Part shown: in pieces, positions 1 through 64,000 of the stretch
Layout of the letters: each line of letters opens with the position of its first letter
How positions within the stretch are numbered: position 1 is the first letter of the stretch
Assembly (NCBI RefSeq): GCF_003933745.1
Contig: NZ_RSEB01000002.1
Location: 558,001 to 622,000 of the forward strand
From: Glycomyces terrestris
GTDB lineage: Bacteria > Actinomycetota > Actinomycetes > Mycobacteriales > Micromonosporaceae
Length of the DNA: 64,000 bases
Reading direction: 5' to 3'
The notes under the pieces: generated by a model
What the model was told of the DNA's origin: nothing
The model's database searches: none
The model's input: only the letters and a program-made list of their open reading frames with translations
Translations under genes and position numbers: made by a program

Positions 1-1524
1 CGCGTCGCGGGCGGCCTCGCCCTCCTGGCCGTGCCCGTGGTCGCCCTCGTCGTCGCCTACGTCCTGCCGACGATCCGCACCTACGAGCTCAGCCGCCTCC
101 AGGGCTTCGCCCTCGGCGAGACCGAGGACGCCGGCGGCGCGAACTACGACAGCGTGCTCGCCTCGGGCGAACTGTGGGACGGCATCGGCCACCTGCTCGG
201 GCCGACCGGCCTCATGGTCCTCGGCGGGGCCGTCGTCGCCCCGCTCATCGCGCTCCTGGTCCACCGGGCCGGCGCGGGCGTCCGCGCCGTCGCGCGCGTC
301 GCGTGGGCGCTGGCCGCGATCACGTTCGCGCCCGCGGCGCTCACCGTCGCCTGGCTCGTCGACCGGGTCGTCACCGAGAGCGAAGTCCAAGCGAGCCTGT
401 ACGACTGGCCGTGCCTCGTCTCCGGCGTCGTCATCGGCACCGGCGTCCTCACCGGGCTCGCGGCCCTGCGCGGCGGGAACGCCGACGGCAGGACGGCGGG
501 CACCGTCGCCGCCGCCGCGGGCCTGACCGCGCTCGCGCTGGCCGCGGCCGGGCTCCAGACGTTCGCGTTCGACACGATCAGCGGCCTGCCCGCCGACGTG
601 CGCCTGCCCCTGCACCAGGTGTACGACGGCGTGCGCGCCGGCATGGACGTCGGCTCCGCGGCCGCGACCTCCGTGATCCTCCTCGGCATCCTCGCCGTCC
701 TCGGCGTCGGCGCCGCCGTCCTGTTCGCGGCAGCCAAAGTTCGCATCGACGTCGACCCCGAACCGGCCGAGCCGGCCGGGACGCGCGCGGGCGCGGCCGT
801 CGCGGCGTTCGCCGTCCTGCTCCTCGCTCTCGCCGCGGTCGGCTACTTCCTGCTGCCGTGGCTCGCCCGCGCCGGCGAGGTCTCCGATCCGCCGCAGGAC
901 CTGTGGTTCACCATCCGCCGCACCTGGGTCCCGCCGCTGATCACCACCGGGGTCGCGGTCACCGCCGCCGCGGTCGGCGGCTTCGCGATCGGGGCGCTGC
1001 GGCCCTTCGGCGACGCCTCCCGCTGGGTCCTGCTCCTGTTCGCGCCCTGGCTGTTCGTCGGCACCGGGCCGCTCGCGGCCGCGCACCTCGAAGCGGTGGC
1101 CGAACCGGGCGAGTGGGTCGTCATCGGGTCGCTCCCGCCGCGGGCGTGGATCGCCGTGCCGCTGCTGTTCCTGTTCACGGCCCTGTGCTGGGGCCTCCAG
1201 GACCGCCGCCGCGCCCGCATCGCGCAGGGCCACCCGCGTGGCGCGGCGAACGCCGCGTTCGCCAAGGCCGCCTTGCCGTTCGCGCTCCTGGCCGTGCTGG
1301 CGCTGCTCCTCGTCCACGTCCAGGACCTGTTCTGGAACGAGCTGACGTACCAGGACATGCTCTCCGCGGGCGTCATGCGGTACGCGCTGGAGCACCTCGA
1401 CTTCGAGCACACCGGGATCGCCTACGGGTTCCCGCTGCCGGTCCTGATCCCGTACGCGCTGGCCGCGGCCGCCCTCGCGGTCTGGTACCTGCCGCGCGTC
1501 GCGGTGCGCACCGGCCGGGCCTGA
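1..1524 (+). CDS. polytopic membrane protein, 5' end outside window
   Basis: The frame is open from base 1 and ends at 1524; a GTG at 31 is the first start codon in view, but in-frame hydrophobic residues precede it, so the gene very probably begins upstream. About 500 residues are visible, nearly all in long hydrophobic Ala/Leu/Val stretches separated by short charged loops, giving roughly ten membrane segments. One soluble loop carries an acidic patch (around residue 35 of the visible part). I recognise no family motif and assign no substrate. Codon use is typical of the window. A strong stem-loop follows the stop, so this is the last gene of its transcript. Confidence 0.75.
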   Translation, partial: RVAGGLALLAVPVVALVVAYVLPTIRTYELSRLQGFALGETEDAGGANYDSVLASGELWDGIGHLLGPTGLMVLGGAVVAPLIALLVHRAGAGVRAVARVAWALAAITFAPAALTVAWLVDRVVTESEVQASLYDWPCLVSGVVIGTGVLTGLAALRGGNADGRTAGTVAAAAGLTALALAAAGLQTFAFDTISGLPADVRLPLHQVYDGVRAGMDVGSAAATSVILLGILAVLGVGAAVLFAAAKVRIDVDPEPAEPAGTRAGAAVAAFAVLLLALAAVGYFLLPWLARAGEVSDPPQDLWFTIRRTWVPPLITTGVAVTAAAVGGFAIGALRPFGDASRWVLLLFAPWLFVGTGPLAAAHLEAVAEPGEWVVIGSLPPRAWIAVPLLFLFTALCWGLQDRRRARIAQGHPRGAANAAFAKAALPFALLAVLALLLVHVQDLFWNELTYQDMLSAGVMRYALEHLDFEHTGIAYGFPLPVLIPYALAAAALAVWYLPRVAVRTGRA

Positions 1525-1534
1525 GGACGCGGAA

Positions 1535-1560
1535 CGGGGGCCGGCTTGCCTCGGCCCCCG
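1535..1560. terminator. stem-loop terminator between convergent genes
   Basis: Perfect 9-bp arms CGGGGGCCG and CGGCCCCCG enclose an 8-base loop. It lies 11 bases after the stop of the membrane protein gene and just beyond the 3' end of the convergent phosphatase gene, so it can serve both strands. There is no T-tract, as is common in GC-rich actinobacteria. Confidence 0.7.
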
Positions 1561-1576
1561 CTCCGCCTCGCGCGCT

Positions 1577-2119
1577 TCAGTTCCTGACGAACTCGATGTC
1601 GTGGAAGCGGCCCGCCGCGGTGTCGTAGTGGAGCCGCGCGCCCTCCATGTACCCGAACAGCGGGCCCCAGTCGTCGTGGTCGGCGTCGGGGAAGAGCGCC
1701 ACGAGCCCGCACTCGATGTGGCCGCCGTGCCCGATGACCAGGGCCGCGTCGCCGGGGCCGAGGGGCGCGAGGAGTTCGGACCACTGCCGGGCGAGGGCGT
1801 GCGCGTAGTCGCTGACGGCGCTGCCGCGGCGCCCGACCAGGCGCGCGAGCCGCGTGAACGGGGCGCCGACGTCGAAGGAGGCCGCCTGCGACTCCTGGAG
1901 GAATGCGTTCACATTGTGGAGGGTCGGGAGCTCGACGGTGACCGCGAACCCCATGGCGATGGCCGTCTCGCGCGCCCGCGGGGCGACGCTCGTGGCGACG
2001 GTCTGGAAGGGGCCCATGAGGGTGCCGGACCAGCGCGCCAGTTCGACCCCCTCCTGCGAGAGGTGGACGGCCTCGTCGCCGTTGCGCTTGCTGTGCCGTC
2101 GGATCTCGAGCATGGGCAT
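1577..2119 (-). CDS. histidine phosphatase-like protein
   Basis: 180 residues. The N-terminus reads MPMLEIRRHSKRNG: the RRHS is a variant of the RHG phosphohistidine motif of the histidine phosphatase (phosphoglycerate-mutase-like) superfamily. The middle has an Arg-Glu pair in PRARET, and the C-terminal half has VIGHGGHIE, where the second catalytic His is expected. It is therefore probably a small cytoplasmic phosphatase of unknown substrate. The Gly of RHG is replaced by Ser, which is unusual but tolerated in divergent members. The ATG at 2119 was chosen because a GAAGAG element lies just upstream; longer in-frame starts reach back to 2188 but lack this. It stands alone, with a palindrome about 110 bases upstream. 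Confidence 0.65.
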   Translation of the reverse strand: MPMLEIRRHSKRNGDEAVHLSQEGVELARWSGTLMGPFQTVATSVAPRARETAIAMGFAVTVELPTLHNVNAFLQESQAASFDVGAPFTRLARLVGRRGSAVSDYAHALARQWSELLAPLGPGDAALVIGHGGHIECGLVALFPDADHDDWGPLFGYMEGARLHYDTAAGRFHDIEFVRN

Positions 2120-2231
2120 AGGCGGTCTCTTCTCTTCTCGAACACGCTGCACAGCGGGTGGAGCGTGTGGTGCGCCGGCGGTCCGCATCGAGCCTACTGG
2201 TCCCGGACGAAGCGGGGCGAAGGTGGCTGCG

Positions 2232-2243
2232 TGACCTAGGTCA
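2232..2243. promoter_or_regulatory. 12-bp perfect palindrome, operator candidate
   Basis: TGACCTAGGTCA is perfectly self-complementary and lies in the 162-base gap between the phosphatase start (2119) and the 3' end of the DUF574 gene (2282). It could be an operator for the phosphatase promoter; the regulator is unknown. Confidence 0.3.
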
Positions 2244-2281
2244 AGAGTCGGTTCGGGTTGGGGCCCAGGGTGTCGGGCCCG

Positions 2282-3142
2282 TCAGGGCTTGACGGCGATC
2301 GCGGCCATCTGGGTCCGCTCGTACGGCTCCAGGTCCGCGAACTCGGGAACGGCGCGCCCGGGGTCCTCCGGGTACCACCGCGAGACGTACTCCAGGCCCG
2401 GGGCGACCAGCGGCATCCCCAGGAAGTGGCGTTCGAGGCGCTCGACGGGGCGGCACCAGCCGTTCCCGAGCGTCTCCAGGCACGCGCGCGAGAGCGCGTG
2501 CTGGGCCGGGTCGCCGGTGTCGGGCCAGGCGGTGATGAACAGGTGCGAGCCGGACGCGAGGGGCTCCATGAGCGCCGCGATGATGTCGTCGGGCCGCTCA
2601 TCCTCGGCGATCTGCATGATCATGCCGATGAGCATGAGGCCCACCGGGCGGTCGAAGTCGAGCGCGCCGCGCACCTCCGGGTTCGCGAGCACCCCCTCGG
2701 GGTCGCGCAGGTCGGCGGTGACCACGGTGGTGGTGCGGTCGTCGGCGAGCAGGGCGCGGCCGTGGGAGAGCACCATCGGGTCGTTGTCGACGTAGACGAC
2801 GTGGGTCTCCGGGTTGATCTCCTGCGCGGCCTCGTGCGTGTTCTGCTTCGTGGGCAGGCCGCAGCCGATGTCGAGGAGCTGGTCGATCCCGGCCGCGCGC
2901 ACCATGTACCGGACGCCGCGCACGAGGGCGGTCCGGTTGAGCAGGGCGCACTCGCGGGCCTGGGGGATGTGCCGCATGAAGACGTCGGCGGCTTCGCGGT
3001 CGGCCTTGAAGTTGTCCCTGCCGCCGAGGATGGCGTCGTAGACCCTGGCGGTCGAGGGCACCTCGGGGTCGATCCCCGGCGGCGGCCATTCGGGGGCTGC
3101 TTCGTTCACGGCAATCCAATCGGCGCTGAATGGGCAGTTCAC
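2282..3142 (-). CDS. DUF574 family SAM-dependent methyltransferase
   Basis: 286 residues, normal length for the actinobacterial S-adenosylmethionine methyltransferase family DUF574 (PF04672). Seen in order: the N-terminal signature PSTARVYDAILGGRDNF (about residues 30-46), a Rossmann motif I LLDIGCGLPT near residue 90, an acidic strand end VVYVDND that would bind the ribose, and a ...TTTVVTADLRDP segment as motif III. The physiological substrate of this family is not known. These genes are very often beside XRE-type regulators in actinomycetes, and here a large XRE/NB-ARC protein is encoded immediately upstream on the same strand, 171 bases away. Co-expression is possible but the gap leaves room for a separate promoter. 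Confidence 0.85.
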   Translation of the reverse strand: MNCPFSADWIAVNEAAPEWPPPGIDPEVPSTARVYDAILGGRDNFKADREAADVFMRHIPQARECALLNRTALVRGVRYMVRAAGIDQLLDIGCGLPTKQNTHEAAQEINPETHVVYVDNDPMVLSHGRALLADDRTTTVVTADLRDPEGVLANPEVRGALDFDRPVGLMLIGMIMQIAEDERPDDIIAALMEPLASGSHLFITAWPDTGDPAQHALSRACLETLGNGWCRPVERLERHFLGMPLVAPGLEYVSRWYPEDPGRAVPEFADLEPYERTQMAAIAVKP

Positions 3143-3313
3143 GGGGGGATCAGGCGCGTCGCGGCGGGCGGGCGCGGCGCTGCCGGGGGAGGCCGGTCGA
3201 CATCCGGCCCAGGGGGTCCCGCCGCCGGTGCGGGACGTGGCTCCAGCCTACGCCATCGGCCCGGGGACCACGAGCTGCGCTCCCCAAGGGGACGTTGGCA
3301 TCCCGGGGCCCCG

Positions 3314-5647
3314 CTACGCCGTCAGGGTCCGGTGGCGCCCGACCGGCCGCGGGGACCGCTCCGGCCCCGCGCCGCCGTCGAGGCGCAGCCGCACCGCGTT
3401 CGCGAGCGGGTCCCCGAGGGCCGCCAGGACCGGCTCGGCGGTGCGCCACTCCAGCCGCGCCCCGGCCACGTCCCCGAGGTCGTACCGCAGGTTCCCGAGC
3501 CGGTACCGGAACCGGCCCTCGCTGAGCTGGTCGCCGATCTCCGCGGCGAGCGCCAGCGCGCTGCGGTAGGCGTCCGCGGCCCGGCCGTGGTCGCCCATCT
3601 CCAGGCAGGTCTCGGCGATCACCTGGAACGAGCGCATCTGCGCCCAGCGGTTCCCGATGAGCTCGGAGCGGTCGAGCGCGGCCCGGAACATCTTGAGCGC
3701 CATCTCGAACCGGCCCTCGCCGACGTACGCGCGGCCGATCGCGCACAGGCTCGACCCCTCGCCCCACGGGGTCCCGGCCCGCTCGGCGTTGTCGTAGGCG
3801 CGGCGGGCGTGCTCCAGGGCCTCGCCGACGCGGCCGCGCCGCACGCACGCGTGGCTGAGCCCGCACAGCGCCTGGACGAGCCCGGCCGCGTCGCGGACCC
3901 GCTCGTAGTGCGCGACGGCGTCCTCGAGGAGGACGATCGCCTCGGCGGGCCGGTGCAGCTCGGTGTACGCCTCCGCGAGGTTGACCGCGATGGCGGCCGC
4001 GACGGTCGCGTTCCCGGTGCGGCGGGCCGCGGCGAGCGCGGTCTCGCCGCTGGCCGCATAGGACTGCCAGTGCCGCATGAGGACGAAGTAGCCGCCCGCG
4101 GCGTAGGCGAGGCGCCAGGCGAAGTCGTGCTCGCCGGCCTCGGCCGCGAAGCGCACGAGGGCGACGATGTTGTGCCGTTCGCGCTCGTACCAGTGGAGGG
4201 CGTCCCGGGCGGTCGCGACGGGCGCGCCGGGGAGGGCGGGCACGTCGAGGCCGAACCAGTCGGGCATGAGGAGCCGGGTGGCGGCCGCGGCGGTCCCGGT
4301 GTACCACTCCAGGAGCCGCTTCGCGGCGTCGTCGGGCTCGTCCTCGGCGACCCACCTGGTGGTCGCGTAGAGCCGCAGCAGGTCGTGCATCTGGTAGCGG
4401 CTGGGCCCGGGAGACTCGACGAGGTTGGCGTCGACGAGGGTCTCGAGGCGGTCCTCGGCGTCGGCCTCGGGGATGCCGGCGAGGCGGGCGGCGACGAGGG
4501 GTCCGAAGTCGAGGCCGGGGAAGAGCGCTCCCAACCGCCGGAAGACGAGCCGCTCGTCGGCTTCGAGCGCCCGGTAGGACATGGAGAACGCCTCCATGAG
4601 CTGGAGGTCGCCGGCTTCGAGCTCGGCGAGGCGGCGGCGCTCGTCGCGCAGCCGCTCGGTCAGCGTCCCGACCTTCCACTGGGGACGACTGGCGAGCCGG
4701 GCCCCGGCGATTCGCAGCGCGAGCGGCAGGTGCCCGCACTGCTCGGCGAGCTCCGCGGCGGCCCGCGGCTCGGCCGCGACCCGGTCGGCCCCGGCGGTGC
4801 GCGCGAGGAGTTCGAGGGACTCCTCGGCGCTGAACGGCCCGAGCCGGAGCGTCTGCGCCCCTTCGAGTCCGATGAGGCTGTTGCGGCTGGTGGCGATGAC
4901 GACGCAGCCGGGAGTGCCGGGCAGGAGCGGGCGCAGGTCGGCCTCGCCGCGGGCGTTGTCGAACACCAGGAGACAGCGGCGGTGGCGCAGGAGCGAGCGG
5001 TAGGCGCAGGCGAGCTCGTCGAAGTCGGCGGGGACGCGCTCGTCGGGGTGTCCGAGGGTCCGCACGCACTGGCGCAGCACCGTCTCGGGGGCGAGGCGGC
5101 GCTCGTCGAAGCCGCGCATGTTGATGAACAGCTGGCCGTCGGGGAACTCGGGGGCGAGCCGCTGGGCGAGGTGGACGGCGAGCGTGGTCTTGCCGAGGCC
5201 GGGGCCGCCGGTGATGCCGATGACGATGGGGGAGCGGCGGTCCGGTTCGTCCATCGCGGCGAGGACGGTGTCGTGGAGGGTCGCGGTCTCGGCGGCGCGC
5301 CCGGCGAAGTCGGGCAGGTCGGCGGGCAGCTGGTACGGCAGCGGGGCGGCGGCCCGCGCGGCCGGGCGGGCCGGCGTCCCCTGGAGGTCGCGCTGGAGCC
5401 GGTGCCAGCGCCGGGCCCACACCTCGGGGTCGGCGCCGCACGCGGCCGCGTACGCCTGGACGACGTCCAGGGACGGCATCTCGCGGCCCGAGGCGGCCCT
5501 GGCGAGGGTGGACGCGGAGTAGTGCGCCTTGGCCGCCATGGCCCGGTAGGTGCTGCCGGGCGCGGCGGCGCGGAGCTCGCGCAGCCGCTGCGCGAACTGC
5601 TCCAGCGGACCCCGCCCGGGGTCGATCGGTTGTTCTGGTCTTCCCAT
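3314..5647 (-). CDS. XRE-HTH / NB-ARC / TPR transcriptional regulator
   Basis: 777 residues from the ATG at 5647 (MGRPEQPID...), which is preceded by a GAAGAGCGAGG element. Longer in-frame starts to 5920 are rejected because they would run into the divergent halogenase gene. Domains: an XRE-like helix-turn-helix at about residues 14-62 (TYRAMAAKAHYSASTLARAASG), an NB-ARC-type NTPase from about 105 to 400 with Walker A GGPGLGKT (147-154) and Walker B CLLVFDN (225-231), then Ala/Arg-rich alpha-helical TPR-type repeats to the C-terminus. This is the AfsR/SARP-like STAND architecture without the bacterial transcriptional activation domain. Such proteins act as ligand- or nucleotide-controlled regulators. 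It is divergent from the halogenase gene across a 244-base shared upstream region, so it may control that cluster (inference). Confidence 0.85.
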   Translation of the reverse strand: MGRPEQPIDPGRGPLEQFAQRLRELRAAAPGSTYRAMAAKAHYSASTLARAASGREMPSLDVVQAYAAACGADPEVWARRWHRLQRDLQGTPARPAARAAAPLPYQLPADLPDFAGRAAETATLHDTVLAAMDEPDRRSPIVIGITGGPGLGKTTLAVHLAQRLAPEFPDGQLFINMRGFDERRLAPETVLRQCVRTLGHPDERVPADFDELACAYRSLLRHRRCLLVFDNARGEADLRPLLPGTPGCVVIATSRNSLIGLEGAQTLRLGPFSAEESLELLARTAGADRVAAEPRAAAELAEQCGHLPLALRIAGARLASRPQWKVGTLTERLRDERRRLAELEAGDLQLMEAFSMSYRALEADERLVFRRLGALFPGLDFGPLVAARLAGIPEADAEDRLETLVDANLVESPGPSRYQMHDLLRLYATTRWVAEDEPDDAAKRLLEWYTGTAAAATRLLMPDWFGLDVPALPGAPVATARDALHWYERERHNIVALVRFAAEAGEHDFAWRLAYAAGGYFVLMRHWQSYAASGETALAAARRTGNATVAAAIAVNLAEAYTELHRPAEAIVLLEDAVAHYERVRDAAGLVQALCGLSHACVRRGRVGEALEHARRAYDNAERAGTPWGEGSSLCAIGRAYVGEGRFEMALKMFRAALDRSELIGNRWAQMRSFQVIAETCLEMGDHGRAADAYRSALALAAEIGDQLSEGRFRYRLGNLRYDLGDVAGARLEWRTAEPVLAALGDPLANAVRLRLDGGAGPERSPRPVGRHRTLTA

Positions 5648-5808
5648 GGCCTCGCTCTTCGCCTCGGAACCGTGCCGGTCGGGTCGCCCGGGTGAACAAC
5701 TCTCATCGTATCGAGGTGCGGCAATGTTCGCGGTGCGAACACGCGCGGGCGGGTTCCGCGCTCCAGTCACGTTGTCGCGCAACAACCGCACGGCTGGCCG
5801 ACAACCGT

Positions 5809-5824
5809 GACGCTCCGTAGCGTC
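5809..5824. promoter_or_regulatory. inverted repeat in halogenase upstream region
   Basis: GACGCT-CCGT-AGCGTC is a perfect 6-bp inverted repeat about 70 bases upstream of the halogenase start. Shortly before it are TTGTCGCGCAACAAC-like imperfect repeats. It may be an operator for the MarR or NB-ARC regulator. Confidence 0.35.
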
Positions 5825-5851
5825 GTTGCCGGAACCCCCTTCGAACACCAG

Positions 5852-5875
5852 GACGCATCCGTGCCGCGATGCGTC
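5852..5875. promoter_or_regulatory. 8-bp inverted repeat directly before halogenase RBS
   Basis: GACGCATC and GATGCGTC are perfect arms around CGTGCCGC. The right arm ends a few bases before the AGGAG of the halogenase gene, so the repeat can be either an operator at the transcript start or a 5'-UTR hairpin affecting translation. Confidence 0.4.
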
Positions 5876-5891
5876 GGACAGGAGCCAGCGC

Positions 5892-7496
5892 ATGGACACC
5901 TCTCCCACCGACCACCGCATCCGGAACGTGGTCGTCCTCGGCGGCGGGACCGCCGGGTGGATGACCGCCTCCTATGTGGCCAAGGCGTTCCAGGGCACGG
6001 TGAACGTGACCGTCCTGGAGGCGCCCGCGGTGCCGCGGATCGGCGTCGGCGAGGCCACGGTTCCCAACCTGCACAAGGCGTTCTTCTCGTTCCTCGGGAT
6101 CGAGGAGGACGAGTGGATGCGCGAGTGCAACGCGAGCTTCAAGATGGCCGTCAAGTTCGTCAACTGGCGCACCGAGGGCGAGGGCGAACCGGTCTCGCGC
6201 ACCCACCGCGGCCGGCCGGACCACTTCTACCACACGTTCGGCATCCTCCCCGCCCACGACCAGCTCCCGCTGTCGCACTACTGGTTCGCCGACCGGGCGG
6301 CCGGGCGTACCGACGAGCAGTTCGACTACGCCTGCTACCGGGAGCCGGCCGCGATGGACGCGAAGCTCGCGCCGCGCGACCGCGACGGGAACCGCTGGAC
6401 GAACTACGCGTGGCACTTCGACGCGCAGCTGGTCGCGGACTTCCTGTGCCGCTTCTCGGTCAAGTCCCTCGGCGTCACGCACGTCCAGGACCGCTTCACC
6501 GAGGCCGTGCGCGACGAGCGCGGCTTCGTGACCGCGCTCAAGACCGAGTCGGGACGGGTCCTCGAAGGCGACCTGTTCGTCGACTGCTCGGGCTTCCGGG
6601 GCCTGCTCATCAACCAGACGATGCGCGAGCCGTTCCTCGACATGAGCGACTACCTGCTGTGCGACAGCGCGGTCGCGGCGGCCGTGCCGCACGACGACGA
6701 GGCCGAGGGCATCGAGCCGTACACCTCCGCGATCGCCATGAAGTCCGGGTGGACGTGGAAGATCCCGATGCTCGGGCGCTTCGGCTCGGGGTACGTGTTC
6801 TCCAGCCGCTTCACCGACCGCGACACCGCGAGCGAGGACTTCTGCCGCCTGTGGGGCCTCGACCCCGACAACACGGCCCTGAACCAGATCTCGTTCCGGG
6901 TGGGCCGCAACCGGCGCGCGTGGGTGAAGAACGTCGTCTCGGTCGGGCTCGCCTCGTGCTTCCTCGAACCGCTGGAGTCGACCGGGATCTACTTCATCTA
7001 CGCGGCGATCTTCCAGCTGGTGAAGCACTTCCCGGACAAGCGGTTCGACCCGGTCCTCGCCAAGCGCTTCAACGCCGAGATCGAGACCATGTTCGACGAC
7101 TCCCGCGACTTCATCCAGGCGCACTTCAAGTTCGCGCCCCGCAACGACACGCCGTTCTGGCGGGAGAACAAGAATCTGGTCCTCGACGCGGGGATGCAGG
7201 AGAAGGTCGACATGTACCGGGCCGGGATGCCGGTGAACATGCCCGTCGCGGACGAGTCCACGTACTACGGGAACTTCGAGGCCGAGTTCCGCAACTACTG
7301 GACCAACGGCAGCTTCTACTGCATCTTCTCGGGGCTCGACCTCGTCCCCGACCACGTGTACCCGACGCAGGCGCTGCGCCCCGACGCCGCCGCGGGCGCG
7401 CGGGAGGTGTTCGCGGGCATCGCCGCCGAACGCGACCGGCTCCTGGAGACCCTCCCCACCGCGTACGAGTACCTGCGCGGCCTGCACGGGAAGTAG
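5892..7496 (+). CDS. flavin-dependent tryptophan halogenase, PrnA type
   Basis: 534 residues, the normal size of FADH2-dependent tryptophan halogenases. It shows the FAD-binding GGGTAG (17-22), the invariant WTWKIP motif (287-292), the catalytic lysine K84 (SFKMAVKF, equivalent to PrnA K79) and the E362-S363 pair in [13 protein letters not shown]. The C-terminal part ([26 protein letters not shown]) follows PrnA/RebH closely, so the expected reaction is oxidative chlorination of tryptophan, most likely at C7. Regioselectivity cannot be proved by eye. The ATG at 5892 follows an AGGAG. It is the first gene of the cluster; FADH2 would come from the flavin reductase gene four positions downstream. 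It is divergent from the NB-ARC regulator. Confidence 0.95.
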
Positions 7497-7553
7497 GACC
7501 CCGCCGGGCCCGGCGCCCCTCCCGCCGGGCCCGCTTCTGAAGGGCGACAACGC

Positions 7554-8621
7554 ATGCACCTCACCGACCCCCGCTTCGACGGGCCGCGCGCGGCCCGCCT
7601 CGACCCGCTCGGCGCCGACGCGCCGCTGCGCGCCGTCCCCGCGATGAACGCCGCCGCCGACGTCCCGGCCCTGACGGCCGCGCTGCGCCGGCTCACCCCC
7701 AGCCTCCCCGAGGTCGCGGCGTTCGACTTCTGCGAGTGCCTGGCCGCCATGCGCGACCTCGGCCTCCTGCTCGGCTCGGTCAAGCGCCACGGCGTGCAGC
7801 CGGTGCCGCTCGTGCCCGGCCTGGAGCCGGTCCTGGTCGAGCTCGGCCGGCGCACCGACATGATCCCGCGCGACACCGTCCACCACTACACCGAGTGGAA
7901 CCCCTTGGGGGAGCGGCAGCGCATGTACACCGGGGACCCCCAGGAGACCGTCCTCATGGGAGGGCCGCGCGCCTCGATCCCCGAACTCGGGCGGGCCCTG
8001 GAGCGCTGCGCCGACCTCGCGGACGCCGACCTCGCCGACCCGGACTTCGTGCCGCTCCTCGACGACCTCTCGGACGCCCTGGGCGCCTTCGAGACCGCGA
8101 TCGGCGACGTCGTCGCCCGCGTCTCCCCGGAGTTCTTCGCGCAGCAGATGCGGCCCTACTACGAGGAGGTCGCCGTCGCCGGCCGCGACTGGCTCGGCCC
8201 CGCGGCCGCGCACGTCCCGCTCTACCTCGCCGACCTCGCGCTGTGGGCCGCCGACGACAACGACCCCGCGTACGAGGCGTTCCTGGAGGAGTCGGCCGAG
8301 CACACGCTCCCGGCCTGGCGGGCCCTGGTGGCGCAGTGGCGCGACCGGCCCTCGATCGTGCGGCGCCTGCGCGAGGCCGCCGAGCCCGACCCCGAGCCGT
8401 GGGTCCGCCACCTCGCCGCCCTGCACCGGGTCATGCGCCGCCTCGTGGTCTTCCGCGGCCGCCACCTGGGCATCGCCCGCAAGGCGTACAAGGAGGAGGT
8501 GCGCCTGTACGAGCTCGGCTCCGGCGGCGGCTCCATCGGCCTGCTCCAGTCCATCCTGGACCTGACGCGCGACAACGCCGCCATCGCCAAGTCCCTCGTC
8601 CCCGCCGGGAGGCCCGCATGA
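7554..8621 (+). CDS. PrnB-like heme enzyme (aminopyrrolnitrin-type ring rearrangement)
   Basis: 355 residues, matching PrnB, the heme enzyme of the indoleamine/tryptophan dioxygenase superfamily that converts 7-chlorotryptophan to monodechloroaminopyrrolnitrin. Recognised PrnB-like stretches: AAMRDLGLLLGSVKRHG (about 64-80), VPGLEPVLVELGR, WNP..RMYTG (around 120), MRPYYEEVAVAGRDWLGP, and the C-terminal HLGIARKAY followed by ELGSGGGS. H304 in the HLxxAxxAY motif is the likely proximal heme ligand. It follows the halogenase by 57 bases and overlaps the next gene as ATGA, so this is one operon. Expected role: carboxylate loss and indole-to-phenylpyrrole rearrangement of the chlorotryptophan. The actual product could differ from that of pyrrolnitrin producers. 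Confidence 0.88.
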   Translation: MHLTDPRFDGPRAARLDPLGADAPLRAVPAMNAAADVPALTAALRRLTPSLPEVAAFDFCECLAAMRDLGLLLGSVKRHGVQPVPLVPGLEPVLVELGRRTDMIPRDTVHHYTEWNPLGERQRMYTGDPQETVLMGGPRASIPELGRALERCADLADADLADPDFVPLLDDLSDALGAFETAIGDVVARVSPEFFAQQMRPYYEEVAVAGRDWLGPAAAHVPLYLADLALWAADDNDPAYEAFLEESAEHTLPAWRALVAQWRDRPSIVRRLREAAEPDPEPWVRHLAALHRVMRRLVVFRGRHLGIARKAYKEEVRLYELGSGGGSIGLLQSILDLTRDNAAIAKSLVPAGRPA

Positions 8622-9853
8622 GGATCGCCATCGCCGGCGGCGGCATCGGCGGGCTCACCGCCGCCCTCGCGCTCCACGCCGCCGGGCACCGCGACGTGCA
8701 CGTCCTCGAGGCCGCCGCCGAGCTGCGGCCGCTCGGCGTGGGCCTGAACATCCTGCCCAGCGCCGTCCGCGAGCTCCACGCCCTCGGCGTCGCCGACGCC
8801 GTCGAGGGCCACGCCGTGACCACCGCCGAGCTCGCGTTCTACACGCGGCGAGGCGATCTCGTCTGGTCCGAGCCGCGCGGCCGCTTCGCCGGGCACCGCT
8901 ACCCGCAGTACTCGCTGCACCGGGGCCTGCTCCAGCAGGACCTCGCCGACGCCGTCGCCGCCCGGCTCGGCCACGGCGCGATCCAGACCGGCCGCCCCGT
9001 CCTCGGCTACACCGCCGCGGACGGCCGCGTCACCGTCCACACCGGATCGGGCGACTTCGAGGCCGACCTCCTCGTCGGCGCCGACGGCCTTCACTCGGCC
9101 GTCCGGGCCGCCATGCACCCCGGCGAGGGCGGGCCCGACGCGAACGGGATGTGGATGTGGCGCGGCACCACCCGCGCCGCCCCGTTCCTCACCGGCGCCT
9201 CCATGGCCGTGCTCGGCGACGACCGCGCCAAGTTCGTCATGTACCCGATCCGGCCCGCCGACGAGACCGGGAACGCCCTGATCAACTGGGTCACCGGCCG
9301 GCCCGCCGACGGGCCCTCGCCCGCGCTCTCCCTCGCCGACCGCAAGCGCGAGGTCCTCGCCCAGTTCGGCGACTGGAAGGTCCCCTGGACCGACCTGCCC
9401 GCGCTCGTCGCCGGGGCCGCGCAGATCCACGAGTACCCGATGGTCGACCGCGCGCCCCTGCCGACCTGGACCGACGGGCCCGTCACGCTCCTGGGCGACG
9501 CCGCCCACCCGATGTACCCCGTCGGCTCCAACGGCGCCACCCAGGCCATCATCGACGGCCGCGCCCTCGCCTGGCACCTCCACAAGGGACCAGACGTCGC
9601 GACCGCGCTGCGCCGCTACGAGCACGAGCGCCTCCCGGCCACCCGCGGCGTCCAGGCCGCCAACCGCCGCATGGGCCCCGAGCGCGTCATCGACCTCGCC
9701 TGGCAGCGCGCCCCGCAGGGCTTCGACCGCATCGAGGACGTCTTCACCCCCGCAGAGCTCCAGCAAATCTCCGACGACTACGCCTCCACCGCCGGGTTCA
9801 CCGTCGAGGAGCTGGCCGCCGAGTCCCCCTACGGGACCGGAGGACCGCGATGA
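8618..9853 (+). CDS. PhzS-like FAD-dependent monooxygenase
   Basis: 411 residues. N-terminal GxGxxG of the FAD fold is GGGIGGL (about 7-13). LRPLGVGLNILPSAV, PQYSLHRGLLQ and the GDAAHPMYPVGSNGATQAI motif (GD motif near residue 292) closely follow PhzS, the NADH/FAD aromatic hydroxylase that makes pyocyanin by oxidative decarboxylation. A phenazine pathway is not present, so here it probably hydroxylates the aryl-pyrrole or a downstream intermediate (inference). The ATG overlaps the stop of the PrnB-like gene, and the next gene overlaps its stop, indicating translational coupling. Confidence 0.88.
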   Translation: MRIAIAGGGIGGLTAALALHAAGHRDVHVLEAAAELRPLGVGLNILPSAVRELHALGVADAVEGHAVTTAELAFYTRRGDLVWSEPRGRFAGHRYPQYSLHRGLLQQDLADAVAARLGHGAIQTGRPVLGYTAADGRVTVHTGSGDFEADLLVGADGLHSAVRAAMHPGEGGPDANGMWMWRGTTRAAPFLTGASMAVLGDDRAKFVMYPIRPADETGNALINWVTGRPADGPSPALSLADRKREVLAQFGDWKVPWTDLPALVAGAAQIHEYPMVDRAPLPTWTDGPVTLLGDAAHPMYPVGSNGATQAIIDGRALAWHLHKGPDVATALRRYEHERLPATRGVQAANRRMGPERVIDLAWQRAPQGFDRIEDVFTPAELQQISDDYASTAGFTVEELAAESPYGTGGPR

Positions 9854-10440
9854 GCACCCGGCCCGCCGCCCCGCACGCCTGCGACGGCGCCTGCGCCGAC
9901 ACCGGCGACCTGCGGTCCCTCATGGCCGCGTTCCCCACCGGCGTCGCCGTCGTCGCCGCCGCCGACCCCGCGGGCGAGCCGATCGGCATGACCTGCTCGT
10001 CCCTGTGCTCGGTCGCCCTCGACCCGCCCACGCTCCTGGTCTGCCTGCGCGAGCACGGCCCCACCGCCGCGGCCGTCCTCGCCTCCGGCTCGTTCACCGT
10101 CAACCTCCTCGACGACCGCGCCCGCGACGTCGCCGAGCTCTTCGCCTCCGGCGCCGCCGACCGCTTCGCGCACGTCAGGTGGCGCCCCGGCGCCGCCGGC
10201 CCCCACCTCGTCGCCGACGCCCACTCCACCGCGGACTGCCGCGTCGACCGCCGCTACACCGTCGGCGACCACGTCGTCGTCCTCGGCGAGGTCGAGCGCG
10301 TCACCGTCCGCCGCGAGCCGCGCCCCCTCCTGTACGGCATGCGGCGCTTCAAGACCTGGGAAGGAGCGGGGCCTCCGGCAGACCCCGCGGGCCGGCTCGC
10401 CGCCCGAACCCACGCAACAACCGACAACACGGAGAACTGA
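9850..10440 (+). CDS. flavin reductase (HpaC/PrnF-like)
   Basis: 196 residues with the flavin reductase-like FMN-binding fold: FPTGVAVVAA near residue 28, PIGMTCSSLCSVALDPPTLLVCL (about 44-66, with Thr and Ser contacting flavin phosphate), FTVNLLDD, and the late HVVVLGEVERV strand. The family reduces FMN or FAD with NAD(P)H and hands the free reduced flavin to a partner. In this operon the obvious client is the tryptophan halogenase, which has no NAD(P)H site. The N-terminus is Cys- and His-rich (PHACDGACADTGD), which is not general for the family. It overlaps both neighbours by one to four bases. Confidence 0.9.
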   Translation: MSTRPAAPHACDGACADTGDLRSLMAAFPTGVAVVAAADPAGEPIGMTCSSLCSVALDPPTLLVCLREHGPTAAAVLASGSFTVNLLDDRARDVAELFASGAADRFAHVRWRPGAAGPHLVADAHSTADCRVDRRYTVGDHVVVLGEVERVTVRREPRPLLYGMRRFKTWEGAGPPADPAGRLAARTHATTDNTEN

Positions 10441-10805
10441 TGAACATCGCCACCATCGTCCTTGCCCTGCTGCTGGCGGTCGCCTTCGCGGCGTCGGGGG
10501 TCGTCAAGATCCTCACGCTGCCCCCGGCCAAGGCCGACGCCGACCGCTTCGGCATGTCCTACAACGCCTACAAGGGGATCGGCGTGCTCGAATTCCTCGG
10601 CGGCGCCGGACTCGCGATCGGCGCGCTCGTGACCGACTTCTGGTGGGTCGGCGTGGCCGCCGCCGTCGGCCTCGTCGCCCTCACCATCGGCGCGCTCGCG
10701 ACCCACCTGCGCGTCAAGGACCCCGCCGGGAAGGCCGCCGGGGCCCCGCTGTTCGGCGTGCTCGTCGCCGTCGCGGGCGTCCTCATCTACCTGAACGCCG
10801 CGTAG
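10440..10805 (+). CDS. DoxX-like small membrane protein
   Basis: 121 residues with four hydrophobic segments: the first starts at residue 3, and ...FAASGVVKIL with a conserved Lys is typical of DoxX/DoxD-like proteins. GVLEFLGGAGLAIG forms the second segment. DoxX-like proteins are found with redox and quinone systems but their function in such clusters is not known. The ATG at 10440 overlaps the last base of the flavin reductase stop, so it is translated from the same message. A GC-rich stem-loop follows. Confidence 0.75.
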   Translation: MNIATIVLALLLAVAFAASGVVKILTLPPAKADADRFGMSYNAYKGIGVLEFLGGAGLAIGALVTDFWWVGVAAAVGLVALTIGALATHLRVKDPAGKAAGAPLFGVLVAVAGVLIYLNAA

Positions 10806-10813
10806 ACCGCCCA

Positions 10814-10836
10814 GGGGCCCGGCCCGCCCGGGCCCC
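10814..10836 (+). terminator. GC stem-loop inside the biosynthetic cluster
   Basis: Perfect 9-bp arms GGGGCCCGG and CCGGGCCCC around CCCGC, 8 bases after the DoxX-like stop and about 70 bases before the ketosynthase gene. It may terminate or attenuate the first half of the cluster, with a second promoter before the ketosynthase. Confidence 0.5.
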
Positions 10837-10907
10837 GTCCGGCTGCGCCTCCCGCAGCCCGCCCACCGCCCAGTCCGCTCCCTCCGCACCGAATCGAGGC
10901 CAGCCGC

Positions 10908-12593
10908 ATGGAGTACCGCCGCGAACCGATCGCCGTCGTCGGCATGGGGTGCCGCTTCCCCGGCGCCGACGGCACCGACGCCCTCTGGGAGCTGCTGCTC
11001 GCCGGAGGCGACGCCACCGGCCCCACCCCGAAGGACCGCTACGACGCCGAGGCCATGTACTCGCCCGAGCCCGCGCTCGGCAAGGTCATCGCCAAGCGCT
11101 CCGGATACCTCGAGCGCGCCTTCGACTTCGACGCCCCCTTCTTCGGCATGACCCCCGCCCAGGCGTCCTACCTGGATCCGCAGCAGCGGCTGCTCCTCAC
11201 CGCCGCCTACGAGGCGTTCGCCGACGCCGGACTCACCCGCGAGGCCGTCGCCGGGACCCGCACCGGCGTGTACGTCGGCAACATGAACCTCGACTTCTGG
11301 GACGTCATCGCCCGCCGCGGCCCCGAGGCGATCACCCCCTCCGTCATCTACAACCTCCGCAGCGTCCTCTCAGGACGCCTCGCGTACGAGTTCGACCTGC
11401 GCGGGCCCAGCATCACCGTCGACACCGCCTGCTCCTCCTCCCTGACCGCCCTTCACCTCGCGTGCCTGTCGCTGCGCGCCGGGGAGACCGAGGCCGCGCT
11501 CGTCGCCGGCGTCAACCTCAAGCTCAACGCCGAGGAGGACCTGCTCCTGTCGCAGGCGCGCATGTTCGCCCGCGACGGCCGCTGCAAGTTCGGCGACGCC
11601 CGCGCCGACGGCTTCGCGCCCTCCGACGGCGCCGCCGCCATCGTCCTCAAACCCCTCGCCAGGGCCCTCGCCGACGGCGACCCCGTGCACGCCCTCGTCC
11701 TCGGCGGCAACCTCGGCAACGACGGCCGCGCCTCCGGGTCCCTCCTCGCGCCCTCCGCCGACGCGCACGCCGAGATGCTCCGCCTCGCCTACGAGGACGC
11801 CGGGATCGACGCCTGCGACGTCGACTTCATCGAGGCCCACGGCACCGGCACCCCCCTGATCGACCCGATCGAGTTCGCCGCGATCGGCGAGGTCCTCGGC
11901 AAGGACCGCCCCGCCGACCGGCCCGTCCTCGTCGGCTCCGTCAAGACCAACATCGGCCACACCGAAGGGGCCGCCGGCGTCGCCGCCGTCATCAAGTCAG
12001 CGCTCGCCCTCGCCCACCGCCGCCTCCCCGCGAGCCTCCACTACGAGACCCCGAACCCCAAGATCGACTGGGCCGCACTGCCCGTCGCCGTCCCGACCTC
12101 CACCGTGGACCTCGACGGCCGGGGCCGGCCGCTCCTCGCCGGCGTCAGCGGCCAGGGCATCTCGGCCGCGAACGCGCACATCGTCCTCGGCGAGGCCCCG
12201 CGCCGCGAGGCCGCCCCCGACGACGGCCGCGCCTACCCGTTCGTGCTCTCCGCCGCCACCGGACCGGCCCTCCTCGAACGCGCCCGCGACTGCGCCGCAT
12301 GGCTCTCCGAGTCCACCCACGCCCTGCGCGACGTCTGCTACAGCGCCGCCGTCCGCACCACCCACCACGCGCACCGCGCCGCCGTCACCGCCGAGACCCG
12401 CGCCGGCCTCACCGCCGCGCTCCTGGCCATCGCCGACGGCGACGCCCCCGCGCCCGAAGGCGTCGGCGCCGCGTTCTGCGCGGGCGAGGAGGTCGACTGG
12501 ACCGGCGTCTTCGACGCCACCGCGACCTTCGTGCGCCTCCCGCACTACCCGTGGCAGTACGCCGCCTACCCGATCCCGGAGGAGGACCGATGA
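10908..12593 (+). CDS. stand-alone type I ketosynthase without AT domain
   Basis: 561 residues. A complete modular-type ketosynthase spans about 1-425: IAVVGMGCRFPGA at the start, DPQQRLLL, active Cys C175 in DTACSSSL, H311 in EAHGTGT and H351 in NIGHTEGAAG, so it should be catalytically competent for decarboxylative Claisen condensation. After it comes the usual KS-to-AT linker (PFVLSAATGPALLERAR...), and then directly the post-AT linker (EEVDWTGVF...LPHYPWQ). The roughly 300-residue acyltransferase domain that normally sits between them is absent. Extender loading must come from elsewhere, for example fatty-acid synthase malonyl transferase. The stop overlaps the KAS III start (ATGA). Confidence 0.92.
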   Translation: MEYRREPIAVVGMGCRFPGADGTDALWELLLAGGDATGPTPKDRYDAEAMYSPEPALGKVIAKRSGYLERAFDFDAPFFGMTPAQASYLDPQQRLLLTAAYEAFADAGLTREAVAGTRTGVYVGNMNLDFWDVIARRGPEAITPSVIYNLRSVLSGRLAYEFDLRGPSITVDTACSSSLTALHLACLSLRAGETEAALVAGVNLKLNAEEDLLLSQARMFARDGRCKFGDARADGFAPSDGAAAIVLKPLARALADGDPVHALVLGGNLGNDGRASGSLLAPSADAHAEMLRLAYEDAGIDACDVDFIEAHGTGTPLIDPIEFAAIGEVLGKDRPADRPVLVGSVKTNIGHTEGAAGVAAVIKSALALAHRRLPASLHYETPNPKIDWAALPVAVPTSTVDLDGRGRPLLAGVSGQGISAANAHIVLGEAPRREAAPDDGRAYPFVLSAATGPALLERARDCAAWLSESTHALRDVCYSAAVRTTHHAHRAAVTAETRAGLTAALLAIADGDAPAPEGVGAAFCAGEEVDWTGVFDATATFVRLPHYPWQYAAYPIPEEDR

Positions 12594-13612
12594 CCGCCGT
12601 CGTCGCCGGGCTCGGCAGCGCCCTGCCCGCCCGGGAGGTCGGCAACGACGAGCTCGCCGCCCGCCTCGGCGTCACCCCCGACTGGATCGAGCGGCGCACC
12701 GGCATCCGCGCCCGCCGCTTCGCCGACGCCGCCACCCCGACCTCCGCGCTCGCCGCCGAGGCCGCCCGCGCGGCCCTCGCCGACGCCGCCACCGATCCCT
12801 CCGAAGTGGACGCGTTCCTGGTCGCGACCTACACGCCCGACCACCAGATCCCGGCCACCGCGCCGCTCGCGGCCGCCCGGCTCGGCATCGGCGCCCCCGC
12901 CTTCGACGTCAACGCCGCCTGCTCGGGCTTCGTCTACGCGCTCGCCACCGCCGCCGGGCTCATCGCCACCGGCGCCCGCCGCGTCCTGGTCGCCGGGGCC
13001 GAGACCGCCTCCACCCTCACCGACCCCGCCGACCGCACCGTCCACCCGCTGTTCGGCGACGGCGCCGGCGCGGTGCTCCTGCGCGCGGGCGAGCCCGGCG
13101 AGGAGGGCGCGCTCCTCGCGGTCGACCTCGGCAGCGACGGCGCCGGCGCGGCGAGCCTCATCGCCCCCGCCTCCGCCTCCCGCGCCCGCCTCGGCAACGG
13201 CACCGAACGGCCCCAACCGGACCCGGCCGCCTACTACATGGCCATGGACGGCCGCGAGGTCTTCCTCCAGGCCGTGGCGCACATGAGCGCGTCCTCCCGC
13301 GCCGTCCTCGCCCGCGCCGAGGTCAAACCCTCCGAAGTGGACCGCGTCTGCGGGCACCAGGCCAACGTCCGCATCCTCCGCGCCGTCGCCGACGAGCTCG
13401 GCGCCGACCACGACCGGCTCCTGGTCGACCTCGACCGCGTCGGCAACACCGGGGCCGCGTCCATCCCGCTCGCCCTCGACCGGGCCCGCCGCGAGGGCCG
13501 CCTCGCGCCCGGCCACACCGTCCTCCTGACCGCCTTCGGCGGCGGGTACACCTGGGGCTCGGCGCTGCTGCGCTGGCCCGCCACCGCACAGCACCCAAGG
13601 AGCGCACCATGA
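12590..13612 (+). CDS. beta-ketoacyl-ACP synthase III-like enzyme
   Basis: 340 residues. The thiolase-fold triad is intact: C111 in NAACSGFVYAL, H256 in GHQANVRI and N286 in VGNTGAASIP, so condensation or acyl transfer chemistry is expected. DWIERRTGIRARR (about 31-43) is the conserved FabH substrate-entrance region. KAS III enzymes prime chains with acyl-CoA, and several in natural-product clusters instead transfer acyl groups to O or N nucleophiles; either fits here. It is embedded between ketosynthase and carrier-protein genes with 4-base overlaps at both ends, so the three proteins are made in concert. Cluster context argues against this being the housekeeping FabH. Confidence 0.9.
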   Translation: MTAVVAGLGSALPAREVGNDELAARLGVTPDWIERRTGIRARRFADAATPTSALAAEAARAALADAATDPSEVDAFLVATYTPDHQIPATAPLAAARLGIGAPAFDVNAACSGFVYALATAAGLIATGARRVLVAGAETASTLTDPADRTVHPLFGDGAGAVLLRAGEPGEEGALLAVDLGSDGAGAASLIAPASASRARLGNGTERPQPDPAAYYMAMDGREVFLQAVAHMSASSRAVLARAEVKPSEVDRVCGHQANVRILRAVADELGADHDRLLVDLDRVGNTGAASIPLALDRARREGRLAPGHTVLLTAFGGGYTWGSALLRWPATAQHPRSAP

Positions 13613-13863
13613 CCACCGCCGCCCGCGTCGCCGCCGTCGTCGCCAAGTGGTGCCAGGCCGACCCCGGGGACCTCACCCCCGAGACCCGCCTGGACGACCT
13701 CGACCTCGACTCCCTCAGCCGCCTGGAGACCGCCCTCGGCCTCCAGCGCGAGTTCCGGGTCGCGATCGACGACACCCGCATGAACGACGCCGAGACCATC
13801 GCCGACGTGATCGCCGTCGTCGAGTCCAGCCCCGCCCTGGACGGCGACCCGGACCGGCTCTGA
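13609..13863 (+). CDS. acyl carrier protein
   Basis: 84 residues, typical ACP length and acidity. The 4'-phosphopantetheine attachment site is S35 in LDDLDLDSLSRLE. Helix 1 (RVAAVVAKWCQ) and the later AETIADVIAVVE helix fit the four-helix ACP fold. It overlaps the KAS III gene by 4 bases and presumably carries the acyl chain handled by the KAS III and ketosynthase of this cluster. No phosphopantetheinyl transferase gene is in the window, so activation would rely on an enzyme encoded elsewhere. Confidence 0.93.
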   Translation: MTTAARVAAVVAKWCQADPGDLTPETRLDDLDLDSLSRLETALGLQREFRVAIDDTRMNDAETIADVIAVVESSPALDGDPDRL

Positions 13864-13865
13864 CC

Positions 13866-15131
13866 ATGAGCGCCACCGCCGTCCTCCTCCTGGTCCTCCT
13901 GCTCGTCGTCCTCGCCTGCCGGGCCGCGCACGCGGTCTGCCGGCGCCTCGGCCAGCCGCCCGTGCTCGGGGAGATCCTCGTCGGCATCCTCCTGGGGCCC
14001 AGCCTGTTCGGGGCGCTCGCGCCCGGCACGCACGCGTCCCTGTTCGGGCCCGAGCTCCTCACCGCCGTCGACGGGCTCAGCCAGATCGGCCTGGTGCTCT
14101 TCATGTTCACCGTCGGCCTGGAGTTCCCGATCGCGCGCCTGCGCAGCACCGCCCGGGTCGGCCTCGCGGTCTCGGGCGCCGGCATGGTCGTCCCGCTCGC
14201 GCTCGGCTTCGCGTTCGCGCTGTGGGCCGGGCCGCGCCTCGGGCTGTTCCCCGCCGGCGTCGACCCCGCGATCGGGGCCCTGTTCATCGGCCTGCTCCTG
14301 TCGATCACCGCGTTCCCGGTGATGGCGCGCATGATCGCCGACCACGGCCACGTGCGCACCCGCTTCGGCTCGGTCTCGCTCACCGCGGGCGCCCTCGACG
14401 ACGCCGCCGCGTGGGTCCTCCTCGCGGCCGTCCTCGCCGCGTTCGGCACCGGCGGCGACGCCTCCGCGCTCATCGCGCTCGCCGGACTCGCCGTCCTCGC
14501 CGGAGCGCTCGTCCTGGTGCACCGCGCGGCCCGGCACTGGTTCGCGCGCCGCGACCCCGGCCGGGACGCCGTCCTCGTCGCCGCCGCGCTCGCGCTGCTC
14601 GCCGCCGCCGGGTTCACCGAGCTCATCGGCGTCCACGCCGTGTTCGGCGCGTTCGCCCTCGGCGCGGCCGTCCCGCGCGGCGCCGCCGCCGACGTCCTCG
14701 CCGAGCGCATCCGGCCCCTGACCGCGGTCCTGTTCCTGCCGCTGTTCTTCGTCCACTCGGGCATGAACACCGACCTCGGCCTCATGACCGGCGCGGGCCT
14801 GGCCGCCGGGGCCGCGGCGCTCGTGGTCCTCGCGTTCATCGGGAAGCTCGGGGCGTGCACCGCCGCCGCCCGCGCGGCGGGGGAGTCGTGGGCCGACGCG
14901 GCCCGCATCGGCTGCTACATGAACGCGCGCGGGCTCATGCAGCTCGTGGCCCTCGACATCGGCCTGCGCGCGGGCCTGATCGACCAGGCCGCGTACGCGA
15001 TGATCGTCGTCGTCGCGGTCGCCACCACGTTCTTCACCGCGCCCGGCCTCGCCCTCGTCGACCGCCTCGCCCGCCGCCGCGCCGGGAGGGAGCCCGAGCG
15101 CCGGCCCGAGACCGCCGGGGCCGCGCCCTAG
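13866..15131 (+). CDS. CPA2-type cation/proton antiporter
   Basis: 421 residues with about twelve membrane segments. QPPVLGEILVGILLGPSLFG near residues 35-53 is the conserved Kef/NhaP-type (monovalent cation:proton antiporter 2) entry motif, and GALDDAAAWVLLA carries the conserved Asp pair in the ion path. Cytoplasmic tail is short, with no RCK/TrkA nucleotide-binding domain. It starts 2 bases after the ACP stop, so it belongs to the same transcript. In natural-product clusters such antiporters are seen beside polyketide genes and may support self-resistance or ion balance; direct export of the product is less likely (inference). Confidence 0.88.
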   Translation: MSATAVLLLVLLLVVLACRAAHAVCRRLGQPPVLGEILVGILLGPSLFGALAPGTHASLFGPELLTAVDGLSQIGLVLFMFTVGLEFPIARLRSTARVGLAVSGAGMVVPLALGFAFALWAGPRLGLFPAGVDPAIGALFIGLLLSITAFPVMARMIADHGHVRTRFGSVSLTAGALDDAAAWVLLAAVLAAFGTGGDASALIALAGLAVLAGALVLVHRAARHWFARRDPGRDAVLVAAALALLAAAGFTELIGVHAVFGAFALGAAVPRGAAADVLAERIRPLTAVLFLPLFFVHSGMNTDLGLMTGAGLAAGAAALVVLAFIGKLGACTAAARAAGESWADAARIGCYMNARGLMQLVALDIGLRAGLIDQAAYAMIVVVAVATTFFTAPGLALVDRLARRRAGREPERRPETAGAAP

Positions 15132-15181
15132 CGTGTCCCAGCACACCGGCACCGGCCCTGGCCTCGCAGTATGCTTGCGGG

Positions 15182-15664
15182 ATGGAGGAACACGCGGGCG
15201 AGGCCATCGGCACGGGCACCGCGCTGGTGCGCACCGCCTTCCTCGTCGACACCGTCTACGCCGACGCCGCCCGCGAGTTCGACCTCACCGCCGCGCAGTC
15301 CCAGCTGCTGTGCATCGTCCTCAACCGCCCCTTCGGCATGTTCGAGCTCGCGAAGACCCTCGGGCTCGCCAAGTCGAGCGTCACCGGGCTCGTCGACCGC
15401 TGCGAGAAGCGCGACCTGGTGCGCCGCGAACCCGACCCGGGCGACGGCCGCGCCTCCCGCGTGGCCCTGACCGCCAAGGGCGCCCAGCTCGCCGAGGAGC
15501 TCCACGAGGTGATCCTGCGCCGCACCGCCGAGCTGACCGGCGGGCTCACCGCCGACGAGCGCGCCGCCCTCACCGCCCTCCTCGCGAAGGTCGTCACCGA
15601 CAACCAGGCGCCGGTCGTCATCACCGAGGGCGAGTGCCCCGCGGCCGACCCGGCCTGCGGCTGA
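15182..15664 (+). CDS. MarR family transcriptional regulator
   Basis: 160 residues with a winged helix: QSQLLCIVLNRPFGMFELAKTLGLAKSSVTGLVDRCEKRDLVRREPDPGDGR lies around residues 39-90, including the recognition helix SSVTGLVDRC and the wing DPGDGRA. MarR proteins bind palindromes as dimers and are released by phenolic or aromatic ligands, a natural fit for a cluster that should make an aryl-pyrrole. It is the last gene of the cluster, 50 bases after the antiporter, and may have its own start: TATGCT at 15170-15175 sits 6 bases before the ATG, compatible with a leaderless transcript. Likely target: inverted repeats before the halogenase (inference). Confidence 0.9.
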   Translation: MEEHAGEAIGTGTALVRTAFLVDTVYADAAREFDLTAAQSQLLCIVLNRPFGMFELAKTLGLAKSSVTGLVDRCEKRDLVRREPDPGDGRASRVALTAKGAQLAEELHEVILRRTAELTGGLTADERAALTALLAKVVTDNQAPVVITEGECPAADPACG

Positions 15665-15673
15665 CACGGCGAG

Positions 15674-15699
15674 GCCCCCGCCGCGGGTGCGACGGGGGC
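15674..15699. terminator. stem-loop after the MarR gene
   Basis: Arms GCCCCCG and CGGGGGC separated by 12 bases, starting 10 bases after the MarR stop. Marks the end of the biosynthetic transcript. Confidence 0.55.
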
Positions 15700-15848
15700 T
15701 CACGGCCGAGTCTCACGACCCGGACGGTCCGCATCCGGCCCGCTCGCCGCGCCGGTGAACGACCCGGTGGCCGGGTCGCCCGGCGCCTCGCGAGCGAGCT
15801 CGACCGGGCCATGAGACCCGGCCTCGGATCGACGGGCGCGGCCGAGCC

Positions 15849-16946
15849 TTACGAGGCGCCGTACATCTCGGCGAACCTGCCGTTCATGAGGTCGCGGCCC
15901 TTCCACAGCACCACCTGGTCCACCGGCATCAGGGCCGGGCCGTCCTCGCCGGGGACCTGCCCGACGCCGTGCTCGGGGCCCAGCGGCAGCAGCATCATCC
16001 GCATCGGGTTCGGCCGGTACTCCTCGACCGGCTCCTCGCCGTTGACCTGCGCGATGATGTTGGCGGCCACCACCTCCGCGTGCCGCGAGGCGGCCCCGGC
16101 GCGCTTCTCCTCGGCCACGTCGGTGAGGTCGCCCACCGCGTACACGTGCGCGTGTCCGTCCACATTGAGCTTCGGGGTGACCGGGATCTGGCCGCGCTCG
16201 TTCAGGGGCGCGAGACCGCCTTCGAGGTAGTCCGAGTTCGTCGCGGCCCCGTAGGCGCGGAACCAGATGTCGGCCTCGATCTTCTCGCCGCCCGCGCTCG
16301 CCCTGACCTCCCCGGCCCGGCCGGGCTCCACGTCCGGCTCCGCGTCGAGCGCCGCGCCCAGGCGCACCTCGATGCCGAGCTCGGCCAGCTGGCGCTCCAG
16401 CTCGGCCCGCAGCTCCGGGGTGTAGCCGGGGACGAGCTCGGCGCCGGGGTCGACCACGGTGATCCGCTTCCCGGGCCACACCGCGCGGATCTCCCCGGCC
16501 AGCTCCAGGCCCACCGGCCCGGCCCCGGCGATGAGCACCCGCTCGGCCCCGGCCAGCTCGGCGTGGGTCTCCTTGAAGTGGGCCAGTGCCTCCGCGGTCG
16601 AGTCGGTGCGGGTCTTCGCCGGGTACGGGTAGGCCGACCCGGTCGCCAGCACGATGTAGTCGGCCTCGACGCGCGCCCCGGAGGCGAGGGTGACGCCGCG
16701 GGCGTCGACCGCCGCCGCGTACTCGCGCACATGGCTGCCGCGCTTGAGGACGCCGCTGTAGGGGAAGAAGATCTGCTCCGCCCACTCCTCGGGCCGGGTG
16801 AGCGCGCGCAGCGCGCCGGCGGCGTGCACGAAGGCGTCCTTGGGTTCGATGAGCACCACGTCGGCGTGCTCGTCCAGCGCCTTGGCGACGGCCGCGCCGC
16901 CGTAGCCCCCGCCGACGACCGCCACGGTTCGACCTTGCTGAGTCAT
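15849..16946 (-). CDS. NAD(P)H/FAD oxidoreductase, NDH-2/AIF-like
   Basis: 365 residues. Two dinucleotide folds: FAD-binding VAVVGGGYGGAAVAKAL at the N-terminus (about 8-24) and NAD(P)H-binding VLIAGAGPVGLELAGEI around residue 140-156, followed by the second FAD motif HVYAVGDLTDV near residue 275. This is the AMID/type II NADH dehydrogenase-like class; without a C-terminal membrane-anchor helix it is probably cytoplasmic or peripherally bound. The ATG at 16946 is preceded by GGAAGAGGCGG. Its promoter region contains a large inverted repeat shared with the divergent aminotransferase gene, so expression is probably controlled by an unlinked regulator. Confidence 0.85.
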   Translation of the reverse strand: MTQQGRTVAVVGGGYGGAAVAKALDEHADVVLIEPKDAFVHAAGALRALTRPEEWAEQIFFPYSGVLKRGSHVREYAAAVDARGVTLASGARVEADYIVLATGSAYPYPAKTRTDSTAEALAHFKETHAELAGAERVLIAGAGPVGLELAGEIRAVWPGKRITVVDPGAELVPGYTPELRAELERQLAELGIEVRLGAALDAEPDVEPGRAGEVRASAGGEKIEADIWFRAYGAATNSDYLEGGLAPLNERGQIPVTPKLNVDGHAHVYAVGDLTDVAEEKRAGAASRHAEVVAANIIAQVNGEEPVEEYRPNPMRMMLLPLGPEHGVGQVPGEDGPALMPVDQVVLWKGRDLMNGRFAEMYGAS

Positions 16947-16967
16947 GGTTCCGCCTCTTCCGATCAA

Positions 16968-17010
16968 GTAGTTCGTACTACGAACCATAATAGTTCGCAG
17001 TACGAACTAC
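16968..17010. promoter_or_regulatory. double palindromic operator between divergent genes
   Basis: Outer arms GTAGTTCGTACT (16968-16979) and AGTACGAACTAC (16999-17010) are exact reverse complements. Inside lie GTTCGTA-C-TACGAAC (16971-16985) and GTTCG-CAGTA-CGAAC-like half sites, so one 43-base block holds two dimer sites. The central ATAATA is a TATTAT -10 candidate on the minus strand. MarR, HxlR or TetR regulators bind such sites. Confidence 0.6.
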
Positions 17011-17104
17011 AAGGGTCGGCGACGGTCCGTTCCGTGACCCCGGCCACCCGTGGGCCGCACTCGGACCAGATGACACCGCGGAGGAACTCCGATACCGTCT
17101 GTGC

Positions 17105-18283
17105 ATGAGCGCCACCACGAATGCCTCGAACGACCTGCCCGGCGACCCGCTCCGGCAGCTCACCCTCGACCAGCTCCGCCAGCGCACCAGCGAGAAGTGG
17201 CGGGCCTACCCGGCCGACGTCCTGCCGCTGTGGGTCGCCGAGATGGACGTCCTCCTCGCCCCGCCCGTCGCCAAGGCCGTCACCGACGCGGTCGCCGCCG
17301 GCGACACCGGCTACCCCGCCGGGACCGACTACGCCGACGCCGTCGCCGAGTTCGCCGCCGCCCGCTGGAACTGGACCGACCTCACCCGCGACCGGATCAG
17401 GACGGCGCCGGACATCATGATCGGCGTGGTCGAGATGATCAAGGCCCTCACCGGCCCCGGCGACGCGGTCGTCATCAACAGCCCCGTCTACCCGCCGTTC
17501 CACCGCTTCCCGGTCTTCAACGACCGCAAGGTGATCGAGGCGCCCCTCGGGCCCGACCACCGCATCGACTTCGCCGCGCTCGCCGCCGCCTTCGAGCTCG
17601 CCCTCGGCCGCGGCGGCCGCGCCGTCTTCCTCCTGTGCAGCCCCCACAACCCGACCGGGACCGTCCACACCAGAGACGAGCTCGAGCGCGTCGCCCGCCT
17701 CGCCGCCGACTACGGGGTGCGGGTCGTCGCCGACGAGGCCCACGCGCCGATCGTGGCCCCCGGCACCGAATTCGCGCCGTACCTGACGGTGCGCGGCGGC
17801 GAGACCGGCCTCGCGGTGACCTCGGCGGCCAAGGCGTGGAACCTGCCGGGCCTCAAGGGCGCGGTCGCCATCGCCGGGACCGGCGCGGCGGACGACCTCG
17901 CGCGCATGCCCGAGGAGATGAGCAGCAGCATCAGCCACATCGGCGCCGTCGCGCACGCCGCGGCGTTCCGCGAGGGCGGCGCCTGGCTCGACGCGCTCCT
18001 GGCCGGCCTGGCCGACAACCGGCGCCTGCTCTCCCGGCTCCTGGCCGAGCGGCTGCCCGGCGTCCGCTACCGCCCCGGCCCGGGCACCTACCTCGCCTGG
18101 CTCGACTGCCGCGCCCTCGGGCTCGGCGCCGACCCGGCGGCGGTCTTCCTCGATCGCGGCCGCGTCGCCGTCAACTCCGGGCTCCCGTTCGGCACCGGCG
18201 GCGAAGGCCATGTGCGCCTGAACTACGCGACCTCCCCGGAGATCCTGACCGAGGCCGTCGAGCGCATGGCCGCGGCGCTCTGA
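17105..18283 (+). CDS. MalY/PatB-type PLP aminotransferase (C-S lyase)
   Basis: 392 residues, normal for fold-type I MalY/PatB proteins. Features: PLWVAEMDV near residue 41 (the MalY/PatB signature), NSPVYPPFH (about 125-133), PHNPTGT (190-196), VVADEAHAPI with the PLP-binding Asp, and the Schiff-base lysine K243 in SAAKAWNLPGLKGA. Such enzymes cleave cystathionine or cysteine conjugates, or act as aminotransferases; the substrate here cannot be told from sequence. It faces the NADH-dehydrogenase-like gene across the double palindrome and may share its control. The ATG at 17105 gives the usual N-terminus. Confidence 0.88.
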   Translation: MSATTNASNDLPGDPLRQLTLDQLRQRTSEKWRAYPADVLPLWVAEMDVLLAPPVAKAVTDAVAAGDTGYPAGTDYADAVAEFAAARWNWTDLTRDRIRTAPDIMIGVVEMIKALTGPGDAVVINSPVYPPFHRFPVFNDRKVIEAPLGPDHRIDFAALAAAFELALGRGGRAVFLLCSPHNPTGTVHTRDELERVARLAADYGVRVVADEAHAPIVAPGTEFAPYLTVRGGETGLAVTSAAKAWNLPGLKGAVAIAGTGAADDLARMPEEMSSSISHIGAVAHAAAFREGGAWLDALLAGLADNRRLLSRLLAERLPGVRYRPGPGTYLAWLDCRALGLGADPAAVFLDRGRVAVNSGLPFGTGGEGHVRLNYATSPEILTEAVERMAAAL

Positions 18284-18331
18284 GAACTGTCGCAACCGCG
18301 ACAACGCGCAATCTTGGCATCGCGGACAAGC

Positions 18332-18360
18332 TTCACATTACTGCTCGGTAACGGTAGTCT
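18332..18360 (+). promoter_or_regulatory. promoter of the SGNH-lectin gene
   Basis: TTCACA (18332-18337) and TAGTCT (18355-18360) are separated by exactly 17 bases; the start codon lies about 50 bases further. Inside the spacer TTAC-N6-GTAA (18338-18351) is an inverted repeat and possible operator. Confidence 0.55.
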
Positions 18361-18411
18361 CCTGGCTACGGGCCATCGAAGGCCATCCATGTTTCCCAAC
18401 AGGAGACTGCC

Positions 18412-19977
18412 ATGTCCACTCCCCGGAGACGATGGGCCGCAGCGGTACTCGCTGCGGCTCTCACCACCCTCACCCTGACCACGGCGCTCCCGGCCCAGGC
18501 CCAGCAGCGCCCCGGCATCGTCCCGCTCCCCGCCGGCCTCGAGGCGATCCGCGCCGCCGAGGCCCAAGCCCTGTACGGCGACCCCGGCATCCGCCCGCTC
18601 GACGACCGCCAGACCTCCCTGGTCGCCATGGGCGACAGCGAAATCTCCGGCGAGGGCGTCGGCAACTACGACCCGGACACCCACCGCGACGGCAACTGGT
18701 GCGACCGCTCGTACGACCAGGCGCTGTTCCGCGTCGGCATCGAGAGCGACGTCCAGTACAACGTCTCGTGCTCCGGCGGCGCCTCCCCGCACCTCATCGA
18801 AGGCTCCGGCGAGCACCAGTGGGACGAGCTCAACCAGGGCGACAACCTCGCCATCAAGGCCCGCAACACGCACGTCAAGCTGGTGTGGATCGTGGTGGGC
18901 GCCAACGACGAAGGCGGCATCGAGTTCGGCCCGACCGCGACCGGCTGCGTCACCGACCGCATCCTCCTCCGCGGCCCGTGCTGGCCCGACCACACGGACA
19001 CCTGGGAGGCCCGCGTCGAGGTCACCCAGGACGGCGTCGAGACCGCGATCGACGCGGTCCGCCAGACCATGACCGACGCCGGCTACCTCGCCACCGACTA
19101 CGACCTCGTCGTCATGTCCTACCCGAGCCCCGGCGGCCCCGACGTCGAGGACAACCCCGACTTCCCGGGCTGGTGGGCCGGCGGCTGCCTGCTCTACCTC
19201 GCCGACGCGGCGTTCGCGCGCAACAAGGCCGTGCCGCTGTTCGAGGCCGGCATCCGCGACGCGGCCCTCGGCAAGGGCGCGCGGTACCTGAACGCGCAGC
19301 GCCTGTTCGACGGCCACGGCGTGTGCGAGCAGCAGCCGTGGGCGCGCGGCGTGTACGCGGAGGTCGGCCTCCTGCCCTCCGAGCACGCGTTCCGGCAGTC
19401 CCTGCACCCCAACTACCTCGGGCACGGGGCCTTCGCGGAGTGCATCACCGACTTCTACGAGCACCCCGACTGGGAGACCGCGACCTGCGTCGACCCGGCG
19501 AGCACGAACAGCGCCGTGCTCTACGAGGGCCTCTTCGAGTTCACGGACCTGCGCGCCGCCACCGGGCTCTGCGTCGACGCCGAGGGCTACGACTCGCGCA
19601 ACGGCACCGACCTCGTCTCCTGGGACTGCCACGGCGGCCGCAACCAGGGCTTCTGGTACGACGCGCAGCAGCGGTCGCTCCACGTGGAGCTCTCGCACGA
19701 CCGCTGCGTGGACGTCGAGGGCGGCCGCGTCCAGGCCGGCGCGGCGCTCGTCCTGTGGGACTGCCACGGCGGCCTGAACCAGGAGTTCACCATGGACGCC
19801 GGCGGCATCCACCCGGCCGGGCACCCGAGCCTGTGCCTCGCCTTCGACGGCGCGGCGGCCGGCTCGCCCCTGGTCCTGGCCTCGTGCGGCACGAGCGCGG
19901 TCAAACCCGCGTCCCGCAGCTACGCCGACCCGGTCGGCTACGGCCACGACGACTGGATCGGCTCCAGCGTCTACTAG
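18412..19977 (+). CDS. secreted SGNH hydrolase-like protein with ricin B lectin domain
   Basis: 521 residues. A Sec signal peptide (basic MSTPRRRW, hydrophobic core, ALPAQA at about 25-30) is followed by an SGNH-like domain in which the usual GDSL block reads GDSEISGEG (G74-D75-S76). NVSCSGG, VVGANDEGG (the Gly-x-Asn block) and SLHPNYLGHG (catalytic His) are in the expected order. From about residue 365 a ricin-type beta-trefoil lectin begins, with repeated LVSWDCHGGRNQGFW and LVLWDCHGGLNQEF units (QxW-type). It is therefore probably an extracellular esterase or lipase targeted to a glycan. AGGAG precedes the ATG. Many Cys residues suggest disulphides. Confidence 0.85.
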   Translation: MSTPRRRWAAAVLAAALTTLTLTTALPAQAQQRPGIVPLPAGLEAIRAAEAQALYGDPGIRPLDDRQTSLVAMGDSEISGEGVGNYDPDTHRDGNWCDRSYDQALFRVGIESDVQYNVSCSGGASPHLIEGSGEHQWDELNQGDNLAIKARNTHVKLVWIVVGANDEGGIEFGPTATGCVTDRILLRGPCWPDHTDTWEARVEVTQDGVETAIDAVRQTMTDAGYLATDYDLVVMSYPSPGGPDVEDNPDFPGWWAGGCLLYLADAAFARNKAVPLFEAGIRDAALGKGARYLNAQRLFDGHGVCEQQPWARGVYAEVGLLPSEHAFRQSLHPNYLGHGAFAECITDFYEHPDWETATCVDPASTNSAVLYEGLFEFTDLRAATGLCVDAEGYDSRNGTDLVSWDCHGGRNQGFWYDAQQRSLHVELSHDRCVDVEGGRVQAGAALVLWDCHGGLNQEFTMDAGGIHPAGHPSLCLAFDGAAAGSPLVLASCGTSAVKPASRSYADPVGYGHDDWIGSSVY

Positions 19978-20022
19978 GGACTGCCGGGCGCGCCGCCGCG
20001 ACCGCGACGGCGCGCCCGCACC

Positions 20023-22404
20023 TCAGTCCTCGATGTCGCCGTAGACCAGGCCGCGGCCGTTCGTGGCGATGTAGACGCGCCCGTAGACCTCCGGGTCGCC
20101 GGTGACCGCCTTCCCGGTCCAGCCCCACTGGTGCGCGTCGTCGTTGACGCGGACCCAGTTGCGGCCCTCGTCGGTCGAGCGCCAGATGCCCCGGGTGGGC
20201 CCGGCCTTCGCCGACGCGAAGATCGTCGGGTACCCGCGCCGGGTGCGCGCCTTGCCGAAGCCGACCGCGTCGGCCTCGGCGAAGTCCCGCACCCGCGTCC
20301 AGCGCCTCCCGCCGTCGGTGCTGCGCCACATGCCGTAGGTCTTGCCGGCCTCGCCGCCGACGAGCCACAGCTGCGCCCGCTTGCCCGGCACGGCCCGGAA
20401 GTCCACGGGCCCTTCGGAGGGCAGGCCCGAGGCCCCCGTCGCGGTGAACGCCAGCCCGCCGTTCGCGGACGCGTAGAACGCCCCGGCGGCGAACGCGTAG
20501 AACCGGTTCGCGTCGACCCGGTCCGCCCGCACCAGCGCCCCCGCGGGGAGCCCCTCCACGGGCGTCCACGTCTGACCCAGGTCGGTGCTGAACACCGGTG
20601 CGGTGGTGCCGTTCCCGGGGGACCACACGATCACCGCGCCGTCCGCGCCGACCGCCACCGAGCCGGCGTTCCCGCCTCCCGCGACCCCGTCGAGCCGGGC
20701 CGTGGTCAGCCACGTCGCGCCGCCGTCGGTCGAGACCCCCACGTGCCCGTCGGTGTCGCCCTCGACGTCGCCGGTCCCGACCACGATCCGCCGGTCCAGC
20801 CCCGCGAAGTCCACCCCGCGGCCCGACGTCCAGTTCGGACGCCGGATCTGCACGCCGGCCGCGCCGAGGTCGGTCTGCACGAACCCGCCGAGGTCGCCCA
20901 TCGCCGAGACGAGCGTCCCGCCGAGCGCCGCGATGTCCTGCACCGCGGTCTCCTCCAAGCCCTCGGCCCGCACCGCGACGGTGAACGGGTCCACCGGGAG
21001 CGCGATCTGGTGCCCCGCTTCGGAATCCCAGCCGACGAGCGCGCCCTGCGAGTCCCACTGCGTCAGGCTCTCGGTGCCCCAGATCGTGGCGCCGGTGCCC
21101 CACATGATGCGGTCGGAGTCGTGCGGGTCGATGGCGAGCGCGTCGATCATCCAGCCGTGCTTGACTGCGTACGCGGGCCCGTCGTCGCTGTTCCCGAAGC
21201 TCAGCCACGCGCTCCCGGTGCTGTCCATCTCGAACCGGTCGGTGCGGTCCGGCGGCCACGACCAGTTCGCGTCCCACACGTAGTCCCAGCTGGTCTCCCA
21301 GGTCGCGCCGGAGTCCGTGGAGCGGTAGAGGATCTCGTCGGGCCACCAGTTGTTCTGGGTCGCGACCATGAGCGTGCCCGGGCGGCGCCGGTCGACGGTG
21401 AGCCCGCCGAAGCCGGGGATCGCGCCGACCGGGTTGTACGTCGGCGTCACGTCGGTCCACTCGCCGGTCGCGAGCGACAGCCGCTGCACCGACCCGCCGC
21501 GGCCCGAGGACGGCGCGCCGTTGTACGGGCCCGGGTCCCAGCCGGTGACGACGAAGAGGTGGCCGTGCTCGTGGTCGAACGCGGCCTGCTTCGGGATGGT
21601 CCGGTTCCCGTCCGCCCGCCCGAGCGCCGCGGCCGCCCCGGGCACGGCCTGCCAGGTCGCGCCCCCGTCGGCGGAGACGTACAGCGGGTCGTCGGGGTCG
21701 GCGACGCCGACGAAGACGCGCTCGCCCGCCAGGTCGAAGTCGATCCAGACGACGCCCTGGTTGTCGTCGGAGTAGTCGCTGGAGGGGTCCTGCACGAAGT
21801 TCCCCGCGTTGGGGAACGCCTCGACCTTCGCCCACGTGCGTCCGAAGTCGACGGACCTCCACAGCCCGTTCCCGTTCGGCGTCCCGAGGTACACGGTCGC
21901 GTTGTCGAACGGGCTCACCGCGAGCCGCTCGCCCATGCCGCGGCCGGGCATGTTGCCGCCCTGCTTGAACGGGAGCTCGGCGACGCCCCACGTGTCGCCG
22001 TAGTCGTCCGAGTAGAGGACCGCGCCGCTGTTGGGGTCCCAGTCGTTCGTATAGGTCCCGACCGCCGCGTAGGTCCGCCGCGGCTCCACCGGGTCGGTCG
22101 CCACCGACACGACCCCGGTGTAGCCCCAGAGGTCCCACCCGACCCAGTCGAGCAGCGGCTTCCAGGTCTGCGAGCCCTCCTGCCAGCGGTACAGGCCGCC
22201 GATGTCGGTGCGGGCGTAGATGAGATCGGCCTCGGTCTCGTTGAAGACGATGCCGGGGACGTAGCCGCCGCCGTTGACCACGGCGTTGCGCCAGACGTAG
22301 CCGTCCTCGCAGCGGCCGCCGGCCTTGGCCGCGGCGGTGCCGGGAACGGCCGCGGCCGCCACCGCGGCGGCGCCGAGCGAGGCGGCGAAAGTGCGTCGTC
22401 GCAC
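20023..22404 (-). CDS. secreted GH74 xyloglucanase
   Basis: 793 residues from a GTG at 22404 with GAGGAG 6 bases upstream. MRRRTFAASLGAAAVAAAAV is a twin-arginine-like or Sec signal ending near residue 26 (TAAAKA). The mature protein is the two-propeller GH74 fold: repeated SxDxGxTW Asp-box-like turns (YSDDYGDTW, SADGGATW, STDSGATW, STDGGRRW), with the catalytic Asp pair predicted at D67 (ARTDIGGLYRW) and D504 (AMGDLGGFVQ). GH74 enzymes cut the beta-1,4-glucan backbone of xyloglucan outside the cell. There is no CBM, unlike many actinobacterial GH74 proteins. It is divergent from a GH3 beta-glucosidase that could finish the oligosaccharides. Confidence 0.92.
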   Translation of the reverse strand: MRRRTFAASLGAAAVAAAAVPGTAAAKAGGRCEDGYVWRNAVVNGGGYVPGIVFNETEADLIYARTDIGGLYRWQEGSQTWKPLLDWVGWDLWGYTGVVSVATDPVEPRRTYAAVGTYTNDWDPNSGAVLYSDDYGDTWGVAELPFKQGGNMPGRGMGERLAVSPFDNATVYLGTPNGNGLWRSVDFGRTWAKVEAFPNAGNFVQDPSSDYSDDNQGVVWIDFDLAGERVFVGVADPDDPLYVSADGGATWQAVPGAAAALGRADGNRTIPKQAAFDHEHGHLFVVTGWDPGPYNGAPSSGRGGSVQRLSLATGEWTDVTPTYNPVGAIPGFGGLTVDRRRPGTLMVATQNNWWPDEILYRSTDSGATWETSWDYVWDANWSWPPDRTDRFEMDSTGSAWLSFGNSDDGPAYAVKHGWMIDALAIDPHDSDRIMWGTGATIWGTESLTQWDSQGALVGWDSEAGHQIALPVDPFTVAVRAEGLEETAVQDIAALGGTLVSAMGDLGGFVQTDLGAAGVQIRRPNWTSGRGVDFAGLDRRIVVGTGDVEGDTDGHVGVSTDGGATWLTTARLDGVAGGGNAGSVAVGADGAVIVWSPGNGTTAPVFSTDLGQTWTPVEGLPAGALVRADRVDANRFYAFAAGAFYASANGGLAFTATGASGLPSEGPVDFRAVPGKRAQLWLVGGEAGKTYGMWRSTDGGRRWTRVRDFAEADAVGFGKARTRRGYPTIFASAKAGPTRGIWRSTDEGRNWVRVNDDAHQWGWTGKAVTGDPEVYGRVYIATNGRGLVYGDIED

Positions 22405-22469
22405 GTTGTGCTCCTCAAGGGGTCACCGGGACACCGGACCGAGGGAGGGGCCGGGCCCGAGGGGTTAGT

Positions 22470-22509
22470 TTGGAGCGCCAACATAACAGCCGGGCCGGGC
22501 CGCAGGCAA
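22470..22509 (-). promoter_or_regulatory. GH74 promoter with LacI-type operator over -10
   Basis: On the minus strand TTGCCT (22509-22504), an 18-base spacer and TATGTT (22485-22480) form a promoter. The half-palindrome TTGG-CGCT-CCAA (22481-22470) overlaps the -10 and the start point. Its GGCGCTCC core resembles LacI-family cellulose/oligosaccharide operators. The rest of the 22510-22782 stretch is AT-poor and shows no gene. Confidence 0.55.
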
Positions 22510-22782
22510 TACTCGCGCCCCAGCTCCCGCAGCCCCCGACCCAGCTCCCACCGCCCTCGCCCCAGCTCCGCGACCGAGATCCCATCCATCGCATTGACGC
22601 CGCCTGATCATTCCGCAGTGGAATGTCGGCCCCCCGAGGGCACCCTTGAAACCGGGGGCCGTAGGCTCGCGAAGCAATTCGGGCTGCGCCCGAACCGCCC
22701 CAGCCTCCTCGCCACCACCTCACCCCGCCTCGCCACCATCCCACCCCACCGCCACCCGTCCCGCTCCGGGTCATCCCGCCCG

Positions 22783-22811
22783 TAGACGTGGGAGCGCTCT
22801 TCCGTTACTGT
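22783..22811 (+). promoter_or_regulatory. GH3 promoter with CebR-type box in the spacer
   Basis: TAGACG (22783-22788) and TACTGT (22806-22811) are 17 bases apart. The spacer begins with TGGGAGCGCTCTTC (22789-22802), which matches the Streptomyces CebR box TGGGAGCGCTCCCA in its first 11 positions. A bound repressor here would sit exactly between -35 and -10. Confidence 0.65.
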
Positions 22812-22861
22812 GGAACACGGTTGGGGCCTGTCCACCCGCTCACCCCTCAAGGAGCAGACCC

Positions 22862-24790
22862 ATGGGCGCGAGCCTGCCCGCACTCTTCCGACGCCCCGCG
22901 ATCCTCTGGTCCGCACTGGCCGTCGCGCTGGCGGCCGCCGTCGTCACCGTGCTCCTCGTCGTGCCCGGCGCCGACGAGGGGCCCGCCGACGGCGACGGCG
23001 ACTACCTCGATGCGAGCCTCCCGATCGACGAGCGCGTCGCCGACCTCCTGGGCCGCATGACGATCGAGGAGAAGGTCGGCCAGATGACCCAAGTGGCTGT
23101 CCCCGCGATCGAGGCCGCGCCCGCCGACGTCCGCGAGTACGGCATCGGCTCCCTCCTCAACGGCGGCTCCGAAGCCCTCCACGACACCCCCGAGGCGTGG
23201 GCCGCCATGATCGACGGCTACCAGCGCGAGGCCCTCGACTCCCGGCTGGGCATCCCGCTCATGTACGGCATCGATGCCGTCCACGGCAACACCGCGATCC
23301 CCGGCGCCGTCGTCTTCCCGCACAACATCGGCCTCGGCGCCGCCCACGACCCCGACCTCGCCGGCCGCGCCGCCGCCGTCACCGCCGCCGAGACCCGCGC
23401 CGCCGGCATCCACTGGACCTTCGCCCCCTGCGTCTGCGTCGCCCGCGACAGCCGCTGGGGCCGCACCTACGAGTCCTACGGCGAAGACCCCGGCCTCGCC
23501 TTCGAGTACGCCGGCCCCGTCGTGCAGGGCTACCAGGGCGGCGACCTCACCGCGAACACGAGCGTCCTCGCCACCGCCAAGCACTACGTCGGCGACGGCG
23601 GCACCGCCTACAGCTCCTCCACCACCGGCGACTACCTCATCGACCAAGGCGTCACCACCCTCACCGAGGACGAACTCCGCGCAATCCACCTGGCGCCCTT
23701 CCGGGCCGCCGTCGACGCCGGCGTCGGCTCCGTCATGGCCTCGTTCTCCTCCACCGACCTCGGCGAGGGCCCCCTCAAGGTCCACGCCGACGAGTACCTC
23801 ATCACCGACGTCCTCAAAGGCGAACTCGGCTTCGACGGCTTCGTCGTCTCCGACTGGCAGGCCGTCGACCAGATCAGCGACGACTACGCCGAAGCCGTCC
23901 GCGCCTCGATCAACGCCGGGGTCGACATGGTAATGGTCCCCTTCGAATACCAGCGCTTCATCTCCACGCTCCTGTCCGAAGTGGAGTCCGGCGGCGTGAG
24001 CGAGGACCGCATCGACGACGCCGTCTCGCGCATCCTCACCCAGAAGTTCGCCCTCGGCCTCTTCGAGCAGCCCAACGGCGACACCTCCGGCGCCGCCGCC
24101 GTCGGCTCCGACGAGCACCGCGCCGTCGCCCGCGAAGCCGCCGCCGCCTCCCAGACCCTCCTGCGCAACGACGGCGACCTCCTCCCGCTCACCGGCCAGG
24201 AGCGCCTGTACGTCGCCGGCTCCGGCGCCGACTCCATCGGCCGCCAGACCGGCGGCTGGACCGCCTCCTGGCAGGGCTCGCTCGACACCCCGACCGAAGG
24301 CACCACGATCCTCGCCGGCATCCAGGAGGTCGCGCCGAACGCCGAGGTCACCTTCAGCGAAGACGCCTCAGCGCCCCTCGACGGCGCCGACGTCGGCATC
24401 GTCGTCGTCGCCGAAGACCCCTACGCGGAAGGCATAGGCGACGCCGGCGCGGGCGAGCACGACATGACCGTGTCCGAAGCGGACGCGGCCGCCATCGCCA
24501 CCGTGTGCGGCGCCGTCGACTGCGTCGTCATCGTCGTCTCAGGCCGCCCCATCGAGATCGAGGCGCACCTCGGCGACAGCGGCGCCGCAGCCGGCGTCGA
24601 CGCCCTGGTCGCCGCCTGGCTTCCCGGCAGCGAGGGCGCCGGCGTGGCCGACCCGCTCTTCGGCGCCACCCCGTACGACGGCCGCCTCCCCGTCAGCTGG
24701 CCCCGCCTGATCGCGGACGAGCCCCTGAACGTTGGCGACCCCGACTACGACCCCCTCTTCGCCTACGGCTTCGGACTCCAGACCCCCTGA
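22862..24790 (+). CDS. GH3 family beta-glucosidase, signal-anchored
   Basis: 642 residues. An N-terminal hydrophobic segment (about 14-35) without a clear Ala-x-Ala site suggests a signal anchor or an atypical signal peptide. The GH3 TIM-barrel shows GIPLMYGIDAVHGN (130-143), RDSRWGRTYESYGEDP, AKHYVGDGGT with K240-H241, and the nucleophile D331 in GFVVSDWQAV. The second alpha/beta domain includes LLRNDGDLLPL and GGWTASWQG. No fibronectin III domain is present. The enzyme should release glucose from cello-oligosaccharides or xyloglucan fragments. AAGGAG precedes the ATG. The CebR-like box in its promoter implies induction by cellobiose-type sugars. Confidence 0.93.
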   Translation: MGASLPALFRRPAILWSALAVALAAAVVTVLLVVPGADEGPADGDGDYLDASLPIDERVADLLGRMTIEEKVGQMTQVAVPAIEAAPADVREYGIGSLLNGGSEALHDTPEAWAAMIDGYQREALDSRLGIPLMYGIDAVHGNTAIPGAVVFPHNIGLGAAHDPDLAGRAAAVTAAETRAAGIHWTFAPCVCVARDSRWGRTYESYGEDPGLAFEYAGPVVQGYQGGDLTANTSVLATAKHYVGDGGTAYSSSTTGDYLIDQGVTTLTEDELRAIHLAPFRAAVDAGVGSVMASFSSTDLGEGPLKVHADEYLITDVLKGELGFDGFVVSDWQAVDQISDDYAEAVRASINAGVDMVMVPFEYQRFISTLLSEVESGGVSEDRIDDAVSRILTQKFALGLFEQPNGDTSGAAAVGSDEHRAVAREAAAASQTLLRNDGDLLPLTGQERLYVAGSGADSIGRQTGGWTASWQGSLDTPTEGTTILAGIQEVAPNAEVTFSEDASAPLDGADVGIVVVAEDPYAEGIGDAGAGEHDMTVSEADAAAIATVCGAVDCVVIVVSGRPIEIEAHLGDSGAAAGVDALVAAWLPGSEGAGVADPLFGATPYDGRLPVSWPRLIADEPLNVGDPDYDPLFAYGFGLQTP

Positions 24791-24797
24791 ACCGCAC

Positions 24798-24830
24798 CGG
24801 CGCCGCCGCCACCAGCAGGCGGCGGTGCCG
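24798..24830 (+). terminator. stem-loop after GH3 gene
   Basis: A 13-bp stem CGGCGCCGCCGCC / GGCGGCGGTGCCG (one G-U pair) with loop ACCAGCA, 7 bases after the stop. Confidence 0.65.
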
Positions 24831-24897
24831 TCAATCACCCGTCACAGGACGAGTCATCCGAGTGTGCCCGGAGGGTCCGACAATCCGAGTCCGGCCG

Positions 24898-25230
24898 TCA
24901 GGCCCGGACCGAGGTCTCGGCCGAGATCCACTCCAGATACGCCGGGTTCCCGGCCGTGATCGGGAGCATGACCACCTCGGGGACCTCGTAGCCGTGGCCG
25001 GCCTTGATGTGGGACTCCAGATCGGGGTAGGCCGCGGCGGTGGTCTTGAAGACGACCCGCCACTCCTGCGCGGTGTCGACCTTCCCCTCCCACCAGTAGA
25101 TGCTGCACAGCGGCCCGAAGACCTGCGCGCAGGCGGCGAGCCGGCCCTCGACGGCGCTGCGCGCCAACAGGGTCGCGGACTCGGCAGAATCGGTGGTCGT
25201 CACCACTTGGACGTGCTCGAACTCGGTCAT
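24898..25230 (-). CDS. cutA: CutA-like divalent cation tolerance protein
   Basis: 110 residues from the ATG at 25230, chosen because GGAGG lies 5 bases upstream and because it gives the standard CutA length; an in-frame start at 25269 is longer without reason. Recognised: VVTTTDSAESATLLARSAVEGRLAACAQV in the N-terminal half, then IYWWEGKVDTAQEWRVVFKTT and HGYEVPEVVMLPI, the trimeric ferredoxin-like CutA1 fold. Bacterial CutA was named for copper tolerance, but its molecular job is still unclear. It stands alone between the GH3 terminator and a CBM2-like protein gene. Confidence 0.92.
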   Translation of the reverse strand: MTEFEHVQVVTTTDSAESATLLARSAVEGRLAACAQVFGPLCSIYWWEGKVDTAQEWRVVFKTTAAAYPDLESHIKAGHGYEVPEVVMLPITAGNPAYLEWISAETSVRA

Positions 25231-25290
25231 GACCGCCTCCAAACCGCTTTGAGCGAGCCTATCGCTCATCGGCGCCCGCGGCGGAGAAAA

Positions 25291-25953
25291 TTATTCGCCG
25301 GCCGAGCAGGGCACCGACCCCGGCAGATCGAAGTCGTGCTCCACCTCGGCCTGGAACCCCGTCACCGCGTCCTCCCCGGGATCGAGCCGGCCGTTCCAGT
25401 CCTCGTTCCCGAACCGGCCGTGCCCGCGGTCCACCATGTTCCAGTGGTGATAGATGTCCGCGTCGTCCAAGTCCAGGTCGACCTCCCAGGAGCCGAGCCG
25501 CTCGTCACCGGAGTTCACGACCTCGACGGTCACGCTGACCGAGTCGTCCCACGCCTCGTCGATCTCGAGATAGGCCACGCACGCGAACCCCTCGGTCGCC
25601 GGCCCGTCGTCCTCCTCCACGGGCGTCTCGGTCTCGGCCGGGGGAGCGGCGGTCGTCGCCGCATCCGACGGCGTCGGCGACGCCGACGCGGACACCGACT
25701 CCGAAGGGGAAGCCGCCGCCGAACTCGACGGCTCCGCCACGGCCGCCGCACTCGAACTCTCCGCCGCCGCCGAAGGCCACTCGGTCGTCGCGCCGTCGAC
25801 CGCGCTCACCGGCTCGCGGTCGCCGCCCCCGCCGAACACCCCGAGCTGCCACATCGCGACCAGCGCCACCACGCCGGAAACCACGCCGAGGACCTGGAGC
25901 AGCCGACCGTGCAGACGCCCCCCGACCGCGGGCTCCGGTTCCGACCTGTGCAT
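25291..25953 (-). CDS. membrane-anchored CBM2-like protein
   Basis: 220 residues from the ATG at 25953, which has GGAAGG upstream (a start at 25968 is also possible). A basic N-terminus precedes one transmembrane helix (about 21-38). A low-complexity Ser/Ala/Pro/Thr linker then runs to about residue 120. The last 100 residues resemble a degenerate family 2 carbohydrate-binding module: paired Cys at the two ends, VTVEVVNSGDERLGSWEV, and YHHWN, with conserved Trp positions that stack on cellulose. No catalytic domain is seen. It may display a sugar-binding module on the cell surface. The usual third CBM2 Trp is not obvious, so binding ability is uncertain. Confidence 0.6.
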   Translation of the reverse strand: MHRSEPEPAVGGRLHGRLLQVLGVVSGVVALVAMWQLGVFGGGGDREPVSAVDGATTEWPSAAAESSSAAAVAEPSSSAAASPSESVSASASPTPSDAATTAAPPAETETPVEEDDGPATEGFACVAYLEIDEAWDDSVSVTVEVVNSGDERLGSWEVDLDLDDADIYHHWNMVDRGHGRFGNEDWNGRLDPGEDAVTGFQAEVEHDFDLPGSVPCSAGE

Positions 25954-26178
25954 CCGACCGCCTTCCATTGAGGACGCTCCCGCGGATCCGCAGTAGAGGA
26001 CGCGCGCCGACCCGCAGGGCTCAGCCTACCCGGACACCACCCCCGCGACAGTCCGCGCTGATTCGCCCCGATACCCGATGAACAGGGATTTCACCCGCAC
26101 TCATGCCGATTCGTCACCCCTTCCCCAGCGGCCCCGCGCCTCCCGCGGCCCCACCACCGCGCGACCTACACTGGCCCG

Positions 26179-28482
26179 ATGAGCAAGGCTCCCGAGACCG
26201 ACCCCGCCCAGGACGCGCCCGCGGTCCACCCGCCCCAGGACCACGCCGTCGGCCTGCCCGCCGTCCTCAACTCGGTCCGGTTCGTCGGCGCCCAGGCCGG
26301 CCTCAAACGCGGCCTCCCGCTCCTCGCCAGGGTCAACCAGACCGACGGCTTCGACTGCCCCGGCTGCGCCTGGCCCGAGCCCCTCCACCGCCACCCCGCC
26401 GAGTTCTGCGAGAACGGCGCCAAGGCCGTCGCCGAAGAAGGCACCCGCCTGCGCGTCGACCCCGCCTTCTTCGCCGCCCACCCCGTCACCGACCTCGCCG
26501 ACAAGTCCGGCTACTGGCTCGGCCAGCAGGGCCGCCTCACCGAACCCGTCTACCTCGCCGAAGGCGCCACCCACTACACCCCTATCGCCTGGGACGACGC
26601 CTTCGCGCTCATCGCAGGCGAACTCGCCGCCCTCGACAGCCCCGACGAGGCCGCCTTCTACACCTCCGGCCGCACCAGCAACGAGGCCGCCTTCCTCTAC
26701 CAGCTCTTCGCCCGCAAACTCGGCACCAACAACCTCCCCGACTGCTCCAACATGTGCCACGAGTCCTCCGGGTCCGCGCTGGCCGAGACCATCGGGATCG
26801 GCAAGGGCAGCGTCCTCCTCGACGACCTCTACCAGGCCGACCTGATCATCGTCGCGGGCCAGAACCCCGGCACCAACCACCCCCGGATGCTCACGGCCCT
26901 CGAGAAGGCCAAGCGCGCCGGCGCCAGGATCGCGACCGTCAACCCCCTCCCCGAAGCCGGCCTTCAGCGGTTCAAGAACCCGCAGACCGCCCGCGGGCTC
27001 GCCGGCCGCGGCACCGACCTCACCGACCTCTTCCTCCAGATCAAGGTCGGCGGCGACCTCGCCCTGTTCAGCCTCCTCAACCGGATGCTCCTGCGCGCCG
27101 AAGCGGAGCGTCCCGGCGTGATCGACCGCGAGTTCATCGAGCGGTACACGCACGGCTTCGACGCCTTCGCCGCCCACCACGCCGCCGGCGACGACGAGGA
27201 GGTCCTCGCCGAAGCCGTCCGCCGCACCGGCCTCACCGCGGACGAGATCGAGCGCCTGTTCGCGATGGTCCTGGCCGCGGACCGGATCGTCGTCTGCTGG
27301 GCGATGGGGCTGACCCAGCACCGGCACGCCGTGCCCACGATCCGCGAAGTCGTCTCCTTCCTACTCCTGCGAGGCAACATCGGCCGCCCCGGCGCCGGCG
27401 TCTGCCCCGTGCGCGGCCACTCCAACGTGCAAGGCGACCGCACCATGGGCATCTGGGAGCGGATGCCCGACCGCTTCCTCGACGCCCTCGGCACCGAGTT
27501 CGGCTTCGCCCCGCCCCGCGACCACGGCCTCGACACGGTCGGCACCATCCGCGCCATGCGCGACGGCCGCGTCAAGGTCTTCTTCGCCATGGGCGGCAAC
27601 TTCGTCGCCGCCGGCCCCGACACGCACGCCACCGAGGACGCCATGCGCGGCTGCCGCCTCACCGTGCACGTCTCCACGAAGCTCAACCGCTCACACGTCG
27701 TCACCGGCGCCCGCGCGCTCATCCTCCCCGCGCTCGGCCGCACCGACACCGACGCGCCGGGCGGCCGCGAGCAGTTCGTGACCGTCGAGGACTCCATGGG
27801 CATCGTCCACGCCTCCCGCGGCCAAGTCGCCCCGCTCAGCCCGCACATGCGCAGCGAAGTCGCGATCGTCGCCGGCCTCGCCCGCGCCGTCTTCGGCGAC
27901 GCCGACGACGTCCCCTGGGAGGACTTCGCCGCCGACTACGACCGCATCCGCGAGCGCATCGAACGGGTCGTCCCCGGCTTCACCGACTACAACGCCCGCG
28001 CCCGCGTCCCCGGCGGATTCGCGCTCCCGCACGCCCCGCGCGACGAACGCGTCTTCCCCACGGCCACCGGCAAAGCCAACTTCACCGTCAACCCGGTGAC
28101 CTCACCCGAGGCCGGCCCGGGCCGCCTGCTGCTCCAGACCCTGCGCAGCCACGACCAGTTCAACACCACCGTCTACGGGCTCGACGACCGCTACCGCGGC
28201 ATCCGCGACGGCCGCCGCGTCGTGCTCGTCAACCCCGACGACGCCGCCGAACTCGGCCTGCGCGACGGCGACTACTGCGACCTCGTCAGCGAATGGTCCG
28301 ACGGGGACCGCCGCGCCCCGCACTTCAAGATCGTCCACTACCCGACCGCCCGCGGCTGCGCCGCCGCGTACTACCCCGAGACGAACGTGCTGGTCCCGCT
28401 CGACTCGGTGGCCGAGTTCAGCAACACCCCCACTTCCAAATCCATCGTCGTCCGCTTCGAGCCCGACAGCGCCCCCGCCTGA
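26179..28482 (+). CDS. FdhF/YdeP family molybdopterin oxidoreductase
   Basis: 767 residues, the size of FdhA/YdeP-type formate dehydrogenase-like alpha subunits. An N-terminal GFDCPGCAWPEP with a later FCENGAK (about 57-82) is the reduced cysteine region of this subgroup. Molybdopterin-binding stretches follow: YTSGRTSNEAAFLYQLFAR, CHESSG, AGQNPGTNHPRM and RGNIGRPGAGVCPVRGHSNVQGDRTMGI; the C-terminal domain has RSHDQFNTTVYGLDDRYRG. Unlike respiratory enzymes, no partner beta or gamma subunit is encoded here. FdhD is encoded next, supporting a bis-MGD enzyme that needs sulfuration. TACACT 7 bases before the ATG suggests a leaderless start. Confidence 0.9.
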   Translation: MSKAPETDPAQDAPAVHPPQDHAVGLPAVLNSVRFVGAQAGLKRGLPLLARVNQTDGFDCPGCAWPEPLHRHPAEFCENGAKAVAEEGTRLRVDPAFFAAHPVTDLADKSGYWLGQQGRLTEPVYLAEGATHYTPIAWDDAFALIAGELAALDSPDEAAFYTSGRTSNEAAFLYQLFARKLGTNNLPDCSNMCHESSGSALAETIGIGKGSVLLDDLYQADLIIVAGQNPGTNHPRMLTALEKAKRAGARIATVNPLPEAGLQRFKNPQTARGLAGRGTDLTDLFLQIKVGGDLALFSLLNRMLLRAEAERPGVIDREFIERYTHGFDAFAAHHAAGDDEEVLAEAVRRTGLTADEIERLFAMVLAADRIVVCWAMGLTQHRHAVPTIREVVSFLLLRGNIGRPGAGVCPVRGHSNVQGDRTMGIWERMPDRFLDALGTEFGFAPPRDHGLDTVGTIRAMRDGRVKVFFAMGGNFVAAGPDTHATEDAMRGCRLTVHVSTKLNRSHVVTGARALILPALGRTDTDAPGGREQFVTVEDSMGIVHASRGQVAPLSPHMRSEVAIVAGLARAVFGDADDVPWEDFAADYDRIRERIERVVPGFTDYNARARVPGGFALPHAPRDERVFPTATGKANFTVNPVTSPEAGPGRLLLQTLRSHDQFNTTVYGLDDRYRGIRDGRRVVLVNPDDAAELGLRDGDYCDLVSEWSDGDRRAPHFKIVHYPTARGCAAAYYPETNVLVPLDSVAEFSNTPTSKSIVVRFEPDSAPA

Positions 28483-28543
28483 CCGCCGTGACCTTCAGCT
28501 GGGAACCTTGCGGCCCCGGTCTCCGCCGAGCTATGCAGGCAAG

Positions 28544-28586
28544 TGAACCAGCACCAACCTGAAGCCAGCCTGAACCCGCCTGAACG
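28544..28586. promoter_or_regulatory. CCTGAAC direct repeats at helical spacing
   Basis: CCTGAA occurs at 28558, 28569 and 28579, and a related TGAAC at 28544. Read on the other strand these are GTTCAGG units every 10-11 bases, resembling the direct-repeat design of actinobacterial PhoP boxes (GTTCACC). They end about 20 bases before the fdhD start. Confidence 0.35.
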
Positions 28587-28603
28587 GCATTTAAGGAACG
28601 ACC

Positions 28604-29425
28604 ATGGGCCGCGTGACCGTCCGCCGAAAGACCACCCGCCTCGCCGGAGGCGAGCGCACCGCGCGGGTCGACACCCTGGTCGTGGAGGAACCGCTCGAAC
28701 TGCGCGTCGGCGGCGAATCCCTCCAGGTCACCATGCGCACCCCCGGCGACGACTTCGACCTCGCCGCCGGCTTTCTCCTGTCCGAAGGCGTCGTCACCAA
28801 GCCCGCCGACATCGTGAGCATGCGCTACTGCGCCGGCGTCGACGCCGACGGCGAGCAGACGTACAACCTCCTCGACATCGCCCTCGCCCCAGGCGTCGAA
28901 CCGCCCGCGAAGGCCGCCAAACGCAATTTCACCGTCACCTCCGCCTGCGGCGTCTGCGGTAAGGACAGCCTCGAAGACGTCCGCACCAAGGCGATCTGGG
29001 ACCTCACCGAGGACGCCGCGGTCGTCGACGCCGCCGTCCTCGCCGACCTGCCCGCGCGGCTCCGCAAGTCCCAGAAGGTCTTCGACAAGACCGGCGGCCT
29101 CCACGCCGCGGCCCTCTTCACCGCCGAAGGCGAACTCCTCGCGTCCAGAGAGGACGTCGGCCGCCACAACGCCGTCGACAAGGTCGTCGGCTGGGCCCTC
29201 CAGCAGCAGCTGCTGCCCTTGCGCGGCACCGTCCTCGCCGTCTCCGGCCGCGCCTCCTTCGAACTCGTCCAGAAGGCCGTCATGGCCGGCATCCCGGTCC
29301 TCGCGTCGGTCTCGGCCCCCTCCTCCCTGGCCGCCGACCTGGCCGACGAGTCCGGCCTCACCCTCGCCGGCTTCGTCCGCGGCGACACCATGAACCTCTA
29401 CACCCACGACGGTCGCATCATCTGA
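28604..29425 (+). CDS. fdhD: FdhD sulfurtransferase for formate dehydrogenase
   Basis: 273 residues. The C-x-x-C loop required for sulfur transfer is SACGVCGKDSLE (about 110-121), and later motifs GGLHAAALF, REDVGRHNAVDKVVG and SGRASFELVQKA are classic FdhD. FdhD moves sulfur from IscS-type desulfurases onto the molybdenum cofactor of formate dehydrogenase. It lies 121 bases after the molybdoenzyme gene on the same strand, and the pair forms a functional unit. The ATG at 28604 has a GGAACG element close upstream. Between the two genes are the direct repeats listed above, so fdhD may have its own promoter. Confidence 0.96.
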   Translation: MGRVTVRRKTTRLAGGERTARVDTLVVEEPLELRVGGESLQVTMRTPGDDFDLAAGFLLSEGVVTKPADIVSMRYCAGVDADGEQTYNLLDIALAPGVEPPAKAAKRNFTVTSACGVCGKDSLEDVRTKAIWDLTEDAAVVDAAVLADLPARLRKSQKVFDKTGGLHAAALFTAEGELLASREDVGRHNAVDKVVGWALQQQLLPLRGTVLAVSGRASFELVQKAVMAGIPVLASVSAPSSLAADLADESGLTLAGFVRGDTMNLYTHDGRII

Positions 29426-29777
29426 CCCGCGGGGCCACGACCGCCCCTTCGGTCCCTCGGGCACCCATGACTGTCCGTTCGTAGGATGTCGCAGACAGTG
29501 ATGACGTGCTTACCCTGGTTGCGAACCCGCCGATCCTTGCCCAATGAGTCGATCGGCTTCAGAGGGTCCACGCACCTGACCAACGGTCCCGCGGCTGAGG
29601 CGATGTCCCGCCGCGCCCGGAACCGGCCTGAACGGGCGAGCGCCTGCGGCACTCAGCCTCCTGCGACCATGCTCGCTTCACGAACGGCGTCGCGCCAGCG
29701 ATCCGGCGCCGCTGACCGCTGCTGCGAAGAATCGCTGTTCCGTGCCCGTACGCCGGCACGACCTTCAGGAGGCAACC
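29426..29777. other. 352-base stretch without a convincing gene
   Basis: This region upstream of the repeat surface protein is less G/C-biased at third positions than its surroundings. A minus-strand open frame over 29398-29652 lacks a known motif and a ribosome site. No inverted terminal repeats were seen. It may hold the promoter of the next gene or a decayed mobile-element remnant. Confidence 0.4.
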
Positions 29778-30731
29778 GTGTCTCTCAGAACCATCTTGCG
29801 GGGCACTGCATTCGCAGGCGCCGCCGCGCTCCTCATCGCGATCCCGATGACCGCCACCGCAGATCACGGGGACGACGTCGAGATCGACCTGAACCCAGAC
29901 CACGTCGGCTCGCAGGCCGCGGACGCCGAGCAGGGCTGCGACGAGTTCGGCGGCGGCCTCGGCTCCGACCAGGACGGCTGGGTGTTCGTCCTGCCGTCGC
30001 AAGGCGATCCCGACGCTCACTTCAACTCACTCTCGGCGACCTTCGAGGACAACGACGGCAACGAGGTGACGCTCGGCGCCACCATCTTGAGCGGATCCGG
30101 CGACAACAAGGCCACCATCGTCACCGACGCCGGCTGGACGCTGCTCGGCGCGACCGCTTCGGTCAACACCGACAACCCGGACCAGGTGGACTCGTTCAAC
30201 CTGACGCACGCCTGCGCAGGGGAACCGGAGGAGCCGCCGACCACAGAGCCGCCGACAACCGAGCCTCCTACGACGGAACCGCCCACGACGGAACCTCCGA
30301 CGACCGAGCCGCCGACGACCGAGCCTCCAACCACGGAGCCTCCTACGACGGAACCTCCGACCACCGAACCGCCGACCACGGAGCCGCCCACCACCGAACC
30401 TCCGACCACGGAGCCCCCTACGACAGAACCGCCCACCACCGAACCTCCGACCACCGAGCCGCCCTCGACGGAACCTCCGACCACGGAGCCGCCCTCGACG
30501 GAACCTCTGACGACAGAGCCGCCGTCGTCCGAGTCGCCGAGCGCGCAGCCTCCGTCGACGGAGTCTCCGGCGGCAGAGGGCACGACTCCGGATGAGACGG
30601 AGAGCGACGCGACGAATCTGGATCGGACGGGCAACGACCTCACGCCGTTCCTGCTGATCGCGGGTATGCTCCTGGCCGCCGGCCTCGGAGCCCTGTACCT
30701 CGCCCGCCGCGGACGCGGCCGCACCACCTGA
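29778..30731 (+). CDS. PPTTE-repeat cell-surface protein
   Basis: 317 residues from a GTG at 29778 with a perfect AGGAGG 5 bases upstream (an upstream ATG at 29742 would place the signal peptide too deep). A signal peptide ends near TATA-DHGDD. The mature N-terminal domain of about 120 residues is acidic and has a single Cys pair. It is followed by about twenty PPTTE/PPSTE pentapeptides, a stiff Pro/Thr spacer likely to be glycosylated. The end, LDRTGNDL + hydrophobic 20-mer + RRGRGR, looks like a sortase sorting signal with a non-standard LxxTG box. The N-terminal domain belongs to no family I recognise. Confidence 0.75.
   Translation: MSLRTILRGTAFAGAAALLIAIPMTATADHGDDVEIDLNPDHVGSQAADAEQGCDEFGGGLGSDQDGWVFVLPSQGDPDAHFNSLSATFEDNDGNEVTLGATILSGSGDNKATIVTDAGWTLLGATASVNTDNPDQVDSFNLTHACAGEPEEPPTTEPPTTEPPTTEPPTTEPPTTEPPTTEPPTTEPPTTEPPTTEPPTTEPPTTEPPTTEPPTTEPPTTEPPTTEPPSTEPPTTEPPSTEPLTTEPPSSESPSAQPPSTESPAAEGTTPDETESDATNLDRTGNDLTPFLLIAGMLLAAGLGALYLARRGRGRTT
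30232..30560 (+). repeat. in-frame 15-bp repeats coding PPTTE
   Basis: About twenty imperfect 15-bp units. Synonymous third-position differences between units are frequent while the protein repeat is nearly constant, showing selection on the peptide rather than recent DNA slippage. Toward the end units drift to PPSTE and SPSAQ. Confidence 0.85.
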
Positions 30732-30744
30732 CTGGTTCGCTGAT

Positions 30745-30771
30745 GGCCCCGGTGCACGACGCACCGGGGCC
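30745..30771 (+). terminator. stem-loop after surface protein gene
   Basis: Perfect 11-bp arms GGCCCCGGTGC and GCACCGGGGCC around ACGAC, 13 bases after the stop. Confidence 0.75.
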
Positions 30772-30869
30772 CCGGCCATGCCCCGACTTCGCCGCGGCGT
30801 GTCGTCCCCGATTTTCTACCGACGAGTAACTAATCTCGGCGCCAGGACGACAAGTGAACGGGGGACACC

Positions 30870-31394
30870 ATGTGCAAGCCGCAGCACCGAACCCGAGTGG
30901 TACTGGACGAATCCGAGATCCAGCGCCGCATGACCAGGCCCAACCTGCCTACCCTGGCCGAGCGCTACGCCGGCGCCACCACGCCGGCCGAACGAGACCG
31001 CTTCTACCGCAACGAGGCCCAACGCGCCGAGACCCTCCCGACCCGCCGAGCCGGCGGCCGCCCGCCCTCGACGGTCTGGGTCACCAAGCCGATCCTCCGC
31101 ACCCGCGGCTGGACCGACGCCGCCATCCGCGAGTTCCTGCCGCGACCCGAACGCCACTACTCCAACCCGCACGTCAAGGGCCGCAGCCCGATGCCCATCT
31201 GGAGCGCCCGCACCGTCGGCCGCGCCGAAGCCACCGACGAATGGCAGCACTGGCTCGCCCAATCCCTCGCCCGCCGCGGCATCACCCTCCACGACCTGGC
31301 CGAATCCATCCGCGGCCACGCCTTCCGCCAAAGAACCCTGACCGCCGCCAATGCCATCGACCACTACAGCCGAGCGCGGTTCCGATCCGGTTAG
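30870..31394 (+). CDS. conserved-looking hypothetical protein
   Basis: 174 residues, basic (many Arg), no signal peptide or membrane segment. The N-terminal third is charged and helical; a central GRPPSTVWVTKPILRTRGW and HYSNPHVKGRSPMPIW are rich in aromatic residues; the C-terminal WQHWLAQSLARRG could be a helix. I recognise no family. Its codon use is slightly less GC-extreme than the window average. The gene is isolated between two strong terminators. A weak helix-turn-helix could be imagined near RRGITLHDLAESIRG, but the evidence is thin. Cytoplasmic nucleic-acid contact is possible from its charge only. Confidence 0.65.
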   Translation: MCKPQHRTRVVLDESEIQRRMTRPNLPTLAERYAGATTPAERDRFYRNEAQRAETLPTRRAGGRPPSTVWVTKPILRTRGWTDAAIREFLPRPERHYSNPHVKGRSPMPIWSARTVGRAEATDEWQHWLAQSLARRGITLHDLAESIRGHAFRQRTLTAANAIDHYSRARFRSG

Positions 31395-31405
31395 CGCACT
31401 GGGGA

Positions 31406-31430
31406 GGTGCGGGCCGCTCCGGCCCGCACC
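31406..31430. terminator. bidirectional stem-loop
   Basis: Perfect 11-bp arms GGTGCGGGCCG and CGGCCCGCACC with loop CTC, between two convergent genes (stops at 31394 and 31440). Confidence 0.75.
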
Positions 31431-31439
31431 CCCGCCCGG

Positions 31440-32021
31440 CTACCGCCGCCAGGCCGGGTTGCGGCCGGTTAGGGCGATGAGGCGGTCTTGGGGCGACGCG
31501 TCCTCGGGCGCGTCGAATGGCGGGGCGTAGATGCCTTCGCGGGCCGCCTGGTCGTCGGCGTCCTGGCCGACGAAGGCGGTCAGGAGCCCGATCGTCGCGG
31601 GGTCGAGTTCGTAGGGCTGGGCGGTCGACGCGGCGAGGTCCCAGCCGTGGACGGCGACCTCGTTGAGGGCGACGAGGCCCATGATCGAGGCCGCGAAGGT
31701 CACGCCGCCCGCGGTGGCCTCGCCTTCCCACGCGGACGGTTCGGCCCAGGCGTCGGCGAGGGTCCGGAGGCGCTCGGCGAGAAGCGGGCGCCAGTCCTGC
31801 GGGGGCGTCGCGGCGGGGACGCCGGGCGGAACGTCGTTGTGCGGGCCGCGCTCGCCCCGGGCGGCAGCCGTGAAGGCCAGGCACAGGCCGAGGAAGTGGT
31901 TCACGATCTGCCCGACCGTGTACTCCTCGCACGGGGTCGGGTCGGTCAGTTGCTCGTCCTTCACGCCGTCGATCAGGTCGATCACCCGGTCGCTCACGAT
32001 CTTGAAGTCGACGTCGGTCAT
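31440..32021 (-). CDS. mycothiol-dependent maleylpyruvate isomerase-like protein
   Basis: 193 residues from the ATG at 32021, with AAGGAG upstream. The N-terminal DinB-like four-helix metal fold is visible: DQLTDPTPCEEYTVGQIVNHFLG-type helix 2 (about 23-44, with conserved His), and NEVAVHGWDLA (about 117-127) carrying the second metal His in a HxWDL motif. This is the TIGR03086-type actinobacterial family related to mycothiol S-transferases. The reaction is unknown; such proteins often serve thiol-dependent detoxification. It precedes an unlinked AraC gene. A GTCTC-N6-GAGAC inverted repeat lies just upstream at 32042-32057. Confidence 0.85.
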   Translation of the reverse strand: MTDVDFKIVSDRVIDLIDGVKDEQLTDPTPCEEYTVGQIVNHFLGLCLAFTAAARGERGPHNDVPPGVPAATPPQDWRPLLAERLRTLADAWAEPSAWEGEATAGGVTFAASIMGLVALNEVAVHGWDLAASTAQPYELDPATIGLLTAFVGQDADDQAAREGIYAPPFDAPEDASPQDRLIALTGRNPAWRR

Positions 32022-32143
32022 ATCTGCTCGCTCCTTAGTTCGGTCTCCCGGTTGAGACGACGCGGACCGCCCGGATTCATCGCGCCGCCTCAGCGACCCG
32101 GGATCAGCGCTGCCATGCTGTGCAGGTCGGCAAGACCGCAGGA

Positions 32144-32902
32144 TCAGGTGCGCAGCGCCGGCTCGCGACGGAGGTATTCGCCCGGGGTCATGCCGAAGGA
32201 GGAGCGGAAGGCGTTGATGAAGGCGCTCGGGCTGGCGTAGCCGCAAGCTCCGGCGATGCGGGTGACCTGCTGGCTGGAGGCGAGGAGGACTAGGGCGTGG
32301 TGGAGGCGGAACTGGGCGCGCCACTGGGCGAAGGTCATGCCCGCCTCCTCGCGGAACAGGCGGCTCAGGGTCCGCTCTGAGGCCCCCACGGCGGCGCCGA
32401 GGCGGGCGAGGGTGCGGCGGTCGGCCGGGTCGTTCTCGAGGAGCGCCACGACGTCGCGAAGGCGCGGATCCGAGGGCGCGGGCAAGAACCGTTGCGGCGC
32501 TTCGACACCACGGAGAAGATCGAGCACGACGCGGGCGAGCCGGCCCCGGGTGTCCGCCGGCATCGCGGCATCGTCGGTCAGGGCAGTGACCGCCTCACGC
32601 AGCAGCGGCGTGAACGCCAGGACGGTGGGCCGATCCAGGAACGGGCCCTCATCGTCGACGTCGAACAGGATCGCCCGCATCTCCGTCGCACCGAACGCCC
32701 GATGCGAGTGGGCGGTCCCCGCGGGCATCCAGGCGCCCTGCGACGGCGGCACCACCCACACCCCCGAGGTCGTGAACACCCGCAGAATCCCGCGCCGCGG
32801 ATAGATCAGCTGGTGGCCGGTGTGCCGATGCCAGTCGATCCGCTCCTCGTGCGTGAGGATCCGGATCGGCGAACTCGGAATCACCTGGCCGTTTATCGAC
32901 AT
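32144..32902 (-). CDS. AraC family transcriptional regulator
   Basis: 252 residues. The N-terminal cupin ligand domain (about 15-90) includes DWHRHTGHQLIYPRRG and WMPAGTAHSHRAFG. The C-terminal double helix-turn-helix (about 150-245) has LARLGAAVGASERTLSRLFREEAGMTF and ACGYASPSAFINAFRSSFGMTPGEYLRR, the AraC signature. The gene is divergent from an MFS transporter, with 75 bases between the starts, so the most likely job is control of that efflux gene. This head-to-head AraC/MFS arrangement is common in actinomycetes. The inducer is unknown. Confidence 0.93.
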   Translation of the reverse strand: MSINGQVIPSSPIRILTHEERIDWHRHTGHQLIYPRRGILRVFTTSGVWVVPPSQGAWMPAGTAHSHRAFGATEMRAILFDVDDEGPFLDRPTVLAFTPLLREAVTALTDDAAMPADTRGRLARVVLDLLRGVEAPQRFLPAPSDPRLRDVVALLENDPADRRTLARLGAAVGASERTLSRLFREEAGMTFAQWRAQFRLHHALVLLASSQQVTRIAGACGYASPSAFINAFRSSFGMTPGEYLRREPALRT

Positions 32903-32977
32903 ATCTCGGCAGAATACCGTTAGCCGGAGCCTCTGGGCCGTCGGAATCCTTGACCTGAACGGACAAGGAGCACCGAT

Positions 32978-34378
32978 ATGACCCAGACCACGCCTTCAGG
33001 TCCCCTTCAGGATCGCGGGACTACGGTGGGCGGACCGCCGGAACCACGAGCCGCGCACAGCGAACTGAAGAGAGAGGAGGCGCCTCACGAATCGAAGCAA
33101 CCAGGGCCGGAACCAGGCTCCGAGTCAGCGGGGGCAGCCGGGTCGCCGCGGCACCGCTCCGGACCCGAGCCCGACGAGCCCCCTGAGACAGCGGGGCCGC
33201 TGCGGCGCCGGGCCAGTCCGGAGCCGGTCGGGTCGCAGCACCGCGCCCGAGACGCACCCGCCTCGCCACTGCGCCGCATGTGGCTGTGGGGCACCGCCCA
33301 CGCGGTGGACGACATGTACCAAGGCCTCGTCCCCGCGTGCGTGCCCTACTTCGTCCTCGACCGCGGCTACGGATACGTCGCCGCCACCGGCCTGACGCTC
33401 GCCGCCGCGATCGGGAGCTCGATCCCGCAGCCGTTCGTCGGGATGGCCGTCGACCGGAGACGGCTGGACTGGCTCGCGCCCGCCGGCGTCGCGCTGGCCG
33501 GCATCGGACTCGGACTGGCCGGGATCGCCGGACCCTACCCGCTGGTGGTGGCCCTGGTCTTCCTGTCGGGCCTCGGCGTGGCCATGTTCCACCCCGCCGC
33601 CGGCAAGGGCGCGCGGGAGGCCGCCGGAGACAGCGCCGCGGCGATGAGCGTCTTCGCCGCAGGCGGCAGCGTCGGGTTCTTCCTGGCGCCGGTGCTCGCC
33701 ATACCGGCCCTCATGGCGATGGGCGTGGGCGCCACCGCCCTGTTCATCCCACCGGCGGTGCTCATCGCGTTCGTCATGCTGCGCAAGCACACCCGGACGG
33801 CCGCGGCGCCGCCGCAACCGCGTGACGGGCCCGACCGCTGGGGGCCGTTCGCGGTGCTCACCGGGATCGAGGTGGTCCGCTCGCTCCTGTGGGTCGGGAT
33901 CATCACGTTCATCGAGCTGTACTGGATCAGGCATCTGGGCTCGGGCCACGCCGTGGCCGGGATCGCGCTGGCGGGGTTCATGCTCGGCAGCGTCATCGGC
34001 ACCCTCATGGGCGGACGCCTCGCCGACCGCTTCGGAGCCGTGCGCACCACCCGCATCGGCGGGGTGCTCATCATCCCGCTGCTGGTGCTGCTCCGATTCG
34101 TGCCGGACCAGTACGCGGCGCTCGTCGTCGCGCTGGCCGTCGGCATCGCGATCAACATCCCGTTCGCGGTCCTCGTGAAGCTCGCCCAGGACTACCTGCC
34201 GACCAGGCCTGGAACGGCCGCCGGGGTGACCCTCGGGCTCGCGATGAGCGTCGGCGGCCTCTTCGCCCCCGCGTACGGTCTCATCGCCGAATGGCATGGG
34301 CCCGAAGGCGTCTTCACCGTGCTGTGCGTCGTGCCGGTCGCCGCGGTCGTCCTCGGCGTCTTCCTCAAGCGGCCTTGA
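32978..34378 (+). CDS. MFS efflux transporter, fosmidomycin-resistance (Fsr)-like
   Basis: 466 residues. After an unusual N-terminal extension of about 98 residues rich in Pro, Glu, Ser and Arg (predicted disordered, cytoplasmic), twelve membrane segments follow, beginning at MWLWGTAHAVDDMYQGLVPA. The DDMYQG/VPYF motif and GLGVAMFHPAAGKGAREAAG (about 200-219) are typical of Fsr-type MFS antiporters that expel fosmidomycin-like or other small drugs. AAGGAG precedes the ATG at 32978. It is paired head to head with the AraC gene. The real N-terminus could be shorter, since GTG and ATG codons exist downstream, but the extension keeps the coding bias. Confidence 0.88.
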   Translation: MTQTTPSGPLQDRGTTVGGPPEPRAAHSELKREEAPHESKQPGPEPGSESAGAAGSPRHRSGPEPDEPPETAGPLRRRASPEPVGSQHRARDAPASPLRRMWLWGTAHAVDDMYQGLVPACVPYFVLDRGYGYVAATGLTLAAAIGSSIPQPFVGMAVDRRRLDWLAPAGVALAGIGLGLAGIAGPYPLVVALVFLSGLGVAMFHPAAGKGAREAAGDSAAAMSVFAAGGSVGFFLAPVLAIPALMAMGVGATALFIPPAVLIAFVMLRKHTRTAAAPPQPRDGPDRWGPFAVLTGIEVVRSLLWVGIITFIELYWIRHLGSGHAVAGIALAGFMLGSVIGTLMGGRLADRFGAVRTTRIGGVLIIPLLVLLRFVPDQYAALVVALAVGIAINIPFAVLVKLAQDYLPTRPGTAAGVTLGLAMSVGGLFAPAYGLIAEWHGPEGVFTVLCVVPVAAVVLGVFLKRP

Positions 34379-34410
34379 GTTCCGGTGGGGGAAGCGCGTG
34401 CGGTCGGCGC

Positions 34411-34839
34411 TCAAGCGGGTCGTTCGCCCTCGGCCAGCCGGGCGAACGCCGCGGCCTCCTGTTCGACGAAGCGGCGCGTCTTGCGGGAGAACAGGGCCTT
34501 CGCGAGCCAGGCACCGGGACCCGACCACGCGATCCCGAGGACGAGCAGGGTCCCGGCGGCGGCCGGGCGCAGTTCGTGGGAGGCGGTGGTCCTGACGCCC
34601 GCAGTGGTCGCGGCCCAGGTGAAGCCGCTGCCCGGCCGCCAGTCGGTCACCTCGTACTCGGCGGCGGCGAGGCCGGGCTGGCGGACCAGGAACCGGCTGC
34701 CCGCCCCGATCGGCCCCGGCGCGCTCAGCCGCTCGACGGAGTCCACTGTGGGAAGCAGCTCGGCCCAGCGGTCGAGGTCGCCCAGGTGTGACCACAGAAC
34801 GGCTGGGGTGCTTCGGATTTCACGCTCCACGGTGATCAT
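34411..34839 (-). CDS. SRPBCC family protein (polyketide cyclase/START-like)
   Basis: 142 residues from the ATG at 34839. Starts with MITVEREIRSTPAVLWSHLGDLDRWAELLP, the first strand and helix of the SRPBCC fold; then VERLSAPGPIGAGSRFLVRQPG and a long C-terminal helix (WLAKALFSRKTRRFVEQEAAAF). Members bind hydrophobic ligands in a deep pocket; no catalytic residue assignment is possible. It ends convergently with the MFS gene (33 bases). Upstream lies the 62-64 bp tandem repeat. A longer in-frame start at 34986 would run into that repeat and is not supported. Confidence 0.8.
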   Translation of the reverse strand: MITVEREIRSTPAVLWSHLGDLDRWAELLPTVDSVERLSAPGPIGAGSRFLVRQPGLAAAEYEVTDWRPGSGFTWAATTAGVRTTASHELRPAAAGTLLVLGIAWSGPGAWLAKALFSRKTRRFVEQEAAAFARLAEGERPA

Positions 34840-34941
34840 GCCGCCATCGTACCGATCGATGAACGTCGAAGTCGGAGCCGCGATCCAGCCGCGAACCGCC
34901 TCGTAGTTCGCGGCAGGGCCGTCAATGCGCGGTGGCGTCGC

Positions 34942-35372
34942 GCGGCCCGGCCGGTACTGGCGTGGTGTGCGGTGGAGCCTGCGCACGACGGGGCCGTGCG
35001 CTGCGCGGCCCGGGCGGTACTGGCGCGGTGGGCCGTGGAGTCGCGCGCGACGGTGTCGTGTGTCCCACGGCCCGACCGATACCGGCGCGGAGTGTCATGG
35101 GTCGCGCACAACAGGGGCCGTGTGTCGAGCGGCCCGGCCGGTACTGGCGTGGTGTGCGGTGGAGTCTGCGCACGACGGGGACGTGTGCCGCGCGGCCCGG
35201 CCGCTGCCAGCGCGGAGGGCCGTGGAATCGCGCAGGGATGGGGGGCTTTGGGCGCACGGCCTGACCGGTACCGGCGCAGTGTGCGGTGGAGCCTGCGCGC
35301 GACGGGGGACGTGTGCCGCGCGGCCCGGCCGCTACCGGCGCGGAGGGGCCGTGGAGTCGCGCACGACGAGGG
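34942..35372. repeat. degenerate 62-64 bp tandem repeat, 7 copies
   Basis: Units begin with GCGGCCCGGCCGGTACTGG-like sequence at 34942, 35005, 35067, 35129, 35192, 35256 and 35320, and each contains GGTGGAG..TGCGCACGACGGG. The last unit overlaps the final codons and stop of the LacI gene (35332), so the array appears to be built from copies of that gene's 3' end. Copies have diverged by point changes and 1-2 base indels. The surrounding 34840-35331 gap holds no gene. Confidence 0.8.
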
Positions 35373-36414
35373 TCGTCGCGAGTTGGACGTGGTGGGAGTC
35401 GGGGACCTTGCCGGCGGCGAGCTCGATCAACGTGCGGGCCGCGACTCGGCCCATCTGGCGCAGCGGCTGCTTCACCGTGGTCAGCGGGGGCTCCATCCAC
35501 AATGCGTTGTACGTGTCGTCGAAGCCGACGACGCTGAGGTCGCCCGGCACGTCGAGGCCGCGTCGCCGGGCGCTGCGGATGACACCCACCGCGATGCTGT
35601 CGCTGGCCGCGAAGATCGCGGTCGGCGGCTCCTCCAGGTCGAGCATCCGGTCGGTGAGGTTCGCGCCCGTCTCGGCCTCGAAGCGGCCCGAGCCCATCAG
35701 GGCCGGGTCGAGCTCGATGCCCGCCGATTCGAGGGCCTCGCGATAGCCGTGCAGGCGTTCGCGCGCCGGGACCGACTGCACCGGGCCGCCCGCGAACCCA
35801 ATCCGCCGGTGCCCCAGGTCGAGCAGGTGCCGGGTGGCCTGTACGCCGCCGGCCCAGTTCGTCGCGCCGAGGCTGGTCACCCGCTCGTCGAGCGGATTCG
35901 CCGGATCGATGACGACCAGCGGCAGGTCCGCCTGCTCACACGCGGCCATCTCCTCGGCCGTCAGCTCCGCGGTCACCACCACGAGCCCCGACGCACCCTG
36001 CGCCGCGATCTCCTTGATCCGCCCGGCCCCGAGCGGCACCGCGTGCCCTGGGCCGCCCTCCTCCAGTGAGCTCGTGACGACCTCGACGCCCAGATCCCTT
36101 GCCCCGCTGATGATCCCGTCGAGCACGTAGACCGCGTACATGTTCAGGATCGTGTCGAACACGACGTGGATCGATTGCGGCCCAGGCGCTTCGCGCGGAC
36201 CGGTGGTCGGAACGTAGCCCAGCTCCGCGATCGCCTCGCGCACCAGCCGCCGGGTCTCCTCGGCCACGCCGGGGCGGCCGTTGAGCACCTTGGAGGCCGT
36301 CGCCTTCGAGACGCCGGCGCGCGCGGCCACCTCGGAAAGCGTCGCGCGGGGGCGGGCCGGATCGCTCATGTGCTGGACCTCGTCGCTGTCGGTCGAACTG
36401 TCAGGTACCGACAT
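35332..36414 (-). CDS. LacI family transcriptional regulator
   Basis: 360 residues (a start at 36369, MSDPARPRAT, is equally plausible and gives the usual short N-terminus). The LacI helix-turn-helix ATLSEVAARAGVSKATASKVLNGRPGV is followed by the hinge and a periplasmic-binding-protein-like effector domain: VVIDPANPLDERV, HLLDLGHRRIGFAGGP and DLSVVGFDDTYNALWMEPPLTTVKQP are the family landmarks. Effector is probably a sugar. The perfect GGAAACAGTTTCC palindrome 13 bases upstream suggests autoregulation. No sugar transporter is adjacent, so its targets are elsewhere, possibly the glycosidase genes of this region. Confidence 0.93.
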   Translation of the reverse strand: MSVPDSSTDSDEVQHMSDPARPRATLSEVAARAGVSKATASKVLNGRPGVAEETRRLVREAIAELGYVPTTGPREAPGPQSIHVVFDTILNMYAVYVLDGIISGARDLGVEVVTSSLEEGGPGHAVPLGAGRIKEIAAQGASGLVVVTAELTAEEMAACEQADLPLVVIDPANPLDERVTSLGATNWAGGVQATRHLLDLGHRRIGFAGGPVQSVPARERLHGYREALESAGIELDPALMGSGRFEAETGANLTDRMLDLEEPPTAIFAASDSIAVGVIRSARRRGLDVPGDLSVVGFDDTYNALWMEPPLTTVKQPLRQMGRVAARTLIELAAGKVPDSHHVQLATTLVVRDSTAPPRR

Positions 36415-36427
36415 TCTAGCCTCGCCT

Positions 36428-36440
36428 GGAAACAGTTTCC
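36428..36440. promoter_or_regulatory. LacI-type operator before the lacI gene
   Basis: GGAAAC-A-GTTTCC, a perfect 6-bp inverted repeat with one central base, directly upstream of the LacI start at 36414. Confidence 0.6.
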
Positions 36441-36579
36441 CGCGTTCCCGGCCATGTGCGGCGAGCGACCGTCAAATTACGAGGCCCGATGAGGCGGAGG
36501 TTCGAGCGCTCGTTCCTCGCCGCGCAAAACAAGGCCGAACCGCCGGAAAACAATTTCGTCGCGCTGCGCTGCGCCGCGC

Positions 36580-36860
36580 CGCGCAGCGATCACGCCATGC
36601 CGCGACCACGCCACGCCACTCCGCGCCAAGCCACGCCGCGGCCACAGCGACGGCGACGGCGACGGCGCTCAGAGCACCACCCCGCGACCACGCCACGCCA
36701 CGCCACTCCGCGCCACGCGACTCCGCGGCCACAGCGACGGCGCTCAGAGCACCACCGCGACGACGTCAGGCCACGCCACTCCGCGCTAAGCCGCGCCACG
36801 CCACTCTGCGCCGCGGCGCGCCGCGGCCACACTGACGGCGCTCAGAACGCCACCGCGACG
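36580..36860. repeat. degenerate low-complexity direct repeats
   Basis: Three blocks share GCGGCCACAGCGACGGCG-like sequence followed by GCTCAGAGCACCACC (around 36665, 36740 and 36838), interspersed with many CACGCCACTCCGCG units. All reading frames are Arg/Pro/His-rich or Trp/Arg-rich and look non-coding. The rest of the gap from the LacI operator to 36982 holds only the next gene's promoter. Confidence 0.65.
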
Positions 36861-36886
36861 ACGGTACATCACACACCGTTCTTATT

Positions 36887-36915
36887 GCGACACAATGGAC
36901 TTCGCTGCTTATAAT
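36887..36915 (+). promoter_or_regulatory. promoter of first SGNH hydrolase gene
   Basis: A consensus TATAAT at 36910-36915, with GCGACA (36887-36892) 17 bases upstream or TTGCGA (36885-36890) at 19. The expected start point is about 60 bases before the GTG at 36983. Confidence 0.6.
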
Positions 36916-36982
36916 GACGCGGTCCTCCGGCGGGGCCGCCCGAACGGCGCTCCGCCGGCCCTGTCGACAACAAGGAGACCTT

Positions 36983-37801
36983 GTGTCCTTCAAGGAAGGC
37001 AAGTCCCGCAGCGTGCTCGCACGCGTGGCCGCCGTCGCGGCCGTGACGGGCCTCGGCGTCCTCGGCCTCGCGACCCCGGCCTCGGCCGACATCACGATCC
37101 AGCAGTACGTGGCGCTCGGCGACTCCTACGCTTCGGGCGTCGGCGCCGGCGACTACCTCGCCGACGACGGCTGCTACCGCTCCGCCAACGCCTACCCGCG
37201 CCAGGCCGCCACCGAACTCGGCGAGCGCCTCTGGTTCGAGGCGTGCTCCGGCGCCCGGGTCGAAGACGTGGTCGCGAACCAGCTGAACCACCTCTACGAG
37301 GTCAACACCGAGCACGTCACGATCGGCGTGGGCGGCAACGACGCCGGGTTCTCGACCGTCCTCGGCGCCTGCGCCGGCACCGACACCGCCCTGTGCGAGG
37401 CCGCGATCGCGAACGCGCGCAACATCATCACCACCTCCCTCCCGGACGAGCTCGACGACCTGTACACCCGGGTCCGGAACCGCGCCTTCTCCGCCGAGAT
37501 CGTCGTCGTGGGCAACCCGCGCCTGTTCAACGAGACCGCCTGCGCGGGCGCGCTCGCGATCACCCCGGCCGAGCAGGCGCTCCTGAACGACGCCGCCGAC
37601 CTCCTCGCCGAGACGACCGCCGCCGTCGCGGCGGACCACGGCTTCGACTTCGCCGACCCGCGTGCCGCCTTCGACGGCCACGGCGTGTGCTCCGCCGACC
37701 CGTGGATCCTCGGCTACACCGGCAACGTCGAGTCGTTCCACCCGAACGCCGCCGGCCAGGACGCCTACACCGACGTCGTCCTCCCGCTGCTCGACTACTA
37801 G
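36983..37801 (+). CDS. secreted SGNH-family lipase/esterase
   Basis: 272 residues from a GTG at 36983 with AAGGAG upstream. A signal peptide ends at ATPASA (about 30-35). Block I is VALGDSYASGVGAGDY with nucleophile S48; block III is VGGNDAGFSTVLG with the oxyanion Asn; block V is SFHPNAAGQDAY with the catalytic His. Three Cys pairs fit the Streptomyces lipase-like disulphides. It is the first of two tandem paralogues, sharing almost the same core, and has its own promoter and terminator. Substrate is an ester of unknown kind. Confidence 0.92.
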   Translation: MSFKEGKSRSVLARVAAVAAVTGLGVLGLATPASADITIQQYVALGDSYASGVGAGDYLADDGCYRSANAYPRQAATELGERLWFEACSGARVEDVVANQLNHLYEVNTEHVTIGVGGNDAGFSTVLGACAGTDTALCEAAIANARNIITTSLPDELDDLYTRVRNRAFSAEIVVVGNPRLFNETACAGALAITPAEQALLNDAADLLAETTAAVAADHGFDFADPRAAFDGHGVCSADPWILGYTGNVESFHPNAAGQDAYTDVVLPLLDY

Positions 37802-37809
37802 CGTCCGGG

Positions 37810-37837
37810 ACGGCCCGCGGGAGACCCCGCGGGCCGT
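37810..37837 (+). terminator. stem-loop after first SGNH gene
   Basis: Perfect 12-bp arms ACGGCCCGCGGG and CCCGCGGGCCGT around AGAC, followed by TTCG, 8 bases after the stop. Confidence 0.8.
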
Positions 37838-37945
37838 TCGCATTGCGCTCCTGGAGAACCCACATTTTGGACGAAGGCCCTTAGAATGACCGCACCAGCG
37901 GCGGGGACCCCGAACGATCCGCCGCGTGGCACCAGAAGGAGACCA

Positions 37946-38758
37946 ATGTCCGCATCCCCCCGCAAGGGCAAGTTCCTCATCCGCGCCGCCGCGGTGGCGG
38001 CCGCCGCCGGCATCGGCGGCGCGGCGTTCGCCAGCCCGGCCTCGGCCGACTGGTGGACGACGCAGTACGCGGCCCTCGGCGACTCGTACGTCTCGGGCGT
38101 CGGCGCCGGCGACTACGAGGACACCACCTGCTACCGCTCCGCGAACGCCTACCCGGTGCTCGCGGCCGAGGAGATCGGCGCCGACCTCGCGTTCGACGCC
38201 TGCTCGGGCGCCCGCGTCGAGAACGTCATCGCGGACCAGCTCGGGAGCCTGAGCTGGCGCACCGACGAGGTCACGATCGGCGTGGGCGGCAACGACGCCG
38301 GGTTCTCGACCGTCCTCGGCGCTTGCGCCGGCACCGACACCGCGCTCTGCCAGGGCGCGATCGCCAACGCGCAGAGCGTCATCACCGGTTCGCTCCCGGC
38401 CGAGCTCGACGACCTCTACACCCAGGTCGAGGACCTCGCGCCGTTCGCCGACGTCACCGTCGTCGGCAACCCGCGCCTCTTCAGCGGCACCACCTGCTCG
38501 GGCTCGCTGGCGATCACGCCCGAGGAGCAGGCGCTGCTGAACGAGACGGCCGACCTGCTCGCGGAGACCACCGCGGGTGTGGCGGACGATCACGGCTTCG
38601 AGTTCGCCGACGTGCGCGACGTGTTCGCCGGGCACGAGGTCTGCACCGCCGACCCGTGGATCCTCGGTTACACCGGCACCATCGAGTCCTTCCACGCGAA
38701 CGCCGCCGGCCAGGCCGCGTACGCGGAGGTCGTGACCCCGTACCTGGAGGACTGCTAG
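37946..38758 (+). CDS. secreted SGNH-family lipase/esterase, paralogue
   Basis: 270 residues from an ATG at 37946 with AAGGAG 4 bases upstream; an in-frame ATG at 37886 would put 20 charged residues before the signal. Signal peptide ends at SPASA (30-34). Nucleophile S47 in LGDSYVSG, VGGNDAGFSTVLGACAGTDTALC identical to the neighbour, and SFHANAAGQAAY with the catalytic His, where the Pro of SFHPN is replaced by Ala. It is a tandem duplicate of the preceding gene that has diverged mostly in the N-terminal third. TAGAAT at 37882-37887 may be its -10. Confidence 0.92.
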   Translation: MSASPRKGKFLIRAAAVAAAAGIGGAAFASPASADWWTTQYAALGDSYVSGVGAGDYEDTTCYRSANAYPVLAAEEIGADLAFDACSGARVENVIADQLGSLSWRTDEVTIGVGGNDAGFSTVLGACAGTDTALCQGAIANAQSVITGSLPAELDDLYTQVEDLAPFADVTVVGNPRLFSGTTCSGSLAITPEEQALLNETADLLAETTAGVADDHGFEFADVRDVFAGHEVCTADPWILGYTGTIESFHANAAGQAAYAEVVTPYLEDC

Positions 38759-38767
38759 TCCTGCCGC

Positions 38768-38800
38768 CGGCCGGCCCGCGGGGTTCCCGCGGGCCGGCCG
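38768..38800 (+). terminator. stem-loop after second SGNH gene
   Basis: Perfect 15-bp arms including GGCCGGCCCGCGGG and its complement, loop GTT, starting 9 bases after the stop. Confidence 0.8.
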
Positions 38801-38823
38801 CGCGCCTGGGGAACAATCCGGGT

Positions 38824-39237
38824 ATGCCGCGACGATCCCGAAAGCCCGCCCGCCCGACCACCTGCCCGTGCGGTTCCGGCGCGGCCTACGCCGCCTGCTG
38901 CGGGCGCTTCCACTCCGGCGCCGCGAAGGCGCCGACGGCCGAGGCCCTGATGCGCTCGCGCTACAGCGCCTTCGCGGTCGGCGATGAGGCGTACCTGCTG
39001 CGGACCTGGCACCCGGAGACCCGGCCCGAACGGGTCGATCTCGCCGCGGACGGCCGCACCTGGACCGGCCTCGAGATCCTTGAAGTCACCGGCGGCACGC
39101 CGCTGCACACCTCCGGGACCGTGCGCTTTCGCGCGCACTACACGGATGGGGAGGGGCCGGGGTCGCAGACCGAGAACAGCGTGTTCGAGCGCTTCGGAGG
39201 CGACTGGCTGTACGTGGACGCGCTCGCCTTCGAGTAG
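38824..39237 (+). CDS. YchJ family protein (UPF0225)
   Basis: 137 residues. An N-terminal SEC-C-type zinc site is visible in CPCGSGAAYAACCGRFH (about 14-30). It is followed by the YchJ core ALMRSRYSAFAVGDEAYLLRTWHPETRP and an NTF2-like C-terminal half ending FERFGGDWLYVDA. Family function is unknown; the zinc module may mediate protein contact. It begins 23 bases past the terminator of the SGNH gene, so it needs its own promoter. The downstream gap to the TetR gene contains the TGGGC microsatellite. Confidence 0.9.
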   Translation: MPRRSRKPARPTTCPCGSGAAYAACCGRFHSGAAKAPTAEALMRSRYSAFAVGDEAYLLRTWHPETRPERVDLAADGRTWTGLEILEVTGGTPLHTSGTVRFRAHYTDGEGPGSQTENSVFERFGGDWLYVDALAFE

Positions 39238-39310
39238 GCGGTGGTGAGTCGCGCTCGGATTCGGTGTCGCCCCCGGCTTCGAGCGTGCCTGGCGGGACCG
39301 ACAATCCTCG

Positions 39311-39385
39311 TGGGCTGGGCTGGGCTGGGCTGGGCTGGGCTGGGCTGGGCTGGGCTGGGCTGGGCTGGGCTGGGCTGGGCTGGGC
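39311..39385. repeat. (TGGGC)15 microsatellite
   Basis: Fifteen perfect head-to-tail copies of TGGGC without interruption, between the YchJ-like gene and the TetR promoter. Five-base unit length would shift any reading frame with each gain or loss; all frames here look non-coding. Confidence 0.95.
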
Positions 39386-39430
39386 CGACTCCCGTGGTCG
39401 GTCCGCTGGCGGGCTCAAATCGTCGAATAC

Positions 39431-39459
39431 TTGTCGATTTGTTAACAGGTGTCTAACCT
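39431..39459 (+). promoter_or_regulatory. leaderless promoter of tetR with palindrome
   Basis: TTGTCG (39431-39436), a 17-base spacer and TAACCT (39454-39459); the GTG start is 6 bases further, so transcription probably starts at or next to the start codon. TGTTAACA in the spacer is a perfect palindrome and possible self-operator. Confidence 0.65.
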
Positions 39460-39465
39460 CGTCGG

Positions 39466-40086
39466 GTGAGTTTCGACCCTCCGTCACCCGCCAAAGACCG
39501 CCGGGTGCGACGAACCCGCGCCGCCCTGCTGGGCGCCGCCGTGGCGCTGGTCAGTGAGCGCGGCACGGCGAACGTGCCCGTCTCGGACATCGCCGACGCC
39601 GCCGGCGTCAGCCGCCAGCTCGTGTACCTCCACTACGGCGACCGCGACCGGCTCCTCCTCGAAGCGGCCCTGGACCTGGCCCGGCGCGAGCTCGCCGAAC
39701 CGTGGGAGGCCGCCCCGGAGACCGCGATCGGCCGTCCCCGGGCCCTCGCGATCGCCCGCCACTTCGCCGCGCACCGGGCCTTCTACCGCGCGATGTTCAA
39801 CAGCGCCAGCGCATTCGCACTGAACCGCGAGGTCAGCGGCCTGCTGTCGCCGCTGCGCAGCGAGGCGATGCGCGCCCGCTTCGGGGACGTGCTGCCCGGG
39901 CAGCTCGACGGCGACCTGGCCGCGTTCATCACCGGCGGCATCGGCGCGATCATCTACCTGTGGGTCACCGAGGCGGAGGCCCCGCTCGACCCCGAGGGGA
40001 TGGCCGACCGCCTGGTGGCCGTCGGCGACCTGCTCGGCGCCGCCCTGGAGCACCTCCCGGGCGCCGCCGAGCAGCACGCCCGCTAA
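39466..40086 (+). CDS. TetR family transcriptional regulator
   Basis: 206 residues from a GTG at 39466, with no ribosome-binding site but a well-placed promoter, fitting a leaderless mRNA. The N-terminal TetR helix-turn-helix is RAALLGAAVALVSERGTANVPVSDIADAAGVSRQLVYLHYGDRDRLL (about 19-65). The C-terminal ligand domain is Ala-rich and helical, with ITGGIGAIIYLWV. Ligand and targets are unknown. Its stop overlaps the stop of the convergent DUF4132 gene by 4 bases. The microsatellite sits immediately upstream of its promoter. Confidence 0.93.
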   Translation: MSFDPPSPAKDRRVRRTRAALLGAAVALVSERGTANVPVSDIADAAGVSRQLVYLHYGDRDRLLLEAALDLARRELAEPWEAAPETAIGRPRALAIARHFAAHRAFYRAMFNSASAFALNREVSGLLSPLRSEAMRARFGDVLPGQLDGDLAAFITGGIGAIIYLWVTEAEAPLDPEGMADRLVAVGDLLGAALEHLPGAAEQHAR

Positions 40087-43022
40087 GCCGTCGCGACCTT
40101 GTCGAGGTCGGCGATGACCTCGGCGAGCAGGACCGGGTCGATCGGCCCCGCCGGGAGGCGGACCTCTTCGAGGACCTGGACGGCCTCAGCGTCGAAGTAG
40201 GGCCCGCCGCCGAAGCCGGGTGCGAGGCGGACGTGGACCGCGCCGCCGCCGGGGACGCGGTGTTCGATCGCGGCCGTCCAGTTGTCGGCCCGGACCGGGG
40301 CCCACCGGCCCTTGGTGAGCCCGTGGAGCGGCCCGGTCCTGGCCTTGCGGCCCTCGAACCGGGTGAGCCGGCCGGCCTCCAGCTCGGCGTCGGTGGCCGC
40401 ACCGGCGGGGCGGCCGAGCTGGTCGAACGGTTGGAGCACTTCGTAGTCGGCGAGCTGCCGCACCCAGGCGGGGAGCGCGCCGCCGAGCAGGACGGGGTGC
40501 GAGAGGCGGACCTCGGCGTCGTCGGGGAGGTCGAGCGCGTCGTCCTCGACGTCGGCGAAGGTGCGGTCCTCGGCGAGCCGGAACGCGACCGGCCCGGACT
40601 GCCACACGAGCCGCCGCACCAGCTCCCACAGCAGCGGGTGCGCCACGAGCCGGTCCCGGAACTCGGCGGCGGTCCAGGTGCGGCCGTACACCATCGCGAG
40701 TTCGAGGCGCTTGACCTGCTCGGCGGTGACCGACGCGGGCCCCTGCTCGGGCACGAGCCGGTCGGCGAGCTGCTCGGCGTCCAGGCCCAGGCCCGCGGCG
40801 ACGAGGTCGACCTGGTTCAGGGCCGCGGCCTTGACGGCCTTGGACCCGCGGAACCTGGTGAGGCGGTGGACGGCGCGCAGCGCCTCCTCGCTCTCGATCG
40901 CGCCGAGCACTTCGAGGCCGTTGAGGGCCCGCTTCGAGAGCCGCTGGTCGGGCCAGGCGCGGATGCAGGCTTCGAGGCGCTCGACGGTGCCGGCGTCGGC
41001 GAAGCGCGCGAGCTGCGTCAGCGCCCACGAGTCCTTCGAGGGCGCGTCGTTGATCTCCCAGGACTCGAACACCGCCCACGAGAGCGCGCTCAGGCTCTCG
41101 GGGTCGCAGTGCTCCTTCACGACGTCGATCCCGGCGTAGGGGATCGCGAGGGAGTCGAGGCTCATCGCGCCGACGAGGTGCTCGACGGCCGCGCGCGGGA
41201 GCCGCTCGCCGGTGCGCAGGAGCACCGGCATGCCGAGGACCGGCTCGACCCACGCGGGGGTCTTGGGCGCCTTGCGGCCGTCGAGGTCGAGCGGGTCGAC
41301 CGCGAGGATCTCGGCGACCGCCGCGGCCGCCTCCTCGCCGTACGGTGCGGCCGCGGCGATGACGGCCGGGTCGCCGAGGCGGCGCGCGGCGTCGCGCAGG
41401 ACCGCTTCGGCGGCCTTCCGCGGCTTGGCCGCCTTGCCGACCGCGTCGGGGACGAGCCAGCGGACCGCGTCGGCCCCGTGCCGGTCGAGCCAGTCGCCGA
41501 CGCTGACGCGGGTCGAGCGGAGCCGCACGAGCCAGTCGGCGGCGAGCCGGGCCGCGGCGGCGCCGCCGATCGGCGGGAGGGCCCGGTGCAGGTTGGGGGA
41601 CTTCGCGAGGGACGCGAGCACGCCGGCGGGGTCCTCACCGTCGGCCAGCCGCCGCTGGATCAACTCGCCGGCCCGCCAGGCCTCCTGTTCGCCTGCGCGC
41701 CAGTGCACCCGATCGTCACCGTCCAGCGGCTCCAGTTCGACGACGAGCTTCTTCCGCTTGGCGGCCTTACGCTTCCACGGCGGCTCCGCCAGGAACCGGG
41801 GCGGTTCGGCGGCCTCGGGCGGGGCGCCGTCCATCGTGAGGAGCCGGTCGACCGCGTCCTTGACGTCGGGTTCGGCGACGGCGTGCGCGGCGCCGAGCAT
41901 CGGCGTCGTCGCGACCAGGTGCGCGAACCGCGACCGCAGCGACGGGCTCGCGCCGGGCGCCACGCGCGCGACGGCCCGCAGCATCCGGCGCGGGAACCGC
42001 TCGGCGAACTCGAGCGCGTAGGGCCCGGTCCGGCCGGCCACGAGGTTGCGCAGCAGGTGGTCGGCGACGGTGTCGCTGGGGAGGCCGGACAGCACGGTGT
42101 ACAGCGACGCGTCGCCGATGTACTCGTGCGTCTCGATCTCGAAGGCGGCCAGGAGGAACGGCGCGCAGTCGGCGCCGAAGAGCTCGACGAGCGAGGCGAC
42201 GCCGTTCGAGTGCCCGTTCTGGCTCGGGTTGCGCCGCAGCCCGGCCGCGGCGAGCTGGTCCATCGAGGACACCGAGGCGATGAGCATGTACTGGTCGTGC
42301 CAGGTCTTGGCGTCGCGCTCGGCCCATTCGGCGCACACCTGCTCCACCCAGTCGGCCTCGGTCGGCATCGCGTAGGCCCGCACCAGCCGCTGCTGGTGGT
42401 TGCGGCCGTACGGTTCGAGGAGCGCCCGGTGGCGCCGGTACTCCGGCCCGGGCAGCGCGGAGAGGTAGGCCCGCAGGTTGAGCGATTCGGTGCGGGTCCA
42501 CTGCGCGCCCTTGGGATTCGCGGGCGCGAACCGGAACGCGGGGGAGTCCGGCCGGTAGCGGGTCGGCGCGTACGACTTGCCGGTGTGCTCGCTCACGATC
42601 CGGATCTCGAGCTGCCGCATGAGCGCGTGGACGGCGAAGTCGGCGCCGTGTTCGAGGATCCAGGCGTCGAACTGGTGGTACTGCCTGCTCACCTCCCACA
42701 GGCTCGTGGACGCGGCGGCGGTGTCGAACACGGCCGCCGCCCCGAGCGCGTCGGGCTCGCCGTCGAGGTAGGCCCGGGCGGCGGCGGTGATCGCCGGGTC
42801 GCTCGCCGGCGACGCGACCGCGGCCTCGATCTGCTCCGCCGTGAGCTCCTTGACCCGCCGCCACAGCTCCGGCATGGCCTCCTCCACCGGGTACGGCCGG
42901 TCCGCGGACGGGTAGCCGCGCCTGCGCGGCGGCTTGAGCTCCAGCGAACCGCGGTAGTCGAGCCACGGCCGCTCGGGGTCGCGGTCCTCGTTCGGGAGTT
43001 GCACGTCGGTCATGGGGGACAT
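40083..43022 (-). CDS. DUF4132 domain protein
   Basis: 979 residues (MSPMTDVQ...; an ATG at 43013 is an alternative, neither has a good ribosome site). It is a large cytoplasmic Ala/Leu/Arg-rich protein with HEAT-like helical repeats in the middle. The C-terminal part has WTAAEFRDRLVAHPLLWELVRRLVWQ, a DUF4132/MolR-type stretch, and then FDQLGRPAG and EGRKARTGPLHGL. Proteins of this kind were linked to molybdate or WGR-domain systems, but no activity is established. It lies 27 bases after the Lrp gene on the same strand, suggesting a two-gene transcript. Confidence 0.75.
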   Translation of the reverse strand: MSPMTDVQLPNEDRDPERPWLDYRGSLELKPPRRRGYPSADRPYPVEEAMPELWRRVKELTAEQIEAAVASPASDPAITAAARAYLDGEPDALGAAAVFDTAAASTSLWEVSRQYHQFDAWILEHGADFAVHALMRQLEIRIVSEHTGKSYAPTRYRPDSPAFRFAPANPKGAQWTRTESLNLRAYLSALPGPEYRRHRALLEPYGRNHQQRLVRAYAMPTEADWVEQVCAEWAERDAKTWHDQYMLIASVSSMDQLAAAGLRRNPSQNGHSNGVASLVELFGADCAPFLLAAFEIETHEYIGDASLYTVLSGLPSDTVADHLLRNLVAGRTGPYALEFAERFPRRMLRAVARVAPGASPSLRSRFAHLVATTPMLGAAHAVAEPDVKDAVDRLLTMDGAPPEAAEPPRFLAEPPWKRKAAKRKKLVVELEPLDGDDRVHWRAGEQEAWRAGELIQRRLADGEDPAGVLASLAKSPNLHRALPPIGGAAAARLAADWLVRLRSTRVSVGDWLDRHGADAVRWLVPDAVGKAAKPRKAAEAVLRDAARRLGDPAVIAAAAPYGEEAAAAVAEILAVDPLDLDGRKAPKTPAWVEPVLGMPVLLRTGERLPRAAVEHLVGAMSLDSLAIPYAGIDVVKEHCDPESLSALSWAVFESWEINDAPSKDSWALTQLARFADAGTVERLEACIRAWPDQRLSKRALNGLEVLGAIESEEALRAVHRLTRFRGSKAVKAAALNQVDLVAAGLGLDAEQLADRLVPEQGPASVTAEQVKRLELAMVYGRTWTAAEFRDRLVAHPLLWELVRRLVWQSGPVAFRLAEDRTFADVEDDALDLPDDAEVRLSHPVLLGGALPAWVRQLADYEVLQPFDQLGRPAGAATDAELEAGRLTRFEGRKARTGPLHGLTKGRWAPVRADNWTAAIEHRVPGGGAVHVRLAPGFGGGPYFDAEAVQVLEEVRLPAGPIDPVLLAEVIADLDKVATA

Positions 43023-43049
43023 TCTGGGGCGGGTGCGCTCACGCGCGGC

Positions 43050-43541
43050 TCACGCCCCGGGCCCCTCGCCGTCCAGCGGCTCCAGGACCCGGTTGTGGTC
43101 GCGCCCGAACACCATCGACGTCTGGAACCGGGCCACCTCGGGCCGGGTGGCGAGGCGGTCGACCAGGAACGCGTGGAGCTGCTCGACGTCCTGCACCGCC
43201 ACGTGCAGCACGATGTCGCTCCCCCCGGAGACGACGAACAGCGTCACCACCTCCGGCCAGGACCCGACGGTCTCGCGGAACGTCTCGTACATGGAGCGCT
43301 GGTGGCGGCCCAGCTGCACCGACACGAGCGCCTCGGCGTGCCGCCCGAGCGCCTTCAGGTCCACGTGGGCGCCGTACCCGCGGATCACGCCCCTGCGGGT
43401 GAGCGCCCGCACCCGCTCCAGCGCGGTCGAGGGCGCGACGCCGAGGCGCCGCGCGAGCTCCCGGTTCGACAGCCGCGCATCCGACTGGAGGAGGCGCACG
43501 ATCGACGCGTCGAGTTCGTCCATCCGCGGATTATCGCCCAT
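43050..43541 (-). CDS. Lrp/AsnC family transcriptional regulator
   Basis: 163 residues. N-terminal helix-turn-helix MDELDASIVRLLQSDARLSNRELARRLGVAPSTALERVRAL (about 7-47), then the RAM ligand domain with ALVSVQLG, VVTLFVVSGGSDIVLHVAVQDVEQLHAFL (about 98-126). These regulators sense amino acids as dimers or octamers. The gene is divergent from an amino-acid permease (62 bases between starts), which it very likely controls in response to substrate, a standard Lrp/transporter pairing. The DUF4132 gene may be its co-transcribed neighbour. Confidence 0.93.
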   Translation of the reverse strand: MGDNPRMDELDASIVRLLQSDARLSNRELARRLGVAPSTALERVRALTRRGVIRGYGAHVDLKALGRHAEALVSVQLGRHQRSMYETFRETVGSWPEVVTLFVVSGGSDIVLHVAVQDVEQLHAFLVDRLATRPEVARFQTSMVFGRDHNRVLEPLDGEGPGA

Positions 43542-43602
43542 CTTCCGGCCATCCGTTCGGCGAGAGGGCCCTTTCGCCGATCACGCGTCTAGCGTTGAGC
43601 GC

Positions 43603-44889
43603 ATGACCACCGCCCCTTCCGGGTCCCTCGGCACCTTCCGCGGGACCGCCCTCTACCTCGGCGCGATCCTCGGCCCCGGCGTGCTCGCCCTCCCGGGCCT
43701 GGCCGCCGCCGCGGCCGGGCCCGCCGCGATCGTCGCCTGGGTCGCGCTGCTGCTCCTGTCGGTCCCCGTCGCCGCCACGTTCGCCGAACTCGCCGCCCGC
43801 CGCCCCGACGCCGGCGGGGTCGCCACCTTCACCCGGGCCGCGTTCGGCGACAAGGCCGCCGCCGTCTGCGGCTGGTGGTTCTTCAGCGTCATCCCCGTCG
43901 GCGCCTCCTCCGCGGCCCTCGTCGGCGCCGAGTACATCGCCGACGCCGCCGGCCTCGGCCGCTCCGCGGTGATCGCCCTCGCCGCCGTCCTCCTCGCGAC
44001 CGCGTTCGCCGCCAACCACATCGGCCTGCGCCTCTCCGGCGGCGCGCAGCTCGTCCTCATGGGACTCCTCGCCGCGCTCCTCGCCGCCGCCTGCGCCGCG
44101 GCCCTCCCGCACCTCGACCCCGCGAACCTGACCCCGTTCGCCCCCATGGGCATCCCCGGCGTCCTCTCGGCCGCCGCGGTCCTGTTCTACGCCTTCTCCG
44201 GCTGGGAGGCCGCCAGCCACCTCTCCGGCGAGTTCACCGACCCCGCCCGGCAGCTGCGGCGCGTCACGGCGCTCGCGCTGGCGGTCGTCGCCGCGATCTA
44301 CCTCGCGCTCGCCACCGCGACGGCGGGCGTCCTCGGCCCCGCCGCCGGCGAGTCCGCCACGCCGCTCACCGGCCTGCTCGCCTACGCGTTCGGCCCGGCC
44401 GCGGCCCCGCTCACGGCCGTGTGCGCGGCGATGCTCAGCCTCGGGGCCATGAACACGTTCATCGCCGGGGCCTCCCGCCTCGGCGCGGCGCTCGCCCGCG
44501 ACGGCGCGATGCCCGCGCCCCTCGCGAAGGGCCACGAGCCCGGCCGCACGCCGCACCGCAGCCTCCTGCTCCTCGGCGCGATCACCTGGACCGCGTTCGC
44601 CGGGACGACGGCCCTCGGTCTGGGCCTCGACCAGCAGATGCGCGCGACCTCCGCCGTCCTCGCCGCCGTCACCGTCCTCGCGTGCGCGGCGGCCGTGCGG
44701 CTCCTCTCCGGCCGGGCCCGCCACCGGGCCCTGTTCGCCACCGCCTGCACGGCCGCGATCGCGACCGCCCTGAACTGGTACCTGCTGCTGCCCTTGGCGA
44801 TAGCGGGCCTGGCCCTCGGCTACCTGCGCCTGCGCCGCCGCCGTGCCCCGCTCCGCGTCGCGGCCCGGCCCGAACCGGTCGACGCCTAG
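43603..44889 (+). CDS. APC superfamily amino-acid permease
   Basis: 428 residues with about twelve membrane segments. The APC entry motif GTALYLGAILGPGVLALPGLAA (about 14-35) is clear, and FYAFSGWEAASHLSGEFTDPARQLRR (about 198-223) is the conserved loop. Substrate is an amino acid or polyamine; the related YjeH/YcaM type exports or imports neutral amino acids. An in-frame open region extends back to 43012, but that would overlap the Lrp gene; the ATG at 43603 gives a standard start. Controlled probably by the divergent Lrp gene. Confidence 0.9.
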   Translation: MTTAPSGSLGTFRGTALYLGAILGPGVLALPGLAAAAAGPAAIVAWVALLLLSVPVAATFAELAARRPDAGGVATFTRAAFGDKAAAVCGWWFFSVIPVGASSAALVGAEYIADAAGLGRSAVIALAAVLLATAFAANHIGLRLSGGAQLVLMGLLAALLAAACAAALPHLDPANLTPFAPMGIPGVLSAAAVLFYAFSGWEAASHLSGEFTDPARQLRRVTALALAVVAAIYLALATATAGVLGPAAGESATPLTGLLAYAFGPAAAPLTAVCAAMLSLGAMNTFIAGASRLGAALARDGAMPAPLAKGHEPGRTPHRSLLLLGAITWTAFAGTTALGLGLDQQMRATSAVLAAVTVLACAAAVRLLSGRARHRALFATACTAAIATALNWYLLLPLAIAGLALGYLRLRRRRAPLRVAARPEPVDA

Positions 44890-44945
44890 CGCCGGAACGC
44901 CGGAAGCGCCTGCCCCGGAACCGGAACGGGCGCTTCAGGACGCGG

Positions 44946-45686
44946 TCAGACGGCGTTCCAGCCGCCGTCGCTGGCGAGCACGGCGCCGTTGGTGTTGCTG
45001 GAGTCGTCGCTGAGGAGCCAGGTGATCGCGGCCGCGAGCTGCTCGGGCTGCGCGGGCCGGCCGGCGTTGACGAAGTACGGCTGGAGGCGCTCGATGCCCA
45101 GCTGGGACTTCGGGGTCGCCTCGATGTTCGTGGCGACGCCGCCGGGCGCGACGGCGTTGCAGCGGATGCCGTCCTTGCCGTAGACGACCGCGACGTGCCG
45201 GGTGAGGCCGATGACGGCGTGCTTGGAGGCGGTGTAGGCGGCCCCGGCCGCCGAGCCGCGCAGGCCCGCCTCGGAGGAGACGTTCACGATGGCGCCGCCG
45301 CCGTTCGCGATCATGACCGGGAGCGCGGCGCGGATGAGGCGCAGCGGGGCGGTGGCGTTGACGCCGAGCACGCGGTCCCACGTGGCGTCGTCGACCTCGC
45401 CGGCGGGGAGGAAGCCGTCCATGATGCCCGCGACGTTCGCGAGCCCGTCGACGCGCCCGCCCGCGGCGGCCACGACCTGGTCGATGACCGGCCCGGCGGT
45501 GAGGTCGCCCGCGACCGGGCGGATCGCGATCTCGGCGGCGAGCTTGTCGAGGCTCTCCTGGTTGACGTCGGCGGCGACGACGGTCGCGCCCTCGGCGGCG
45601 AGGCGCAGCGCGGTGGCCCGCCCGATGCCGGAGCCGGCCCCGGTGACGATGACGGTCCTGCCGGCGAAGCGGTCTTGCGTTGCCAT
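44946..45686 (-). CDS. short-chain dehydrogenase/reductase
   Basis: 246 residues from an ATG at 45686 with AAGGAGG upstream. Classical SDR: cofactor loop TGAGSGIG (about 15-22) with an acidic residue after the second strand (AADVN) favouring NAD(H), LANVAG, catalytic Ser in NVSSEAG, YxxxK as YTASK, and a PGGVATNIE tail. The gene stands alone. A palindrome of 22 bases about 95 bases upstream suggests tight control by a TetR- or MarR-type regulator not found next to it. Substrate unknown. Confidence 0.93.
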
Positions 45687-45780
45687 GGGTCCTCCTTGAA
45701 TCCCGGCCGCCCCCGGCGGCCCGTGTCGCAGTATTCCCCCGGGCGGGGCCCGGAGGCGGTGGTTCACTCGATCCCATGGA

Positions 45781-45802
45781 TTAAGTCAGTCACCTGACTT
45801 AA
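45781..45802. promoter_or_regulatory. 22-base operator-like palindrome
   Basis: TTAAGTCAG-TCAC-CTGACTTAA has perfect 9-bp arms in an otherwise GC-rich region, upstream of the SDR gene on its promoter side. Its AT-rich arms make it stand out strongly. Confidence 0.65.
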
Positions 45803-45879
45803 GGCTAGCGCGGCGGCAGGCTCGCGGGGCAATGACGGAACGCTATGAACTCGGTCATCGGCTTCCCGGCCGCGGGCCC

Positions 45880-46170
45880 GGAACGGACGGACTCACCAGC
45901 CGGGAAGGGCCCGGGAACGGCCGCTCCGACCGGTTCGAAGCTCCCGCTTCCCAGCCGCGGGCCGGAGCGTACGGACCCCCGGCCGCAGGCCCAGAGCGGG
46001 CGGACCCCGAAGCGCCGGGAACGGCCGCTCCGACCGGCTCGAAACCCCCGCTCCGGAAGAGTCCGTACCCAGACCGAGATCAGAAGCGCCCGCTCCGGAA
46101 GCGCTCAGACGGGTCCGAGCGCCCACACCGGAGCGGGCGCGCTCAGACCGGTCCGAAGCACCCGTGCGCA
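45880..46170. repeat. imperfect direct repeats, about 104-bp period
   Basis: GGGAACGGCCGCTCCGACCGG followed by T/CTCGAA occurs at 45913 and again at 46017. Further CCGCTCCGGAAG and GACCGGTCCGAAGC variants continue to about 46170. The 45803-46186 gap has no credible gene; all frames are Arg/Pro-rich and lack starts with ribosome sites. Confidence 0.55.
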
Positions 46171-46186
46171 GACCGGCCGAAGCCGC

Positions 46187-47467
46187 TCACCGCGACGCGA
46201 GCAGGTGCCGCCGCGCCGTCATCAGCGCGAAGCCCAGCAGGTTCTGGCCCTGCCACGTGCGCGGGTCCGCCGCGAGCGGGTCGTCCGCCGCGAGGCCGAT
46301 GCCCCACACCGAGTCGTCCGGGCTCGCCTCCACCAGCACCCGGTCCCCGGTCGACAGCAGGAAGTTCCGCAGCTCGCCGCGCTGGCTGAACTTCGCGATG
46401 CTGCCGCGCACCACGATCGGGAACCGGTGCCGCTCCCACACCGACAGGTCGAAGTCGGTGACGGTCCGCCCGATCGCCCGCGCCCGCGCGGGGTCGTCGT
46501 CGGCCAGGATCGCCGCCGCGGCCAGCTCGTCCTCGAACAGCATCGCCTTCGACCACATCATGTAGTGCTCGGCCGTGGCGAACCGCCGCCCGCCCACCCG
46601 GATCGGGGCCGGCCACCACTGGTCCAGGCAGCCCGGCGCGAGCCGCCCGCCGTGCGTCTTCACGTGGTCCCAGAAGAACAGGAACCCCTCGTCCCCGGTC
46701 GCCGCAGGCGCCGGGGCCGACCGCCGCACCACCGCGGACGGCACCGACTCCGCCTCCGGGCGGCGCTGGAACGGGCTCCACGGCGCAGGCCGCGCCGGCT
46801 CCTCCGCCTCTTCTGCGGGCGGCACCGGGTGCGGCGCGAACGGCAGGTCGATCTCAGGCGGCTCGTCGGGCGTGAACCCGTCGATGAGCGCGTCGAGCTG
46901 CCCGTCGTCGTACCGCTGCTGGAGCACCCGCAGCGACTCGCACGAGTCGAGGAGCCCCCGCGTGGCGCAGCTGAGCGCGTCGGCCACGTGCAGCGACTCG
47001 GTGAACGCCGCGATCGCGTTGGCGCGCATCGTCTCCGCGTCCGTCGCCACCGCCTCCGCCAGGTACTCGGCGGTGCGGAACGTGCAGTACCCGGCGAGCT
47101 GCGGGAACGGCTGCGGCGCGCCCGCGGCCATGAAGCCGGCCGTGACGATCCACCGCACGGTCCCCGCCACTAGGTTCGGATTCCCGGCCACGTTCGCGGC
47201 CTCCTCGGCGGCCTTCGCGAAGTGCCCGAGGTGGCCGTGGCCGTCCATCGGCTCGGCCGCGGCGGTCAGGAGGCCCTTGAGCTCGTCGGCGAGGCGGTCG
47301 ATCCCGACGGCCGGCGGCTCCGGCTCCGCCGGGCCGAGGTCCAGCCCCTCGAGGTCGGTCATGTAGTACAGCGTCCACGCCCGGTCGGCCGGGCCCGGCG
47401 GGGGTTCCGCGCCGGGCGGCGGATCGGGGGTCGGCGGCGTCGCGCCGCCGGAGTCACTCGGGGGCAT
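46187..47467 (-). CDS. fusion of unknown helical domain with NADAR domain
   Basis: 426 residues from an ATG at 47467. Residues 1-25 are Pro/Gly-rich. About 30-200 is an Ala-rich helical domain of no family I recognise, followed by a Pro/Glu linker. From about residue 261 a complete YbiA/NADAR domain follows: FLFFWDHVK, RRFATAEHYMMWSKAMLF, AIGRTVTDFDLSVWERHR, AKFSQRGELRNFLLSTGDRVLVEASPDDSVWGIGL. NADAR proteins hydrolyse N-glycosidic bonds of riboflavin intermediates or ADP-ribosylated nucleobases, some acting as antitoxins. The extra N-terminal half distinguishes it from plain YbiA. It is divergent from the next gene. Confidence 0.82.
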   Translation of the reverse strand: MPPSDSGGATPPTPDPPPGAEPPPGPADRAWTLYYMTDLEGLDLGPAEPEPPAVGIDRLADELKGLLTAAAEPMDGHGHLGHFAKAAEEAANVAGNPNLVAGTVRWIVTAGFMAAGAPQPFPQLAGYCTFRTAEYLAEAVATDAETMRANAIAAFTESLHVADALSCATRGLLDSCESLRVLQQRYDDGQLDALIDGFTPDEPPEIDLPFAPHPVPPAEEAEEPARPAPWSPFQRRPEAESVPSAVVRRSAPAPAATGDEGFLFFWDHVKTHGGRLAPGCLDQWWPAPIRVGGRRFATAEHYMMWSKAMLFEDELAAAAILADDDPARARAIGRTVTDFDLSVWERHRFPIVVRGSIAKFSQRGELRNFLLSTGDRVLVEASPDDSVWGIGLAADDPLAADPRTWQGQNLLGFALMTARRHLLASR

Positions 47468-47582
47468 CGCTCCAGCTTGGCAGGGGAAGCGCCGCGAGGC
47501 AATCGTCCCCGCGGTCCGGGCCCGCGAGCTTCCCGCCCGGCCGCCGCGTCGGTACGATGAGGACAGGTCCCAAGGAGCACGA

Positions 47583-48125
47583 ATGTCCTCAGCCGAACTC
47601 AAAGCGATCGCCATGCTGCTCAGAGCGCGCAACGCCATCGACGAGCGCATCACCGACGTCGTCGGGCGACCCGTCGTCCACGGCCACCTCTCCGACTGGA
47701 TCGCCGCCCAGATCTTCGACATCGAGCTCGAGCCCGCCGCCAACCAGGCCATCGACGGCTTCTTCCGCAGCGGCCCCCTCGCCGGGCGCACCGTCAACAT
47801 CAAGCACTACACCCGCAACCAGGGCATGCTCGACATGACCGACGCCGAGGACCTCGACACCTACCTCGTCATGACCGGCCCCCGCAGCGCCGGATCCAAA
47901 GGCGTGCACCGGCCCTGGGCCATCGAGCACGTCTACCTCTTCGACGCCCAGGGGCTCTACGACGTGCTGCGCGCCGAGATGCGCCGCATCGGCCAGGCCA
48001 CCAGCGTCCCCGTCCGCTACTGGGAGCAGGCCGAGATCCACCCCGTCTCCCGCAACGCGAACTTCCCGCTCTCCGCCGAGCAGACCGCCGCCCTCGAGGA
48101 GTTCCGCGCCGGACCCGGCGTCTGA
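47583..48125 (+). CDS. hypothetical protein, possible PD-(D/E)xK-like fold
   Basis: 180 residues from an ATG at 47583, which follows GGTCCCAAGGAGC. Soluble, no signal. HGHLSDWIAAQIFDIELEPAANQAIDGFF (about 33-61) followed by RTVNIKHYTRNQGMLDM resembles the order of a restriction-endonuclease-like core (acidic helix, Asp, then x-I-K), but the catalytic Glu/Gln is replaced by Asn, so activity is doubtful. The rest is an alpha/beta protein with VYLFDAQGLYDVLRAEMRR. I do not know a function. It shares a 115-base divergent upstream region with the NADAR fusion. Confidence 0.7.
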   Translation: MSSAELKAIAMLLRARNAIDERITDVVGRPVVHGHLSDWIAAQIFDIELEPAANQAIDGFFRSGPLAGRTVNIKHYTRNQGMLDMTDAEDLDTYLVMTGPRSAGSKGVHRPWAIEHVYLFDAQGLYDVLRAEMRRIGQATSVPVRYWEQAEIHPVSRNANFPLSAEQTAALEEFRAGPGV

Positions 48126-48145
48126 GATCGTCCGGTTCCGCCGCT

Positions 48146-48174
48146 TTCCTTCCGGTCCCCAAGGGCCCTATACT
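48146..48174 (+). promoter_or_regulatory. promoter of GH1 gene
   Basis: TATACT (48169-48174) with TTCCTT (48146-48151) 17 bases upstream; start about 38 bases before the ATG. Confidence 0.5.
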
Positions 48175-48212
48175 GAACCGGCGCAATACGGGGGAGAACG
48201 GAGTCCTTCCCC

Positions 48213-49502
48213 ATGCGTCACGCCGGCCGGGCCCTCGCCTGCCTCGCTCTGCTGTCCTCCCTCGCCGTCGCCGCCCCGGCCGCCGCCCAGGACGACGGCG
48301 TCGCCCCGCTCCCCGACGACTTCCTGTGGGGCGTCTCCTCCTCCGGCTTCCAGTCCGAAGGGAACGGCCCAGACAGCAACTGGCTCAGGTACACCGAGGA
48401 GCAGGAGGACAAAGAGGACGTCGGCGCGTCCGTGGACTTCCGCCACCGCTACGCCGAGGACATCGCGCTCGCCGCGGACATGGGCGTCGAGGTCTACCGC
48501 TTCGGGATCGAATGGGCCCGCGTCGAACCCGCCCCGGGCGCGTGGGACCAGGCCGAGCTCGCCTACTACGACGACGTCGTGCGGCACGTCCTCGACGCCG
48601 GGATGACCCCGATGATCACCCTCAACCACTGGGTCCACCCCGGCTGGGTCGCCGACCAGGGCGGCTGGAGGAGCGAGGAGACCCTGCGCGACTTCACCGC
48701 CTACGCCGAGTCCATCGTGGAGCGGTATGCCGGCCTCGGCGTCATGTGGGTGACCTTCAACGAGCCGACCCTGTACGTCTACCACGAGATCGACAACGGG
48801 GCCGCGACCTGGCTCGACGCGCCCTGGCTGTTCGACCGGCTCGCCCGCGCCCACTCCGCCGCCTACGACTTCATCCACGAGGCCGACCCCGGCGCCATGG
48901 TCACCTCGAACCTCGCGTTCATCCCGCTCACGCCCTGGCTGTTCGACGCGGCGTTCATCGACCGGATCGCGCACGAGCTCGACTTCGTGGGCATCGACTA
49001 CTACATGGGCGTCAGCCTCGACAACCTCACGGCCGCAAGGACGCTCACCGGCGGCCTCGCCGACGCGCAGCCCGACGGGATCTACTACGCGCTGCGCTAC
49101 TACGCGAACAAGTTCCCCGACCTGCCGCTCTACATCGTCGAGAACGGCATGGCCACCCACGACGGCGCCGCCCGGCCGGACGGCCTCAGCCGCGCCGAGT
49201 TCATCGAGGACCACGTCTACTGGCTCCAGCGCGCCCGCGAGGACGGCATCGACGTCATCGGCTACAACTACTGGTCCATCACCGACAACTACGAATGGGG
49301 CTCCTACACGCCGCGGTTCGGCCTCTACACCGTGGACGTCCAGGGCGACCCGTCGCTCACCCGCGTCCCCACCTCCGGCGTGGACGCGTACGCCGCGGTC
49401 ATCGCCGACGGCGGCGTGCCGGCCGGCTACGACCCGGTCGTCCCCGAGTCCGTCTGCTCCCTCATCGACCCGCCCCTCAGCTGCCTCGTGCCCGCTTCTT
49501 GA
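48213..49502 (+). CDS. secreted GH1 family beta-glucosidase
   Basis: 429 residues. A signal peptide ends at APAAAQ (about 21-26), unusual because most bacterial GH1 enzymes are intracellular. The barrel has FLWGVSSSGFQSEG (37-50), the acid/base E184 in TFNEP, and the nucleophile E310 in LYIVENG. GYNYWSITDNYEWGSYTPRFGLYTVD near the C-terminus is the GH1 aglycone-site signature. The loop regions are shorter than in typical 450-480 residue GH1 enzymes. It should release glucose or related sugars outside the cell, next to the xyloglucanase and glucuronoyl esterase of this region. No CebR-like box is seen before it. Confidence 0.9.
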   Translation: MRHAGRALACLALLSSLAVAAPAAAQDDGVAPLPDDFLWGVSSSGFQSEGNGPDSNWLRYTEEQEDKEDVGASVDFRHRYAEDIALAADMGVEVYRFGIEWARVEPAPGAWDQAELAYYDDVVRHVLDAGMTPMITLNHWVHPGWVADQGGWRSEETLRDFTAYAESIVERYAGLGVMWVTFNEPTLYVYHEIDNGAATWLDAPWLFDRLARAHSAAYDFIHEADPGAMVTSNLAFIPLTPWLFDAAFIDRIAHELDFVGIDYYMGVSLDNLTAARTLTGGLADAQPDGIYYALRYYANKFPDLPLYIVENGMATHDGAARPDGLSRAEFIEDHVYWLQRAREDGIDVIGYNYWSITDNYEWGSYTPRFGLYTVDVQGDPSLTRVPTSGVDAYAAVIADGGVPAGYDPVVPESVCSLIDPPLSCLVPAS

Positions 49503-49664
49503 CCGGCCGTCCCGTTTCCACGCTGACCAGGCACCGAACCCTTTGGCGCGGATCGCAGTCCCAGGGGTAGTCGTGGTCGTCGGCGGCTTTTGCCGTTAGG
49601 ATTCGGGGCACTGAAGGGTGATGTCAACCCGCAGTCGTGATGATGGCAATCTGACGGAGGAAGC

Positions 49665-50666
49665 GTGCTGGATATCAGCCCGATCACCTGGGCCGTGACG
49701 ATCGGACTCATAGTCGTACTGCTGGCGGTGGACCTGCTGCTGGCAGCCCTGCGGCCACACCACGTCGGATTCAAGGAGGCCACGGCCTGGTCGGTGTTCT
49801 ACATCGCCGTCGCCATCCTGTTCGGCGTCTGGTTCGGCATGCAGTACGGGAACGCCGCCGGCACCGAGTACTTCGCCGGCTACATCATCGAGAAGAGCCT
49901 CTCGGTCGACAACCTCTTCGTGTTCGTCATCATCATGTCGACGTTCGCGGTCCCCGACCACCACCAGCACAAGGTCCTCACCTTCGGCATCGTGCTCGCG
50001 CTCATCATGCGCGCGATCTTCATCGCGCTCGGCTCGGCGCTCATCAACTCGTTCTCGTTCATGTTCCTCGTCTTCGGCCTGCTGCTCGTCTACACCGCGA
50101 TCCAGCTGTTCCGCCACCGCGACGAGGACCCCGACGTCGAATCGAACCTCATGGTCCGCGGCGCCCGCCGCTTCCTGCCGGTCAGCGGCGACTACATCGG
50201 CGGCAAGCTGTTCGCGAAGGAGGCCGGCCGCCGCGTCGTCACCCCGCTGTTCATCGTCCTCATCGCGATCGGCTCGGTCGACCTGCTGTTCGCGCTCGAC
50301 TCCATCCCCGCGGTCTTCGGCGTCACCCAGGAGGCGTACATCGTCTTCACCGCCAACGCCTTCGCGCTCCTCGGCCTGCGCGCCCTGTTCTTCCTCGTGA
50401 AGGGCCTGCTCGACCGCCTCGTCTACCTCTCCCTGGGCCTGTCGCTCATCCTGCTGTTCATCGGCTTCAAGCTCCTCCTGCACTGGGCGCACGTGGACGT
50501 CAACACGGCCGTCCCCGAGATCCCGACCCCGCTCAGCCTCGGCGTCGTCATCGGCATCCTGGTCGTCGTCACCATCGCGAGCCTGATCAAGACCCGCGCC
50601 AACCCCGAGGAGCGGGCGCACGCCGGCTCGCTCTCGGCCACCAAGAAGAAGGAACCGCAGGACTAG
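49665..50666 (+). CDS. TerC family integral membrane protein
   Basis: 333 residues from a GTG at 49665 with GGAGG upstream. Nine or so membrane segments; the TerC signatures EKSLSVDNLFVFVII (about 76-90) and VDLLFALDSIPAVFGVTQEAYIVFTANAFALLGLRALFF (about 205-243), each with the acidic residues thought to bind metal, are intact. TerC/Alx proteins handle manganese efflux during protein secretion, and the name comes from tellurite resistance. A C-terminal RTRANPEERAHAG tail is cytoplasmic. No ter operon genes surround it. A bidirectional terminator follows. Confidence 0.94.
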   Translation: MLDISPITWAVTIGLIVVLLAVDLLLAALRPHHVGFKEATAWSVFYIAVAILFGVWFGMQYGNAAGTEYFAGYIIEKSLSVDNLFVFVIIMSTFAVPDHHQHKVLTFGIVLALIMRAIFIALGSALINSFSFMFLVFGLLLVYTAIQLFRHRDEDPDVESNLMVRGARRFLPVSGDYIGGKLFAKEAGRRVVTPLFIVLIAIGSVDLLFALDSIPAVFGVTQEAYIVFTANAFALLGLRALFFLVKGLLDRLVYLSLGLSLILLFIGFKLLLHWAHVDVNTAVPEIPTPLSLGVVIGILVVVTIASLIKTRANPEERAHAGSLSATKKKEPQD

Positions 50667-50673
50667 CCGCGAA

Positions 50674-50702
50674 CGGGCCCCGGGATCGCCTCCCGGGGCC
50701 CG
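50674..50702. terminator. bidirectional stem-loop
   Basis: Perfect 12-bp arms CGGGCCCCGGGA and TCCCGGGGCCCG with loop TCGCC between the TerC gene and the convergent MFS gene. Confidence 0.8.
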
Positions 50703-50710
50703 CTTCCGTC

Positions 50711-51817
50711 TCAGCGCCGCCGCGCGAGGAGCAGCAGCACCGCCAGCAGCGGGATCGGCAGCAGGAACGCCGGCCGCAGCCCGATCTGCCCGTCCAGCCA
50801 CGCCAGCGCCGCCGGCGCCGACAGGATCGCCGCCCCCGACGCCAGCGACGCGATCGACGCCGAGTGCCGCGACGTCAGCCCCGGAATCCCGACCATGCGG
50901 CCCAGCATGATCGGATACAGCGGCGCGATCCCGAGGCTCGCCAGCGCGATCCCCGCCGTCACCGTCACCGGGTCCTGCCCGAGGTACACGATCGCCGTGC
51001 CGGCCATCGTCACCCCGGCGGCCGCGCCGACGGCCCACGACCGGTCCACGAACCGCGGCCCGACGAACCGCCCCGCGGCCATGCCGATCCCGAAGCTCGC
51101 GCCGAGCGCCGACGCCGTGCCGAGCGCCACGCCCGTGTCGACCAGCCGCGCCACGCCCCACACCACGAAGCAGAACTCGCACGCGACGCTGAGGACGATC
51201 CGCGTCCATCCCAGCGCCGCCGGCCCGACCGGAATCCGGCCCTGCTCGACCGCCTCCTCCGCCGGGCCGCGGACCGTCCGGTGCGCCGTCCCGGCCAGCA
51301 GCGCCGGGACGGCCGCCAGGATCGCCCAGCGACCCGCGGTCCCGGCGGTCTCCAAGGCCCCGAACGCGAGCGGCGCGAGCACCCCGGACGCGCTCGCCGT
51401 GCCGACCGCGATCGTGATCCGCTTGGCGGCGCCCGGCCCGCGCAGCAGCGACGGGGTCGCCAACGCGATCGCGGCGCAGCCGATGCCGACCAGGACCGAA
51501 CCGGGGCCGGCGATCGCGAGGTCCGGCGTCACGGCCATGGCGACCGCGCCGAGCGCGGTGACCGCGCACGCGGCCCGCAGGACCGCGCCCGCGCCGGCGC
51601 GCAGCACGGCCGGGCCGGTGGCGGCGGCCAGGACGAGGCCGGCGCCGAACATCATGGTGAGCCAGACGAGTTCGCCGCGGGGCCGGTCGAGCTCGGCGGC
51701 GATCCCGGCGAGGTAGGGCCCGAAGGAGGAGACGAGGAAGCCGAGCCCGGCCTGCGCGAAGACGACGACGCGTCCGACGGCGCGGTCGGGGGCCTGGACC
51801 GCCGCGTCAGTCGCCAT
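50711..51817 (-). CDS. MFS transporter
   Basis: 368 residues, somewhat short for MFS, with about ten to twelve hydrophobic segments. RVVVFAQAGLGFLVSSFGPYLAGIAAEL begins the first. MFGAGLVLAAATGPAVLRAGAG marks the second, and the loop GRFVGPRFVDRSWAVG around residue 240-260 is the inter-domain copy of the MFS RxGRR-type loop. It overlaps the HAD gene by 11 bases and is downstream in the same transcript. The substrate cannot be guessed; coupling with a phosphatase suggests a sugar or sugar phosphate derivative, but this is only inference. Confidence 0.85.
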   Translation of the reverse strand: MATDAAVQAPDRAVGRVVVFAQAGLGFLVSSFGPYLAGIAAELDRPRGELVWLTMMFGAGLVLAAATGPAVLRAGAGAVLRAACAVTALGAVAMAVTPDLAIAGPGSVLVGIGCAAIALATPSLLRGPGAAKRITIAVGTASASGVLAPLAFGALETAGTAGRWAILAAVPALLAGTAHRTVRGPAEEAVEQGRIPVGPAALGWTRIVLSVACEFCFVVWGVARLVDTGVALGTASALGASFGIGMAAGRFVGPRFVDRSWAVGAAAGVTMAGTAIVYLGQDPVTVTAGIALASLGIAPLYPIMLGRMVGIPGLTSRHSASIASLASGAAILSAPAALAWLDGQIGLRPAFLLPIPLLAVLLLLARRR

Positions 51818-52451
51818 CGACCGCTGCCGCGTACGCGCCGCGTTCGATGAGGTCCGCGAGGTCGTCCAGGCTGCCGATGGACAGGTCGCCGGGGAGGCCG
51901 CGCAGGGCGGCGGTGCGCGCGCCCGAGGCCCGGCCGGCGGCCAGGCCCGTCTCGGAGTCCTCGACCACGAGGCATTCTGCGGGGTCGGCGCCGAGTGCCT
52001 CGGCGGCCATGAGGTAGCCCTCGGGGTCGGGCTTGCCGCGCGCCACGTCGTCCACGGTGACCAGGAGGGGCGGTTCGATCCCGGCAGCGTTCAGGCGGGC
52101 CTTGGCGAGGCGCTGGTTCGCGCTGGTGACGACCGCCCACGGGATGCTGGAGCGCTCCAGGGCCGCGAGGAGCCGGTGGGCACCGCGGTTCGCCGCGACG
52201 CCGTCGAGGTCGGTGCACTCGCGCTCGGCCATCCACGCGACCGCGGCGAGCGCGGCCTCGGGGTCGAGGTCGGGCCTGAACCTGGCGACGCTGGCGGCAG
52301 CGGTGCGGCCGTGGATCTCGGGGAGGACCGCGGCGGGGTCCACTCCGTACTCGGCGGCCCAGGCCGTCCAGGCGCGTTCGACGGCGCCGTCGGAGTCGAC
52401 GAGGGTGCCGTCCATGTCGAACAGGACGGCCGCGGGGTTGTAGCTTCTCAT
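51807..52451 (-). CDS. HAD family sugar-phosphatase-like hydrolase
   Basis: 214 residues, beta-phosphoglucomutase/phosphatase type. Motif I is FDMDGTLVDS with nucleophile D12 and acid D14, motif II VVTSANQR, the lysine of motif III in ARGKPDPEGYLMAAEALG, motif IV VVEDSETGLAAG. A helical cap after motif I (about 20-85) fits subclass C1, which acts on small phosphosugars such as 2-deoxyglucose-6-phosphate. The gene leads a two-gene minus-strand operon with the MFS gene, and is divergent from the ROK regulator, whose sugar-kinase-like domain also points to sugar phosphate chemistry. Confidence 0.93.
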   Translation of the reverse strand: MRSYNPAAVLFDMDGTLVDSDGAVERAWTAWAAEYGVDPAAVLPEIHGRTAAASVARFRPDLDPEAALAAVAWMAERECTDLDGVAANRGAHRLLAALERSSIPWAVVTSANQRLAKARLNAAGIEPPLLVTVDDVARGKPDPEGYLMAAEALGADPAECLVVEDSETGLAAGRASGARTAALRGLPGDLSIGSLDDLADLIERGAYAAAVDGD

Positions 52452-52506
52452 GGAGCCCTCCGGGGATCAATAAACTCGCATGACGAGCATAATTTGCGGA
52501 GGTGCC

Positions 52507-53688
52507 ATGGCGCAAGAGAGCGGCGACACCGGTCCCATCCGGGTGGGCCGGGCCGAGGCCGCGCGCTGGAGCGGCGCGCTCGACCTGCTGCGCCTGGTGC
52601 GGGCCCGGCCGGGCGTCACCCGCGCCGAGGCCGCCCGGGTCCTGGGCGTCGGCAGCGGCACCGCCACCGAGATCTGCTCGCGCCTGCGCGCGCTCGACCT
52701 CATCGCCGAGCATCCGGCGCCGCCGTCCGGGCGCGGGCGCCCCACCACCACGCTCCACGCGCATCCGGACGGCCCGCTCGTGGCGGTGGTCGACATCCGC
52801 CAGGCCGAGTGGCGCGTGGCCGTCGCCGATCTCGAAGGGGCCCTGAGCGAGTCGGCCACCGGCCGGCACGGCTCCAAGCGGCCCGAGCAGGTCCTCGCCG
52901 CGGTCGGCCGGGCCCTGGCGGCCGTGAGCGCGCGCCACGGCTCCCGCATCCGCGCGGTCGCGGTCTCCGCGGCGGCCACGGTGCGCAACGGCCGGTTCGT
53001 GCAGTCGAGCGTCCTCGGCTGGCGGGACGTGGAGGTCGCCCCGCTGCTTCCCGGTGTGCCCCAAGTGCTCGGCAACGACGCGACGCTCGCCGGCCTGGCC
53101 GAGGCCCGCCTCGCGCACCCCGGCAAGAGTGTCCTGTACCTGACGATCGAGGTCGGCATCGGCGGTGTCTTCGTCGACGGCGACCGCGCGGTCACCGGCG
53201 CGACCGGCGCGGGCGGCGAGTTCGGGCACACGCCCTTCGGCGAGCCCGGCCTGCCGTGCCCGTGCGGCGCGACCGGCTGCTGGGACGTCGCGGTCGACGG
53301 CCGCGCCGTGGCGCGCCACCGCGGCGAGCCGGAGCCCGACGACCCGCGCGCCTACCTCATCGACGCCCTTGTCGATCCCGGTTCCCGTGCGGCCGTTGCG
53401 GAGTGCGCGACCTCGCTGGGCCGCGGCGCGGCCGGGCTCGCGAACGTCCTCGACCCCGAGGTGATCGCCTTCGGCGGCCTCGCCCCCGAGGTGCGCCGCG
53501 CGGCGCCGGACGCCTTCGCGGCCGCGTTCGAGGCCGGGCTCATGGGCTTCCGCCGCGACGACCCGCCCGCGCTCATCGCTTCAGGTCTCGGGCCCGACGC
53601 GTTCCTGCTCGGCGCCGCTGAAGCCGCCTTCGACGAGGTCCTCACCGAGCACGGCCTCACGACCTGGATCGAGGCCCGCGGGGCCTGA
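52507..53688 (+). CDS. ROK family transcriptional regulator
   Basis: 393 residues from an ATG at 52507 with GGAGG upstream. The N-terminal winged helix is LLRLVRARPGVTRAEAARVLGVGSGTATEICSRLRALDLI (about 20-60). The ROK domain follows, with DIRQAEWRVAVADLEG, GNDATLAGLAEA, EVGIGGVFVDGD, GEFGHTPFGEPGLPCPCGATGCWDVAVDG (zinc-type Cys cluster and the ROK signature His). It lacks an obvious catalytic Asp loop, so it acts as a sugar-responsive repressor, not a kinase. Its divergent neighbours (HAD phosphatase and MFS) are the natural targets. Convergent with the next MFS gene; stops nearly touch. Confidence 0.88.
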   Translation: MAQESGDTGPIRVGRAEAARWSGALDLLRLVRARPGVTRAEAARVLGVGSGTATEICSRLRALDLIAEHPAPPSGRGRPTTTLHAHPDGPLVAVVDIRQAEWRVAVADLEGALSESATGRHGSKRPEQVLAAVGRALAAVSARHGSRIRAVAVSAAATVRNGRFVQSSVLGWRDVEVAPLLPGVPQVLGNDATLAGLAEARLAHPGKSVLYLTIEVGIGGVFVDGDRAVTGATGAGGEFGHTPFGEPGLPCPCGATGCWDVAVDGRAVARHRGEPEPDDPRAYLIDALVDPGSRAAVAECATSLGRGAAGLANVLDPEVIAFGGLAPEVRRAAPDAFAAAFEAGLMGFRRDDPPALIASGLGPDAFLLGAAEAAFDEVLTEHGLTTWIEARGA

Positions 53689-53694
53689 CGGGGG

Positions 53695-54918
53695 TCAGAC
53701 CCGCGCCGGGACGGCCTTGCGCGAGCGGTCGTAGACCGACACCCACTTGGCGAGCCAGCCGACGCCGAACCAGCTGATGAGGCCGAGCGCGACGGCGGCG
53801 GCGCCCAGCGGGAACGCGAGCGAGACGAGGCTGATGAGGCCGGGCCCGGCCACGTTCCCGAGGTCGGCGCACAGGCGCCAGCCGCCGAGGAACTGGCGCC
53901 GGCCCTCCGGCGGGGCGACGTCGGAGCCGAGGGTGAGCACGATCCCCGAGGAGATCCCGTTGCCCAGGCCCATGAAGCAGGCGACGAGGCCGATGAGGAC
54001 CGCCGTCTCGGTGAGCGGCAGCAGCACGAACCCGGCGCCGAGCACCGTCATCGCCGGGAGGGCGACCCACATGCGGCCGAAGCGGTCCATGATCGCGCCG
54101 CCGGGGTAGAACAGCAGCATGTCGACGCCGGCGGAGAGGCCGACGATGATGCTCGTGGTGGTCGCGTCGAGGCCCTGCGAGGCGGCCCAGAGCGGGATGA
54201 TCGCCTGGCGGGAGGCGCGGGCGACCATGATGAGGAAGACGCCGGTGCCGAGGGTCGCGAGGACCTTCCGGTGGTCGCGCAGGACCCGCCAGAGGCTCAG
54301 GCGCGCTTCGGGTTCGGCCTCGGCGAGGCGGCGCCGCGCGCCGTCCCCGGGGAGTTCGGGCAGCGCGAGGCTGAGGAGGCCGCCCGCGAGGCTCGTGCCG
54401 GCGGCGAACGCGAAGCACGCGCCGATCGAGAACTGCTCGATGAGGGCCGCGCCCGCGAACGGGCCGATGAAGGAGCCGATGCGGAACGTCCCGCCGAGGG
54501 TCGAGAGCGCCCGGGCGCGGAAGCCGATCGCGACCGCTTCGGAGAGGTAGGCGTGCCGGGCGAGGCCGAACACGGCCGATGAGAGGCCGATGGCGAACAC
54601 GCACGCGGACAGGACCGCGAGCGAGGTCGTCTGCGAGGCGGTGAGGAGCGCGGCGGCTTCCACGACGCAGGCCGCGAGCAGGACCCGCTTCTCGCCGAAC
54701 CGCTGCGCGAGCGACCCGGCCGGGAGGTCGCCGGCGAGCTGGCCGAAGCCGATGAGGCCGACGATGATCGCCGCCTGCGTGACGGTCGCGCCGAGGTCGA
54801 GGGCGTAGAGGGCGATGAGCGGCACGACGGCGCCCATGCCGATGGAGATCAGGACGGTCGGGCCGTAAATCGGCACCCAGAGCCGTCGCATGCTGATCGA
54901 CTGGGCGGGCTCGGACAC
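53695..54918 (-). CDS. MFS transporter
   Basis: 407 residues from a GTG at 54918 (VSEPAQSISMRRLW...); an ATG at 54891 is possible but would start at the first membrane helix. Twelve membrane segments; the loop 2-3 motif GDLPAGSLAQRFGEKRVLL (about 63-81) is the MFS signature, repeated as DMLLFYPGGAIMDRFGRMW in the second half. General drug/solute efflux class, substrate unknown. A GTTCGCGAAC palindrome sits directly before the GTG. Upstream is the 127-bp minisatellite. Confidence 0.88.
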   Translation of the reverse strand: MSEPAQSISMRRLWVPIYGPTVLISIGMGAVVPLIALYALDLGATVTQAAIIVGLIGFGQLAGDLPAGSLAQRFGEKRVLLAACVVEAAALLTASQTTSLAVLSACVFAIGLSSAVFGLARHAYLSEAVAIGFRARALSTLGGTFRIGSFIGPFAGAALIEQFSIGACFAFAAGTSLAGGLLSLALPELPGDGARRRLAEAEPEARLSLWRVLRDHRKVLATLGTGVFLIMVARASRQAIIPLWAASQGLDATTTSIIVGLSAGVDMLLFYPGGAIMDRFGRMWVALPAMTVLGAGFVLLPLTETAVLIGLVACFMGLGNGISSGIVLTLGSDVAPPEGRRQFLGGWRLCADLGNVAGPGLISLVSLAFPLGAAAVALGLISWFGVGWLAKWVSVYDRSRKAVPARV

Positions 54919-55020
54919 GTTCGCGAACGTATCAACGGGTGGTGTGCACCGCTCATATCGCGTGAGCCGGATGTGACGGATTCGAACCGGTCGGCCGGTA
55001 AGGGGGTTGGAGGCGGTGGC

Positions 55021-55597
55021 GGGCACGCCACATTGGGAGGCGCCGTGCGTCGCCCCCGGATCAACGATGGCGCGGGGGTGTGACAGTGCGCGGCGGGTCG
55101 GCGGGGTGCCTGCCGAGGTCGTGAGCTTGAGTCGCGAACTTGGGTGCGGGCACGCGGCATTGGGAGGCGCCGTGCGTCGCCCCCGGATCAACGATGGCGC
55201 GGGGGTGTGACAGCGCGCGGCGGGTCGGCGGGGTGCCTGCCGAGGTCGTGAGCTTGAGTCGCGAACTTGGGTGCGGGCACGCGGCATTGGGAGGCGCCGT
55301 GCGTCGCCCCCGGATCAACGATGGCGCGGGGGTGTGACAGCGCGCGGCGGGTCGGCGGGGTGCCTGCCGAGGTCGTGAGCTTGAGTCGCGAACTTGGGTG
55401 CGGGCACGCGGCATTGGGAGGCGCCGTGCGTCGCCCCCGGATCAACGATGGCGCGGGGGTGTGACAGCGCGCGGCGGGTCGGCGGGGTGCCTGCCGAGGT
55501 CGTGAGCTTGAGTCGCGAACCTGATTCCGGGCACGCGGCATTGGGAGGCGTCGTCTGTCGCCCCCGGATCAACGATGGCGCGGGGGTGTGACAGTGC
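55021..55597. repeat. 127-bp minisatellite, four full copies and one partial
   Basis: Units start with GGGCACG at 55021, 55148, 55275, 55402 and 55529, exactly 127 bases apart. The middle copies are almost identical, the first and last differ in a few bases. Each unit contains CCCCCG-N14-CGGGGG, a potential hairpin. As 127 is not a multiple of 3, no single frame can code through the array. It lies between the MFS start and the esterase 3' end; the 54919-55744 gap otherwise holds only the terminator below. Confidence 0.95.
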
Positions 55598-55622
55598 AAT
55601 GGGGCTGACGTGTCGAACAGGC

Positions 55623-55653
55623 GGCGGCCCCGGGTGGGGCACCCGGGGCCGCC
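55623..55653 (-). terminator. stem-loop downstream of the CE15 gene
   Basis: Perfect 14-bp arms GGCGGCCCCGGGTG and CACCCGGGGCCGCC with loop GGG, about 90 bases after the esterase stop (minus strand). Confidence 0.7.
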
Positions 55654-55744
55654 GGTTGTTGCGGGGACCAAGGAGGCCGGCTCGGGCCGCCGCCCGATCT
55701 TGTCGGATCAGTCAGGCGGTCGGCGCGGCCGCGGCCCAGGTGAA

Positions 55745-57409
55745 TCAGTCAGGTGTGCAGGTCACTGCCGGGAGGGTGCTCGGGCCGTTCGCCACGAAGC
55801 CCCAGGCGGCCGATCTCGTCTGGCCTGCGGCCACCGTGCCGTTCCAGCCGACGTCGGCCGCCGTCACCGCCGAGCCCGAGGCGGTCACCGTCGCGTTCCA
55901 CGAGCTCGCGATCGACTGGCCCGAGGCCCAGGTCCAGGTGAGCCGCCAGCCGCTGATCGCGGCGGCGCCGGCCGTGATGTGGACGTTGCCCTGCCAGCCG
56001 CCGTTCCAGGTGCTCACCACCTCGATCCGGGCGGTGCAGCCCGAGCCGGCGGGCGGCGGGGACGTGGTCTCGGTCGGCGGCGAGGTCGTCTCGGGCGGCG
56101 TCGTGCCGCCCGGGTCGCCGGTGCCGAGCGTCGGCGTCGTCCAGGTGCGCCACTGCGAGAGGTTCGCGGACTTGCTGGGGTGCATGGTGATCACGCCCGG
56201 CGGGTTGCCGCTCCCCTTGAGGAACGCGTTGATGCTCTGCTGGAGCGGGGTGCGCCAGTCGCTGCGGACCGCGCAGTGCGTGCCGTCCGCGACGTTCGAG
56301 TGGTACGAGACGTTGGCCCCGGCCCCGAGCGCCTTGTAGACCTCCGCGCCGCCGAGGGCCGCCACCGCACCCGAGCGGGCGCCCAGCCACTCCACGTGCG
56401 GGTTGTCCATGATGAACAGGCCGCGCGGGGCGATCATGCCGACCAGCTCGTGCGTGTCGACCGGGAGCGCGGCAGGGTTGCCCGTGTAGGCGCCGAACGC
56501 GTCGCCGAGCCACGGCTGCTCCCCGTAGGCGCTGCTCAGCGGCTGCGCCCCGCTCTCCTGCGCGATGGATCGCATCGCGCCGACGCCGCCCGAACCGGAC
56601 TCGATCGGCATCGTCAGCTCGATGCGCTGGTCGAAGGCCCCGGCCACGAACGCGCCCTTGCCGTACCGCGAGCACCCGGTGACGCCGGTCGAGTCGTTCA
56701 GGATGCTCCCGCCGGACTGCTCGATGACGTCGATGATCCGGCTGACGCCCCACGCCTGCGCCATGAGCACGCCCGTGCTGCTGCCCGCGCCGTACAGCGT
56801 GTAGAACGCGCCCTGCTTATCGTTCCGGCCCGTCCCCTCGGCCCCGACCGCGCCGGGGTCGAAGTCGATCACGGCGGCGCCCGAGGACAGGATCGTGCTC
56901 GTGTCGGCGCCGAAGCCGCCGTAGACGATGACGGCCGGGAAGGGCCCGGTGCCACTCGGCAGCCGCACCGAGGCCGAGAAGCTCGTGCTGCGGCCGTTGT
57001 CGCTGACGTTCACCGTGATCCGCGAGGAGGTCACCGTGCCCGAGACGCTGTCGGGCCGCGGCTTGTCGCCGTAGACCGTGTGCTCGGCGAGCTCCTTGAT
57101 CTCGGACCGGCGGCACTCCCACTGGTCGCGGCTGGTGACCCTGGTCCCGTCGATCCTGGTGAACGGGTCGGGCAGCAGCGAGTTCGAGGCCCACGAGCCC
57201 GGGATCCGGACGTCGCAGTTCGCGCCGTCCCATTCGGACGCGGCCTGCACCTGCGCCTCCGCGCTGAACCGGGTCGAGAGCGCGAGCGCCGAGGCGAGGG
57301 CGGCCGCCGCGAGCGCGACGAGCGCGAACCGCAGCCTGCGGCGGTGCCGGGAGCGCCCCGGAGCGGGCCCGGCGGGCGGAGCGGCGCCGGGCGCGATCGA
57401 TGATGCCAT
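55745..57409 (-). CDS. secreted CE15 glucuronoyl esterase with CBM2
   Basis: 554 residues from an ATG at 57409 with AAGGA upstream (longer in-frame starts lack one). Basic N-terminus and hydrophobic core (about 27-48) form a long Sec signal. The catalytic domain has the CE15 signature TGCSRYGKGAF with nucleophile S247, acid E270 in PIESGSGG, and H378 in GTHCA. A Thr/Pro linker (about 415-450) leads to a C-terminal cellulose-binding CBM2 with paired Cys and WNGGWQG, SGWRLTWTW. Such enzymes break the ester between lignin and glucuronoxylan. A LacI-type palindrome near the start point of its promoter suggests xylan- or sugar-dependent control. Confidence 0.92.
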   Translation of the reverse strand: MASSIAPGAAPPAGPAPGRSRHRRRLRFALVALAAAALASALALSTRFSAEAQVQAASEWDGANCDVRIPGSWASNSLLPDPFTRIDGTRVTSRDQWECRRSEIKELAEHTVYGDKPRPDSVSGTVTSSRITVNVSDNGRSTSFSASVRLPSGTGPFPAVIVYGGFGADTSTILSSGAAVIDFDPGAVGAEGTGRNDKQGAFYTLYGAGSSTGVLMAQAWGVSRIIDVIEQSGGSILNDSTGVTGCSRYGKGAFVAGAFDQRIELTMPIESGSGGVGAMRSIAQESGAQPLSSAYGEQPWLGDAFGAYTGNPAALPVDTHELVGMIAPRGLFIMDNPHVEWLGARSGAVAALGGAEVYKALGAGANVSYHSNVADGTHCAVRSDWRTPLQQSINAFLKGSGNPPGVITMHPSKSANLSQWRTWTTPTLGTGDPGGTTPPETTSPPTETTSPPPAGSGCTARIEVVSTWNGGWQGNVHITAGAAAISGWRLTWTWASGQSIASSWNATVTASGSAVTAADVGWNGTVAAGQTRSAAWGFVANGPSTLPAVTCTPD

Positions 57410-57496
57410 TGGCAGATTCCTTGTCTGGCCAGGGCAGTCCATCATCGACGGTGCGGGGCGGCCGGGGGCCGGCGTCAACGGTGAAACCACTCAGTT

Positions 57497-57550
57497 CGAA
57501 AACTTTCGTGAGGGTGCTGCCAGGATACATAGACCGATATCGATACGCAA
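57497..57550 (-). promoter_or_regulatory. CE15 promoter and LacI-type operator
   Basis: On the minus strand TTGCGT (57550-57545), 17 bases, TATCCT (57527-57522), then the palindrome CGAAA-GT-TTTCG (57508-57497) just downstream of the expected start point, a classic repressor position. Similar CGAAA/TTTCG palindromes are known for actinobacterial xylan-related LacI proteins. Confidence 0.6.
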
Positions 57551-57568
57551 TGCCGTGTCGGCCCGCCG

Positions 57569-57589
57569 CGGGGTACGATCGTCACCCCG
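57569..57589. promoter_or_regulatory. inverted repeat before fumarase gene
   Basis: CGGGGT and ACCCCG flank ACGATCGTC, which itself contains the palindrome ACGATCGT; TACGAT (57574-57579) may be the -10. About 52 bases before the fumarase ATG. Confidence 0.35.
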
Positions 57590-57640
57590 TGCGGGGACAC
57601 CCGCGCGGTGACGGCAGGCTCACCAGCGCGAGGAGCATCG

Positions 57641-59086
<1,446 letters not shown>

Positions 59087-59126
59087 ACCGGCCCTCGGCG
59101 ACCGGAGCGGCGCTAGGGTGGTCGGC

Positions 59127-59918
59127 ATGATCGCGCTCGACCTCACCGGCAGGACCGCTCTCGTCACCGGCTCGACCCAGGGCATCGGGGAGGCGATCGC
59201 CAAGGCCCTCGCGCTCGCCGGCGCCCGCGTCGGCGTCAACGGCCGCAGCCCCGCCAAGACCGACGAGGCCGTGGCGCGCCTCGCCGCGGACGGTGGCGAC
59301 TACTTCGCGGCCCCCGGCGACCTCGCCACCGAGGACGGCGCCGCCGCCGTCGCCCGGATCGCCCCCGACGTCGACGTCCTCGTGAACAACCTCGGCGTCT
59401 TCGGCGCGCAGTCCGCCCTCGAGATCACCGACGACGACTGGCGCCGCTACTGGGAGGTCAACGTCCTCTCCGCGGTCCGCCTCATCCGCACCTACCTGCC
59501 CGGCATGACCGAGCGCGGCTGGGGCCGCGTCCTCAGCATCGCCAGCGACTCCGCGATCGTCATCCCCGAGGAGATGATCCACTACGGCACCAGCAAGACC
59601 GCGCTCCTCGCCGTCTCGCGCGGCTTCGCCAAGGCCGCGGCCGGCACCGGCGTCACCGTCAACGCCGTGATCGCCGGGCCCACCCACACCGGCGGCGTCG
59701 AGGACTTCGTCTACCAGCTCGTCGACCGCGACCTGCCCTGGGACGAGGCCCAGCGCGAGTTCATGCGCCGCCACCGGCCCCAGTCGCTCCTGCGCCGCCT
59801 CATCGAGCCCGAGGAGATCGCGAACCTCGTCGCCTACCTCAGCTCCCCGCTCGCCTCCGCCACCACCGGCGCGGCCGTGCGCGTCGACGGCGGCTACGTC
59901 GACTCGATCATTCCCTAA
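59127..59918 (+). CDS. short-chain dehydrogenase/reductase
   Basis: 263 residues from an ATG at 59127 (GTG at 59118 is also in frame). NAD(P) loop TGSTQGIGEAI, GRSP after the second strand suggesting NADP(H) preference, NNLGVFG, Ser in SIASDSA, YxxxK as YGTSK, and a C-terminal YLSSPLASATTGAAVRVDGGYVDS, common to FabG-like SDRs. Follows fumC closely. TAGGGT 7 bases before the ATG could be a -10 for a leaderless start. Substrate unknown. Its stop overlaps the stop of a possible small gene on the other strand. Confidence 0.92.
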   Translation: MIALDLTGRTALVTGSTQGIGEAIAKALALAGARVGVNGRSPAKTDEAVARLAADGGDYFAAPGDLATEDGAAAVARIAPDVDVLVNNLGVFGAQSALEITDDDWRRYWEVNVLSAVRLIRTYLPGMTERGWGRVLSIASDSAIVIPEEMIHYGTSKTALLAVSRGFAKAAAGTGVTVNAVIAGPTHTGGVEDFVYQLVDRDLPWDEAQREFMRRHRPQSLLRRLIEPEEIANLVAYLSSPLASATTGAAVRVDGGYVDSIIP

Positions 59919-60085
59919 GCGCCGCACCACGCCTCGGACTCCCGCGTCCACAGCAGCAGCACCACCGCCAGCGAGACCGCGATCCCCGCGGTCGCGCCGA
60001 ACCAGGACGCGGCCTCGGCCGCGACCGTCCACCCGCCCGCGTCCGGCCCCGCGAAACCCGGACCACGACACCCGTCCCGGCGCAC
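59915..60085 (-). CDS. possible small single-pass membrane protein
   Basis: 56 residues from a GTG at 60085 with GAGGAG 4 bases upstream. A short basic start (MRRDGCRGPG) leads to a hydrophilic stretch, then one transmembrane helix ATAGIAVSLAVVLLLW and a short WTRESEAWC tail. Third positions are almost all G or C, as in real genes of this window, while the other two frames here read as Arg/Gly-rich nonsense. I see no homologue to name. Without it, the 59919-60231 gap would be empty. Evidence is coding bias and the ribosome site only. Confidence 0.4.
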   Translation of the reverse strand: MRRDGCRGPGFAGPDAGGWTVAAEAASWFGATAGIAVSLAVVLLLWTRESEAWCGA

Positions 60086-60231
60086 TGCGCTCCTCGACGC
60101 CCACGCCGGCCCCCGGCCCGGCGACGAGCCGACCGGTCCCCGCCGGCCCCGGCCCTCCGGTCGGCGATTCGTCCATGCCGCTCATCGAAACGGCCATGGA
60201 CGACGATGTCGACTGCCCCTACGGTCATGGC

Positions 60232-61521
60232 ATGCCTGTAGCAGAGTCCATCCCGAACCGACCGCCCGACCGCCTGGCGATGACCCTCTGGGACTTCTCC
60301 TGGTACGTGCGCACCGGCCCCGGCGAGCCCTTCGAGGACCTCGACGCGGCCGTCGCGAAAGCCGCCGACCTCGGGTACAACGCCGTGCGCATCTGCGCGA
60401 TGCCGTTCCTGCTCTTCAGGTCCGGCCTCGACACGAGCGCCCTCCGCCTCGAACCCCTCGGCGGCCCGCACGCCGAGTACGGCTCCCGCGTCCGCTGGTA
60501 CGACGTGCGCGAACCCGCCGTCATCGACGCGCGGGCACACCTGCTCGCGCTGGCCCGCGCCGCCGACCGGCACGGCGTCGCGATCATCGCCTCCTCCTGG
60601 GAGTACCAGCAGAGCCCCGCCTTCGCCGCCGACCCCGCCTGGTACGAGGCCCTGCACGCCGTCGACCCCGAGGACCGCCTCACCGTCCTCGGCGAGGCCC
60701 AGGCCGACCTCGTCGACTTCCTCGCCGAGCACGGCCTCGCCCACGTCATCGCCTGCGTCGAACCCCACAACGAGGTCCAGATCGGCCACCTCACCGCCGG
60801 ACTTCCCGGCGCCGAGGACGCAGTGGTCGAACTCCAGGGCCGCCTCGAGGCCGGCATCGCGGCCTTCCAGGCCCGTCACCCCCAGGTCAGGTGCGCCCCC
60901 AACTACGGCGGCGTGCCCGTCGGTTCCCTGCGCGGCCTGCCCCGCAACGCGACCGCGCTCGCGTTCCACCCCTACGTGTACGGCGTCCTCGACGACCTCA
61001 TCGAGGAGTTCGGCCTGCGCCGCCCGCCGGCCCGCTTCCCGCAGGAGCGCGCCGACGCCGCGATCCTGCGCCCGGACGCGCCCCGGATCGCCGACTGGAC
61101 CCTGCCGCCCGAGCACGCCTGGAAGCTCAAGGCCTCGATCATGCAGCCGTCCGAGATCTACGTCCACGACTGGTGCGACCCCGAGGGCTTCGACCGGTGG
61201 CTCTACAACGGCTACGGGGCCCACCGGATCGCGATGGCGAACCGGCTCCGCGACTGGATCGACGCCGCGGCCGACCACGCGAAGCGCCTCGGCGTCCCGT
61301 TCTACTTCGGCGAAGGCTGGGTCGGCTACACGCCGCGCGACGGCCGCTTCGAGGAGGGCCCGGTCGGCGCCGCGATCTGCCGCGACGCGATCGCCCACTC
61401 CGTCCGCGTCGGCGCCTGGGGCACCATCGTGTGCTCCAACGCGGCCCCGCAGCACCCGATGTGGGCCGACGAGGCGCTCCAGCGCGAGTGCAACGCGGCC
61501 TTCCTCAAAGGCGCGGCCTGA
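60232..61521 (+). CDS. cellulase-like (GH5-type) TIM-barrel protein
   Basis: 429 residues from the ATG at 60232 (an earlier in-frame start at 60175 adds an acidic tail without a ribosome site). No signal peptide, so probably intracellular. TIM-barrel of the bacterial cellulase-like family: MTLWDFSWYVRTGPGEPF at the start, IICASSWEYQQSP-like strand 3, the acid/base pair N180-E181 in EPHNEVQIG, and E361 in FYFGEGWVGYTP as nucleophile. Family members are annotated as cellulase-like; activity on an unknown, perhaps cytoplasmic oligosaccharide is inferred. A very strong stem-loop follows it. Confidence 0.75.
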   Translation: MPVAESIPNRPPDRLAMTLWDFSWYVRTGPGEPFEDLDAAVAKAADLGYNAVRICAMPFLLFRSGLDTSALRLEPLGGPHAEYGSRVRWYDVREPAVIDARAHLLALARAADRHGVAIIASSWEYQQSPAFAADPAWYEALHAVDPEDRLTVLGEAQADLVDFLAEHGLAHVIACVEPHNEVQIGHLTAGLPGAEDAVVELQGRLEAGIAAFQARHPQVRCAPNYGGVPVGSLRGLPRNATALAFHPYVYGVLDDLIEEFGLRRPPARFPQERADAAILRPDAPRIADWTLPPEHAWKLKASIMQPSEIYVHDWCDPEGFDRWLYNGYGAHRIAMANRLRDWIDAAADHAKRLGVPFYFGEGWVGYTPRDGRFEEGPVGAAICRDAIAHSVRVGAWGTIVCSNAAPQHPMWADEALQRECNAAFLKGAA

Positions 61522-61543
61522 GACGCCGGGCTGCCGCGCACCG

Positions 61544-61574
61544 CGCCCCCTGGACCGGACCGGTCCAGGGGGCG
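61544..61574 (+). terminator. 15-bp perfect stem-loop
   Basis: CGCCCCCTGGACCGG and CCGGTCCAGGGGGCG around a single A, 22 bases after the GH5-like stop. One of the strongest hairpins in the window. Confidence 0.85.
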
Positions 61575-61588
61575 TCGCGCACGAAAAA

Positions 61589-61607
61589 GGCCCGCGCGCG
61601 GCGGGCC
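61589..61607 (-). terminator. Rho-independent terminator of tRNA-Gly
   Basis: On the minus strand GGCCCGC-CGCGC-GCGGGCC is followed by TTTTT, directly downstream of the tRNA 3' end. The only clear T-tract terminator here. Confidence 0.85.
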
Positions 61608-61612
61608 GTTGG

Positions 61613-61683
61613 AGCGGGTGACGGGAATCGAACCCGCGCAATCAGTTTGGAAGACTGAGACTCTACCATTGAGCTACACCCGC
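61613..61683 (-). tRNA. tRNA-Gly (anticodon UCC)
   Basis: The minus strand shows acceptor stem GCGGGTG/CACCCGC, D-arm AGCTCAATGGTAGAGT, anticodon loop CTTCCAA (anticodon TCC) and T-arm GCGGGTTCGATTCCCGT. Discriminator T is included; CCA appears encoded directly after it (61612-61610). Confidence 0.96.
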
Positions 61684-61774
61684 GCGTCCGCCTGAGCGGA
61701 ACGCAGGCAAGTGTAGCCTATCGGGCCCGTCCGCGCACAAGGAGCCTTCGGCCGCGCCGCGTCCCGAGCCCCGG

Positions 61775-62443
61775 TCACGCCGGCCGCAGGACGCTCTCCA
61801 GCCCGCCCCTGAGATGGCCCAGGAAGACCTCGTCCTCGTACGCGCTCGCGTCGTGCCCGAGCGCCGTGTAGAAGCAGCGGCCGGCCTCGAGCCGGCGGTG
61901 CCACGCGAGCGGGTGCGGCGCGCCCATCGCGAGCTCGCCCGCGTCGTACGTCGACTCGTCGGCCTCCAGCAGCACCTCGACGTGCCGCGGGCGCTCGTCG
62001 AAGCTGTACCACTCGTCGGTCCACGCCCAGCGCTTCGGCAGGTGCGCGGTCGCGGGGTGGTCGGCCGTCTTGACGTCGATCTCGCCGGGCGTGCACCCGG
62101 GCGGGTGGCCGACGAAGCGCGCGCCCACCAGCTCCCTGAAGAACGGCCAGGACCGCTCGGCGGTCGAGGCCGCATGGACGCCGGCCCAGCCGCCGCCCCC
62201 GGTCACGTAGTCGGCGAGCGCGGCCCGCTCCAGCTCCCCGAGGACGTCCCCGGAGGGCGAGAGCCACACCACGGCCGCGAAGCGGGCGAGCTCGACCGGG
62301 TCGTGGACGGCCGCGTCCTCGGTGTGCTCGACCTCCCCGCCCAGCTCGGCGGCGATCCGCCGCACGGCCTCGACCCCGGCCGGGATCGAGTCGTGCCGGA
62401 AGCCGGTCGTCTTGGTGAAGACCAGGTACGTCGGGGAAGTCAC
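61775..62443 (-). CDS. ThuA-like protein
   Basis: 222 residues from a GTG at 62443, with GGAG 8 bases upstream; a GTG at 62452 is also possible. ThuA (trehalose utilisation, glutamine-amidotransferase-like) fold: YLVFTKTTGFRHDSIPAGV at the start, VVWLSPSGDVL, GGWAGVHAASTAE with the elbow position occupied by His rather than Cys, SWPFFRELVGARFVGHPPG, RCFYTALGHDASAYEDEVFLGHLRGGLESVL at the end. Members take part in sugar keto-intermediate metabolism; the enzymatic step here is unknown. Upstream lies a 323-base gap shared with tig, with TAGACT -10-like elements on both strands (62552-62547 and 62655-62660). Confidence 0.88.
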   Translation of the reverse strand: MTSPTYLVFTKTTGFRHDSIPAGVEAVRRIAAELGGEVEHTEDAAVHDPVELARFAAVVWLSPSGDVLGELERAALADYVTGGGGWAGVHAASTAERSWPFFRELVGARFVGHPPGCTPGEIDVKTADHPATAHLPKRWAWTDEWYSFDERPRHVEVLLEADESTYDAGELAMGAPHPLAWHRRLEAGRCFYTALGHDASAYEDEVFLGHLRGGLESVLRPA

Positions 62444-62766
62444 GGCGGTCACTCCGATAGGGGGAGGGGCGCCGCGGGGCGGCGCCGGAGGGAGGGGCGG
62501 CGGGCGGGTGCCATGGGAGCTCCTAGGGAGAACGATTGCAGGGCGTAGTCTAGGCGATCTCGGCCATCGGTGCTCGGACCGGCCGCGTCGCAGCTCAACA
62601 GTGACGCGCGGCGATATCGACCACACCCGGCGGGGCCGCGACCCCCCGACGACCTAGACTCGATCGGAGCGGGGGTTCGTGCTGCGCTGCCGGCGGCCCA
62701 CGGTTCGGATCAGGCATCCGGCCGACGCGAAAGCAATTGAGCGAAATCTGATCTAGGAGTACGTCT

Positions 62767-64000
62767 GTGAAGAGCACTGTCGAGACCCTGAGCCCGACCA
62801 GGGTGCGGCTGTCGGTCGAGGTGCCGTTCGAGGAGCTGGCGCCGTACATCAACGAGGCGTACAAGACCGTCGGGCAGCAGATCCGCGTCCCCGGCTTCCG
62901 CCCCGGCAAGGCCCCCCGCCAGGTGATCGACCAGCGCATCGGCCGCGACTCGGTCTACGCCCAGGCGCTGGACCCGGCCGTGCAGGCGAACCTGAACAAG
63001 GCCGTCACCGAGAACGAGGTGAACGCGCTGGGCCGCCCCGAGCTGACCGAGGTCAAGCCGATCGAGGACGGCAAGCCGTTCGAGTTCGTCGTCGAGACCG
63101 ACGTGACCCCGAAGTTCGAGCTCCCCGACTTCGCCTCCCTCAAGGTGACCGTCGAGGCCGGCGACGTCTCCGAGGAGGACGTGGACGCGGACATCGAGTC
63201 CCAGCGCCTGCGCTTCTCGTCCCTGAAGGCCGTCGAGCGCCCCGCCGCCGAGGGCGACTTCGTGCAGATCGACCTGCGCGCCACCCAGAACGGTGAAGAG
63301 GTCGAGGGCGGCTCCGTCACCGGCATGAGCCACGAGGTCGGCTCGGGCAACCTGCTCGACGGCCTCGACGAGGCCCTCGTCGGCATGTCCGCGGGCGACG
63401 AGAAGACCATCGAGTCGACCCTCGCCGGCGAGCAGGAGGGCGAGACCGCCCAGGTCGAGGTCAAGGTCACCCAGGTCAAGGAGCGCGAGCTCCCCGACCT
63501 CGACGACGACTTCGCCGAGATGGCCAGCCCCTACGACACGCTCGAGGAGCTGCGCAACGCCACCCGCGAGCGCCTGGAGAACCAGGGCAAGACCGCGAAG
63601 GCGAACGAGGCCCGCACCAAGACCCTCGAGGCCCTCATCGAGGCCGTCGAGCTCCCGCTGCCGGAGAAGACCGTCGCCGACGAGGTCGCGCACACCCGCG
63701 GCCACCTCGAGGAGCAGGTCCAGCAGATCGCGGGCGGCTTCGACGAGTACCTCACGATGGTCGGCAAGACCGCCGAGGAGTTCGACGCCGAGCTGCGCGA
63801 CGACGTCGAGTCGAACCTGCGCCAGTCGATCATCCTGGGCCAGATCGCCCGCGACCGCGAGCTCGAGGTCTCCGGCGAGCTCATGACCGCCGAGGTCGTG
63901 CGCCAGGCCCAGCAGCGCGGCGTCCCGCAGGACCAGTTCCAGCGCTTCGTCGACGAGCTGCGCACCAACGGCGGCCTCCAGCAGATCGCCGCGTCGCTGC
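62767..64000 (+). CDS. tig: trigger factor, 3' end outside window
   Basis: 411 codons visible from a GTG at 62767 with AGGAG upstream; the frame is open to the window end. The ribosome-binding N-domain has the signature loop GFRPGKAPRQVIDQRIG (about 44-60). The FKBP-type PPIase domain follows (GDFVQIDLRATQNGEEVEGG near 165-185, GLDEALVGMSAGDEKTI), then the helical C-terminal arms. Trigger factor meets nascent chains at the ribosome exit tunnel as a chaperone and prolyl isomerase. clpP genes usually follow tig but are beyond the window. Only the last few dozen residues should be missing compared with the usual 430-470. Confidence 0.95.
   Translation, partial: MKSTVETLSPTRVRLSVEVPFEELAPYINEAYKTVGQQIRVPGFRPGKAPRQVIDQRIGRDSVYAQALDPAVQANLNKAVTENEVNALGRPELTEVKPIEDGKPFEFVVETDVTPKFELPDFASLKVTVEAGDVSEEDVDADIESQRLRFSSLKAVERPAAEGDFVQIDLRATQNGEEVEGGSVTGMSHEVGSGNLLDGLDEALVGMSAGDEKTIESTLAGEQEGETAQVEVKVTQVKERELPDLDDDFAEMASPYDTLEELRNATRERLENQGKTAKANEARTKTLEALIEAVELPLPEKTVADEVAHTRGHLEEQVQQIAGGFDEYLTMVGKTAEEFDAELRDDVESNLRQSIILGQIARDRELEVSGELMTAEVVRQAQQRGVPQDQFQRFVDELRTNGGLQQIAASL

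Follow-up and report, generated by a model that had tools for sequence, protein, structure and literature searches.

A compact gene island in Glycomyces terrestris proposed to encode a chlorinating version of an actinobacterial PrnB-monooxygenase pathway

Analysis of a 64,000-nucleotide stretch of the Glycomyces terrestris genome (contig NZ_RSEB01000002.1, hereafter the window) revealed a compact gene island in which genes for a tryptophan halogenase, a PrnB homolog and a flavin monooxygenase are followed by a ketosynthase (KS), a KAS III and an acyl carrier protein (ACP). The cluster is intact. Our leading interpretation, which we hold at about even confidence, is that the island encodes a chlorinating representative of a PrnB-monooxygenase pathway that is widespread, mostly among actinobacteria, with acyl joining by the KS. 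The features are as follows.

3299..15131, no strand assigned: inserted island of ~11.8 kb, delimited by comparison with locus L151
3314..5539, minus strand: divergent regulator with NB-ARC and TPR domains (Pfam NB-ARC 51.6 bits, TPR_12 60.8 bits)
5892..7496, plus strand: FADH2-dependent tryptophan halogenase, 534 aa, Trp-6-halogenase-like, group A2 (PF04820, 543 bits)
7554..8621, plus strand: PrnB-family heme enzyme, 355 aa (PF08933, 133.9 bits for a gathering score of 27)
8618..9853, plus strand: PhzS-like FAD monooxygenase (NF005720 (PRK07538), 509.8 bits for a cut-off of 400)
9850..10440, plus strand: flavin reductase (PF01613, 138 bits)
10440..10805, plus strand: DoxX-like small membrane protein (PF13564, 65 bits)
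10908..12593, plus strand: stand-alone PKS-type KS, no acyltransferase (AT) (PF00109, 267 bits; PF02801, 124 bits)
12590..13612, plus strand: KAS III, FabH type (TIGR00747, 294 bits for a cut-off of 292.1)
13609..13863, plus strand: ACP (PF00550, 43 bits)
13866..15131, plus strand: CPA2-type cation:proton antiporter, final gene of the island (PF00999, 189 bits)
15182..15664, plus strand: MarR regulator, ancestral neighbor (PF12802)

From this gene content we infer every catalytic step of the route, its regiochemistry and its product. The halogenase, to which the flavin reductase probably supplies FADH2, would chlorinate free L-tryptophan, probably at C6. PrnB would then carry out a rearrangement and decarboxylation to 3-(2-amino-4-chlorophenyl)pyrrole, which the PhzS-like FAD enzyme would hydroxylate. 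KAS III would form a beta-ketoacyl-ACP from malonyl-ACP and an acyl-CoA; the gene set includes no AT, and FabD would provide the malonyl transfer. The stand-alone KS would load the acyl group onto Cys175 and pass it to the aminophenylpyrrole, a joining step that we infer together with its nucleophile, after which the molecule may cyclize to a pyrroloquinoline. The product is likely a hydroxylated chloro-(2-aminophenyl)pyrrole with a short beta-ketoacyl chain, and the likely role of the antiporter is export or tolerance, in that it would export this compound or protect against it. The series of chlorination, PrnB rearrangement, hydroxylation and acylation put forward in the earlier note fits the gene anatomy and remains the best guess, once separated from its pyrrolnitrin prnA/prnB framing. 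That note also knew of no metabolite made by this gene set; likewise, a search of the open-access PMC literature, which did not extend to MIBiG and most subscription papers, brought up no product described for clusters of the PrnB-monooxygenase-KS kind.

The limits of the island were defined by comparison with L151, where the site lacks the cluster: homology to the window ends at position 3298 and restarts at 15116, with 16 bp in between. The same gene order is common to G. artemisiae and G. amatae, and the cluster is missing from nine other Glycomyces genomes, which were compared at this site. As the earlier note had described, ten same-strand genes lie open with coding-type GC periodicity between 5892 and 15664 (genes were called by a GC-periodicity script, and some starts are uncertain). 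From the halogenase through the antiporter, gaps between genes range from -4 to +102 bp. The ten-gene membership given in that note holds for these nine genes; it wrongly included the MarR gene and omitted the divergent regulator at 3314-5539.

Two of the central genes, prnB and the monooxygenase gene, overlap by 4 bp. The closest solved relatives of the monooxygenase are 2rgj/3c96 (E=2e-87), which we take to be PhzS, a phenazine monooxygenase that belongs to a different pathway. In 81 of the 88 loci of the PrnB group to which the window belongs, the gene immediately after prnB encodes the monooxygenase, a count biased towards such loci because 7 of the 12 rows of the query alignment carry this pair themselves (window, L017-L021, L031); the 80 named loci are the best 80 of 125 found with that alignment. 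In a less biased sample of gene order, the two genes were neighbors in 8 of 16 PrnB-bearing genomes. Duplicates (L018, L021, L022) and L030, which gave no tblastn match, were dropped before counting, and L026-L029, L032, L033 and L163 were set apart from the 88 for divergence or prn context. Three of the 88 loci are from Pseudomonadota (L098, L108, L109). The Micromonospora monooxygenase carries a fused methyltransferase domain, which speaks for hydroxylation. Since the gene after prnB in this group encodes, with few exceptions, the same flavin monooxygenase, PrnB and this enzyme constitute a natural pair open to testing.

The same core also occurs without a halogenase. The order DoxX-PrnB-FMO-KS-KASIII-ACP was found in Thermocrispum municipale (L096), Saccharopolyspora spinosa (L113) and on a plasmid of Streptomyces NBC_01717 (L031). 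The KS of these loci are 57-59% identical to the window KS, with the Cys kept and a carrier protein present. The core enzymes are those of the window, but no halogenase match and no flavin reductase beside PrnB were detected, and the DoxX homolog lies ahead of PrnB, whereas it lies behind PrnB in the window. Among the called genes of the three loci, no flavin reductase homolog was found. A halogenase located at another site in related genomes was considered but rejected after a search of 12 genomes or records. Seven gave no match (Thermocrispum, S. spinosa, Microtetraspora, S. parvulus, S. wedmorensis, G069 and, for NBC_01717, the plasmid, which is the replicon that was covered), and the three Glycomyces genomes gave one each. 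The two others were G111, with one match at 44%, and G197, with one frame in two pieces at 37% and 49%. Because halogen-free KS-KAS III-ACP versions exist in Thermocrispum and S. spinosa, Glycomyces seems to have added the halogenase and the flavin reductase to a pre-existing pathway. A natural chlorinated version would stand beside natural non-chlorinated ones, independently of pyrrolnitrin.

Family scores confirmed the PhzS-like monooxygenase, AT-less KS, KAS III and ACP that the earlier note had named. The KS has a complete Cys-His-His triad (with catalytic Cys175 and the two His motifs preserved) and ends in a remnant of a KS-AT/post-AT linker; KAS III has an intact Cys-His-Asn triad (CSGF, GHQAN, GNTG), and the ACP retains its DSL serine. 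KAS III is not the only FabH candidate of the host, as two more full-length FabH-like matches were found elsewhere in the genome (47% and 39%, the latter with a TAA in the aligned stretch). These complete active sites, and a KS of PKS type with linkers, would also suit ordinary chain building, in which the KS adds a malonyl unit to acetoacetyl-ACP and the aniline nitrogen releases the polyketide non-enzymatically. We regard this as possible, and as the most probable of the alternatives. Against it, a Pfam search of the ten genes found no AT, KR or TE family, and in L019 and L037 an A domain-PCP-PhyH set occupies the place of KAS III-ACP beside the same KS lineage, with no KAS III or ACP match in either stretch.

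Acyl joining by the KS draws support from this replacement in L019 and L037 and from a comparison with a Gln-for-Cys branch of the lineage. Carrier proteins turned up in 8 of 9 Cys-KS loci and in 0 of 13 Gln-KS loci, as judged over locus stretches, some shorter than 20 kb, by a carrier model that favors Cys-KS loci because it was built from six of their own carriers (which match by construction) and that might overlook a divergent carrier at a Gln-KS locus. The exception is L017, which has a Cys-KS and no carrier protein found in its 20-kb stretch. The catalytic Cys and carrier proteins seem to be gained or lost together in this KS lineage. In favor of tryptophan as the substrate, eight of the 13 Gln-KS relatives have trpC and trpD in their stretch, and further trpC copies were found elsewhere in all three genomes tested.

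The PrnB homolog matches the solved PrnB 2v7i with E=4.7e-63. Its His304 aligns with H313 of 2v7i, presumably the heme ligand, and its Ser323 with S319 of FbPrnB (with a presumed numbering offset); both residues are invariant in the 12-row alignment. In a PrnB tree of 45 rows with some long branches, a 99/93 branch separates L033, L163, the ungrouped L029 and FbPrnB, which we do not know to originate from a prn cluster, from the window and 40 others. As judged from alignment and tree, the window PrnB keeps the heme ligand yet falls outside the PrnB of pyrrolnitrin clusters. The earlier note had named a place outside the PrnB clade together with a lost heme ligand as evidence against its reading; the first was found, whereas the ligand is kept. 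According to PMC11791213, PrnB is active in cells, the activity of purified pyrrolnitrin-type PrnB was not reconstituted in vitro, and missing cellular components, including partner proteins, are suspected. The function of the window enzyme can therefore not be read from residues alone. It is conceivable, although we consider it doubtful, that the acyl part modifies a hydroxy- or oxo-tryptophan. The separate position of the window PrnB would agree with this, as would the prediction of indole hydroxylation for a PrnB homolog (PMC13036774) and the inclusion of oxygenases in the PrnB superfamily (PMC12921851). However, the window PrnB shares its heme ligand, substrate-carboxylate Ser loop and HxxxWNP segment with pyrrolnitrin PrnB, and a hydroxylase is already encoded by the next gene.

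The earlier note had called the halogenase a tryptophan 7-halogenase of PrnA type. Its nearest solved relatives are instead tryptophan 6-halogenases: phmmer gave 850 bits for 6ul2, which we take to be BorH, and 839 for Thal, ahead of RebH (819) and PrnA (707; 58-59% identity). The genomic neighbors of the gene presumably differ from those in the thienodolin and borregomycin clusters. One position (EPLEST) agrees with the RebH-like variant 6ib5, three of whose changes are visible in the comparison, and speaks against the 6 type, though the 6-halogenase 6ul2 has EPLEST too. The motifs of group A2 tryptophan 6-halogenases are Trp1 ATVPNL, Trp2 HPFGL and Trp4 ...TNGSYY (PMC8269204, Table 1), and 6ul2 carries the Trp4 motif given there for BorH. 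Compared with that table, the window enzyme has ATVPNL, a 6-type Trp4 motif with two F/Y differences (...YWTNGSFY), and HTFGI at Trp2, where Thal/BorH/FmoD have HPFGL; HTFGI matches neither that form nor the HL/HS of 7-halogenases. Judged by sequence, from its nearest solved relatives and from two of the three diagnostic motifs, the enzyme is probably a 6-halogenase rather than a PrnA, predicted to chlorinate tryptophan at position 6.

The comparison bears on a true 7-chlorotryptophan route, with pyrrolnitrin-type PrnA and PrnB acting before hydroxylation and acylation. Both families are present, PrnA still scores as given above, and the HTF motif departs from the HPF of 6-halogenases. In the prn loci of Azotobacter (L033) and Burkholderia pyrrocinia (L163), a tryptophan halogenase lies directly upstream of the PrnB-family gene, as in the window, and the annotation of L033 includes a flavin reductase and a cation:proton antiporter, both also found in the window. 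We nevertheless judge this route unlikely, given the ranking of 6ul2 and Thal over RebH and PrnA, the ATVPNL and TNGS motifs, and the separation of PrnB from that of prn clusters. The window further differs from the prn pathway in having the monooxygenase, KS, KAS III, ACP and DoxX genes in addition, and in lacking PrnC and PrnD, as the earlier note had observed: the whole genome gave no match to PrnC at E<=1e-3, and for PrnD it gave one short Rieske-like match of 60 residues (E=1.7e-4) and no full-length protein. A prn cluster that simply lost PrnC and PrnD was also rejected, PrnB and the halogenase both being nearer other lineages. Taken with the halogenase-free versions described above, these placements do not support the "orphan prnA/prnB" description.

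A decaying or silent remnant without product is very improbable: dN/dS is higher for the ACP, flavin reductase and KAS III than for KS and PrnB, and L031 has a frameshifted KAS III, but the catalytic motifs are intact and all frames are open, with dN/dS <1 for every gene measured, in three Glycomyces species (the window, L150 and L160, the last two being contigs of L034 and L105). Across these species, values were 0.13-0.30 for PrnB, 0.16-0.31 for the halogenase and 0.15-0.26 for KS. The least conserved genes within the island were those of the ACP (0.48-0.72) and flavin reductase (0.57-0.62), and the overall maximum was reached by MarR (0.60-0.89).

Returning to the chlorinating PrnB-monooxygenase pathway, a broader proposal can be made, tentatively and with somewhat less than even confidence. 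A large and so far undescribed family of alkaloid pathways may be common to actinobacteria, and its core of PrnB and PhzS-like monooxygenase would convert tryptophan to a hydroxylated aminophenylpyrrole. A stand-alone KS would couple carrier-bound acyl groups to it, with a carrier-free offshoot bearing Gln for Cys, and Glycomyces would have captured a 6-halogenase and a flavin reductase, giving a new class of chlorinated, acylated products. At its boldest, the proposal makes the monooxygenase also the redox partner needed by this PrnB group. Marinoquinolines are known from Bacteroidota and are unchlorinated; these and other 3-(2-aminophenyl)pyrrole alkaloids would presumably share the aminophenylpyrrole intermediate and the acylation or ring closure. 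Marinoquinolines are mentioned in PMC11943599. As antifungal leads, pyrrolnitrin and related compounds make a new branch worth mining.

A scan for promoter and terminator consensus sequences found nothing above chance. At the right end of the island, the CPA2 antiporter gene is missing from all nine cluster-free Glycomyces stretches. The MarR gene lies outside the island, since these nine genomes, without the cluster, still keep it, in each case adjoining the gene at 15849. It was therefore rejected as a cluster gene and is an ancestral neighbor, which may still regulate the cluster. At the left end, the divergent NB-ARC/TPR regulator belongs to the island: it accompanies the cluster in L150 and L160 and is missing from 9 of 9 cluster-free stretches. 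By eye, its N-terminus is HTH-like.

Genes at the locus were called by codon GC periodicity and named with Pfam and NCBIfam. They comprise:

2282-3061, methyltransferase gene
3314-5539, divergent: NB-ARC/TPR regulator gene
5892-15664, ten genes on the same strand, encoding in order a tryptophan halogenase, a PrnB family protein, an FAD monooxygenase (FMO) of the PRK07538 (PhzS-like) group, a flavin reductase, a DoxX-like protein, a ketosynthase (KS) without acyltransferase, a FabH-type KAS III, an acyl carrier protein (ACP), a CPA2 antiporter and a MarR regulator
15849-16925, flanking gene

From the halogenase to the antiporter, intergenic gaps range from -4 to +102 bp with overlaps at five of the eight junctions, which suggests a single operon. 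Whole-genome searches gave no match for PrnC and, for PrnD, a lone Rieske-like match of 60 residues. These names and searches bear out the gene list of the earlier note, which had described an orphan prnA/prnB cluster joined to acyl-chain genes.

A one-genome-per-species scan with the PrnB alignment placed the closest named relatives, among the best 80 of 125 loci, in Glycomyces: G. artemisiae (PrnB 95%) and G. amatae (87%), both with a gene set and order identical to those of the cluster here. The flanking gene has a close orthologue (at least 73%) in 12 of the 22 genomes of the genus sample, own genome counted. Among the 11 other loci compared at this site (L150-L160), the cluster is present in two (L150, G. 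artemisiae; L160, G. amatae) and absent from nine (L151-L159). MarR adjoins the flanking gene in all nine cluster-free loci, and is therefore an ancestral neighbour rather than a member or boundary of the cluster, as it had been counted. The methyltransferase orthologue comes next after MarR in five of them (L151-L155), and one to three other, unrelated genes intervene in L156-L159; the insertion spot is thus variable across Glycomyces. Presence of the NB-ARC/TPR regulator tracks that of the cluster. Compared with L151, homology ends at 3298 and restarts at 15116, with 16 bp between, so that the island spans about 3.3-15.13 kb. Its GC content is 74.8%, against 72.9% for the remainder of the window, and no transposase or integrase was found among the flanking genes examined. 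Another Glycomyces (G252, locus L026) carries a more distant PrnB homologue (42%) with no adjoining monooxygenase, and its genome lacks the island at the site.

Across relatives, 80 of 95 loci have the FMO gene directly 3' of PrnB and in the same orientation. Setting apart seven divergent or prn-context loci and allowing a wider gap gave 81 of 88, a count that leans towards such loci since seven of the 12 rows of the query alignment have the pair; in the order sample, FMO adjoins PrnB in half of the PrnB-bearing genomes (8/16). Partner genes vary around this conserved core. A first type, such as Streptomyces L060, encodes an AraC regulator, an HpaB-like monooxygenase, an MFS transporter, PrnB and FMO; HpaB and MFS matches without KS occur in 43 loci. 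A second (13 loci: L036, L039, L041, L043, L045, L052, L055, L062, L065, L067, L081, L083 and L093) has a stand-alone, KSQ-like KS beside PrnB, in which Gln replaces the catalytic Cys. A third type joins FMO and a methyltransferase-like part in one protein in the genus to which Micromonospora sp. CP22 belongs; Streptomyces L091 and L111 have a gene of that kind 3' of FMO. Six loci matched, with Pfam applied to L023 and L111. This association is as expected if FMO leaves a hydroxyl. Fusions of 711-716 aa with a leucine-carboxyl-methyltransferase-like part lie directly 3' of PrnB in L020, L021/L112, L023 (Pfam) and L025 (others by tblastn), and could form a two-gene pathway with it. A fourth type, Microtetraspora L037 and L019, has an A domain, PCP and PhyH protein (L037:7159-9928; L019:5485-8268) beside PrnB, FMO and KS, plus a P450 in L019. 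The PhyH metal motif reads HQA, as in SyrB2-type halogenases, and these genes are possibly a second means to halogenate the same pathway.

The fifth type, DoxX-PrnB-FMO-KS-KASIII-ACP, occurs in Thermocrispum municipale (L096), Saccharopolyspora spinosa (L113) and a Streptomyces NBC_01717 plasmid (L031). The Glycomyces island is this set plus halogenase, flavin reductase, antiporter and regulator. Neither the genomes of L096 and L113 nor the L031 plasmid contain a match to the window halogenase; among compared loci, matches in the stretch are confined to the Glycomyces trio and two prn clusters. In L031, KAS III (18100-19122, between the KS and ACP genes) is frameshifted, by error or decay. A testable and fairly interesting family of clusters stands behind the island. 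Both trpC and trpD lie within the same stretch in 8 of the 13 Gln-KS loci, and further trpC copies, some of them carrying a single stop within the aligned part, occur elsewhere in all three genomes tested, which points to tryptophan as the substrate. In L055:14590-20208 and similar stretches of Gln-KS clusters, PrnB is accompanied by trpC, trpD and trpE, identified with Pfam, and by a gene that looks trpG-like on inspection, with another trpC elsewhere in the genome.

The window KS retains Cys175 and both His motifs, KAS III its Cys-His-Asn, and ACP its Ser. The Gln sequences lie to one side of a 98/96 branch in the KS tree. Within the stretches compared, the search for carrier proteins gave one in eight of nine Cys-KS loci (exception, L017) and none in the 13 Gln-KS loci, a contrast affected by the carrier model, which was built from Cys-KS carriers and favours them. 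Because KS is kept with PrnB-FMO while the acyl supply switches between KAS III-ACP and A-PCP, we infer that it moves a carrier-bound acyl group onto the PrnB/FMO product. Ordinary chain extension by KS competes seriously with this reading. Related KS genes in two stretches without PrnB suggest a similar use: in L161 a carrier domain forms part of the KS itself and the next gene carries an adenylation-domain annotation, and L162 has a like-sized gene in that position.

The window PrnB aligns to PrnB 2v7i across residues 14-339 (E=4.7e-63). The heme ligand His304, opposite H313 of 2v7i, and loop Ser323 are invariant in 12/12 aligned sequences. Ser323 lies opposite FbPrnB Ser319, which grips the substrate carboxylate (excerpts of PMC11791213), and Tyr112 corresponds to FbPrnB Tyr104 and to Val117 of PfPrnB. 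In a 45-row maximum-likelihood tree, with some long branches and deep order unsure, a 99/93 branch splits the two prn-cluster PrnB, FbPrnB and the ungrouped L029 from the window and 40 others. By its sequence, the window protein is a genuine family member, apart from prn-cluster PrnB. According to the same excerpts, PrnB works in cells and is inactive once purified, with missing components suspected; prnA-D are enough in E. coli, which counts against FMO being essential for that PrnB. Another PrnB homologue is predicted to hydroxylate (a passage of PMC13036774).

Against solved structures, phmmer ranked the halogenase closest to 6ul2 (850 bits), then Thal (839), RebH (819) and PrnA (707), an order that holds with the C-terminal 394 residues alone. 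We take 6ul2 to be BorH, a tryptophan 6-halogenase. Identity to PrnA of two genuine prn clusters is 58-59%. Of three positions changed in the Thal variant 6ib5, the window has G and S at two, as in Thal; at the third, in EPLEST, its T equals 6ib5 and likewise 6ul2. In an excerpt of PMC8269204 (Table 1), three motifs divide 6-halogenases (ATVPNL, once ATIPNL; HPFGL; ...TNGSYY) from 7-halogenases (ATIP.L; HLFG./HSFGL; ...N.NYY) of this branch. The window reads ATVPNL, HTFGI and ...YWTNGSFY: by that table two are of 6-halogenase type and the middle one matches neither. Both the ranking and these two motifs argue against the 7-halogenase (PrnA) first proposed, and the enzyme probably chlorinates tryptophan at C6. 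By indole numbering, chlorine would then sit at C4' of the aminophenyl ring, versus C3' in pyrrolnitrin.

In the proposed pathway, tryptophan would give 6-chlorotryptophan and then 3-(2-amino-4-chlorophenyl)pyrrole (computed [M+H]+ 193.0527), which would be hydroxylated (209.0476) and acylated (293.0687 if acetoacetyl; 275.0582 if cyclised). A putative pyrrolnitrin intermediate was measured at 193.0529 (excerpt of PMC11112847). If this pathway holds, the island resembles the first two steps of prn; as a prn cluster it fails, since 7-halogenase, prn-type PrnB, PrnC and PrnD are all wanting by sequence. Searches of an open-access library yielded no described product for a PrnB-FMO-KS cluster, which is not proof of absence. 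The observation in the earlier note was sound. Its interpretation holds in outline, with errors in the type of halogenase, the boundary and the origin.

Pairwise dN/dS (NG86; window, L150, L160) is below 1 for every gene measured: PrnB 0.13-0.30, halogenase 0.16-0.31, KS 0.15-0.26, regulator 0.18-0.39, DoxX 0.21-0.42, antiporter 0.25-0.34, monooxygenase 0.26-0.46, KAS III 0.29-0.47, ACP 0.48-0.72 and flavin reductase 0.57-0.62, the last two evolving fastest within the island, and 0.60-0.89 for the ancestral MarR. Elsewhere, the window carries tandem secreted GDSL-lipase-like paralogues (36983-37801 and 37946-38758) and a CBM2 cellulose-binding domain joined to a glucuronoyl-esterase-like domain (GCE_fung; 55745-57409).
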